This document shows positions 1 to 64,000 of a stretch of 64,000 nucleotides of DNA, piece after piece. The stretch is from Paramacrobiotus metropolitanus (taxonomy: Eukaryota; Tardigrada; Eutardigrada; Parachela; Macrobiotidae): positions 1,240,001 to 1,304,000 of the forward strand of contig NW_026570242.1 of assembly GCF_019649055.1 (NCBI RefSeq). The letters run 5' to 3'. How positions within the stretch are numbered: position 1 is the stretch's first letter; the number at the start of each line of letters is the position of its first letter. The notes under the pieces were generated by a model. That model did not search any database, was not told the origin of the DNA, and was given only the letters and a program-made list of their open reading frames with translations. The position numbers were made by a program, and so were the translations under genes.

Positions 1-1760
1 GTCTGCCAAGCTGCAGTACGATTCCACTCGAATATTGCTAGAACCATACCAGCCGTCTTGATCCGCTTAGTGATCGGCTTTCCAATGCTTAAATAGTTGG
101 GAAGCCAATTTCCCTGTTTGTGTATTTCGGTCCGCTCTGGATGGCCCTTCAAGGGCAGCATGTATGGGCAAAATCGTTATCGGTATCCGCTGTCCCTTGT
201 TTGGCTAATTTTTTTTCCCATGGTGGTGGTCTTAGGCCGATGATATCCATCCTGAACGACGATCGTCAATCGGCCTGGTATCTCGTGGTAATCGTTGTAA
301 CGTGTTTTCGTTCCACCGTGTGAGGAGCTGGTCGGGATGTGATTCCGATGCCGCATCTATGTAGTTATCGGTAATAGTAAATTAGTAACGGATGCCGTCT
401 GACTTCCGCTCCACCATCGTTTCGTCCACGTGGATGATTCTGGTCTATATCTGACGGTGAACCGTCCGCTCGTTCCTCTATTTAGCATCAGAATGTTTGG
501 GTACCGCTGGTACTGGCGACTCACGGTCGTCGTCATCGTCTCTGCCCAATTTCAGCGATCCGTCCGCTTGTTGGCTGTCGTCATCAGCGTCCTCGTCATC
601 CTCCCCTTCTTTCTCTTCTTTGGAAGGTTTCTCGAAATCTTTTTCCTCCGCTTACATTTTCTTTCTTTTAGCCCCACCTGACCTTTTGTAATTGTTCGGT
701 TGGGAAATTGATAGATCCATGGGTGAGGGAAGGTGGGATGTTGACGGCACAGGTTGGGTGTCCTTTGATGCAAATTTTTTTCTCCTGCCCCGAGCTTACC
801 CGACTGCGTTTAGGGCCACTCGCTTTATGGTGGAAGTGCCGCTTGGGGGGGGGGGGCGAAACACTCTGACTCAGGATCTTAAGTTCGCCAGGCGCTCGTT
901 GTCGGTTGGTGGGAGTTCGGCATGCGACGCTGCCCCCGACGGCCTGGTAATCTTCTGCTGTTCCTCCGCAGTTCTTCTTTGGGTTCATCCTGCGGTCTGC
1001 CAAACCATGCATACTCCGTTTTATCGTGTACGTAGGTCATAAATTCGTTGACTGCACCACGACCGAAAATATTCACTGCAATTGCTTTTCCCACCACCCG
1101 CTATCTTATCAAACAGCTTCAGCCTTTTCGCTGGGGTAGTCTTTCCGATTCGTGCCCTGGCGGTGGTGTCGATTTACTTCTTCCGGTACTGGACGTAACC
1201 TTGTCGGCATCCTTGAGCGGAATCAGCTCGTACATGTTGGCCGGCACTTTAAAGCAGTCCCGGTTACGGAACTTGTTCAGCCACACTGCTGCCTTCTGGC
1301 GCCATCAGTTGACTGCTGCGGTTATACCCAGCCGTTGGTACAGTTCCGGTGTTACCCGTTCCATGTCATCGGTGTCCAGTAATGGTCCCTAAGGCTCCAT
1401 GCTGCCGTTTCATGAGCTCTTTGCTCTCCCGAAGGACGCTGCCGATCAAGCCAAAGCACAGTAATCTATGCATGCTGGACGATATCGTCGTGAGAAAGAC
1501 TCGCTGAAATTTAGTCAGTCCAGATTTCGCGCGTTTGATCTTCTGGATGCCGATACCGCTTGTCGCATTTCAGATCTTTCAAGTAACGAACTGCTTCTTA
1601 GGCGTCGGAAAATCTACAGTTCTACACTACAAGCTATTATCCGAATCACCCTCAGCGGGAGGTGCTGGTGCGCCATGAGGAATTCCATGTTGGCCCATGG
1701 AGACATGTTAGAGCAGCCCATGTTAGCCCTATGACTTCCATGGCAACAAGCTTTTGAGTG
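1..1760 (-). other. GC-rich decayed tract, no intact gene
   Basis: No intact gene is visible. On the minus strand between about 400 and 1400 there are protein-like runs rich in charged residues (for example FMTYVHDKTEYAWFG near 1000 and YQRLGITAAVN near 1330), but stop codons and frame changes break them up. I do not recognise the family. Base composition resembles the tract at 4.6-7.7 kb, so both may be remnants of one old insertion later split by the repeat at 3.4-4.6 kb; that link is inference. The plus-strand frames are low-complexity mirror readings and are not believable genes. Confidence 0.35.
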
Positions 1761-3394
1761 ACCACTGGGAGGCACTCTCCGAACTGAGAAGATTCTGTTG
1801 CAATTTGAAAGACTCAGATCGATTGAGTTGAACTTGAGATAACTGTTAAGGAAGGAAAAGGGCCGAAACCTTACAAGAAATGTATACCGTAGTACTTTGT
1901 ATTTGTTAATAATAATTTTTCGCAATTGCTCCACTTAACCATAGCCATACACTTAACCACAGCATATGGTTAAGTGCGAACGTATGGTAAGTGTGGATAC
2001 CATACAAACTCGTAGCTGACTTCCAACATCTCCTCTTAACTCCTGTATACTTTAACTTTGTTAGAGGTAAACTTTTCAATTACAGAAAACATCAGAGAAT
2101 TTAAATCTTGATGTTTCAAAGGATTCCACACCACGTAGCATGAGGAACAAAAAATTCAAAGACCACTAGAAATCTGTTGCGAACGTTTTAAGGTGTTCTG
2201 TATACTGCCGCTTCGTTGCGGTCGTCTGGCTACACGATAAGTGATGGTTAAGGTATGGTTATGGTGGTTTCTGCGAAAAGCCTCTAATAAGTAATAACTG
2301 CCAGCAGTGTGATCCGTCGTCGTCTTAGTGCTGTGCTGGGTTAACGCCATTAAAGCCATACTCGTACGCAAACGGAAAGTAAGTTGCTCCATTCTACATT
2401 CGAATTTTGGAATCCACCTGATTCATAATTTAAATGTTTATAGAAAAATCACTATTTTACCGCACACTGCGTTAAAATAGCTGCTCAGCTATTTTGCCGC
2501 ACTATGGTCGGCAAAATAGTCAGTTGGCTATTTTGCCACACCATTGTTGCAGCCTGTCGCCGCGCACTTTCAATGAGCTGTGTACGGTAAAGTGCTGGAA
2601 GTTTTGCAAAACAGCGTTACTTACTTCAAACAGAATCTTACAGAGCGTTACAGAGCATCGAGACAGTCCAACTCAAAATGTACCACTGTTAATCGAGGCT
2701 TTGTATGAGTGGCTTGGCCTTCGCCTTCCGCTTTCTTCTCCGCCTACGCATTTTAAGCGATGCGGATTCGCCTTCTCCTTCCAAAAGATGCACTCTTCAT
2801 TGGTTTTCTTATTTAATTCTTAAGTTTTTCGGGTTATATTCCAGTTTCCGAGGGAATATTGTTAGGTTTTCTTATGTTTATGTTTTCCTAGCCGTTAGTC
2901 GAATTAAAACCTATTTTCCAGCAACCGTGCGTCAACGATTTTAGTCCGGTTTTCAGTACTGTTACGGCAGCACAACATATTCGCTAACCATTGTAAACAG
3001 CTTTATTGAGGAATCAATAAACTGGAGCAAACAGGCAGCACGAAAATGCCCATTGGAGCGATCTGCACCGAGCCTGATGGTTGTGGCGATGTATTTTGTG
3101 GTTTCATAAGAACAAAACCCGTAGGTTCTCCTGCAGCCAGCGGGTTCATAAAAACCTGCTGTGTACATACAACTTGACCAAAACAAACAAAACTGCAACA
3201 AAGCATCCGCTTTCAGTGAGTTGTAAGTGGCAACAGTCGGCTACGTCAGGCAGAGAAAAAAGTCAAGTTCAATTTTTCGTCAGTCAGTGAGCCAAAGAAC
3301 ATTAAAAAATTATCCATCGATCATGGGCAAACGAAAGAGTAATGATCTGATTTTCTGTTCATCATAATGGGATTACTCGCTGAGCTGCGATTTC
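1761..3394. other. AT-rich intergenic stretch with small inverted repeats
   Basis: No coding signal is seen. It holds a short inverted repeat around 1937-2000 (CTTAACCA and TGGTTAAG arms) and, at about 2470-2545, one member of the GGCTATTTTGCCGCAC repeat family that also occurs near 14.3-14.6 kb. Short open frames here show no recognisable domain and no splice support. Confidence 0.5.
2470..2545. repeat. GGCTATTTTGCC-family repeat, copy 1
   Basis: CTATTTTGCCGCAC and its reverse complement form (GGCAAAATAG) alternate three times within 75 bases, giving a small foldback structure. The same words recur at about 14318-14640 inside an intron of the BK channel gene. Seen directly; that it is a MITE family is inference. 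Confidence 0.55.
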
Positions 3395-4597
3395 GGCGTT
3401 CTTATAGATTTACCGGGACATAATCTTCCCGGCACTGTGCCGGGAACGGCACAGCCGGGAACGGCACAGCCGGGAACGGCACAGCCGGGAACGGCACAGC
3501 CGGGAACGGCCGGAACGGCACAGCCGGGAACGGCACAGCCGGGAACGGCATTACGGGAACGGCACAGCCGGAACGGCACAGCCGGGAACGGCACAGCCGG
3601 GAACGGCACAACGGGAACGGCATTAGGAACGCAAGCCGGAACGGCACAGCGGGAACGGCAATGGGAACGGCACAACGGCACGCCGGGAACAAACAGCCGG
3701 AACGGCACAGCCATGGGAACGGCACAGCCGGGAACGGCACAGCCGGAACGGCATTAGCCGGGAACGAAGGGAACGGCACAGCCGGAACGGCACAGCCGGG
3801 AACGGCACAGCCGGGAACGGCACAGCCGGAACGGCATTACCGGAACGGCGCACAGCCGGGAACGGCACAGCCGGAACGGCACAGCCGGGAACGGCACAGC
3901 CGGGAACGGCACAGCCGGGAACGGCACAGCCGGGAACGGCACAGCCGGAACGGCACAGCCGGGAACGGCACAGCCGGGAACGGCACAGCCGGAACAACAC
4001 AGCGGGAACGGCACAGCCGGAACGGCACAGCCGGGAACGGCACAGCCGGAACGGCACAGCCGGAACGGCACAGCCGGGAACGCACAGGGAACGCACAGCC
4101 GGGAACGGCACAGCCGGGAACGGCACAGCCGGGAACGGCACAGCCGGGAACGGCATTAGCCGGAACGGCACAGCCGGGAACGGCACAGCCGGAACGGCAC
4201 AGCCGGGAACGGCACAGCCGGAACGGCACAGCCGGGAACGGCACAGCCGGGAACGGCACAGCCGGGAACGGCACAGCCGGGAACGGCACAGCCGGGAACG
4301 GCACAGCCGGGAACGGCACAGCCGGGAACGGCACAGCCGGGAACGGCACAGCCGGAACGGCACAGCCGGGAACGGCACAGCCGGGAACGGCACAGCCGGA
4401 ACGGCACAGCCGGAACGGCACAGCCGGGAACGGCACAGCCGGAACGGCATGGGAACGGCACAGCCGGGAACGGCACAGCCGGGAACGGCACAGCCGGGAA
4501 CGGCACAGCCGGGAACGGCACAGCCGGGAACGGCACAGCCGGGAACGGCACAGCCGGGAACGGCACAGCCGGGAACGGCAAATCTATAAGAACGCCG
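3395..4597. repeat. 15-bp minisatellite bounded by an 18-bp inverted repeat
   Basis: From about 3430 to 4580 the sequence is a tandem array of CACAGCCGGGAACGG (15 bp) mixed with a 14-bp form lacking one G, and occasional variants with CATTA. The array is enclosed by a perfect 18-bp inverted repeat: CGGCGTTCTTATAGATTT at 3395-3412 and its reverse complement at 4580-4597. That suggests a short inverted-repeat element whose inside expanded as a minisatellite. Several frames on both strands stay open through it because 15 is a multiple of three and the unit has no stops; these long Pro/Arg/Cys- or Gly/Thr-rich readings are artefacts. No clear target duplication is visible outside the ends. Confidence 0.9.
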
Positions 4598-7500
4598 TTC
4601 CCGGCGTCATGCTTGTCCATCCCGCTCCATTTATGTCCGGAGGTTTCGTAGAGGTCGTCTGTGGAGTAAGCTACCTGCACTTACTGGGTGTTCAAGTTTT
4701 TTGTGACCATACCCCGGCTGTCGAACGTCTGTCTGGGCATCTGGACGGCCGCCATATGGCTGCTCAACTGTCCGTGCTGCACATAATGGTTCGGATTGAT
4801 ACATCAGCGGCTGCTATTAATCCAGCTGCTGCTGATATGCCATCTGGGCTGGCTGGAACGCCGGCGCCGCTATCGCCACCGTCGGGTATACACTATACAG
4901 GAGCGCTTGATTTCCCAGGCTGCAGTATCGGCTGCTGTTGCTGTTATAAACAGGGGCAACCGTGCTCGAGGCTGCACCATTGGCGGCGGCTGCTGAGTCA
5001 AAGACGGCAGTAGCTAGCGCAAAGGCGGCATTTTCTGATTGTTCCGCCAGGATCCCCAAAGCAACCATCGCGGCTATTCCAGTTGCCGCCCTGGGCGGCT
5101 TCCTTCCACGGCGCGCCCTCGCTCCGGCTGCCCTGGAAACTAAGAACCCCGTTGCCGGCTGTCTGGCCACCCGATATCCCGTGTTCCAGGTGTAAGCGCC
5201 AAGCCGGGACGGTCAGGATTTGCCGCTCTGACGCTTAATCCAGCGTTCTAGCGACGGGGCCAATCCTGGCACATGCGTTAGTACGGGTTCTGGTTCCAGT
5301 CGCCGGCCACGAATCCACACATTGCCGTCGCATAGTTTCCCGGCATGCAGCACTAGCAGGTGATCGCTCAGGTTTGCGTCCGTCGGTGTATGTTCCGTTC
5401 CCTGCTCGTTGTACCCACCCGTCATCTCCGTTCCCCAGCGTCGTACTGGGCCAGGCCGATTCGTGCCCACTAGATTTCCAAGGTTCTGGCCGGCTACATT
5501 CCATCTCCTAAGGTCGGTTAATTTCTGACCGAGCTAACCTCCGCCAAAACTGCCACGGCCACTACCTCGCGGCAGGCTGAAATTCCCTCCGTAGCCGCGC
5601 TTCCGCCGTAGTTCCCGCCGTATCTTCCAGTGCCTCTACCATACCTGCCTGCCCCCGGCGGGCTCGGTTGGGGCTGTCCGTACTGTGGCGGGGTTGCAGA
5701 CGCAGGGCAAAATGGTGTCCAGTTTACGACAAATGCATGTCCGGGGGACGATAAAGCTTATGTCTGCTGCACAGGCCAGCACGAACATCGCCCTTCCGGT
5801 CGGCAAATCGAGCCGTAAACTTGGCTATCCAGACATCGAACGGCCAACCGTCCTTCTGTTGTTCTGCCGTCGGTTCCTAGTACTTGTCCGGCTCCTAGTA
5901 CTAGTCCGGTCGTATCGTTGGTCTCGGTCGGCTTCGGCCTGGTCATCCCGTCGACCGGGGCGCTTTGCGTCCCGGTGATTCTCGTCAGGACAGCCGTCCG
6001 GCCTGATGCAATACTGGAGCATGAAATTTAGATAGCCGGTTGGCCGGATGTATCAGCAAGCTGTATTGCACACGGGCTTAGTGAAGCATGGACAGCCACC
6101 CCTCTTAGTCGGAGCGCAGCAATGCCCGGCACATTTGCCAGCTGTCGGAGAACAATCGCCAGCCGCGGTCCTACGACAACCGGAGGATGAACCCTGCCGA
6201 CCAGAACACACGGTCGGACCCAGGACCGATGTCAACGAAACCCGTCGGAAAGTGACAGCCGGACAAGGACGGCCACGACTACGATGGCCGACATCGAGGA
6301 TAATCCTTGCCGCCGACATAAATTGGTCTGGCCTCGGCGAGACGCCAGAAATACGGCCCTCGAGTAATTGACGGAAGCAGAGTCGCGGTATTGACGCGAC
6401 CGACCGGGTTTGGCAGCAAACCACCGGAAAATCCGTAAGGCGCGGTGCCGTGCTGATAATGAAAGTTCATCCAGTCGGGAGTACCGCAATCGTCCAGCAC
6501 GTCGATCAGGTTCCTCGTGTCACCCTATTCCTTCCACCGGTTAGATCCATCGCTCAGGATGGGTTCGTGCGGCTGCGGCGTTCAATCTTGAAGCCTTCTA
6601 TATGTTCCGGTTTTTCTGGACTGTCTGTTCGGCTTCGGTGCGTTTGTTCGTCTCGCCGCATCGGAAGTCCGGGGTGCCGGGTTGTTTAATTCCACCAAAC
6701 CAAGGGGCTGTGGAGTAGCACTCCGCGGCGCCGGTCTGTCGTCAGATTCGTCTCGAAGCCGGCTACTAGTTAATCAAGCTGTTCCGTCCGGTGTATCGTT
6801 GTTCCCAGTGCCTGTTTTAGGTTGACGTATTTCAAAAATACATCGGTCTGCTCCTTCGGAGATTCGACGGTTCATGCGATGAATTCGGTTGACTCGAACA
6901 GAGATTTTTTGAGCTTTCCCCTGTACGCGTTTCTTCTTTCGTTGCCGTCCGAAGCTGTCGCTGTAGCATCTCTATTGCTTTGGTTCTTTTCCTGCACTCC
7001 TGCCTAAGGTAGACGCTCTCGGTCGCGAAAGTGTCTACCCGGTTTTCAAGTCGGTCGGTAGCTCCTGTCATGACTGCATCCTCCGTTTTCAGGTAAGTAA
7101 TAGTAGCATCCTTTTTTTGCCAAGGTTGCCTTCTTCCAGTCGATCTTGTTTCGTGCGGCTGCTAAATGGACTACCAAATGGGCCGATTGTCCGTTTATCG
7201 TGCCATCGGTGATCTGATCCGGCTGCCCGCTAAGTTTCTGAAACTACTGTCCTTCTGGCGTCCGAAGTACCCGTTCGTTCGGGTCGGGTCTAGTTCTGTC
7301 AGCCTTCGGTGCCGATTCCGGGCTGCCGTCTACTAGAGACACTGGAACATTTCCGCTCGAACATTGTCGACCGGCGACGGTATGGTTGACTCGACCGTTA
7401 TGCGATCGACTGACCTCTCGGTCGAACTCTGCCGATAAGCTGGTCCGGTCCATCCGGGCTGGGTGATCTGACTGCCGTGCCGGGTTGCGATCCACCCATT

Positions 7501-7700
7501 GCGGTTTCTGCTACCCTTTCTCCGGATTGTGCGTTCATCGGTTCGGTTTGATCCGCAGTGTCCACCGGGACGCCGGGTTGCCGAGCGGGCATGTTTGATG
7601 CTCGCCCTTCTTCAGCGGGCTGTCCATGCGTGTCCGGGGGGTGTGCCGTCCGTTTTGTTAAGTGCGGTCCGACTAAAGTGTCAGCTGGCTGTAGACGTGA
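4598..7700 (-). other. GC-rich decayed protein-like tract, unidentified
   Basis: This 3-kb tract is markedly richer in G+C than the rest of the window. Its minus strand repeatedly reads like low-complexity protein: a coiled-coil-like stretch at 7071-6900 (RLENRVDTFATESVYLRQ), an aromatic/Gly stretch near 6470-6350 (GTPDWMNFHYQHGTAPYGF), Gly/Arg/Tyr-rich pieces near 5650-5580 and an Ala/Gln-rich piece near 4870-4820 (FQPAQMAYQQQ). Stops and frame shifts occur every 100-300 bases. A decayed gag-like or glycine-rich structural gene would fit, but no catalytic domain is visible and I do not assign a family. Confidence 0.35.
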
Positions 7701-7759
7701 GCAACCGTCTAAAACGACCGGCGGTCGTCTGAGACGACCGGTCGTTTTGGACAGTTACA
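7701..7759. mobile_element. Minimal palindromic copy of the ACCGTCC/ACGACCGG foldback family
   Basis: A 59-bp near-perfect palindrome starting GCAACCGTCTAAAACGACCG and ending with the inverted form GTCGTTTTGGACAGTTAC. It consists of just the terminal 40-odd bases of the long element at 59473-59901, joined head to head through GTCGTCTGAGACGAC. The 8 bases on each side (AGACGTGA and AGACGCGC) match at six positions, suggesting a decayed 8-bp target duplication as in hAT elements. Confidence 0.75.
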
Positions 7760-8258
7760 GACGCGCACTATGCAAATGTCACAATAAATGACTAATATCT
7801 GTCTGGTGTTAGCTCGTTATGGCGGACAAAATTATTTTAATAAAATCTCGGACATTCTTACCTTTGCTCAAATTTCAAATAAAACCAACATTACTTTCCA
7901 GTCTAAACGAATCGACTTTTGATCTTAGGTGCACCTGAGGCGAGGGCCACAATGGCTCTTGTCTCGTCTGTGCTAACGTAGCTTGCGGTATAACCCAAAA
8001 TACTTTTCAATTTGGCAGCGTGCACGGGTAACTGCACAGGCGTTGGCTGTGTGCAGGAAGTTCAGGCACGGGTCTGGGCCGTGTGCAAACAAAACTATTT
8101 GTAACTATTCTAGATTATGGCACATGAAAACATATCGACTTATGTTACCTAAATGCCAAATGCAACGACAACCAACAACTATTAGAAAGCAAGCAAGCTA
8201 AACGCCATAATAGCAAGTTGAATATTTTCTAACGCTTTCGCGATGAAAAATTTACTGA
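7760..8258. other. Intergenic, nothing recognised
   Basis: No domain, RNA gene or repeat is recognised. A short open frame at 7983-8201 has no recognisable similarity. Confidence 0.5.
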
Positions 8259-8406
8259 GTACTGTATTTACACGATATTAAGGGACAGAGAAATCCCCAG
8301 GACCGCCCGGACTAGCTGTCGGTTCCTTTGACATCAATGGCGCCGACGCCTAGTGCCGGCGGTCCAGGGGATTTCTCTGTCCCTTAATATCGCGTAAATA
8401 CAGTAC
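8259..8406. mobile_element. 148-bp MITE with ~40-bp terminal inverted repeats
   Basis: The left end TACTGTATTTACACGATATT and the right end are inverted copies over about 40 bp (one clear mismatch, ACG/GCG), continuing as AAGGGACAGAGAAATCCCC. The non-repeated core is only about 65 bp. Both ends abut TA, which would fit a Tc1/mariner-type TA target duplication; that class is inference from the ends alone. Confidence 0.85.
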
Positions 8407-8837
8407 AACTGCGTTGTTAGTTCTGGCTTGAAAAGTGCCGTGGTCTTTAGGAGTTCTGAAATGTCAACATGCAAAAGCGCTGTGAGTGTCCACTGACTCA
8501 AAGCGCACCCACATCACAATGACCCCAAAAGCCCACAGGTGGCGTCATTGTCAGAACAATCAGTGCGTGCAGGCACTGGTCCAGCGGAAAGGTTAATGCG
8601 ATCCGGAAGAAAGGTTGAAGCATCAAAGGCGCCTTCGACAGAAAGGTTGACTTTTTGCAAAAACCTAATGCATCCATATTCCTTATTCATACATGCATAC
8701 TACCATACATGAAGTATTACAAGTCCATCTCGCAATATTTCGACCGCTATGAACGTGACACACTGAATGGCACACAGTGAATGCTCATACCCATGATTAA
8801 ATTGGCAATAAAATTGGTACTGTAGGTTTCGTTGCAG
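8407..8837. other. Upstream region of the fucosyltransferase exon
   Basis: Probably intron and/or 5' region of the fucosyltransferase gene. It ends in a pyrimidine-rich acceptor (TTTCGTTGCAG at 8827-8837). I could not find an upstream exon encoding a signal anchor. Confidence 0.4.
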
Positions 8838-9941
8838 AATTTTGCGTTCTCCGGAACGCCGGACGCCGACCTATCCCGATTGCGTTTCGACTTAGCGAAG
8901 CGTATGTCTGGAAGATTAGAACTGGCTACGAAATACCGCGTCCAGCTTCGCAAATTACTCCAGACTGTCTACAACAAAACGCTCACCGAGTTACACTTTG
9001 GAAGATTTTTGAGTTATCGGCCGAAGCTTGGAGGTTTGGGAAATTTTATGTTCCAGTCTGCCATGCTTGTAGGCTGTGCTCGAAAGAATAACAGGATCCC
9101 AGTACGTATTACCGAGGACTCTAGGATGGAATTTTTTGAAGGAATGGACATAGGTTTCATTAATCAATCTGTTCTGTTTCCTAATGATTCAATTGAAGCG
9201 CGAACGCTTGGTAAGCATGAATTCTTTATTGAACGACTTCTTTTGGGGCTACGTATGTATGTAATATTGAAAACGTCATTCTGCAGGCGATTTTGGTCCG
9301 GGGAAATTCAGTCCACTCTTTCACAACGTGAGTTCCCGCTTTCCCGACCATGCTGTAGCCTTATCCGGCTTCGGCCAGTCATGGAAGTATTTCCAGGTGC
9401 AGCACCAGAAATCCGCGCGTTGTTCACCTTAAAGGAAACTATCCAGCGGGAAGCTATCAACGCCATCCTGGAGGGGATGAACATCCTGCGCAATCGTGAC
9501 ATGCTATTCACCAGCGTGCAGGCTGTGCGCGTAGGGATCCATGTGCGACGTGGCGACATCGTCAATGACGCCGCGCAGACTGCACATGGCCACGTGGCCG
9601 CCACGGAGGAGTATCTTCTCCGCATGGCGCAGCGCACCCAACGCCGCTACCCATCCGCAGTTTTTTTTGTTCTCAGCAACGACATAGAGTATTGTCAGCG
9701 GTTATTCCGCGAGCCCAACTTCATCTTCGTTGCCGGTAAAGCGGCCCAAGTGGACATGGCCATAATGACCTTTATGGATGTGATGGTGATGAGTGTTGGA
9801 AGCTTTGGTTGGTGGTCGTCTTACCTTAGCGATGCTCAAGAGGTCTTCTATTTTAAGGACTGGCCGAGAAATGGCAGTGAGTTTGCGAGAGGCGTTGCAG
9901 CTGAAGACTACTTTTTGCCCGCATGGCATGGTGATAATTAG
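8838..9941 (+). CDS. Alpha-1,2-fucosyltransferase, GT11 family (3' exon)
   Basis: A GT11 enzyme would move fucose from GDP-fucose to a galactose 2-OH on glycans in the Golgi lumen. The 368 codons hold the family's landmarks in order: GGLGNFMFQSAM near residue 68, the GDP-fucose-binding motif HVRRGD near residue 236, a FVLSND strand, and SFGWWSSYL near residue 319. There is no ATG at the start: the frame opens directly after a splice acceptor at 8837, and the first internal Met falls within the domain's N-terminal part. The usual type II membrane anchor is absent, so one or more 5' exons must lie upstream and were not found. The stop is TAG at 9939-9941. Downstream, 9942-10242 holds no recognised feature. 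Family assignment is firm; acceptor specificity is inferred from the family. Confidence 0.9.
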   Translation, partial: NFAFSGTPDADLSRLRFDLAKRMSGRLELATKYRVQLRKLLQTVYNKTLTELHFGRFLSYRPKLGGLGNFMFQSAMLVGCARKNNRIPVRITEDSRMEFFEGMDIGFINQSVLFPNDSIEARTLGKHEFFIERLLLGLRMYVILKTSFCRRFWSGEIQSTLSQREFPLSRPCCSLIRLRPVMEVFPGAAPEIRALFTLKETIQREAINAILEGMNILRNRDMLFTSVQAVRVGIHVRRGDIVNDAAQTAHGHVAATEEYLLRMAQRTQRRYPSAVFFVLSNDIEYCQRLFREPNFIFVAGKAAQVDMAIMTFMDVMVMSVGSFGWWSSYLSDAQEVFYFKDWPRNGSEFARGVAAEDYFLPAWHGDN

Positions 9942-10242
9942 ATGGGTGATTACGCAACAGTGCAACTGTTCAGAATTGAACAGCAGTATTGTCAGTTACC
10001 GTACGTTACGTCAGTACACGGTTTTCAAGAGAAATATCGAGCAGTGCGCGCTTTCAACGTGGACAAAAAAAACGGCTAAGTGAACATTATAGGTACTGTA
10101 TGTATTAAAAAATTACCTTGATAACCAAGATCCTAGTTAATACTTAGTTTTACCGTATTACCGTAAAACAATGTCCAGTATTACCGTTGCCTGCTTACTT
10201 CTAGCAGAAATTCAAGCCGAACAGCATTCAGCTGTTTTCATG

Positions 10243-12908
10243 TTATTTACTACAGATAATTAAAATTTCTTTATCTTTGCTTTGCATTATATTACGCAGG
10301 TAATATAATCCCTCACGCAGATTCTCCTCAAAAATTCCCTGGCACAAAACATTTGGGACAATAATCATTAGTTTGATGATTCTCTCTTCCACGGGGTGAC
10401 TCCGTGGCCAGATCTGAAGACAGTCTCCCGACAAAACAAGATCCTTAATAACCTTTTCAGACAAGTCGTTAGCTTGTACACGGATTTGAGATGCCACTGA
10501 GTCGCTCTTCAAAATCCCTTTCATGCACCTTTCTAACATTTCGATTTTCGCATAAATCCCTGCGGCTCGGCGTTTATCCAGCCCCAATTGCTTCAGATTA
10601 TGATCCCAGTAAAAATAAATGCACGGTGATGTCGATTCGCTGGACTGATCGGATAGCAGCTCAATACAGGGTCCGGTTTTTTCACTCAGTGTCATTATGG
10701 GTAAATGTAGTAATGCTGATTGTTGCACCACATTTTGTGCTGTTTCTTTGGAGTCTACCCCCTTTTCGTTTGGAATTCCTTGAGACTCTAAAGGCTTTTT
10801 GTTGGAAAGCGAGGGGTTTCGACTGGTTGTTGAAGAGCGGCTTTCGTCATACAACTGAGAGAAAAGCTAAAACAGATTGACAGATTTGCAAATACCTACG
10901 TCAGTTCCATAATCGAATGTAAATTTTACCACATACCGATGTGTTGAGATGATAAGATCGGGGTGCAGGTGCAACTCGGACACAACTATCGGTGAACAGC
11001 CGTTGAGAAGGCGATTGCCCAGCTATGTAAGTATGATGACTAACTTCTAATTCATTCATGAAGTCAGCGCATGATTTAAGATAGCGAAGATCTAAATGCA
11101 CATGTGTGTGATTATGTTGCTCTGGAAATTCGCTTGGGCACTCGGAAAAATGGATGTTTTCGTAGGGTTCTGCTTCGCGGGTGTCAGCCTCACCTGTGCA
11201 GGAAGGGCAATCTGGAACTGGTAAAATTGCAGTGCTTTCTGGGGAAGGCAACGCACCAGGTGCGAATGTCTGAGTCTGTTCGGTAGGGTGGTCCACCTGT
11301 AAAGTTTAAGGGAGGCATTAGATATCAGCGGCACTTAACTTGCCGCTGTTATAATTCCATTTAATAAAGCCATAAATACTCTTTTACCGCAAACATGCCA
11401 GGAGAGTATTCGCTAATTTCCTGATTTTGAGGATATGTTTGCTTTGTCTTTTGTATATAAGGTTTCGCAGGTTTCGGAGTTTGGTTGGCCGCCGCCTTCG
11501 GTAGCCGATCTTTGGAAAAGTCGTCCATGGATGTGGGACTGCTTGATTGAATTGCTGCTCCGCGATCGCTATCTGTTTGTCTATGCGAATTGTTCCACTC
11601 ACGTGTCTGATATGATATTTCCTTTGTTGTTTCGCACTCGCTGTACGTGGTTTTCGATTCTACTGCTTCCGTGTGACGGTATTCCTTTTCTTCGTGTAAT
11701 GCATTGGTTCCCGAAGTCAACGATATCGAATCTCTCTGATTATCTTGTTCGGTTAATCTTTTTTGTGACGGCAATTGTGGCGTGGAAACAAAGAACCGGT
11801 AGGGATCGTCAAAGGTCACGGGTAAACATGTAGCACTTTGCCGCTTCAGTTCCTCCAGTCGCTGCCGATTGTGCTGCAGGGAACGATACTTGAATAACGT
11901 TTTCGTAGCCCACGTCAAATTATGCACGGAATCGTCAATTAGCTGCTGTAAACCGAATTCAACCTCTACAGGTGTTATATAGATATCACCTTCCTCTTCG
12001 TGATCAAACGCCTCCGCGTTTTGCTCGAATCCGGTGCTGTAATTGGATCTTGAATTACTCCGTGATACTTTGCGAGATTCGCAACTGCGTCGATTCACTT
12101 CTTGCCACAGTGATTCTTCTATGGAAAGACTTCGATGTGCTATCATGGGAACAGTGGAGTCGGCTTTTTTGGATGGTAGAGAAGTCGGATTTTCGTGCGC
12201 ACGTATGCAGAACGTGGCACTGCTGTTTATCGAGATGTCATGACTAGAAGTTGTACTAGAATTATCACTATAATCAATGGTTATGGAGCCATGGGACGAC
12301 GATGACAAACTTCTAGGGGTTTTTTCATCGCCATTACAAACGGATGAAAGAGTTTCTGTGTTGAGGGGCTCGAAAATGCTGATCGCAACGTTATGATCAT
12401 TCAAGAGCTTCCTGTCAGCTTTTGCTGACTGGAGTTTTGATGTAATTGGCAACCGATGTAGACTTCCTGCAGATCGAGTAGCTTTCGGTGAACGGCTGTT
12501 GTGCATTAAAGGCATTATCAGGCCGATTTCGTATGAAGGTTTCTCCAAGTAGGTAGAGCTCCACTGCATTACCGATATTTTGTTTGTAATAACATTCATC
12601 AAATGCTGGCGAGTGGCACGAATTTGATCTAAATTGTAACGGTAATCGATATTATATTCCGATTTTTGATTGCTCCACCACTTTTTAAGTTCGTCAAGAT
12701 TGTGGTGCGAGCCGATAGGTTTGTCATAGATGCTTCGATAGTTTTCTGGGTACTTGTTCACTATTACTGGTGTGCTTAAATCAAAGAAAGAATCAGGACT
12801 GTTATATTCATAAATCTGCTCATAATACCTAGCAGCCTCAGCATCCGCTGTCGAATGCATCCCTCCCAAGAAAGTTGGAAGTTCCCTTAAACATGCAAAA
12901 ATCGTCAT
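10243..12908 (-). CDS. Unrecognised protein of about 830 aa, three exons
   Basis: I do not recognise this protein. Three exons fit on the minus strand: 12908 to about 11388, about 11298 to 10940, and about 10860 to 10243. The junctions have good consensus (donor GCG|GTAAAAG, acceptor TTTACAG|GTGGAC; donor TCG|GTATGT, acceptor CTCTCAG|TTG). The N-terminal part has aromatic- and charge-rich pieces (EAARYYEQIYEYNSPDSFF, LKKWWSNQKSEYNIDYRYN), then a Ser/Thr-rich disordered middle and a helical segment near residue 310 (FKYRSLQHNRQRLEELKRQ). The C-terminal 150 residues look like a folded helical domain (AAGIYAKIEMLERCMKGIL, LREGLYYLRNIM). The first ATG follows an in-frame stop, so it is a plausible start, though an exon junction just upstream (CCAAAG) is possible. 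It sits 170 bp downstream of the BK channel stop on the same strand, so co-transcription or an alternative 3' extension of that gene cannot be excluded. Confidence 0.6.
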
Positions 12909-13079
12909 GCACTCGTACGCGCAATCTTTGGAAACAAAATATGGTGGCTACGGTCGATGCCCAGTAAGATCAAGCTCCACGATGGGAACTACAGTAATAC
13001 AGAAACACTTCAAAAAAGTACGTAACTACAGAAACACAAACTGCAGCAGGAAAAGTGGCAAACATGAAGGCTGGCATTA

Positions 13080-16000
13080 TTATATGACTTTTCTGCCCTG
13101 TTTAGTTATATTTTTCGTGGCCAAAGCCTTCAGTGTTAACGCTTTGGGTTCGCTTTTCCTAACGAGAATAGTGCGGCGGCATCCTGATGGAAACTGAGGC
13201 GATGCCGATTCGTTATGCCGACTAGGCGATGCCAGATAGGAAGCGAAGATGTACAAGTCATCCGATTCAAGCATAATCAAATCCGGCATTGGATTGGTCA
13301 GCGGATACGTCATGCTGACACTTTTCTCCAGTCCGACCTTTTGATCGAGTCGTCCAATGCCAATACACACCATTCCGTTGGCAAATGATTCCAGAACCAC
13401 ATTTCTGTATGGTCCATTCTATGCAGGGAACATTATTATCTCCATTTACATCATTTGATGTTTTCGTACGTACGATATATTTAGCGAACATCGGATCCGA
13501 CATCCTAACCACTTTGAGCAAACCTTGCTGAACAGTAGGGCATGGAATGTAGCTGATGTTCGTGCCACTGGCAGTGCTTTCGCTCATAATCCCCATTTGA
13601 GAGCGACCGTGCACCATGCTCCGAATTAATGAGCACGCCAGCGGTTCAAAATAACTCTAATAAAATGAGATATAAGAAGAAATAAAAGAAACCGCTGAGA
13701 TCAGTAACCACTTTACCGTAACCAACAAGGAATCAAGAACACTTTCCAGAAAAACGGCTCCCGATACGAAAGAGCTGGATAAGTACAACGGAATGTCCCG
13801 CTGTGCATTAGTGCGATCACGCTCCAAAAATTTTATGTTCTCGTCATGCTCTGGAAAATTCAGCGCGCAGGCTATCACTGCCATCCAAACCCATTGACTC
13901 AGTCGCTGTACCTATATTTGTGATGAGCTTTTGCCGCTTTTTTAATGTCCCATTTATTTCTTCACCAGACTGCAGGGTTTGAACGCTCCGCTTTTCTTCC
14001 TGCTGTTTCTGTTCTTCGTACTTCATGGCTTTAATGTTCAGTGTGGAGAGGATCACTTCTCTGTCATCTAGGATCTCGTCCTTAGAATGACCACTTTTCG
14101 ACTGAATTACGACGCAAGTGTCACATTCGTTAATCGACACCATTTCCAGATCCGTGCGCTCCAAAGGGTTACCCTACGATTTAAAATTAATACTCACAAA
14201 GCTTTACCAAACTCATTTCCCTCCTTTTAACATCGGACCATCCTCTTGTTATCAAAACCATAAAGTATTAGAATTCGTCAATTCGATAATATCGATGTGA
14301 TTCAGTCAGGATTGCCGCAGTAAGAACAATTTGCGGCACTATAACTGGTTGGCTATTTTGCCGCACACTGGGCTCATTAGGCACATGCTACGTTGCCACA
14401 GTGCGAGCGCCAGTTTAAAGTTAACCTTAAAAAATAAAAGAAACCTAAGAATTAGCCTAAGAAAATCCCCAGTTTAGAAAAAGTCACCGATCAGACGGCG
14501 GCAAATTCGCTGACAAGCTGAAAACCCGCAGTGTAAGGCAAAATAGCCAACAAGCTAACTGGCGGCAGATACTGGAGCTAAATAGAAAAAAGCTATTTTG
14601 CCGTATACCTACGGCAAATAGTCACTCCGTTAAGAAAACTAAGAGAATTTCGATTTCAAAGCTTGATTCCAAAGCATTACTTAGAAAAATCCAGTATTAT
14701 AGAGAAAAAATGTCATCCACTTGTGAATACGGCAAGAAAACATCTACATAACTAATCCGTTTTGTCATTACTCTCTCGATACTTTATTCTGCGCTTGTAG
14801 CCGGCACCAAGAAGGACGGGTGGATGGCGGATGCTCAATGAAGGTCATCCACGTTTCTACCGACGGTCTCCATTGGCTTGTAATCGACTATATTTGTACT
14901 TCGCGCCTTCAAGTTTGACGATAAGTAAACGGTAATAACGGGTATAGCGATACGCTGGTACCAATTGTTACAGAAAAGACCTACACTGGCGCACCAGCTT
15001 GATCAGCCATTCGGACTGGCAAAAACGCTGACTGTTGCATAATGGCCGACAGAATGGTGGATGATCTTTGCAGAAAGATGGATAGCCTTTGCATAAAGGT
15101 GGATGACCTTCGGCAGTAAGCTGGATCCACAACACTACCGTCCACCTTCCTGCCGGCTACATGCGCTTACCCGCACAACAGTTATTTTAGGAAAGTTGCT
15201 TAGCGTGTTCCATTCTTTTTCCAAATATACGGTATTCCCCAACAGAACAATTTCTTTCAAATGCTCAAATGGAATATCCCCAGATCTTAGGGGCATCACC
15301 AGTTCGGACAAATCTAATGGGGACGCGTTCGGTTTAGCGAAAACACAGATAACAATATGGCCGCTATAACCGGTTTGGATGGCTAGCTTGGATTTTGGAT
15401 CCTGTACAGCAAACAAAGTCTTGTAAGAATAACTCGATGATTTTAAGTTTCGAATTGACTTAAACGTACTGCAGCGGCTTTTGCTTCTTGGAAACTACGT
15501 GACGGCACCCAGTGATGCTTGCGAATAGCAGCATTCAGCTCCGACTGCGTGCTCGGAAGCTCAGATTCCCGTGATTTAATGGCCAGAGAAACTGCCGATA
15601 AGGGAGGATTAATTTCGGCAGTCGCCGAGACGTCCGGAATCGGAATAGTGATTTCTTCCAAAACAGTGTCACTAGGCAAAATAACAGGCATGATATGTAT
15701 CTTAACAAAAGGCACGTCATCACAACAAAGGGGATTACCGTTGTTCTGCGATTTGCATTCCAGCTCCCTGCCATACAGTTCGGGTAGAATGTGTTTCACT
15801 AGTGACTTTTTCGCTGCCACCAAATTGAAATCGTCGGCACTGTAGCCAGAGTCGTCGTATGGGGTTGCGTTCCTGCAATATGTACGGATCCCGCTTTCCT
15901 GAAATGGAAAGTACTAACAACTTCTTTCACTTTAATACAACACTTTCACTCTGACTCAGAATTTCAACTTGGGCAACTGTTATCAATGATTAGCTATAAA

Positions 16001-19000
16001 TATAATAACCTACCCAAATTATGCTGACATGGTGTGATGTCGTTAGGACTTTTCGTATTGATGTGACATTTATTGCAGTAATACCACGCTCTAAATAAAA
16101 AGCGGTGCGCACTGTGTTTATAGTGACCATCGAGGAAACCATTAAATGTGATCAGTCACCTGTAGATACGTACTTGTCGACTTCGTCTTGAGTATATGCG
16201 ATGAAAATGCCCATATGATTCGTGGTTATCGATATGGCGCTTGGATTGATCATTATATCCCCAAACTCAATCCCGGCCACCCAGGAAGTTGGCTTCTCGA
16301 ACAAGCCGATTAAGAGTACCCCGAGGTGCGCGTAGCAGTGCCTATATAAAAAACTTGTAAGCTGTAATACAGGAAAAATACATAAACACGCAAATTATAT
16401 GTTTTTATCTGTTCTACCGAGCCACTTGACTGAATGACATATCGGTGTAGTAGTCGCTCAACTTCTGTAATACCAGTTGGTTCTTTCCGGTGTAATGATA
16501 CAAGACGATAGAGTCAAACTCCTGCAAACCGCACATGGGTATACTGCACACAGGTATGTAGTCAGCGCACAAGATAAGCAACCTGAATATGATCGTGTTG
16601 CCCGAAAAAATTGTAAGGAAAACTTGCGAGTTCCGGATTCGCCCGCATGAGATTGGACACCATTGTCGAAAATCCCGGGGCAATACAGTTTTTGGCTAGC
16701 AATCCCATTTTAATCTCAAACAAGCTGACAATGGTGTCGCCCCTCAGCGAGTTCCAACTAGAGAGATTGGTGAGATGGACCTATCAATACAAACCAAGTG
16801 GGAGATTTCGGTGCAGAGTGTGAACAAGAGGCACAAAAACCACGAACGAGCTTACTTCCCAGCACACCTACATGGTTACGTTTGTGGTAGATTTGCACAA
16901 TGATTCGTGTCATCGAATGAAAGTTCTTTATGGCAATGACGCGGAGCACATTGGTAGCATCTTCAGTATCCGTTTGCTCCGGCTTCTTGTCGGCGATGAT
17001 CAGACAGGCCAGAGCCCGTTGCATGGCGGTTCGAGCCAGATCCTGGGAGTTTAAAACATCGCCTTGAAGGTATTCCACCTGGGCGAAGTTACTGCGCAGC
17101 AGCGCCTCCATCTCCATATCCGGATCCTGACTGTGTGTTTATAGTGAACGACACTGACTCCTCGCACACGTATACCACCAAACAGACTTACTTACTAATA
17201 AAAACCACACACAAATAGCTGGTATCGTAGGCACTACTAAAGAAATTTTCCAAGAATCTGTTGGCAATGCTAAAGGTGATGTGGCCGCATACAACAACAT
17301 GTCTGCAACATGTGGCGTATTGTAAAGAAAACAATTTCGCAATTCGCTCATTAGCTGAGTGGTACGATAACTCACTCTAAGCCACTTTCTGGTTTGAAGC
17401 CTCCACCATATTTTAGTTTGGATCGCACCATATTGCCCACTTCCGGTAGCGATGATGCAAATAAGGCCTGCAAAAAACCTATTCAATGGTATGTGCCTTG
17501 TTAAAGCACACGGCTTTTTTGCTGACTCACGATCGTCCCAAGAATGTACACACAATCAAAAGCACGACCCATTGCAGTGACCGGGGCGATGTCGCCATAT
17601 CCGACGGTGGAGATGGTGACCACGGAAAAGTACAGAAATTTCCAGTAGGAATGTCCGTGCTCCAGTACAGTGTAAAAATTCTCGGTCTGATTGAATAAAA
17701 ATGGTAACACGGAAATGCAAGCCCAAACCGAGTGACCAATTTTCATTGTCCTTTCCGAAATATTTACCAAGTGAAAAACACCACTCCCAACCAGGATTAT
17801 ACACGCCAGGCGGCAGATAAGAAAGGTTAGCGTGACCTGGGTTCTGGTCTTCAAGATGCCCACATACTGCATCACGTCCGGAATTGAGAGTATATGTAGC
17901 ACACGCAGAAATCGTAACCCTGCAACACCATAATTCAAGATCATTCACTTCTTGCAAAATGTGAACTCGTTCCTTTTCGCTAACCTGACCAATTGCGATC
18001 TAAGAAAATCGCTATAATAGACGGTGGAATAGTAAAATAGTCCACTATGGAATAAGCCTCGGCTAGAAAGACAAACTTCCGGCTTGACGCGCAGAACTAC
18101 AGAAAGATAGTCATATAATACTGTGAATTTCTTTTCTGTGTAATATGTAGACATAAACCTATATAAGGCCGTTTTGCTATACAGTTTCGATGGCGCACCC
18201 GCAAAACGAAGTACACCAGGAAGAACAAGTTGCATACGAAGTCCACTTGCCATTCCGCAGTCGACGTCCACGCACGGCACACTTCCAAATCGGGAACTGT
18301 GCTGTCATGTAAGCCCAGTGAATGATCGAAGATATAACTATTCAAGGAAGCGTATTTTCTGTTCATAAACATACTCTGCCACATCTTGACAATATATTCC
18401 GAAAGAAACCATCGCCACGCAGAATCCAATGATCGCCTGTAAAGTTAATTGCCATGCAGTGACTGCAGTCTATACATATACGTTATGGTTATATTGTTCA
18501 TAGACAGTTAGGGCAAACTGCGGCAGTAGCAATACCAATGACATGTTTCTCAGCCTTTAGTCTGAGACTCACAAGGGGATGGCTTTCGTCATCTATTGTC
18601 ATCTATTATCATTGGATTGCTGTTGCCAGCCATCGCATTGTGCACAAATTGTCTAATAAAAAAATGGTACCACAACTCGGCCCGTCAGTGTCTGGCAGTT
18701 TACTATGCGATTGGCCTCCCTTTCCATGACATGATACCATTGAAAGGTCCACTTGCGAGACATCAAGACGACGTCGCCAGCGCTGTTGGAGTCATCCAGA
18801 AAGGATGATGGATCCGCTTCGATGATGGTGAAGGCCCGTCTCTTCAGTACTTGCTTGGAACTGCGCAATCCGCACCATTTAACGATATTCCATACCCCCA
18901 GGATAGAGTATAAGGTCAGCCAGCTTAATATACTGCTGATAAGAAATATCCACCATAACCGCGGTTTACCGATGACTTCACAAGACTGATAATAATTTCT

Positions 19001-19237
19001 ATTACAATAAAAATTAATAGTAACCAGAACTTTAGGGTAACTTTTTATAGTAACTATAACTGCATTACTTCTTTCGTACCTGTCTCTAGCGAAATAACTG
19101 ACAAAATCCTGGGAAAGGTAATTACTGATATTTTCCAACTGCACTCCGGAACGGACTTCCGCTTTTGGAAAAACGGAACAGTTGCATATCGGCTCAGCGT
19201 CAATGTTTGGCTTAATAACGGTTAGATTGGCATCCAT
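13080..19237 (-). CDS. Slo/BK-type potassium channel, divergent, apparently complete
   Basis: A pore-forming K+ channel subunit of the plasma membrane. Membrane exons are phase-consistent: 19237-18677 (N-terminus, S0), 18436-18339 (S1), 18301-18199 (S2), 18096-17985 (S3), 17919-17531 (S4 to S6) and 17467-17376. The filter is STVGYGD. Cytosolic exons then follow the Slo1 order: RCK1 ([29 protein letters not shown]), the linker ([10 protein letters not shown]), and RCK2 ([43 protein letters not shown]), with TAA at 13080-13082. Departures from Slo1: S4 reads [10 protein letters not shown], so the third S4 arginine is His. The calcium bowl is replaced by [17 protein letters not shown], with no aspartate run. 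The RCK1 acidic pair is also missing ([11 protein letters not shown]). The pore turret has about 20 extra residues. It is probably voltage-gated but Ca2+-insensitive; that is inference. No in-frame stop or frameshift was found. Confidence 0.92.
14318..14640. repeat. GGCTATTTTGCC-family repeat, copy 2, in a BK intron
   Basis: Lies in the roughly 1-kb BK intron between about 14180 and 15145. It contains TGCCGCAGTAAGAAC, GGTTGGCTATTTTGCCGCAC near 14350, the inverse GGCAAAATAGCC near 14540, and AGCTATTTTGCCGTA near 14595. The inverted arrangement and the match to 2470-2545 suggest a MITE family. The rest of this intron holds no recognised feature. Confidence 0.55.
18506..18655. mobile_element. 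Decayed MITE in BK intron 1, same family as 58930-59052
   Basis: The left end reads GGGCAAACTGCGGCAGTAGC at 18511-18530, followed by AATACCAATGAC. Near 18609-18655 there is an imperfect inverted partner (CATTGGATTGCTGTTGCC through CACAAATT). The better-kept relative lies at 58930-59052. Both halves have drifted, so the edges are approximate. Confidence 0.6.
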
Positions 19238-21437
19238 AACTGCGCCAACGGTCTAAAACGGTCCGTATTCAACTCTGAAGGTTTAATATAAGCTACTTCC
19301 AGCACAATCATCAGCAAGGCGGACCATATTGCAGTAGAGTTTATACATGTACATGTTGTCCATAATCACGTTAACTGAAATCTGTAACGTCATTTAATAA
19401 GTTTTACTACGCTGAGCATGTTTGGCACGTGCTCTTAATGAAAATGTGGGTAAATGTGTAGACCTGTTCTATACCCGTTGTCCTTTTTTATGCTGATTTC
19501 GTGTCTGCTGCTCTGGATTCGCTCTTAGCCCCCGAGTGCGAACGTGCTCAAAACTAGTCAAAACAAATCCGTTACGAATTCCAATTCAGAAGTCTGTCTC
19601 GACGCTCACAGTTCCAAACAAACAGATAAATCTATCTAAAACAAATTGTTTCACACTATGCAAACATACAAATACGAGTATGACAACAACTACAGTAGAG
19701 CTACTTACATAACTGGAATTCAGACTAGACTGACAGCAGACTAACAAAGCGGACGCGAAGAAATTAGTTAGGCGCCCGGTGCAGCAATAGTGTTGTGAAA
19801 TGCGGCGAGGCGAAATTTGGCAGCAGCGCGATTGCTTGAAAACCCGCATTTGCCATGCTATAGCTAAAACAATTTAGCAACAAATTTTAAAAATGAAAAC
19901 GAAAAGTTCGGAAGTTAAAAGTGAGCACAGAAACAAGATACTGACGGTTTCAGTAATTTTCGTTTGGCATAGTTCCGAGGCGGTCTGGCATGGAATTTTA
20001 TGGTAAAAAAGTTATCTGAATTGTCAGTACTCGTATCTTAATTTTATTCAAACTTTTTACATTTAAACTTTTTTTTAAATTTTTCAGCTTTTTCTACCTA
20101 TTGCACGAACGAATAGATGAATCGGGAAATTTCATAAAAGACCAAGCCCGTAAAGCGTTGCCTGTTGCAAATGTTTCCGGTTACGCGGCGCGCTGTTGCT
20201 ACCAACTATTCCTCCCCGCACAGCCCTAACACGCGTACTCGTACGTTAGATCAAATCACGCCTCGTTGAACATGGGCGTATCTGACATATGGCACATGTC
20301 GTCAGCTGTATTTCGGCCAAGTGCACTTGCACACAATTGCCAAGTGCAGATCACAGTAACCAAGTGTCTGTAAGTTTGTAACACATGTGCGTACGCCGCA
20401 CATCTACGCTGAATAACGCGCTTTCAAATTCACAAAATACCCTTATGTTAAAATGGCCGGAAACGGACATCTCCATCTTAATTAAGAAAAACGATCAATA
20501 ACATGTGTAGCCTCTCCACAGTCTGGGGATCTCTTTAATCAAAAACTTTTACAAAAATCTGACACACCAGTCAGAACGGCCGTGTTCCACAACTGCCTCA
20601 CACGACTTTTTTATGTTGTCCGATGAAATCGTGCTGAAACGATCCAAGCCAGTTAAAACGTGGCCTTGACCTCGAAGCTTGGATAACTTATCTGTATACA
20701 ATGCGTAAAAAAATTGTTAAGAGTTTTGCCAATTTTCCACCACCTTGCATCAGCTTTTGGCTATTCTCACCACTTTTCACCACCTTAGGCTATTCTCACT
20801 ATGAAGTATGAAGTACCTTTAAGAAATGAATTCCACCACATTTCGACTTTACACATTTTTCTATAGTCGCAATGTCGGAAGTGACCATATACTTAATCCT
20901 TGGCAGTTGTATCGATTTTCTCGATTGTATCCGATTTATAGCTGGATTTTGTCCCGCAGCAGTGCAATACGTACAATACATGGTGCCCACTTGTGTTCAA
21001 AAGTTTCAGGTGGCTACTGCACTGCCCGGCATTAGACACTTCGGCATAAGACATTCCAGCATACGGTCATTTCGGCATACCCCATTCGGTATAAAAATTA
21101 ATAAGAATAAGAAAAATACTTCAGAAATTTATAAACTTCCGTAGTTCAAGGAAACTAAACAACTTCGTTTGTAAAGCTAAGTAATAATGCCATGGACTAT
21201 AAGCTAAGTAATATGTACATACATCATGATACATGTAGATGGACGTATATTATGTATACGCATTGATCCGCATATGTATGTATACACTCATGTACAAGTG
21301 TATGAGGTACTGTATCATGAAGTCATTTTGTACTGTAGCATGTACAAGTATGCATTCATCCAGATTCTACATCGTCCATCCACTTTATTTCCTTGTCAAG
21401 GTCTCTCCGTGCTCGTTCGTGTAATGTTGTCGTCTAA
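19238..21437. other. Intergenic region between the BK and p24 genes
   Basis: Presumably holds the promoters of the two divergent genes (BK leftwards, p24 rightwards). No domain, RNA gene or terminal-repeat element is recognised. A few short open frames (for example 19586-19849 minus and 20872-21144 plus) look random. 21200-21330 is rich in alternating GTATGTAC-type words. Confidence 0.5.
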
Positions 21438-22160
21438 ATGGCGATTAGATATTCCCTTGAGAGATTTTGGGGAACAGACTTTAAATGTGTCGCGTACATA
21501 AGTTTTTTACCGTTATTTTTTACAAGTATAACTCGCTCCCTCGCTCTGGAATTCATTTTGCAAGTCAGTAAACCGCGATGCCTACACGATGACGTTGTAG
21601 CTAACATATTTATCAACGGTCTGTACAACGTCACTCCAGCAACTGCTAAAGGTCTCCCATACGTACCCACCTCCTTACAAGTAACAGATTCTAACGGACA
21701 GATTGTCTACTGGAAGAGCGTTGCGACAAATGGAAAATTCGTGTTTGTTGTCGACAAGGACGATAAGTATTCGGTGTGTTTCGAAAGTACCCTACCTAAC
21801 GATTCCGTAACGGTGCACGGGAGCTATCTCCGCGAAAAAACCGACAGACGGATTAATTTGACCCTAACCAACACGTTTAGTTTTAATGCTCATCGAGATC
21901 GACGTCAACGCGACTGGATGGCCTTCAATGTGACGACGATGGAGAAAGAGCTGCTTCTGCTACAAGAGTTTTCACAAATACTGCATTACTCCATGAGTCT
22001 CATGAACGAAGTGCAGTATAAGATAAGATTACACCGTCAAAAAACCGAGTCTGTATTGCTCGGAGTGTCTGTGATGGGAATGACAGTGCTGTGCGGCCTC
22101 GCTGTATGGCAACTGTGGTATCTTCGAAATTTTTTTAAGTCTAAAAACATCATTGAGTAA
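21438..22160 (+). CDS. p24/TMED family cargo receptor, TMED10-like
   Basis: p24 proteins cycle between ER and Golgi in COPI/COPII vesicles and sort cargo such as GPI-anchored proteins. The 240-residue reading has the full family plan: a hydrophobic leader (residues about 17-37), a GOLD domain from about residue 48 (CLHDDV, with the second cysteine in YSVCFES near 111), a helical coiled region from about 165 to 205, one membrane span (VLLGVSVMGMTVLCGLAVWQ) and a short tail, YLRNFFKSKNIIE. The tail has the FF motif used for COPII binding in this family, and its final FFKSKNIIE is closest to the TMED10 (p24 delta) type ending in KKLIE. The second lysine of the COPI signal is Asn here. The gene is a single exon, unlike its neighbours, so a retrocopy origin is possible. 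ATG 21438 leaves a normal leader. Confidence 0.9.
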   Translation: MAIRYSLERFWGTDFKCVAYISFLPLFFTSITRSLALEFILQVSKPRCLHDDVVANIFINGLYNVTPATAKGLPYVPTSLQVTDSNGQIVYWKSVATNGKFVFVVDKDDKYSVCFESTLPNDSVTVHGSYLREKTDRRINLTLTNTFSFNAHRDRRQRDWMAFNVTTMEKELLLLQEFSQILHYSMSLMNEVQYKIRLHRQKTESVLLGVSVMGMTVLCGLAVWQLWYLRNFFKSKNIIE

Positions 22161-22429
22161 AAACTTGTATTTGTTAATGTGCTTCTGAGTCCAGACTTTG
22201 GCTACAAAATGTGGCCTCTGATTCTCAAAACTGCCTAATTACTGAAATATAAAAACTAAACTGTGGTATAACTGTAGCAAACTTGCTGGTTTTCTCCTTA
22301 TTGTTACTGTAATTAAATGGCGTCTGCTGCTATGGAAACCGCCTATAAGACGGCCGGCAATTCTGCACCGACACCATCCAACACCTTCGACATAAAAAAA
22401 ACTAGACAACCCGAACAGACTTTAAAAAT

Positions 22430-22871
22430 GGCCCGCGCTCAAGCTCTGACTCTGACTCAGACTCTGACTGCTCAAACTCTGACTCTGACTACTCAAAGTC
22501 TGACTCTGACTGACCAAACTCTGACTCTGACTGAATAACCTAAGAAACCTAAGAAACCTAAGAAACCTAAGAAACCTAAGAAACCTAAGAAAACTAAGAA
22601 ACCTAAGAAACCTAAGAAACCTAAGAAACCTAAGAAACCTAAGAAACCTAAGAAACCTACCTAAGAAACCTAAGAAACCTAAGAAACCTAAGAAACCTAA
22701 GAAACCTAAGAAACCTAAGAAACCTAAGAAACCTAAGAAACCTATTAAGAAACCTAAGAAATCTTCAGAGTCAGAGTCAGACTTTGAGCGGTCAGAGTCA
22801 GACTTTGAGTAGTCAGAGTCAGAGTTTGAGTGGTCAGAATCAGAGTCAGAGTCAGAGTTGGAGTCTAGGCC
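22430..22871. mobile_element. Foldback element, copy 1, with 9-bp target duplication
   Basis: The element starts GGCCCGCGCTCAAG and ends GAGTCTAGGCC, so the outer bases form an inverted repeat. The arms (about 100 bp each) are built from repeated CTGACT hexamers with spacers GCTCAAA, ACTCAAAG and GACCAAA, and the right arm is the inverse. Between them lie about 23 tandem copies of the 9-mer GAAACCTAA (22538-22755). The 9 bases TTTAAAAAT occur immediately on both sides (22421-22429 and 22872-22880). A 9-bp duplication is typical of Mutator-like elements; no transposase is encoded, so it is non-autonomous. Confidence 0.93.
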
Positions 22872-22880
22872 TTTAAAAAT

Positions 22881-24821
22881 AGCCAAAAATCATGAAGAAA
22901 ACCGGACATGATTATTATTTTTCCATTTAACATAATATTATATTCGACCAAAGCGAAGATCCTTTGTGCTCAAGAAAAAGGGACTTTTCTGTCAATCAAG
23001 CACGAAATTGTCCATCGATCACACCCAAAGCAGCAGTAAATGCTCAGGCTTTGCAGGTACCTTGCCAACCGTTTCGTATAGCCAGAAAAAAAGCATGTGT
23101 ATTGTATGTCGCTCATAAAGGCTCAAAAAATGCATAGTGCCTTGTTAACCAACTTAGCAACCAGTTGGTAGATAAGCTGGAGTGGGTCCGCGCTTGCACT
23201 TTTTGATAATCTGATAACTAGTGCCAACTAATAACGGGATTACCTGAAGACTTAGCTTCTTATTTTATTAATGATTAACCACATGGAATACAGGTTTTCA
23301 ACAAAAAATTCGCTGAAAGCAAATCTACCAATCCTGAAAACATGACAAACGAGATAAGCAGCAGTCTAAAAGACAGATTCCCCACATGTTGCACAAACTA
23401 GGTCACTGGTTAGCGGTCGAAAGGCAAAGCGTTGAATTAATAACCCCAGATCACATCGTGCGCAACAAGCAGAAAATCCCGCTCCAGACTTCCACGTCCC
23501 ATTCGCCAGTCCACAGAGCTCGGAAGATTCACCAGCCAGGAGGTTCGCGAAGATTCGCGAAGCTTTTTATTAGTTATTATATACTTACCATAAGCTGTAA
23601 AGAGCTGCTTTTGTTGTCACAGTGTTGCGATTCTAAAATTTTTTAAGCTGTTTGTTAAGTCCTAAGTGTTTACCGATTTCTACGTACAGTACAGTACGTT
23701 ACAGTCGTTTACCGTTAAAAGCGTATTAGCTGTAAAGCTCAACAAATACATCGTACTTGGTGGTCCCACAGACCGTCCCCCACGGCCTCCGCTCCTCCAG
23801 CCCGGACCTGCCCACAAGAATAAAACCCTAAATAGGAATACATCGTGCTTTGCCTACCAAGCATACCAAGCATGTTTGTTGATTATTTTCATGGTCAATA
23901 ACGCTTTTATAAATTTTTCTCAAAAGCATTTAGGTACAATTTTATATTTTGATAAAATAAATATATGAGAAATAAACATGTATATGAAAGTTTATGAAAA
24001 ATAAGTATGGTCATTATGAAAATTAGTTAAGTATATGAAAATCAACTGTAGGTCCGTTGTGCCCAAGTGGTTATGCACCTGAAACAACGCGCCACGCTTT
24101 TTACCGTTGTATGTCTATTTATAAATCTATCGTTGGAATTATTGGGAAAATCCCTGGAGCGGGCAGGCTGCAGGGACCTCAGGTCCCTCAACAGAAAGTG
24201 GCTGTTGCCACTACTTTCGAAAGTTTTGGAGTTTTGTTAGAAATTGTAGTTTTTTTAGAAATACAAGTAGTGCTTTTTAGCTACTCAGTAATGACTGATT
24301 ATCAATAATAAGCGACTAATTGTTGCTACAGCAACGTTCAGTTACCTTGACGACTCTAATTCTCATTTGCTGGAGCAGTGTAACGACCACTGCCTAATAT
24401 ATGTACGAAACAACAACAGCAATCGTATGTGTTACATAATATTGTCATCGCAGCAATCGTATGTGTCACATGTGTGCACGAACACAGTCCTGTACAAGCA
24501 CATAAGTTTTCCCATGACTTTACAGCGAAAAGGGAATTCGCGTGGATCAGCAAGCATGGGGGACATGTCATCTGCGTGTAAGAGGCTGTCTGTAACTGTA
24601 AAAATTAGGTATTTTTGAGAGTGAAAGCTGGAAGTCTATTCTTCAAAAATGCCAAACCGAGTTTCAGAGTTCACAGTCCGAGTCCGAGTTTGCCGACTAG
24701 TCACAGAGTTTTCTATGCTACGTCTGTTTTAATGTTTTGGAAACTGATTTTTTTTGACAGGTCAGTTTTAATTCAATTTTTCTTCTAGTTACTGCATTTG
24801 TGCGAAAAATATTAACCGATT
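22881..24821. other. Intergenic, nothing recognised
   Basis: No coding domain, RNA gene or terminal-repeat element is recognised. Before the foldback insertion, a short reading frame from ATG 22317 would have run through the target site to a stop near 22907; it has no recognisable domain. Confidence 0.5.
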
Positions 24822-27800
24822 ATGCCTAAACTTTACTGTTATAGCCTTGTATATAATATGTCTGCTGTCATGTGGGTGCTTCCTTGCTGCCAAAACCAGT
24901 TTTTGTTGCCGCTGGTATTGCATTTCGTCCGGTTAAACAAAGCCACGTTTACCGACATCCCGCTTCCCACGGAAGTGGAAGCTGCTAATGTTTACAAAAT
25001 TCTCGATCGAGATGATCGATTTTTTGTGAAATCCCCAAGATACCCAGATAATTATCCAGATAACACCCAGACTGCATACTGGCTCCAAGGGAATGGGCGT
25101 CCTATTACGGTACTTTGACGCACGATCTTGATAGACCACAGAGTGAACGGAAAAACAGCGCCCGCGCGTACTGCGCGTATACGCAAACCACGAAGAGTGC
25201 ATACATACTATACACATTTCTGGATGCTATTTTCTCGTACACACACTTTGTGGCTTACTTACAGTTAACTTGATCGGGCGGCCACAGTACAGCTGAAGTA
25301 TGTTCTGGCCGCAACCTTGATATAATCGAGAACACAGTCCCTCCTACACGACACGATCTATACTTACGTGTTTTTGGAAACAATATAAAACAGAAATTAC
25401 GATCATATAGACGTTCTTTATAGCTGGATGCCAAGGATTTCCAGTTGGAAGCGCCAGATTCCCAACTAGGGTGTAGGAACGATTACCTGGTTATCTGGGA
25501 TCTACTCTGTACGTAATTTCGCTTTTATATGTAGCATTATAAAATTAATATCATAAAAATCTTAGCCATACAAAATCGGTTTTAATGCGTTGCCGTTGCG
25601 TATTCCTTTTTAGATCCGAACCTAATTCTGAAGGTTGCTTGCGGAAACGCCCTGTTTTCTTTTAAGTCGTACAGCGACTCTGTTGTAAGCAAGGAAGAGT
25701 AAAAACTGATTATGATAAGCTTTAATTAAACATCAAGCGGCATAAAAAATTTGTTAAGCAGATGATGCTTTTCTATTCCGATTCCGCGCAAAATTTCAAA
25801 GGATTTAATTTTTCCGTATCAAGTAAGACTCCAATAAATTTTTGTTGCACGCAACACATTTCTGTGGTGCATTTAGAATTTGTCTTGATTTTACAGGAAC
25901 TCTTGATTGCGGCGAGAATGAACTTGTATGCCCTTCAAGTCGATTAGGCGGACCACTTAAATGTATAGATCCGGAACATGTTTGCGATGGTTAGCACTTA
26001 GTAGCTGCTTGACTCTCAGTAATCATTAATCAACCCTCTTGCCACTGAACAGTGGGCAGATCTAGCACTGCAAGTTTTTGCAGGAGTGTTTGATTGTGCA
26101 GACCAAGAGGATGAAATCTGTACCGTGCAGTGCGGGTTACCATCGCCAGCTCCTGTTACCAAGGCCAATACGCCGGCAATGGGTTCAAAGAACCGGATTG
26201 TGGGAGGAACTGACGTAAGCTTTGCCAATCGGTGTAGACTGGTCTTCTAGCGCGCTGCTTCCAAATGCAGGCAGTTCCAAATGCTTGGCCATGGCAAGTG
26301 GATGTGTCCATAAATAATGCCACGTGTGGAGGATCTCTGGTAAACGCCAAATTTAATGAGTTGGTACACGCGATTCGGATATTGATATGTGTGGTGGCAT
26401 TAGTTAGCACCACGGTGGGTAATAACTGCCGGCCACTGCTGCAAAGAATACGGTGTGGAGGTACGTGATACCGGTCGTCTTCGCCAGTATGGCAACGTGA
26501 AACATTAATTGTGCGAAACTTAGGCAGTTTCCCCTGGAAAGCTACGTTCTTCGAGTTGGGTACACTAGTTGTCAAAATAAAGAAGACGGACAAACCGTAA
26601 CGCTGGCTGATAAGGTCGTCCATCCAAACTTTACGGAAAGTTCGGCAGGAACCAACTATGACTACTGCATTCTCTTCCTAAATGAAGTGCGTTGTTACCG
26701 AACGAGTCTAAGCTTTGACGAAAGCGGAAAGGTAATACAATTTTGCTTATTGACAGGAAGTGCAAATGTCCCCCCAAGTCCAGCCGATATGTCTGCCTCG
26801 TCCGGGGATAGTGGCCAATCCTGGTGACTTGTGCACGGCTACCGGATGTGGGAATACGATGCAGTGGACGGGCCAAGGTGCCCACAGCGTCGACTTACCG
26901 AACCAGTTGCAGGTCGTCAATTTGATGATTGTAAATGGATCCCAGTGTGACAAAAGTTACGATACAATTTCGCCACAAATGCTTTGCGCGAGCATGCCCA
27001 ATAAAGACGCGTAAGTAAGCTCTCATGATAGCGTGTTTGTATTAGCTTGTTTGAATTTACGTATTAAAAGCTTGTTTGCATTTACGTATTAAAAGCTTTT
27101 ACGTATTAAAAGCGTGTTATCAGCTTGTTTGTATTTACGTATTGAACGATTAATAGATTCACTGGAATTGGCCCTGCTCGGAGATAGACTAGCGCAGTTT
27201 TGCTACTGAATGGTAGAAATTAACGTTAACAAATATCTGGCTACCATAAAAATTCTATAAAGTCTGTAAGTCATTATCAATCTTGACTTAGTTGCAACTG
27301 TAAATTAGCAAGCGAATATAATACTTTTTCCAGATGCCAGGGTGATAGCGGTGGACCGCTGGTATGTCAATCAGACCGTTCCAGTCCTCAGCAGTACTTT
27401 CTTCAGGGCATCACATCATACGGCTTGTACGAATAATACGAAAGCTACTCAAAAATGCTGTTTCAGCAGCACTACCGTATATATACGTATTTACCTGAAT
27501 CTCACATAAAAACGGACTGGTGCTGTAGTGGGTGTGCTTCCGGTAAACCTGGAGTTTTTGCGGATGCCAGGCGAATGCTGCCTTTCTTAATCCAGACGGT
27601 TTACGACAACAAAGTCGGTTGGAATCCTGACGTGACCGTACCCAAACTACGTCAACGCCAGCATTCCGAGCCATCATATGCTCCGAGAGTGCTCCCTGGA
27701 CCGCACGAACCGGAGGAAGCGGATCCGGAAAATACTTCTGCCTCTGATTCCTGGTCCCTCGTTACTACCATTGCATTTGGTGTAATAACGCTTATACGAT

Positions 27801-27826
27801 CGTTACTATGGCGAATCGGTCAATAA
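24822..27826 (+). CDS. CUB-LDLa-trypsin serine protease, tandem copy 1
   Basis: A secreted or membrane-tethered trypsin-like protease. Pieces in order: leader (PLVLHFVRL); CUB domain ([21 protein letters not shown] at 25017-25082, then [23 protein letters not shown] and [18 protein letters not shown] in separate exons); an LDLa module ([10 protein letters not shown] to [10 protein letters not shown] near 25905-25995); then the protease: [16 protein letters not shown], catalytic His in WVITAGHCC near 26420, catalytic Asp in NYDYCILFL near 26660, and catalytic Ser in [11 protein letters not shown] near 27340. The residue at the S1 pocket base is Asp (KDA|CQGD), predicting cleavage after Lys/Arg. 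The last exon adds [11 protein letters not shown], a 60-residue acidic tail and a final hydrophobic run ([19 protein letters not shown]), which could be a membrane or GPI anchor. About eleven exons, all with GT/AG ends. The second copy follows directly downstream. Confidence 0.88.
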
Positions 27827-28077
27827 CAATGAGTGGAAACTTTCATACATCAATTCTGTTAAATAATATGTGCCAAGATGTCAAGGCTCTGTAAATCCAT
27901 ATTATGCTGCAAATCTTGAGCTTGCAATTTCAGCTTCCGAAACTTACGGAGAATTTTATAGCGAATTCAAGATTAGACCAATTGATCAAGACCAAGTGGC
28001 ATAAAATACTGCATCGAATTAAATGGATTACGTTATTACCTTATATTATAGTCTATTGGTCATCGTTATCTGAACAT

Positions 28078-30679
28078 ATGTACATTACCATGTTATATTT
28101 GCACAGACCCGGGGTGCTCGAATTTCCTTTGCTTTTATTTAATAATCTTGTCTGTCTCATCGCGAGTTTAGAAATACCTGATATGATCGTCCCCAGTGTC
28201 GTGGACGATTCTCATATCTTTCAGTTAAAAAATGACGGTGACGTTTTTCAAGTCTTGTCACCCAATTTTCCTGAAAACTATCCAGATAATCAGAACATAT
28301 CCTACTGGTTTAGAGGAAACGGAAAAGCTATAATGGTAAAACATGTGCGGGCAGTATTCTTCAAACAGGTTAACAAAGAGCATTTCAAATCATGCCCTCC
28401 CGGTTTACAGATTAAGTCGGAAGCGATGAACTTGCAGGCTCTCGAGCCAAGCGGCGTGTGTGCGAAGGATTATTTAGTTTTCTGGGACTTGCAGTGTAAA
28501 TTTACCTGGCTCTGTCAAAGTAGCACAAATTATAACACAGTTGTTGATAGATCCATGGAGCATCTTGAGGACAGCTTGCGGAAATGCATTATTTCAAGTT
28601 AACAGCTACAGCGATTCTGTTGTAAGTCACAATACGTGTACGTATAAAATATGTGAATTATATAACTGCAATAAAATTTAATATCACTGCATGTGCCATC
28701 ACCGCTGCTGTATTAATCTGCCATTGTGGTAAATACTTGGACATTCCAGATGATGCTTTTTATCACGGATTCATCGCAAAACTTCAAAGGCTTTAATTTG
28801 ACCTTAAAAGGTGCGTGGTTTATCTTTCACATAGAACAGATAATTATCATATAAGGAAAAGCCCGGTAAAACCGCAATATATAATATATAGATTTGCGAT
28901 ATCGGTGTGATGTTATCATCGTTATCGATACTTCTATCTGCTAAAATAAATTTTTGCTTAGCCATTAATGAGAGTAAATATTGCGGGGAGGGAGACTTAA
29001 GATGTGTGTCTGCAAATAAGGACGAACCGTTATGCCTGCACAATGATCGCATTTGCGATGGTAAGATCGAGTGGCTGACTGACAGCCGTTCTGCAACGTT
29101 TCCTGGAAAATAAATGGCATAAGAATTTGTCTAACCATAAGAATTCGAATAAATGGCATAAGAATTTTTAATTTAGGAATCCAACAGTGTGCAGGTGGAG
29201 AAGATGAGATTTGTACGCAAGAGTGCGGAATTCCACAGGTTATAACAGATGAAAACCGCATTGTTGGTGGCGTCGATGTGCGTACTGTAGTAGCTAGGTT
29301 ATAGGAGATTATGTGCACTTTATGCGAGCGATATTAATATAATGCAAATTCTCCTTACAAGCGAGAACTAATAATGTTTCCCGAACAAGGCTACTCCAAG
29401 CGCTTGGCCATGGCAGACGGACGTGATCATCAATAATTACACCGGTTGTGGAGGATCTTTGGTAAAGAGGAAACGTTTCTGTTGACTGTTAGTGCCATAA
29501 TCAGATACTTACCTATTACTCCAAAAACTTCCTTTCAGATTGGACCTGGTTGGGTTGCGACCGCTGGGCATTGTTGCTCTCAGTATGGCCAGTAGGTTAG
29601 CTTTTAACTGAAACTCTATCATGGAGAGCGAACATTTTCAAAGCATAAAGGCTTATCTTATTCCAACTATTTTTAGGCGGTTTCCTTTACAAGACTACAG
29701 GCTTAGATTCGGATATCAGAATTGCAAGGACAAAACTGACGGTCAGACAATGCTTGTAGATCAAATGTTTGTCCACCCCAGATTCACCGAGAGCAGCACT
29801 GGAGCGAATTATGATTACTGTCTCTTGAAGCTAAAACAGGTGAGACTGAGCTGTTTGTCACTGCTATTTTAACTTTCGCAAGGACGCATGGGCTTGTATA
29901 AAATTCGTAGACGGTGACCTTTGGGCCGAAGATCCAGCCAGTTTGTCTTCCGCGTCCGTTAACAATGCCTGTGGCTGGCACGGCATGTGTGGCGACAGGG
30001 TGTGGCAATACTGTGGCATGGAAAGGCACCCAATCAGGAAACGTAACCATTCCGGACAAACTGCAAGTTGTGAACCTCAACACTGTAGCCAGTTCAGAAT
30101 GCGTCAAGGCCTTTCACATGTTGACACCGGAGATGAACTGTGCTTTCCAATCTAACAAAGACACGTAACAATACAAACGCTTTCGGAGATTACGCTAGTG
30201 TCTGATTTTACCTTTTTTCGTTCAGATGCCAAGGAGATAGCGGTGGTCCCCTTGTCTGCAAAGGGCCTGACTTCAGCACTACCCAGTACCAATTAGTAGG
30301 AATCACGTCTTATGGATTGTAAGTTTTACTTGCCTTGCTTATTAGTTCTCCTGTAGTGGTAATTATAAGAGCACTCTTTCGTAGCGGATGCGCATCCGGA
30401 TTGCCAGGAGTTTTTGCGGATGTTCCTCGACTGATGCCTTTCTTGATCAAAGTGTTGTATCAGACCCAGAGGTGGGGATGGTTCAGTAACACAGCCGTGC
30501 CTACTCCTCCTCGGCGTCCTGACGGAGGCATGTACGAGCCCCGAGTAAACAAAGTTCTTCCGCCCGAGCAGCTCGATGCCAATGAGAGCAGTGCCCAGCC
30601 CTTGCTACCGTCATGTACGAGTATTAACACAATCTTTCCTTGCTTGTGCATTTTAAAACTAGGGTATTTTACACTATAG
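28078..30679 (+). CDS. CUB-LDLa-trypsin serine protease, tandem copy 2
   Basis: Paralogue of the gene just upstream, same strand and same domain order. ATG 28078 gives a leader (LEFPLLLFNNLVCLIASL); an in-frame upstream start at 27904 is possible. CUB: FQVLSPNFPENYPDN, then DYLVFWDLQC, ILRTACGNALF, MLFITDSSQNFKGFNL. LDLa: YCGEGDLRC to CLHNDRICDG near 28978-29060. Protease: RIVGGVD, AWPWQTDVIINN, His in WVATAGHCC near 29560, Asp in NYDYCLLKL near 29815, Ser in [11 protein letters not shown] near 30240, with Asp at the S1 position (KDT|CQGD). The final exon has GCASGLPGVFADV and a tail ending in a hydrophobic stretch. Where copy 1 has an intron in the CUB domain, this copy reads open through, so an intron was lost or gained. 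The triad is intact, so an active enzyme is expected. Confidence 0.88.
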
Positions 30680-31211
30680 CAATTTTATTTTTAGTAACAC
30701 ATTTTCTTACTAACATTTTTGGTTTTACTTCTCTTTGTTTTCCCATTGTTTTGAATCCAAGTCTATTTTCGAAAATTTTAAACTTTCATTTACTCTGTGG
30801 TCTGTTAAAACCTGCAATGTTTCTATGCAAATAGTGATACTCTGTTACTGTTTCATATGATATTGTAAAGTATGACGTGTCGGTGTCTCAGTAGTACTGC
30901 TTACAATTACAAGGTTGGAAAGCTCAGCACATAACACTTTCTCGTACGAGTCAATGCTTTTTAATATTTAAATACTTATTTAATTTGGCATAAAACTTTC
31001 CCGTGTGTTTATGCGGCCAGCTTACAGAGCAAAACAATCCTGTATAAATTCGGACAAACACACATATCTTCACATAAACATCCTGAAACCCACGCATATA
31101 CAGTACGAGTAATCTAGGTAACTGACTTCGTCAAACGACACTAACTACCCTTTTACTATGTGCTCCATGGGGACCGCATGCGCTATCACGTCGTTCGAAG
31201 GAACATAATTG
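30680..31211. other. Intergenic between convergent genes
   Basis: 3' flanks of the protease copy 2 (+) and of DNALI1 (-). No repeat or RNA gene is recognised. Confidence 0.5.
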
Positions 31212-32655
31212 TTACGGACTCCTTTTCCCTTTATCCGTATGGGGATCGTCCGCTGTTTCATCTTTTTTCTTTTGGTCTGTCCGCACTTCCTCCATTGCTG
31301 CAAGATCATCCGTTGCGCTTCCAGTGTTGAGAACCAAACTGCGCTGAATGATGATGTTGTTTAGAACCGCCTATAGCAAAGAGTAAGTTCTGGTAAGAAA
31401 TCGTAAGGGTAGACCATGGCGATTATGTCCAACATTCATAATTGTTCATTGTAGAATAAATGTAGTTTGATCCGGTTCTCACCGCTAACTGATCGTTGGT
31501 TCGAATGACTGCTTCCAGCTCTTCCAGCTTCCTTTGACTGTCCAAAGCCCTTACTTCTTCATTTCGTTTCTCCAGCGTATCGAACTTTTCTTTCCATTCA
31601 TCTGCTTGCCGCTGTAAACTGACGTTGCGAGAATTATAATCCGTGATCTGCAGGCATGGGTAATTACCACCAAAAACAGACATTAGGCGTACGTTCACTG
31701 TACGCGGCGCCCTAGTTATTGCAAGACACACCTTTGCTGTGCATTCGTTTTTACCTTGTTCTGACAAGAGCACTTTGCGCATACCGTAAGCCATGCTGCT
31801 TTCGAAAAGCGTTTGATACGCTGCGATCGACATACGAATCTCATCGCGAACTCGTAAAAGCATCAGTCCACGCTCTGCACACTCTAATGTGGCTTGCCGA
31901 ATCAGCTCATCTAGAACATTTCTCATGCTACTGATCAGTTATTTGACTCTCGGCATTGAAACTGCAAAATTTTTTCAGCTGGCTCCATTGTGAGAGTGTC
32001 GCAAAACTGTTAGTAAAGAGAAGAGAATTAGATAACTCACCGAATGCCTGCGTGTACAGTTCTCTTCGGACCGGACAAATTCCAGTTTCCCGTGCACTTA
32101 AATGCTCGAGTCTGTTATCTAGTCGCTCTTGCAAATTTAGAACGTCCATTCTGGTAGCAGGTATACGAGAAACTTTTTGCACATATTGCTGGCCTTTCTC
32201 AGTCCAAAGTCTAAAAACCATCTATTTATGACACATGTTTTACTTCCAACAACAATCCGACAATTCCATTATATGTAAGATGGTTTCTGAATAAATAGCT
32301 TTGTAGTCTGTTTAATTTACCTGGGTGGCAAAATATAATCGAGAATATCATCCGCCGAGCGAATATCCAAAATATTAAGGTTTTTAGGCGGTTTTTTTTC
32401 CGGTCGCGGGGGTACCGATAAAACGATATTGTAATCTTCGCTTTCGATAATACTGTTTCTAGGACCATCCTTCTTCTCCCCTTTTTTCTACAATAACAAT
32501 ACGGCCTGGTGGAGTGCCGTTGCAAAATGAAAAAGCAAAACGTGCAGTCGTACACTTGAGGAAGCCGCAGAACGTTTGGTGACAACAGTTGGGTGGTCGT
32601 ATTTAAGCAGATGATCAGAGGGCGCAGGGCCACTGTACCGCTCTGTTGTCTCCAT
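31212..32655 (-). CDS. DNALI1: Axonemal dynein light intermediate polypeptide, p28
   Basis: The p28 light chain binds inner-arm dynein heavy chains in motile cilia and sperm flagella. Six exons are phase-consistent: 32655-32554, 32487-32321, 32210-32041, 31910-31732, 31647-31483 and 31370-31212, giving 313 residues (vertebrate proteins are about 260-280). Family landmarks: SDHLLKYDHPTVVTKR at the N-terminus, DILDYILPPR, WTEKGQQYVQKVS, IPATRMDVLNLQERLD, ARETGICPVRRELY, and the hallmark DELIRQATLECAERGLMLL followed by RVRDEIRMSIAAYQTLFES. The C-terminal half is a coiled coil (QRQADEWKEKFDTLEKRNEE). The last 50 residues, rich in Asp/Lys, are an extension not usual in the family. Start ATG 32655 is supported by the match of the first exon to the family's N-terminus. 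Confidence 0.95.
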
Positions 32656-33104
32656 TTTGAGAAACAGGTTCGATACCTAGCTAACGTGTATGCATGTTTA
32701 CATCTGCGACAGCCGCCAAATACTGTTGCTGTTGTAGTGTTGTTATTCTGTTTTCAATACGGCATAACAAAAATTTAATTATATTGTACTGCCAAACGTT
32801 AACACCCAAGAACGAGTTGAACAGAAATTTTGTATGAGGTTGTTAAGCAACAAGCCATGCTGCTGATAATGCGGTCAAGGTTTATAGGTATTAATGCACA
32901 AACTTGTTTTTGGATATAACTGCATTAATCATTAATCTGCATAAATTTCCGATAACATGGTGTTATTGCGGCTTCTGAATTCGTTTTCCTGAACCATGGA
33001 TTACTTAATTACAGTCAAACCTCGTAACTCTAAACCCGTCATCACGAATACAACCGAAGAGAATTTCTAGCAACAAGCACAACGGAACTGCAACAGACAA
33101 CACA
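32656..33104. other. Divergent promoter region, DNALI1 and Na+/K+-ATPase
   Basis: The 449-bp gap between two divergently transcribed genes must carry at least part of both promoters. No clear TATA element or repeat stands out. Confidence 0.4.
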
Positions 33105-43714
<10,610 letters not shown>

Positions 43715-44791
43715 GACAACGTTTTCAACAACAACGTTTTCAACATTGGCAACGTTTCAACAATAAGTTTGATATCAGTGTAAAACACCATGTTTGTAAA
43801 TTTATCCACTTACTGTAGACTGTAATGCCATTGCAAGTGCTGTGCATTTTCCGTACAACCTTATCAGTTTGTTGCAGAGTGTTAACTGCTGATACTGTTA
43901 TTAACAGCCGCGAATGATGTTATGTTTTATTACTAGTGTAATTTCTCTGTACATTCAAGTAGTAATTAAAAAGGCTGCAAAGGAAAAATTGGTATTACCA
44001 TCCTTTGTACTTTTATGTTGGTGCTTTGGTACATTGCGCTAACTTATTGTTAACAGAAAAGCTAACAGTTTAGTAGCTAGTGGCAGCAGTATTTTATTTA
44101 CTGCATACCAGAAAAGAACAAAGCGTAAGCGACGCCTGAATGTGGTTACTAGTGTGAAATAGTAGAAGTACTGAGTATTAATGAATAAAATCGATGTTTC
44201 TGTTTCCCCTAATTAAATAACGGAATACGGCTTGGTCGCATCATTGACGTACAGTTGCCTAAACTGTTCAAGCAAAGCAAAACTATAATGTTTTGCCTTT
44301 GAAACGTTTTAAGATAGGCACACACCATCCAGTTTTCCCAGTTATTCGCAGTATATCGACCGTCTCCATGGAAATAACAATGCATGACATACAACAACCG
44401 ATTAAATTTCGGCCAGAGAATTTCTGCTTCCCGTTCGAAAAGCGCATCCTTGTTTGTATTCACCAAAATAAGCGCTTAGTGAAGAATTATTAAATACTTA
44501 TCATGTTGTTGTTGCTATATTAATGCTTCACTAATTTGATACCAATATCGCATTATTGATAATGCTACTGTTTTTTGGAAAGTCGAAACTAACAGGTGAT
44601 AAGATCGGCTGCTTAATTATTTCAGAACCTTAGCCAATACTACGTCAGGATTGGCAGGATTATATCTTCTAATTGTTCTCAAAAGTTGGAGCTAAGAACA
44701 AGGCTTGGACTGCCTTTACAAATGCCACTGTCCAATGTGCCGCGTATTACTGTTTCCTCCGCGAACCTGTCATCTTCCTTCGCTCGACCTG
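43715..44791. other. Intergenic between ATPase and globin
   Basis: 3' flank of the ATPase gene and 5' flank of the globin gene. A minus-strand open frame at 44466-44209 (EREAEILWPKFNRLL) is protein-like in composition but has no ATG start and no recognised family. No repeat element found. Confidence 0.4.
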
Positions 44792-45365
44792 ATGGGCAAC
44801 TGTGTGGCCCGAGATATTCCTGATCCCCAAACAGGCCTTACACCTAATCACATTAATGCTGTTCGACAAAACTGGAAATTGATAGAAAAGCGGCTTCCAG
44901 AATATGGGCTCGAGCTGTTTGTTGCGTAAGTTTAAGTTCAGTTTTATCTCATCTTGACAATACTTACTTATATGAAATCGATGTAATAGGTTTATTACTA
45001 AACACCCCGAATGGCTGCCGTTATTCCCTTTTCTCAAACCATCGGATATGGCACGACTCAGCCAGACACCGCGTCTTAAAGCTTTTGGGACGATAGTTTT
45101 AAGAAAACTCGGTGAGCTCTTAAGTATGCTGGATAGCCCTCCAAAACTAATAGGAGAGCTCTTGCGCCAAGGCGCGAATCATCGATCCCGTGGTTTGGCC
45201 CCGGAAAACTTCCAAGCGCTCCAACATGACCTCAACGAACTGTTTGTCAAAGTTTGCGGACCGGAATTTGATATCGAAGCTTGGGATGCCGTGCTCACCC
45301 TGATTATGACCGGTATTGAAGAAGGACTCCGGCAAGCCAAGGACAAGGATGCAAAATACATGTGA
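44792..45365 (+). CDS. Globin with N-terminal acylation-type motif
   Basis: Heme-binding globin of 169 residues in two exons, 44792-44925 and 44990-45365, joined in phase 2 late in helix B (ELFVA|F), the position of the ancient B12.2 globin intron. The start reads MGNC: Gly2 and Cys4 suggest N-myristoylation and palmitoylation, as proposed for globin X-type membrane-bound globins; the first ATG in this frame at 44705 would instead add 29 Cys/Pro-rich residues. Fold landmarks: NWKLIEKRLPEYG (helix A), LFPFLKP with Phe at CD1, TPRLKAFGTIVLRKL (helix E), and GANHRSRGLAPENF with proximal His F8. The distal E7 position, usually His in KAHG, is Phe here. Function could be redox signalling or membrane protection rather than O2 transport; that is inference. 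Confidence 0.88.
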
Positions 45366-45525
45366 TATGATTAGGTCGTTGGCAATTATTCTGGAATCGC
45401 ATGGGTACACACCACAACTGCAAATAATTATGTTTCAGTTTTGCACTGTTAAGGTCACGGCTAGAATGGTGCGTGAAGATATTTATGGCATTTACATGAC
45501 AATAAAGGACAAAAATTGGCTTTAA

Positions 45526-45955
45526 TTACTTGCACCATAGGCATTTGATGCGAAGTTGTGTGGAAAGTCCAGAAGGAATCCTTGTTTTAATGTTATGCAT
45601 ATCATATACTTCTGTAGTATATTGAAGCACGTACGCCTCCTCGCCGTTGAAGAGGCGAGTACTTAGGACCCATAGAGCTACTCGTAGATTCTGATCCACC
45701 AGTTTTGAGCGCACGTGCATGGATTTGCCTTTTCTCGTACTGCATGTAGACTTGCACATCTTTAGCACGTAAATATTGCAGCGATTCTGGGCTACGAGTC
45801 GCTGTTGCTTTACGAACGGGAGCTCCGGTTGCTAAGCAGGACAGATACCGATGCTGGGAAATGGTCGATGTCCACGATTTATACGGTTTGTCACGTTTGA
45901 AAGTCAAGCCGGCATCCCTTTTGGGGAAGGAAATCGGCAAGCGGCTACAACAGCG
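45526..45955 (-). CDS. Possible 3' exon of an unrecognised gene
   Basis: A minus-strand frame opens after an acceptor-like CTGTTGTAG at about 45955 and runs to a stop at 45602: basic, with SWTSTISQHRYLSCLATG and KDVQVYMQYEKRQIHARAL. A second overlapping frame runs to 45526. A further acceptor-like TTTTTTGCAG lies upstream near 46066. I do not recognise a family and cannot decide between a real exon and chance; it lies 240-590 bp beyond the globin stop on the opposite strand. Confidence 0.25.
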
Positions 45956-46540
45956 TCAGGGTTAACCTCGTTCACACGAATTATTACGCTACCGTCTAAC
46001 GATCAATATTCAACGAGGTTCAACTAGGACTAAGTCACGAAGCCTCAGTTTCTTCGTCCAAACTGCAAAAAAGATAAATAATAAATCTAAATCTTGCCAT
46101 TAAATAATAAATCTTATAAATAAATCTTACCGTTAAAAAAATCTTATCTTTATATTCATTCAATCTAAAACGTATTTATGCGCCGTTTTTATAGACTCGT
46201 CAACACGTGGTCAGTTTTAGTCCAGCCTGGTCTTAAAAATTTCCATATGTCCATAGCTTTTTGATTTTTTTATAAACCAGTGGTCAGAAGATGGTTTCAC
46301 CAGGTCTTAAGGATGGGGAACGTAAAGAGCACTCGAAGAAGTATTCATTGCACAACAATAAAAAGTGCTGAACATAATAACTGTAACCACGGAGACTAGC
46401 GGATACATAGGTATATGCTGTTTACTAGTGTTTAGTGTAGTTGATAATTATTGTGTGAACAGTGAATTAATTTGGTAAGCGTCCGTAAGGTAAAGTATAG
46501 CGTCCCTTATGTCGCGTATACAGTATCTGTATACGTCAGT
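45956..46540. other. Intergenic, AT-rich
   Basis: Contains short direct repeats of AATAAATCTTA near 46090-46140. Nothing else recognised. Confidence 0.4.
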
Positions 46541-46780
46541 ACGTAAAAATATCAGAAGGTCAACGTCAGAAGGCAGAACGTCAGGCATTCAGAACGTGAA
46601 AAATTAAGACCGCTAAACATCAAAAATTAATAGCGCCAGAACATCAGAATATCAGATTGTCAAAACGTAAAAAATCAAGAACATTACATCGTAGAACGTT
46701 AGCACGCCAAAACGTCAGAATATCAGAACGTCAGAACATCAGAATGTCAAAAATTAAAAACGTTAAAACGTCATTACGTC
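46541..46780. repeat. Degenerate short tandem repeat (AGAACGTCA-like)
   Basis: About two dozen imperfect copies of a 9-10 base word, AGAACGTCA or AGAATATCA, in tandem. It stops just short of the inverted-repeat element at 46805. Readings through it (SKRKKSRTLHRRT and so on) are not believable protein. Confidence 0.7.
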
Positions 46781-46804
46781 TTATAGAATACGACTACGAA
46801 AGGC

Positions 46805-47410
46805 TATACTTCGAATGCTGCCTTATATGGGCTCCCCTTGTATTACCCTCCTTTATCTGGGCTCCCTAGCATTATGGGCAATCCTCTACATGGGCGGTTA
46901 CGTTATTACTCACACTTTCGCTGTTATCAGTGTTATGCCTGACTGAAAATTTTGATTTATTTAAAATATTTATTTTGCCGGTACTTTTGTAGCATTTAGT
47001 TTGTTTCAAAGTGCTCAGGTTGTATCAACGACAGATTCAAAATCTTGATAAAATTTATATTTGCGACTTTGTCAAATGGACCGTGAAGATGCGATTTTGT
47101 CTGCTGTAAAGTGCGTGCGTAAAAAATAATGTGATATGGAATTTCGGCATTTTTCAGTTTGTTCATTGGCAAATCCGGTTGAAATTAATGAAAATTTTAT
47201 TATATAGATAATATATATAAATATAATTCGGATGTGAAATTTCGGAATTCTTTGGTGTGCTCACTTGTAAATCCGGTTGAAAAAAATTACAAAAAGGTTC
47301 TGCTATAACTCCGATAAATTTAATTTGACGAATTATTGCTAACTAGCCGGGAGCCCAGATAAGGGAGAATAATATAAGGGGAGCCCATATAAGGCAGCAT
47401 TCGAAGTATA
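46805..47410. mobile_element. 606-bp element with 62-bp terminal inverted repeats
   Basis: The left end TATACTTCGAATGCTGCCTT and the right end are inverted copies over 62 bp with about five mismatches, each arm closing in TTATCTGGGCTCCC. Inside each arm ATGGGCTCCCC and CTGGGCTCCC repeat the same word. The 480-bp core is AT-rich, contains two near-repeats of a TTCGGAATT/GAAATTTCGG segment about 90 bp apart, and encodes nothing. Target duplication is not clear. Confidence 0.88.
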
Positions 47411-48162
47411 TACGATTACAATCCTAGTCTTTTTGCTTTTTATACTTCTAGCCTTTTCACATTTATGATGACCTTTCCAAAATAAAGCCAATACTATCCA
47501 GTACTTCAGTGCCGAGCGCGGATGCGCGAGGCTACCTTGTAATCTAATAAATCTTACCGTTAAATAATAAATCTTTAGAAATGCGTAATACAGCAGAAGC
47601 TCACCATGGGCAATGTTTCAGAGACCGAGCCTCTAATGCAACGGCATTCAGCTGTCCCGAGCAACAAACTTCTATTAATGCGTCGAATTTCCCCTTGTTC
47701 CATAGTTTGACGCCTCGAAGCACTCACTGTAGGGCCCGAATGGCTCAAAATATATTCGTCATTTCTGTCATTATTCCTGTCTTCTGATGTGAAAGACTGC
47801 AAATCGCAACGTGTACACTTGCAGATTCTTACAGCCAAACGAAGCCAGGAACATGGTTTATGACGATTCACTGTGATACCTGATGGCAACTTTGCAGTAT
47901 GTTGGAAATAATTCCAAAAGAACTAGTTTTTCCAGGTTTGGTAATATAATTATCGTCAAATTTTTTGTAAGTCTGTTTTTCTTATTTATACCTTCGCTAC
48001 TTACTGACCCATATCGCAATATAAAGAGACGGAAGGACTCCAAAATTTCTTAATAATACAAAGACTTAAACACATATGATTCCGGGCTGCTCTCCAGCCA
48101 CAGGTAGTACCTGGGTTTCCGTTGCCAACCCGATGCTTACTCTTCTTTACGTCTGTTAACAG
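47411..48162 (+). other. Region upstream of the MSP exon, possible 5' exon(s)
   Basis: An ATG at 47606 opens MGNVSETEPLMQRH, and after one in-frame stop the same frame continues LEALTVGPEWLKIYSS near 47710-47755, which resembles the first strand of an MSP domain. A splice could join these to the MSP exon at 48163, but I could not find a phase-consistent model. Otherwise nothing is recognised. Confidence 0.3.
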
Positions 48163-51140
48163 AACCCGCTCATACCGAAGCAATCGTGACGCTGACATTA
48201 AAGAATACCGGAACAAAACGGACAGCCTATCGAATAATGACGTCTGCGCCGCACCGGTTTTCCGTGCGTCCAGTGTTCGGATTATTGAAAAGTCATGGTA
48301 TCGCATCGATTCTCATACAGTATCGCCCGGCTGATCATTCCGTCATATACCCAGATTACAAATTCCGAATTAAGGCAGCTCCTGCGGACCATCAGTATAG
48401 TGCAAATGATCCCAGTAATTTTGTGAGTAGTCAATCTAGCGCAGTTTGTAAATATCGCCGTTTACGGCCATTGTAATGACTATTCTATGGAATATACCGT
48501 ACTTGCATATTTTATTTTCCGCTGAATGGCTCACTTTCACCAGTAAGCTGTTCGCAAAAGCTGTTAAAACAAAGCCGTTCGCTGTTTGTTCCTCCATTTC
48601 TTCCTTCTTATGCAAGTACCAGCCAGTTGCCACCTTGCACCCATGACTTAAAATGCTCAAAACTGATAATTCGGTTTCTTACACCTGCGGAGTGTAGTGG
48701 AATACTATCCCGCCTGACCAAATCCTGATTACCACTATCAGATGCACTTTTCCCCAACCGTCTCACCATGCATTCTCTGCCAATAAAATGCCGTTAGCCA
48801 CCGTTGCCATCCTGCCACTGGAAGAAAGTGCAACGGCCAAGTTAGAGGTTTGAGTAGGAGTAAGCATCTACTATAGTGTCAGTAGTGTTTAGTGTATAGT
48901 ATAAGAATTCAACTATGACGACTTATCGAACGTTAACCGTACGATACGGCAACAACCCATGAGTAATCACGAATGATGCATAGAAAAAACGTCCAATAAC
49001 GCGATAACGAAGCAACCGTTGCAGCTGCGATATTTGAGCGCCCCAACTTACGGTAAATTATACGTATCATACGGTATGGGGAGCACTGTATAAGGAACGC
49101 GAAACGAAAATTAGAACATTTTACTACAGTACTTAATTAATTTGTATGGCAGTGGCAGGTGAACAACGTTTTGCACTTTACTATGCGATATCACAGTAGC
49201 CAAAATGGCAAAATATCCACATGACATATTCATGCAAATTATCACTGAAATTAAACAATTTGTCTAATTAGATTGATTTCAGACTTATTTGTTGCCCAAA
49301 TAAAGAAGTCGCTCTGCTGGTGAATTAATTAATGAAGATTCATAATAATGGCAGAGGTTATTTTTAATAATAATTCAGATATTCCATAGATGAAACTGTG
49401 TACGCGACCTAAAACAGCTGCAGACTGCATGGATAGGTCAACGATGCCGAATCGTAAATCTAGTCGAGACTAGGTTTAAGATACGGCAGACTTATGCAAC
49501 GTTGCCTTAAAGTGGGCATGTGTTGACGGTTCCGTGCATCCAATCCATGAGCGCAGCCTTATCTCGCAATGACACATGCAGAAAACTCACACATGTCGAA
49601 CCGTTCGACATGACGATGAATTTGTGTTTTGAATTCTTATAGTGTGTTTAGTGCACTGTAGTGTTCAGCTGTGTGTGCACTTGTACATAGATGTTAAGGC
49701 ACAATCTCATAAAGAATGACCACACGAAACAGAACTGAGCGCTGCATGAAAATGTAGATTGTTCTGCTGGAAATTGATGCAACGTGGGATTTGGAATCGG
49801 GAATTTGTATTGAGAATTCGTACTGGAAATGTTTGAATTATCTTTCTCTTAGAGCATTAAACTCGTTACTTTCACTAAGTAATCTAAACCGGGTTTAGTT
49901 TGATTTAATGCATAATTTCCGTCTCACTTCCTTGTTTAAAACGATTTATATTGGGACGCTGTGCACCCAGCGGCAAGCGTGGCTAATCGTGCACAGGTTT
50001 TCAAATGCAGATTTCTTTCGGGTGCAGGCTTTTCAAATGCAGTTTTTTTTATCTGCACGCTTTTCAAATGTTTCGGAAACTGCTGCTACCCGCAGAGTTC
50101 CAGTAAATAGACGCACAAATTATCTTTGTTGTATATCGGACAAAACATATATGTGACGCAGCTGCCGCAAACAAAGCAGAGAAATTTGCGGTGGTTTGTT
50201 AACGGAAACTAACCAGTTTAACGTTGCTAGTATTAAAACAGCACAGTAAATCATCTGCGAGTGAAATCTTTCGTAATTGCTTTCCCATTCCCAAAATGAA
50301 ATACCATTCCCATAAATGAAGTGAATACCGGTCCCACTTTTAATGCCAATTCCCGATTTCCAATCCCAGGTTTTATTTATGTTACCCGAGTCTGCTACGC
50401 CAGAAAGTACCTTCTCTTTGCATTTGAGACACGCATGCGCTTAAGCGGGGTGCAGTACAGGACGCATTTTTGTTCCATGCGACTGTGATAGTTATCCCGC
50501 AAAGTAAACAGAACTCCGCAAAGTAAACACGTGACGATAGCTTGCTTACATCAGGTTTCAAGTTAATCAGCTACGTTCAAGGAGTAATCTCACTGTCAGC
50601 CTGTATTATATACTTTCCCTGTGGTTTCTCTAGGTATTCCGAAATGTCAGATAAAAGGCTTTCATCGTTTTTATCATGGTGCATTGCTGCAGCACAAACG
50701 GTGATAGGTTTGCAATATTTCGTTACAGAAATCGCGCCACGATCATGCTCCTGATAACTTTCACCAAGATTACAGACGCGCTCTCGAAGATATTGTCCTG
50801 CTGCGAGAAGAGAACGTTCGGTTGCGGGTTCGACATACAGTACTGTGTGCAGTAAAATAATATTTACATTATGATATCTTAATTTAGTTTTGGCGCGTTG
50901 TAGGAAGATCTGCATCGAGTCAGAAGATCGTTGGCACGCTTGCATACTGCTTCTGGAGACCCTGTAATCAATGCATTTCGTAGCATTCTTCCGGGTCCTG
51001 CTGTTCCAGTCGTCTTTTTCCCTTATTCATTGTGGCAGCAACTAGTAACGTGGTTCACCACTTTGCGTGTAGGGGCGTTTACTGTTTTAGTGTTGTTTTT
51101 TTGTGCCGGCATATTAACTGGAAGTGCTCTTTATAAATAA
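48163..51140 (+). CDS. VAP-like protein: MSP domain, coiled coil, tail anchor (partial model)
   Basis: VAP proteins sit in the ER membrane by a C-terminal anchor and bind FFAT motifs of lipid-transfer proteins through an MSP domain. Exon 48163-48422 encodes the MSP core: EAIVTLTLKNTGTKRTAYRI then TSAPHRFSVRPVFG, closely matching the VAP/MSP strand pattern (TTAP-RYCVRPN-G). Exons 50729-50827 and 50904-51140 encode a helix with coiled-coil character (DYRRALEDIVLLREENVRLR, EDLHRVRRSLARLH) and a single hydrophobic C-terminal span (AFTVLVLFFCAGILTGSALYK with its GxxxG spacing) ending in TAA. The exon holding the last MSP strand was not found in the 2.3-kb gap, and the 5' exons are uncertain. That both ends belong to one gene rests on the VAP domain order, same strand and lack of any other gene between. 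Confidence 0.6.
48423..50728. other. Presumed large intron of the VAP-like gene
   Basis: No exon with good consensus was identified. CGTACGATACGG near 48937 and CGTATCATACGG near 49063 are loose inverted words. 49940-50110 holds three near-direct repeats of TTTTCAAATGCAG/TTTTCAAATG. Nothing else recognised. Confidence 0.35.
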
Positions 51141-51383
51141 GAAAACAATGTTTTGAAACAACGCTACAGTGCAGTTGCTGTTAGAAGTCGTGCCGACTGT
51201 AGTCGACCGCACAGTTTCTTAAGGAATCACATAGCGTACTAGGAACTGCCCCAGCCCTTATGTTAACGCCCGAATACAGCGCTCAAGCTTTAAAACTGCC
51301 GGCTGCGAGTCGTTTGCTCAAAAATTAATTAAGTACAGTACTTCTATTTAAATGAATGATTAAATGTATTTAATCACAGTTAA

Positions 51384-51750
51384 TTGTGGGTGCACATCCC
51401 TCCCATTTTGGGTTTATGGCCGTTTGTCGGCTTTCACTGGTTCGTTGGGTGGCTTTGTTTCCTCAGAGTCGGAGATTCTGAGATGTTTCCTGTGGCTAGA
51501 GAGTTGTGTGCTTTGTTGAAATCATTTCTGCAGTTTTGGCAAGGGAAGCTTTTCTCCCTCCCGCCCATTCCCATGGCATTGTTGTTGTTTGTTGTGTTTG
51601 TTACATTTATGTCATTTGTATAAATTGAATTGATCATGTTGATGGTTATGCTATTAAAGGGGGGCTGACGGGCCTGCGCCCAGAAGTCTTCCAGTTCCGG
51701 CAACATTATGGCTTATGTTCGTATCTCGCAGTAGACACCCACAATTAATT
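51384..51750. other. Segment bounded by a short inverted repeat
   Basis: TTAATTGTGGGTGCACA at about 51381 is mirrored by CACCCACAATTAA at about 51737, enclosing about 350 bp. The minus strand inside reads FPCQNCRNDFNKAHNSLATG, with a CxxC and His that could be part of a zinc-finger remnant of a transposon. The adjacent 51141-51383 holds nothing recognised. Confidence 0.35.
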
Positions 51751-52037
51751 GTAATTGTATCTCGTTTCTTGCTGTGTTTGCGCACGGAACGTACAGATAG
51801 TGCACACGAAGAGACCTTATTCTAATAGTCGACCAATGCCTCCTTTGTATTGCAAAACCACCGGAGAGGAAAAAAACACGGTTTGCACAATGCACGCTCT
51901 CATTCAAGAGATGGAGTAAGTATCTATCCAGTGAGTTTAGCACTAACCTGATTACTGACCATGGTGAGTAATCTGTGCGTGCATTGTTGTTGTTGTTATG
52001 GTTTAAGTGCAATAACTCTGGAGCGCGCATTGTGCAG

Positions 52038-52510
52038 CTAACAAGGCAAACCATTAAATTTTGAGGAAATGTACAAAGCAGTGTGTGAGTATTTTAGGCT
52101 TTTTCTCAGTGCTAAATAATGTCGCAACGCTCGTACTGCGCAGACCGATCGGCCGGAGGCTCGCAGAAAAATTCGGCAGCCTTCTTGAAACTGGTCGCAT
52201 TCTGATGATCGCAAATTAATAACCACTTTCCCTTTGAATAGCGACACATCAGATAAAATCATAAAAATAAAAAGTGGCTGCTAGTTGTCGGGATAATTTC
52301 ACCGATGCGTAAAAAACCGAAAAAGCACAGGGTAAACATGCTCCAGTAAAGTCGCTTATCGTAGGATGATAGCGGCTGAGAATTAGCGATGTTAATTTTA
52401 ATGATACGCATGTGGTCAGTGGTGATTGGCAATTTGTGATTGTGGCCTATTTGAGTGACAGCTTTGATGTTCTGTGTAGCAAGAAGCTTCTCATCCACTT
52501 CACGATCCAA
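52038..52510 (-). pseudogene. Tyrosine recombinase fragment (Crypton/DIRS-like), decayed
   Basis: Two minus-strand frames that touch at 52260 together read as part of a tyrosine recombinase catalytic domain: LSSYDKRLYWSMFTLCFFG then FLRIGEI, with the catalytic Arg of box I, and after the frame break LFKGKVVINLRSSECDQF, then FLRASGRSVCAVRALRHYL, the pattern seen between the catalytic boxes in DIRS/Ngaro and Crypton elements. The HxxR box and the nucleophile Tyr are not seen downstream, so this is a broken remnant. Which of the two element classes it came from cannot be told from this piece. Confidence 0.6.
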
Positions 52511-52624
52511 AACGGGTATCCGAGAGCTTCTAACCGATTCAACAAAAGAGAATGAGAAACGGTATCATATACACCCAGTAAATCCAGCGTGCATATGATA
52601 ACGCAGGAGATCTATTTTATTTAC

Positions 52625-52708
52625 CCCGTTGTGTTCCTCAAGGTTGTCCGCTCTCTCCACTACTGTTTATTATTTTCATTGATGAGCTTTTAAAGAAGTT
52701 GAACAAAT
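52625..52708 (+). pseudogene. Non-LTR retrotransposon reverse transcriptase fragment
   Basis: 28 codons read CVPQGCPLSPLLFIIFIDEL, the conserved (G)VPQG-x-LSPLLF block of non-LTR reverse transcriptases, then LKKLNKC. The reading stops where the foldback element at 52709 begins. The catalytic YADD block is not seen. The RNase H piece at 53337-53470 on the same strand probably came from the same element. Confidence 0.75.
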
Positions 52709-53066
52709 GTAACCGTCCAAAACGTCCGGACGTCTGAGACGTCCGGCGGACGTTTTAGCGCTCGAACCGTTCAAAACGTCCGGAGGCTGCCAAAACGTCC
52801 GCCGTAAATTTCCCCACCCAGTTCTTTTGCTTTTCCGATCTTAAACCAGATCAATGAGTGTAAATTCGTACCCGGACGTTTCTGCCTGAGTATAAAGCAG
52901 TAGCCGGACGTTTCTGCTGACTGCAAATTCGCAGCCGGACGTTTCTGATTGAGTGTAAATTCGTACCCGGACGTTTCTGCCTGAGTGTAAATTGGGACCC
53001 GGACATTCCTGCCTGAGTATAAATTGGACCCGAACGTTTCTGCCTGAGTGTAAATTGGTGTCACTC
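52709..53066. mobile_element. ACCGTCC foldback family, ACGTCCGG-type copy with 32-bp tandem repeats
   Basis: Starts GTAACCGTCCAAAACGTCCG and follows the left arm of the element at 59473 through GCCGTAAATTT and a C/T-rich stretch, then runs into about 6.5 tandem copies of a 32-bp unit containing CCGGACGTTTCTGCCTGAGT (52855-53060). A matching right end is missing or decayed (CCGTTTAC near 53070). It is inserted directly after the reverse-transcriptase fragment. Where the other copies carry AC in ACGACC, this one carries ACGTCC at nearly every motif. Confidence 0.8.
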
Positions 53067-53336
53067 TTCCGTTTACAAACACTCAAAGATATGAACATAG
53101 CGCACGCTTTGGTGCTATATCAAGACGAACAACATTCGCACAAATCTCCATCTTTGTCCATTGTTCAGCGCCTGAGTGCGATGGGATCGAAGTTTCCTAC
53201 CGATGTTGCACTCGTATTTAGCCAGTTCTTCCCTATGTCTATGCGTCTCTGCGCCTAAAAGTCATCAGTTCCGGGCTGCGGGAACCAGCCATTGACCACA
53301 ATACAACTGCCAAGCGTCTCCTTTTTGCAGGAGATA

Positions 53337-53470
53337 TGTTAATTTATACAGAAGGATCAAAACACGGCGATAATGTTGGAGCTGCAGTTGTTGTTTTTAC
53401 TGGCCAAGCAGTGTATAGGAAAGAATATCGACTACCGGTTCACGCAACGGTTGCGCAAGCGGAATTGTAA
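53337..53470 (+). pseudogene. Retrotransposon RNase H fragment
   Basis: Reads LIYTEGSKHGDNVGAAVVVF then RKEYRLPVHATVAQAEL, the first strands and the A/E region of the RNase H domain found after the reverse transcriptase in I/Jockey/R1-type non-LTR elements. The first catalytic Asp (in TDGS) is Glu here (TEGS). The frame ends with a stop right after QAEL, so it is a dead remnant. Confidence 0.7.
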
Positions 53471-54160
53471 AAAAATTCAACCTTTATTGCAATTTCTTCC
53501 TACTCAGATTATTACATCGAATTCCGTTGGGTTTCCACATCAGCTAGGGTGGGCAGGCCGTTTCTTATATAAATTATTGACAACAAATTAAATGAAACAA
53601 CAGGTCTACTCTTATACAACTGTTTATTTACGGCTGATTTAATTCAGGTTTAGGTTTAGTTTCCCCGGCTAACCAAAAACCCGCTACCTATCTAATGTTA
53701 ATTACTGTTAACTTGTTTATTGTTTAAGGTCATATTCAAAAATTTTTTATTAAGAAAAGTTTTGATAAGGATAATAATCCGGGGAAAATGGAAAGTCGGG
53801 GAAACTTCAGTCTACTATCTTTAACGGCCTGCTTATACCCTGCTGTCCAACAGATTTTACAATAAGCCAATCGCAATGAGGTAGTAAGGTGTAACGGAAC
53901 ATCGACAACTCGCCAACAACAACCGAAAAACAGGAGCAATAACGTAAGACAGCATCGTTATAGACCGTGCTGAGGTCGACCGGCAAGGAAAATGAACGGC
54001 TACTGCGTACATGACGTGAACAGGTTATTTGGGCATGGAACGATCCAGTACTTATGAGATTTATTAAGAAAAATTACATAGGTACAGTTTAAAGCAGTAA
54101 CAGCTAAATTCTTAAACAACGGTTTAGACTGAACAATTTTACCGCGCTGTCGGATGGTGG
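53471..54160. other. Transposon graveyard, no intact feature
   Basis: Contains short protein-like shards on the minus strand but nothing assignable. Sequence between the plus-strand RNase H piece and the minus-strand fragment at 54170. Confidence 0.35.
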
Positions 54161-54169
54161 CGGCAATCT

Positions 54170-54660
54170 TGTCGATGCTGGACATAGCATCACGGGCAAC
54201 ATTCCCCTTGAACCTACAGCTACATGGTAGTAATCAGTCTGTTAACTCCGTTACCAGCGAAGCATAGCGGGTGTGTTCCCTAGCTTTCGCATTGGCAAAT
54301 CCTCTAACAGTCTCAAACGGTACGGTAAGTTCAGCTAAAACAATACGTTTCTCCACGCGATTAACACAGCATAAGTCAGGACACAGAGATGTAGGTAAGA
54401 TATCGATGGGAATAGCGCTGACATGTTTTCGTACTTATATGCATCTAAATCGCTTAGTATTTTCCATTTATATGCATCTAAATCGTTTAGTATTTCCCAT
54501 AGTATTTTCCTTATCAGTCACACCAGTTAGAAATTGAAAAATAGCGAGCAGAACACTATTATGGCGCCAGGTGTAACGATGGCTGTACATCAGGCTTTGC
54601 TGTATCTGAGACTGTCTGAAGTGCGTCATGTCGACCTTATTGTGACTCAAAGGCCGTAAT
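54170..54660 (-). pseudogene. Retroelement C-terminal ORF fragment
   Basis: Minus-strand reading: YTWRHNSVLLAIFQFL near 54600-54550, then after frame breaks ILPTSLCPDLCCVNRVEKR and IVLAELTVPFETVRGFANAK near 54400-54270, then VAVGSRGML. The order RHNSVL, PD, ELTVPFE, VG-RG is the arrangement seen downstream of the RT in several animal retroelement polyproteins. At least two frame breaks make it a remnant. The element class is not determined. Confidence 0.5.
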
Positions 54661-54985
54661 GGATCCCATCAGTGCCACTATTTATGGTTCGCCTAACAAA
54701 GATGCTAAAGAAGTGCAAGATTGTCTGCTATGGTTGGAGTCCACAAGAGTATTCTCATCAAATTGAGGAAGAATGGCGAGTATGTTTGTTTTGATGATGC
54801 TTACTCTGGCAAAAATTCTTTTACTGTAATACGAATCGATTTTGATCTTTTACTGCAATTCGATTTTTTCGAAATATTCATTTTTAACCTTTACCGTTCA
54901 CTTTGGTTGTTCCAGTTAACGAGATTTTCAGATTAGTGCTTGAATGGTAGAACATGTCGGACCAGGCTAGCAGCCCTATCACTGC

Positions 54986-55676
54986 ATGGCGCTGCAGTAT
55001 TGTCAGCAGCAACATGCCGAGGCTAAGGCCCGACGAGCCTCAAAATTGAATTCAGATACGGTGTCCAGTACTGCAACAACCGCCAAGCGAAAACGGCCTG
55101 CAAGAGATCCAAATGCACCAAAGCGAAACTTGTATGCACAGATGCTAACTGTTTCACGCAAATCGCAGAGCACTGAAATGTTAGGCTGGCCTGCTGACTT
55201 CTCCAACGTTTGCCGAACCTTGTCAATTGCAGATCCGCATTCTTTCATTTCTGCAGCCAAGAGCGTCCATGTGTTAAGGCTGGTATACCAAATGCTACAG
55301 TAGGCGACTTAGCTAAAGAGCTAGGACGTCGGTGGTCAATTGTCGCTGGCGAGAGAAAAGCGGTTTTCCAGAAGATGGCAGAAAAAGATAAAGAGAGATA
55401 TGTCAGGGTAAATCGAGAGACGATTGAACGATCTTTTATAGAACGATCTTGTAACAACCACCGTGTATTTTGTGAATAATTAGGATTGCGATATTGACTG
55501 GGTCTTTACAGGAAAAATCTGCTTATCAAAATGGAAGAGGACAGAAAAGGTCTGTAAGAAGTTTTACCGGCCACAGTTCTGGTAGGCTTGGTTCGGCCGC
55601 TGCACCGATGAATTCCGCTACTGAATTTGGGCAGTCCGATGAAGGAAGTGACAGCGAATGCAATCATACTATGTAA
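54986..55676 (+). CDS. HMG-box chromatin protein (HMGB-like, single box)
   Basis: Binds and bends DNA in chromatin. Three exons, 54986-55131, 55233-55407 and 55512-55676, give 161 residues in a consistent phase. A Lys/Arg-rich N-terminus (TTAKRKRPARDPNAPKRN) leads into one HMG box: NLSAFFHFCSQERPCVKAG, then PNATVGDLAKELGRRWSIVA, GERKAVFQKMAEKDKERYVR. The FF/F core and the DLAKELGRRW helix are most like box B of HMGB/Dsp1 proteins. The Ser/Gly-rich C-terminus ends with a short acidic patch (SDEGSDSEC), far shorter than the acidic tail of vertebrate HMGB1. Only one box is encoded, unlike two-box HMGB1. Start ATG 54986 is the first in frame; an ATG at 54954 is in another frame. The 3' flank received a foldback transposon at 55781. 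Confidence 0.88.
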
Positions 55677-55780
55677 ATGCTGAAAACTGGGATTAGGAGC
55701 AAAGTCAAACGCATCCCTGCATTTGGACACCCGACGAAAGTAACACTTACGGCACACAACGTCACCCATACCTGTGCGAC

Positions 55781-56176
55781 GGCCCGCGCTCAAGCTCTGA
55801 CTCTGACTCAGACTCTGACCGCTCAAACTCTGACTCTGACTACTCAAAGTCTGACTCTGACTGTCCAAACTCTGACTCTGACTCTGACTGAATAACCTAA
55901 CCTAAGAATAACCTAAGAAACCTAAGAAACCTAAGAAACCTAAGAAACCTAAGAAACCTAAGAAACCTAAGAAACCTAAGAAACCTAAGAAACCTAAGAA
56001 ACCTAAGAAACCTTAGAAACCTAAGAAACCTTAGAAACCTAAGAAACCTATTAAGAACCTAAGAAACCTTCAGAGTCAGAGTCAGACTTTGAGCGGTCAG
56101 AGTCAGACTTTGAGTAGTCAGAGTCAGAGTTTGAGTGGTCAGAATCAGAGTCAGAGTCAGAGTTGGAGTCTAGGCC
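55781..56176. mobile_element. Foldback element, copy 2, with 9-bp target duplication
   Basis: Same termini as the copy at 22430 (GGCCCGCGCTCAAG to GAGTCTAGGCC), same hexamer-built arms, and about 16 copies of GAAACCTAA in the middle. The two arms are nearly identical between copies, while the number of 9-mers differs. CTGTGCGAC occurs directly on both sides (55772-55780 and 56177-56185), a perfect 9-bp duplication. It lies about 100 bp beyond the HMG-box stop codon, probably in or near that gene's 3' UTR. Confidence 0.93.
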
Positions 56177-56185
56177 CTGTGCGAC

Positions 56186-56752
56186 CATTGGAACTGGTTT
56201 AGGATATTTTGGGAGTATGTATGTGACGGCTTTTGATTTAAATGCAGGCCGAGGCTGTTTTCTGGGTAGGTTCGACCTTGAGTTCAGTTCAAAATTGTTC
56301 CCTTTGGGTGTGCTTACCACATTTTTAATTTACGTATCTGTACACTTTGATTGCATTATGGGTACGTAGGTATTCCATGCTTGTATCAGTTGTATCCGAA
56401 CTCTGAAGTGAATTTCATCAATCATGATTTATCTTTACTTTAGCTGTCTAGCAAAACAAAGCATGAACAAGAAGTGCACCAAATGTTTAAGAAGGGAAAG
56501 TTGATAATCAAGATAAACACCTCCTCAGGAACAGACAGGCTCACAATCAATAATCATTGTTGATATGATGTTGTTACCTTTTCAAAAATTAATAACTATG
56601 GATTAAGAAAGGTTACCAAGAAAAAGAATCCTAATTAAACTGAAAACCTGATGGTGAACCGACAAAACAATATGAACTGCTAAATAGGGGACGATTGCTC
56701 ATCTTACGTTAAGCAAGCAGGGTGTTGTGGGACTTTCAGTCTTTCACTACAG
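56186..56752. other. 3' flanks of the convergent HMG-box and H2A genes
   Basis: No coding signal. Minus-strand sequence just beyond the H2A stop has only a weak stem (GACTGAAAGTC) and not the canonical histone 3' stem-loop, so the H2A mRNA is more likely polyadenylated. Confidence 0.4.
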
Positions 56753-57226
56753 TCACTCCGCTGCAGCAGCTGCTTTTCTGGACCTCTTCGAAGCCTTGCT
56801 GACACCGTTGCTTTCTTTCATGGGCTCCGTCGCAGCAGACTTGACAGCCGTATCAGCAGCCCTCCAGTCCTTAACTTTCTTCAACAAAACTGGATGAAGA
56901 TTTGGAATCACACCTCCTTGTGCAATGACCACACCTTCGCAGAAACGGCTCAGCTCGTTGTCATTTCGGAGTGCCAGCTGAATATGACGTGGACTAATAC
57001 GCTTTTTGTTGTTGTCGCTGGAAGCCTTACCAGCCAGTTCCAGCACCTCAGCCACAAGGTATTCCACTACTGCTGCCAGATACACCCCAGAAGCCACACT
57101 CAGTCGCTTGGAATAGTTACCCTTCTTCAAGGCTCGAACGAAGCGGCTAACAGGCATCACCAATCCTGAACGCCGCGATTTACTTTGTCGCTTCTTTTGG
57201 ACAGACTTTGTGCCTCGCCCTGACAT
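56753..57226 (-). CDS. Divergent histone H2A variant, intronless
   Basis: Nucleosome core histone. 157 residues from ATG 57226 ([20 protein letters not shown]); upstream in-frame codons encode a hydrophobic run that is not histone-like, so this Met is the start. The fold is complete: [74 protein letters not shown]. Departures from canonical H2A: AGLQFPVGR is GLVMPVSR; the acidic-patch NDEEL is NDNEL, losing one acid; several core positions differ. After the docking domain there is a 35-40 residue tail rich in Lys, Ser and Ala ([15 protein letters not shown]). It has no SQ-E/D-aromatic end, so it is not an H2A.X, and it is not H2A.Z or macroH2A by sequence. A lineage-specific variant is likely. 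Confidence 0.92.
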
Positions 57227-57979
57227 TATTGTACTGGAGGCAAGAACCAGGAGAAATAACACCAGAAACTGCTGAATCGAGTTCGGGAGCTGAATTGTAA
57301 GTAGCCTCAAGAAGGGGCGGTTAAAGTTTTCTGACTGGCACTAGATCGCAGGGGTTTTCTATTATCACTGTTCTAACAAAGATTTACTGTTTAAATTAAA
57401 TACTATATCTTTTACGAAGTTATACGGTGACAATCTACGGTCCATGCCCAGACATCCACTCAAAAGGTGTACTTAAGAGTTAAGCCCCGCGATAAACGGC
57501 GAATCGATGTCAGACTGTGCGAGTGTGTTCCCTGTACCCAAAACGTGGCCAGTTTGCACTTTGCATTTTGCAATATGAGATTGCACATTTTCGACTAATT
57601 GGAGCGCCACCTGGGCACAACACTCTTGCTCCCCGGGTATGAGAACGAAATGCCAGATGTGCGGGTACGCTGCAATTCATACGGCAGCCGGTGGTACCGC
57701 GTAACGTTTTACTAGTCAGTAAGCTCGTTATGTCTAAAATACATAACTAACTGCAGACGTTTAAAACATAAAATTAGGTACATAATGCTTGCCGCTTGGC
57801 AAAAGGGCGAACTCCTATAAAGCTATTTACTGCCCAGATTATCACGTGATGCCCAGATGTTCTGAAAGGACCACGTTTCACTTTTCTGGAGTCCATTTAA
57901 TTGCGTCATTGCTAGCAGACTTAACAGTAATTCATTCATTTTACAATTAGAAAATTAGGCGGACTCGATAAACAAGGTC
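57227..57979. other. Promoter region between H2A and CEP131
   Basis: Divergent gap expected to hold both promoters. No repeat recognised. Confidence 0.4.
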
Positions 57980-60900
57980 ATGGATGGATATAACTTACCA
58001 AACAAGGCCCTGTCTGACAACGGTGATTCCCGGCTGGCCGTCGCTCCAAATGATCCATCTTTGGATGAGGTGCCAGATGCAGTCTTGCTATCACCCACTT
58101 CGCCCTCTGGTTCAACTGTAACGTACTGTAGTCGAATACAAAGTCACCGAAACACGGACGATCATTATGCCAATTATGCACAGGACAAGCTGCGGCAAGT
58201 TGTTAGCTATGGCTCAAAAGCCTCAAATTGAAACACTGTCGACAATTTCTATCTAGACCTTACGATTACGAGTACCGAACCTATTAGAAATTACGAAACA
58301 AAGGAAATTCCGCAACGCAAATTTCGTTTTAAATTTTTAATTATTCTGATAGTATGAGTTGGCTTCATCTAGCAATCGACGGCGCTGTTTTCTAATATGT
58401 AGGTCGTTTCTGCAGTATTTGGATCAAGAAGGTCAGAATACCGAAGTTGGCACAGGGGACTCAGTAAAAGTGGGTTACACATGAGAAAAGTTTCGTTTGG
58501 ATTGTGCACGCACCATGCAATGATCCAGAGTCAATACGCATGCAGACTAAAAATTCTTAATGTTCTGATAGTGCAATTTCGTCCAGCACGGGATGGAAAT
58601 TGTAACAGAGTCCGATGGAAAGTTCCATCAAGAAACCATGGAATTCTTAGACGATCAGGAAGCGTTAATACTCAGGCTGCGTTTGCAGTTGGTCTGCTTG
58701 CTTTAGCGTCCTGTTCGTTTTTGATAATCATTCGAAGGGTTTGATGCGCTAGTACTTTTGATAGAACAAAGAAGCCGAAAAGTCTGCTTTGGCTTTACAC
58801 GAAGCACAGGAGCTATACCAGAAGCGCTTAAAACAACAACGGGATATGTCCAACGGTAAACTGAAATCGCTGCAGCTCGTGTTAGATCAGGTAACAAAGA
58901 CTGTAAAGTTCGTTCATTAATCATTAGACAATTTGGGCAAGGTGCGGCAGTAGCAATACAAATGGCTATAGCCATAGCCGTCTCGTAGACGGACCACGGG
59001 ACGGCTATTGCTACAGTCATTGGTATTGCTACTGCCGCATTTTGCCCAAATTCTCTATTAATGAGCACTGAGCAGTACTGTATCTGTACATGCCTACATT
59101 GAGCACAGACCGTACGAGAGCATATTTATTATAATATTGTAAAAAGACTGCTCTCACCGTACAACCTGTACCTGACTACCTGTAGCGTCGTTTCTCACTC
59201 GTAGCAATATTTATCAATTTCGTAATTTGATAGATACATCATAGTATTACAAGGCTCTTGATAACTGTATTATGCTGATATTCCTGCACGAAAACCATTT
59301 GACGTCATAACGCCCTACACTCAATCAGCACAAAACAGCCTCGGGAGGTATAAGAATAGTGAAAAACTGATTTAGTTGCCCTCGGTGGAGCTGTTCATTA
59401 AATGGAGGCCGCGCTGGATTTCTATGATAATACATACTTTGACGTACTCGTACATCATTCCGTTGCTCGTGTGTAACCGTCCCAAACGACCGGTCGTCGT
59501 TTCAGCCTCCAAACCGTCCGAAACGACCGGGGGCCGCCAAAACGACCGCCGTAAATTTTGTCCTACCAGTTTTTTTCGATCTTTCAGTCGCAAACAAAAC
59601 GAATGAATGCAATTTCGTGTCCGGTCGTTTGTGCCGGAGTGAAATTTCGTATTCTATCGCTTATGCCGGAGTGCAATTTCGTATTCTGTCGCCGAAGCGA
59701 CCGAATACGAAATTGCACTCCGGCAGAAACGACCGGACACGAAATTGCATTCATTCGTTTTGTTTGCGACTGAAAGATCGAAAAAATTTGGTAGGGCAAA
59801 ATTTACGGCGGTCGTTTTAGCGGCCCCCGGTCGTTTCGGACGGTTTCGAGGCTGAAACGACCGGCGGTCGTCTCAGACGACCGGTAGTTTTGGACGGTTA
59901 CACTCGTGCTCGCCTGTTTCTTGCCGTATCCCTCCACGCGCTTTCCATAAGCAGGCGGCTAGCTTCCGGTGTTCCGTTTGGCCGATAGATGTTAGCACAC
60001 GCGTGCGCTTAGTATTCCCGTGCTTAGGCATACTATACTTTAACAGTGAAAAGCGATACCTCCAAGTTCCCAGCCCACTACAAAATTATCCGCGTCTTTT
60101 CACATGAAAGCAGAGTTTGGAACTTTGAAGAGAACGCCAAGGGCTACAAGCCTACAATATTTCCACGCGCTATCACGCATAAAAATTACTTTGATTTGTA
60201 GCTGTTAAGTCCCGATCTTTGTAATGTACAGAGTAATCTTTGTATTATTCTTCTGTTTGCTAGTGCAACGAGGAAAAGAAAGTTCTTTGTGAGCGCTGTG
60301 AAACCATCAGCGCAGATATTAAGCAGATCCAAATAAAGTACGAGAGACGAGCGGAGGAACAAGAAATGAGGTATTTCAGGGTGATGCCGAGTAAGCTCCC
60401 CGATAACGAATTCGGAAAGAAGTATCCGTAACTGTATTCAACTCTCGTGTAGACACCGGGACGATCTGAAGCGGGCGAGATCTCAGTGGGAGATATCAGA
60501 AAAAGAGCGGCAGAAAAAATGGATACAGCAACGTGCCAACCAGATCAAAGAAAGCACTCTGAGAAGTAAGCAAGCAGCTTCAGTACTGATAGCAGGGTTT
60601 GCTTAAGCAAAACAGCAAGAGTAATAAGGTAATCAATCGAAGTGAAGCAAAGGTATGTTCTGGAAAGCGAGTACATATGCGGTTTCTGCATAGTAGCAGC
60701 ATCTGTTCATATGCCTATTTATGAGCAACCGCATTCGCAAACATTTTGTAGGTACAAATTGCAAGCGCCCAAAACAAAAAAGAGGAGCGCTTCACGCGGC
60801 AATCAGTATTTTGCGGTATGCGGGCTTTTGTCTTATTAATTTTGCTGTTTGTAGTAAACGCGATTAAAAATCGTGCTGTTGAGTGCATTAGCAAAAACGT

Positions 60901-63900
60901 GCTGTAGTCTTGAATTTAGGCCACTAAAAATTTTCCTTAAAATTTAATACGCCAAAGTACGGCATACATGCATTTTAACTTATGACCTTTAAGGTGATTA
61001 GTACCCCTTTGTACAATTTAATGCATGACCCGTTAACAAAGAAGCAGGATGCGCAGGCGGAGCGAATAAGTGAAAATTCACTGAGCTAAGTACTTCGATG
61101 TTTTTTGAAGCACTGCAACTGCATATTTAGCGAATATGATTGTCATCAGCTTCTGACGTACATGTAGACTGTACAGTACATTTCGGATCCTGTAATCGCG
61201 AGCTGGAGCGTTTGGTAATGCGTCCTTTGTCCGAAGTGCGAAGGCATACTATTGCATTTGTTAAAATCCGAAAAAACTCAAATTAGTAAGCTTTCAGTGC
61301 ATCAAGCGAAAGGATTTGTAAATCCAAGGCTTATTTAAGCGAGCTCTAACCTAACTTTTCGCATTAATTTAGCCAAAAGAAATTGTGAAAATTCAATCAG
61401 GTTGGCTGCAGCATGAATTTCGACAGGAAAGGAAACAATTCTCGAGGAAGGGTAAGCACTTGTCGTTTGGGCCTTTTGTTGGTTCCCTGCACAGCACGAT
61501 GGCAGTCTGCAACAGAGCAGTTTCACGCTTCGCTTCGGTCTCATGATGCCAGCGTAAAGCAGTACACTTCCCTAGTTTCGTAGCAAGGCAGCGTATGGAG
61601 CCGGCAGAAACGTGAGCGGGTTACTGCAATGGTTTACGATCAAAGAAACCGCTTAAATGAAAAACGCGATTAACGGTTTCAAAAAAATAAGACTGTCATG
61701 AAACGCGGCTTGACCAAATCCAATATCAACATATTGGAACGTGTAAACTACCATCAGGTGGGTGTTGTAATGGCTACCTGTTAATCGCAGATTAACAGGC
61801 TGCTGGATGACGCGTATTGCGTACCCTGCCGTCACGTAAGACAGAAGATCCAACAGTAAAAAAATTTAAACTATCATTAATTTTCAGCACCGCATCTTCC
61901 AGCCGACTGTTACTCTGCGAAAAATAGGTAACCATTAAAACATTCACCCGATGGTTGTTTACACGCTTCAATATCGAACTTTCAGTGAAACCATTCAGTT
62001 TTCACGCGCGCCCCCACAGGAAAGATTTCAGAATGGTATCAGTATTCAGCAAGAAAATCCGCATCCGAATATCTACAGGCTACAGCCACCCCGCATACGT
62101 GCACCTGATAGAACTCGCTATCGTGCATCAGAGCATTTGCTGGCGGTGACCGACGGTTTAAACAACAAGCGGCAAACATCGAAGTGCTACATAATTATGC
62201 TTGTAAAATTGCTACAACAACAAAGTAACACATCTAACTTGGCTTTTGGCCTAATGTCAATGAACAATTAACCGTCAGATTTGCGGTTGACCCTTAAGGG
62301 GACCACTATGAGATGACTTTTCGTTTAATAAGTTTCAAATTTTAACATCAGCTTGTAGGGAATTTTTCGGGCTTCCAGAGAGTGTGTACCAATACGATAT
62401 CGTAAACTGTGATCATAAGTTATTAGTAAAAAAACATGACCGGGTCAGCAGCGGCGTAATAAATGCAGTGATGTTATCGGCTAGCCATGGCCAGCCACAT
62501 GGCAGATATGTCCCAGAAGATCTCAGACAGAACACCTGATGCTGTCCTCTGGCCGGAGCAAACACATTCTTCCCTCTCAAGCTATGTCCTGTCTGATCTC
62601 TTTCTGAAAGCGCGGGCATGGGTAGCCGGCTCTGGCACACATTGCTGCCGGTCAGTCAACAAGCCTCCATTCAGCTGACGTTTTCCAAAACTAGTTAAAG
62701 GGCTTTAAAATCGATAACTTCATTGTAAAACTTGCTACACTTTCCAAATGGGCATCAGATAATGTGTTATTTTCTAGAAAGCTTATATACCGACACTCCG
62801 CTGTAGTCCAACAAAGCATGTTTGAATATTTCAAAAAAACACTTTTCAAAAAGTGTTTTTCTCAATTTTTTTGTAAACTAACAACATTTTTTATTAACAT
62901 GTTGGAGAATATAAGCTTTCCAGGCTAAAACACATCCAATGATGTGTATTGCATCTCATTCGTAAATACTTTCTCATTCAACTTTTGATTCCAAAGTTTT
63001 TTCTTTGTTTCTTGAATAGCTCTGTCTAGACAGAGCGCAGACAAGATCGCAGCACACCATTGTGTGGCGAAACCTTTTGCGCATGCAGTCAGAACAATGG
63101 CAACAGTGTTCTTTCAGTTGTTTTAAACTTATTCATGTTTTCCCAGACCCACTTTCATCTCATAGCCCTCCCCTTAATCGGTTGGTGGTACAGTCGTCGG
63201 CTTTTTTTGAAGTTTTTTTCAAAAGCTTCTCTGTAGGCTAATCATCAATATTCACTAATCTATCTACGGTACGGTTAGCTTAAACGCCTTCGCATGAAGG
63301 CTGACAATAGCCATAGTGTCTATCGTGGTGTCGTTAGCTGATCAGTAGTAGCCGCCACCAGTCCCACAGAAAGGTTTTACATCAAAGGTACCGCCAGCAA
63401 AAGGTTTTGTTCAGTCCGGCACTGGCAGGAAGGTTTACGCTACTTTTTTGGTCGCAAAACTAATCCTTAAACCTTTCCACCGAAGAAAAGCGTATACATA
63501 TTGTAGTACGTTGAAGTACCGTAATTTTGCAGTGTTAATTGTGAAAGCCTGCACCTTTGAACAAATTTGTTTGCTCCAATTTATTTTCCTTTGTTTGCAA
63601 ACCCAAGGTGTGGAACCAGAAATAGAGCGTATATTATCTTTGCACAAGGATGAAATGCGACAAGTACAGGAAGCTTACGATCATCATCGCCGTAAGTCTG
63701 AAGAAACGGCGAACTTAGCTATTCAAGAGAAACTCAGTCATCTGGAACACAAATTTGCTCAACGTGCTGACGACATTCGGAAGCAGGAACGCCAATTAGC
63801 CGACGACCTGTAAGCGCAAAAATATGCAGCGTCATCCGATTCTGAATATCATAATAATCACACTTCAGATTATAAAAGAACTAGTCGTACTATAATAATG

Positions 63901-64000
63901 CCTTTGCAGTATTTTAATAAAAGGGGCAGGCAACTGCTTGGGCAAGGAATACCTGTGCTTGCTAACGTCACCCGGCTGGAGTATGACGTTGCGGTAACAC
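57980..64000 (+). CDS. CEP131: CEP131 (AZI1) centriolar satellite/ciliogenesis protein, 5' part
   Basis: CEP131 is a coiled-coil protein of centriolar satellites and the basal body needed for cilium and flagellum formation. Clear exons: 58765-58890 (KSALALHEAQELYQKRLKQQ), 60264-60370 (KVLCERCETISADIKQIQ), 60453-60565 (WEISEKERQKKWIQQRANQI) and 63608-63809 (VEPEIERILSLHKDEMRQVQ), joined in phase. The KW-x-KI-KE-T-(KG)LEPEI-x-x-I-x-x-HK sequence across the last two is the family's hallmark. The first exon is probably that at ATG 57980 (MDGYNLPNKALSDNGDSRL), with another near 58420-58465 (YLDQEGQNTEVGTGDSVK); these two are less certain. The part before the hallmark is only about 220 residues, much shorter than the roughly 640 in vertebrates. 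The 3-kb intron 60566-63607 carries two inverted-repeat elements. The gene continues past the window edge. Confidence 0.85.
58930..59052. mobile_element. Palindromic MITE in a CEP131 intron
   Basis: Left arm ATTTGGGCAAGGTGCGGCAG-TAGCAATAC and right arm GTATTGCTACTGCCGCATTT-TGCCCAAAT are inverted copies; inside, GCCGTCTCGTAGACGG adds a second small palindrome. ATTAAT lies just outside on both sides. A decayed relative sits at 18506-18655. Confidence 0.85.
59473..59901. mobile_element. 429-bp foldback element, ACGACCGG type
   Basis: Two arms of about 210 bp, nearly perfect inverted copies, meet at GTCGCCGAAGCGAC. Ends are GTAACCGTCC and GGACGGTTAC. Within each arm the word ACGACC recurs four or more times, together with CCGGTCGTTT and the GCCGTAAATTTT segment shared with 52709. 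Flanking bases GCTCGTGT and ACTCGTGC share CTCGTG, consistent with a 6-8 bp target duplication. It lies in the CEP131 intron between 58890 and 60264. Reading frames in the arms are mirror artefacts. Confidence 0.92.
61725..61980. mobile_element. Probable MITE with ~50-bp imperfect inverted repeats
   Basis: Left: ATATTGGAACGTGTAAACTACCATCAGGTG and on to GTAATGGCTACCT. Right (inverted): AGGTAACCATTAAAACATTC then CGATGGTTGTTTACACGCTT and CAATAT. About 40 of 50 positions match. The core is about 150 bp. In the CEP131 intron. Confidence 0.65.
62755..62940. mobile_element. Probable MITE with inverted repeat ends and internal hairpin
   Basis: ATGTGTTATTTTCTAGAAAG followed by CTTATAT near 62761-62790 is mirrored by ATATAAGCTTTCCAGGCTAA then AACACAT near 62908-62936. 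Between them lies a hairpin, AAACACTTTTCAAAAAGTGTTT near 62836-62858. In the CEP131 intron. Confidence 0.65.

What the first reader, a model, noticed from the sequence alone, without database searches (positions are those of the whole stretch)
52709..59901. Foldback family with a concerted A-to-T change at a repeated internal motif
Three members share the GTAACCGTCC end and internal order (7701-7759, 52709-53066, 59473-59901). In two of them the repeated motif is ACGACC(GG) with inverse CCGGTCGT; in the third essentially every occurrence, including those inside its 32-bp tandem array, is ACGTCC(GG) with inverse CCGGACGT. Independent point mutation would not hit about ten motif sites in the same way. 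This points to homogenisation within an element, or to the motif being a repeated protein-binding site that co-changed with its recogniser.
Basis: seen in the sequence. Interest (0 to 1): 0.7.

Follow-up and report, generated by a model that had tools for sequence, protein, structure and literature searches.

The report
Foldback transposons with switched binding motif
Three related copies of a small non-coding foldback transposon, in what is probably an animal genome, carry one short DNA word many times, and in one copy every intact word differs by the same single letter, as if the protein that reads the word had changed its preference.

Summary
Three related non-coding foldback elements lie at 59472-59902 (A), 52708-~53060 (B, one arm only) and 7700-7759 (C, 60 bp). 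Exact ACGNCCG sites: A 11 of 11 N=A, C 4 of 4 N=A, B 10 of 10 N=T; the other 15 exact sites of the window are mixed. Aligning A's right arm with B, N differs at 8 of 8 sites, other motif positions at 2 of 46, the rest at 43 of 156. Six of the eight sites lie outside the 32-bp array with homologous flanks of their own, so array homogenisation does not explain them. The 25 sites share a longer pattern, about KCNNARACGWCCGS. Best reading: an array of sites for an element-specific DNA-binding protein, most likely the transposase, in two specificity states. Also found: TG..CA ends, a 6-bp target duplication (6/6 in A, 5/6 in C), array spacing of 31.6 bp (three helical turns). Limits: one element carries the T state, the direction is unknown, no transposase was found, and the genome is not held, so segregation by subfamily could not be tested. 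Partial precedents: Galileo subfamilies and VANDAL/VANC C- and T-type motifs.

The parts
59472..59902 (.). Element A, complete foldback element, TG..CA ends, motif state ACGACCG
   Evidence: Arms 92% complementary over 185 nt; ends and 6-bp duplication; 11 of 11 exact sites N=A; hairpin fold z -36.95
59466..59471 (.). Left target-site duplication CTCGTG of A
   Evidence: 6 of 6 match to 59903-59908; no other length from 2 to 12 matches fully
59903..59908 (.). Right target-site duplication CTCGTG of A
59472..59690 (+). A left arm; lacks 17 bp present in the right arm
   Evidence: alignments, (inner limit of the arm is approximate)
59691..59902 (-). A right arm (outer end at 59902)
   Evidence: alignments; 13 of 195 aligned positions differ from the left arm
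59611..59692 (+). 32-bp array of A, 2.6 units; the + strand has T at the N position (motif state A)
   Evidence: TRF; sequence printed
52708..53060 (+). Element B, left arm only, motif state ACGTCCG; right boundary uncertain
   Evidence: nhmmer E=9.5e-73 for 52708-52939, no right arm found in the window; 10 of 10 exact sites N=T
52722..52801 (.). Six exact motif sites of B outside the array (starts 52722+, 52727-, 52739+, 52747-, 52776+, 52795+)
52855..53056 (+). 32-bp tandem array of B, 6.4 units
   Evidence: TRF
52873..53037 (-). Array motif sites of B: four exact (52873, 52905, 52936, 52968) and two decayed (53000, 53031), all T state, mean spacing 31.6 bp
7700..7759 (.). Element C, 60-bp palindromic element, motif state ACGACCG, flanks GACGTG / GACGCG (5 of 6)
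   Evidence: hairpin fold z -5.35
52606..52710 (+). Reverse-transcriptase fragment whose profile match stops where B begins (sequence that B seems to interrupt)
   Evidence: Pfam RVT_1, E=1.7e-7, residues 9-43 of the ORF piece starting at 52582

Best explanation
A, B and C are non-coding members of one DNA-transposon family whose arms are arrays of a site of about 14 bp (about KCNNARACGWCCGS). I think an element-specific DNA-binding protein, most likely the transposase of an autonomous relative, binds several of these sites to recognise the ends. The family has at least two subfamilies whose recognisers read a different base at one position: A for the A/C type, T for the B type. The difference was set in the active lineages before these copies inserted. 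Copies whose sites matched the prevailing transposase moved more often, so sites came into line one after another by selection on transposition, and array units by unequal exchange. Shown: homologous arms, conserved core, uniform and opposite N state, a target duplication in A. Inferred: that a protein reads the sites, that it is the transposase, the timing, and the path of change.
For: N is uniform within each element and opposite between A/C and B at 25 of 25 exact sites. In aligned arms N differs at 8 of 8 sites, other motif positions at 2 of 46 and the rest at 43 of 156 (A-right versus B). The 2 of 46 is about what decay since insertion would give, as the two arms of A differ at 13 of 195. 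Six of the eight aligned sites lie outside the array. The 25 sites share more bases: K at -6 in 25, C at -5 in 23, A at -2 in 24, R at -1 in 25, S at +7 in 25, against 7, 3, 6, 9 and 9 of the 15 background sites. B's array sites are 31.6 bp apart on average, 3.0 helical turns. Precedent: the Galileo G THAP domain binds several sites in its long TIR, binds the K subfamily TIR of the same genome weakly and the N subfamily TIR not at all (PMC3688188, Results).
Against: Only one element carries the T state; the 11 sites of A are not independent, because its arms are copies. No transposase was found: nine ORF pieces overlapping A or B (69-125 aa) gave no Pfam match at the curated cut-off, and the window as a whole was not scanned for transposases (27 ORFs or ORF pieces). 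No further copies could be collected: no genome is held, and seven pattern scans gave six chance loci. In the control that keeps the differing columns and randomises bases, 86 of 20000 runs reach the observed count. The longer shared pattern may partly reflect duplication or overlap of neighbouring sites.
Confidence: 0.6

Rival explanations
1. The sites are read by a protein other than the transposase, for example an element-encoded anti-silencing protein in the manner of VANC or a host chromatin protein, and that protein changed its preference.
For: VANC21 binds a short motif packed in non-coding parts of VANDAL21 elements, and T-type motifs accumulated in only one of two VANDAL21 subgroups (PMC5735166, sections 8 and 9). 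The 32-bp array here looks similar.
Against: Here sites begin 14 bp from the tip, lie in both orientations, and are kept in the 60-bp element C, which fits end recognition better. The VANDAL21 motifs are described as arrayed in the same orientation.
Confidence: 0.15
2. Homogenisation inside an element: gene conversion or unequal exchange spread one motif version to all sites.
For: The 32-bp units of A and of B have different consensus units, the usual sign of array homogenisation; it can explain the array sites.
Against: Six aligned sites outside the array have homologous flanks of their own in both elements and lie in both orientations; a conversion tract would have to be about 7 bp long and leave the flanks untouched.
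Confidence: 0.12
3. Only base pairing of the foldback is under constraint, and the N changes are compensatory changes in hairpins.
For: A folds into a long hairpin (z -36.95), C too (z -5.35); the lone arm of B folds less strikingly (z -2.88). Several N positions face complementary N positions.
Against: Pairing lets each pair take any state independently, so it does not predict one state for all sites. In a simplified null with free N, six sites would be uniform and different from T with probability 0.00073; sites that pair with each other are not independent, so the true figure is larger.
Confidence: 0.06
4. Chance, or a mutational process that acts on the motif itself.
For: Only three copies are available, one with the T state.
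Against: Random substitution reached at most 4 concerted changes in 20000 runs against 6 observed. Both forms persist elsewhere in the window: 6 ACGACCG and 3 ACGTCCG exact sites outside the elements.
Confidence: 0.05

Closest known systems
Galileo (P superfamily, Drosophila), foldback-like TIRs with several THAP-binding sites (PMC3688188; PMC4168063)
   Same: Non-coding copies with long TIRs; several binding sites, some in internal tandem repeats; subfamilies in one genome whose TIRs one THAP domain does not bind equally.
   Different: TSDs of 7-8 bp in D. willistoni against 6 bp here; three sites reported in a 1.2-kb TIR; the G site was not found in the K and N subfamilies, rather than being present at every place with one base changed.
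VANDAL/VANC anti-silencing system, Arabidopsis (PMC5735166)
   Same: A short repeated motif in non-coding element DNA with states differing at one base that accumulate by subgroup; co-evolution of protein and motif is proposed there.
   Different: There the C type occurs in both subgroups and the T type is added in one, through tandem repeats; here the states exclude each other in the three elements and include sites outside the array. Different kingdom (the host here is probably an animal).
Tetris and Foldback elements, Drosophila (PMC4079207)
   Same: Long TIRs with an outer flanking part and inner tandem repeats; copies found lack conserved ORFs.
   Different: TSDs of 8-10 bp and a unit of about 220 bp in Tetris; here 6 bp and 32 bp.
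IS3EU/GingerRoot DNA transposons (PMC10045372)
   Same: 6-bp TSDs; GingerRoot ends are occasionally TG..CA.
   Different: IS3EU ends are TA..TA; no transposase here to test membership; site-array foldback arms are not mentioned in the parts I read (parts 1-3 of 5).

Membership tests
Foldback / MITE-like non-autonomous DNA transposon | Long terminal inverted repeats | tested here: met
   A: arms of 185 nt, 92% complementary. B has one arm only. C is a 60-bp hairpin.
Foldback / MITE-like non-autonomous DNA transposon | Target-site duplication | tested here: met
   A 6 of 6 (CTCGTG); C 5 of 6; not testable in B, whose right end was not found.
Foldback / MITE-like non-autonomous DNA transposon | Internal tandem repeats in the arms (Foldback type) | tested here: met
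   32-bp units in A and B; not in C.
Foldback / MITE-like non-autonomous DNA transposon | No transposase gene | tested here: met
   Nine ORF pieces of 69-125 aa overlapping A or B: no Pfam match at the curated cut-off, three sub-threshold matches with E 0.039-0.096. C is 60 bp.
Tetris / Mutator-like Foldback | 8-10 bp target duplication | tested here: not met
   A has 6 bp; no full match at 8, 9 or 10 bp.
Galileo / P superfamily | 7-8 bp target duplication | tested here: not met
Galileo / P superfamily | THAP-domain transposase | not testable with these tools
   No autonomous copy; no genome held.
IS3EU/GingerRoot | 6-bp target duplication | tested here: met
   family feature from PMC10045372
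IS3EU/GingerRoot | TA..TA ends, with TG..CA in some GingerRoot | tested here: inconclusive
   Ends of A are TG..CA: not IS3EU as described, allowed for some GingerRoot.
IS3EU/GingerRoot | IS3/integrase-related DDD/E transposase | not testable with these tools
   No autonomous copy available.

The most novel reading that the evidence does not exclude
Two lineages of one transposon family in the same genome have each fixed a different base at one position of a dispersed binding-site array, at all homologous sites including those outside tandem repeats, giving two mutually exclusive transposase/end pairs: a completed natural switch of a one-letter recognition code.
Probability: 0.42. Interest if true: 0.65.

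Novelty: new variant of a known kind. Interest (0 to 1): 0.5.

Why it matters
How a protein and many scattered target sites can change together, when each single step looks harmful, is an old problem of molecular co-evolution. If the two states sort by subfamily across the genome, intermediate copies would show the order in which sites switched, and a one-base difference is an easy handle for binding and cross-mobilisation tests.

Tried and rejected
Further copies. nhmmer with the arm profile and blastn of each element over the window found no place outside the three elements, apart from weak hits at 20624 and 29070 (E 3.2 and 5.4), which I dropped. Five pattern scans of viral contigs and two of prokaryote genomes gave six loci, L001-L006 (three, three). 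Each holds one match to its pattern, and none holds the other element words that I looked for near it; I take them as chance.

Right end of B. Sought by profile and by a 6-bp repeat of the left flank from 53040 to 53700; the single match, at 53582, is not preceded by an element end. An RNase H-like reading of the ORF at 53222 was seen by eye only and Pfam did not support it, so it is not used.

Control dropped. I thought of using the conserved AACCGTCC end repeat as an independent control for the N change, but it overlaps the upstream half of the longer site pattern.

Host. Not identified. An ORF at 36084-36632 matches Na,K-ATPase alpha and one at 31423-31926 an axonemal dynein light chain, so an animal is likely; this is an inference. 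Rfam at gathering thresholds and ARAGORN found nothing. A PDB search with the 515-aa ORF at 11361-12908 found nothing.

Literature. Ten searches. I saw no report of a concerted one-base change at scattered, non-tandem transposon sites in what they listed, but most listed papers were not opened and the library lacks most subscription journals. Seen: PMC3688188 abstract, Results, Discussion, legends; PMC5735166 passages and sections 8 and 9; PMC10045372 parts 1-3 of 5; PMC4079207, PMC4168063 and PMC12730594 passages; PMC10398659 outline with abstract. All other papers in those lists: search listing only. That Foldback elements of D. melanogaster have short repeated units in their arms is recalled and comes from no call.

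Full report
What is there. The window is eukaryotic, probably animal. It holds three members of one foldback family. A (59472-59902) is complete: two arms, 92% complementary over 185 nt, ends TGTAACC..GGTTACA, with CTCGTG on both sides (6 of 6; no other length from 2 to 12 matches fully). B (52708 to about 53060) is a left arm with an array of 6.4 units of 32 bp. It begins where the match of a reverse-transcriptase fragment stops (Pfam RVT_1); no right arm was found. C (7700-7759) is 60 bp, a hairpin that matches the outermost ~53 bp of an arm, with flanks GACGTG/GACGCG (5 of 6). A profile built from these arms finds them again with E-values of 1.3e-76 (A right), 9.5e-73 (B), 2.9e-72 (A left) and 4.3e-15 (C), which is not independent evidence; blastn of A against B gave 8.6e-39. 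Nine ORF pieces overlapping A or B gave no Pfam match at the curated cut-off.

The motif. Exact ACGNCCG sites in either orientation: 11 in A, all N=A; 4 in C, all N=A; 10 in B, all N=T; 15 elsewhere in the window, A6 G5 T3 C1, at most 2 in any 431 bp. With one mismatch allowed, A gives 13 A, 5 G, 2 T, B gives 13 T, 1 G, and C gives 4 A, 1 G; by eye the off-state rows are the CCGTCCG repeat or overlaps of CCGCC/GGCGG. With two mismatches the lists are mixed and uninformative. B's decayed array units at 53000 and 53031 keep T.

More than chance? In the alignment of A-right with B, N differs at 8 of 8 sites, other motif positions at 2 of 46 and the rest at 43 of 156; for A-left the figures are 8 of 8, 4 of 40 and 50 of 168. 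If N changed at the outside rate, all eight would differ with probability 3e-5, and to the same base about 5e-9. Since the motif was chosen after it was seen, I also took the largest number of identical single-base changes in any 7-mer word: 6 observed (two of the eight sites carry a second change). Random substitution gave at most 4, in 4 of 20000 runs. A weaker control, with the observed differing columns kept and only the bases randomised, reached 6 in 86 of 20000 runs. Clean sorting of 15 A and 10 T labels over the 25 sites has an exact probability of 3e-7, but the arms of A are copies of each other, so this is too small.

Why not array homogenisation alone. Six of the eight aligned sites (52722, 52727, 52739, 52747, 52776, 52795) lie outside the array (52855-53056) and have flanks of their own that align between A and B. 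Conversion tracts of about 7 bp, in both orientations, would be needed. Exchange between array units can account for the array sites only.

What the sites look like. Around the heptamer the 25 sites share K at -6 (25), C at -5 (23), A at -2 (24), R at -1 (25) and S at +7 (25); of the 15 background sites 7, 3, 6, 9 and 9 have these bases. This suggests a site of about 14 bp, though overlap and duplication of neighbouring sites may add to it. B's array sites are 32, 31, 32, 32 and 31 bp apart, mean 31.6 or 3.0 turns of 10.5 bp, counting the two decayed units, which would put them on one face of the helix.

Timing (inference). The arms of A differ at 13 of 195 positions, about 3% per arm since insertion if they began identical. 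The core differences from B, 2 of 46, are of that order; 43 of 156 outside is far more. So the lineages of A and B seem to have diverged for long while active, with the core held and N fixed at different bases. The direction is not known.

Mechanism. I favour end recognition by a transposase that binds many sites, with subfamilies of different specificity (0.6). Galileo is the nearest tested precedent: a THAP domain that binds several sites in long TIRs, binds the K subfamily TIR weakly and the N subfamily TIR not at all (PMC3688188). VANDAL/VANC is the nearest precedent for motif states that differ by subgroup and for a reader that is not the transposase (PMC5735166). Pairing constraint alone does not predict one state for all sites; A and C fold into hairpins (z -36.95 and -5.35), the single arm of B much less so (z -2.88).

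Classification. A 6-bp duplication does not fit Tetris (8-10 bp) or Galileo (7-8 bp in D. willistoni). It is compatible with GingerRoot, which makes 6-bp duplications and occasionally has TG..CA ends (PMC10045372). Without a transposase the superfamily stays open.

Limits. One element carries the T state. No genome is held, and seven collection scans found no relatives; none of those collections is of animal genomes.

Noticed in passing
22430-22871 and 55781-56176: A second foldback family: two copies, 87% identical over 442 aligned positions, with CTCTGA-type repeat arms around a 9-bp AACCTAAGA array. Both have GGCC..GGCC ends and a perfect 9-bp duplication (TTTAAAAAT at 22421-22429/22872-22880; CTGTGCGAC at 55772-55780/56177-56185), which would fit a Mutator-like element.
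   Followed up: partly
58920-59062 and 18497-18542: A short foldback (67-nt arms, 85% complementary) with a related fragment at 18497-18542.
   Followed up: partly
8259-8406: A foldback with 73-nt arms, 88% complementary, 2 nt apart; blastn found no other copy in the window.
   Followed up: partly
3439-4580: 15-bp minisatellite of about 79 copies that overlaps an ORF of 450 aa at 3661-5013.
   Followed up: no
42650-42947: 10-bp array AAATATTTCT, 29.8 copies at 99% match, perhaps recent.
   Followed up: no
56753-57310 (- strand): Histone H2A-like ORF (Pfam Histone E 1.6e-13, Histone_H2A_C E 7.7e-11), near an HMG-box ORF piece at 55201-55476.
   Followed up: no
52450-52734: Reverse-transcriptase fragments on opposite strands side by side: RVT_1 E 1.7e-7 on +, E 0.0008 on - (the latter below Pfam's cut-off).
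   Followed up: partly
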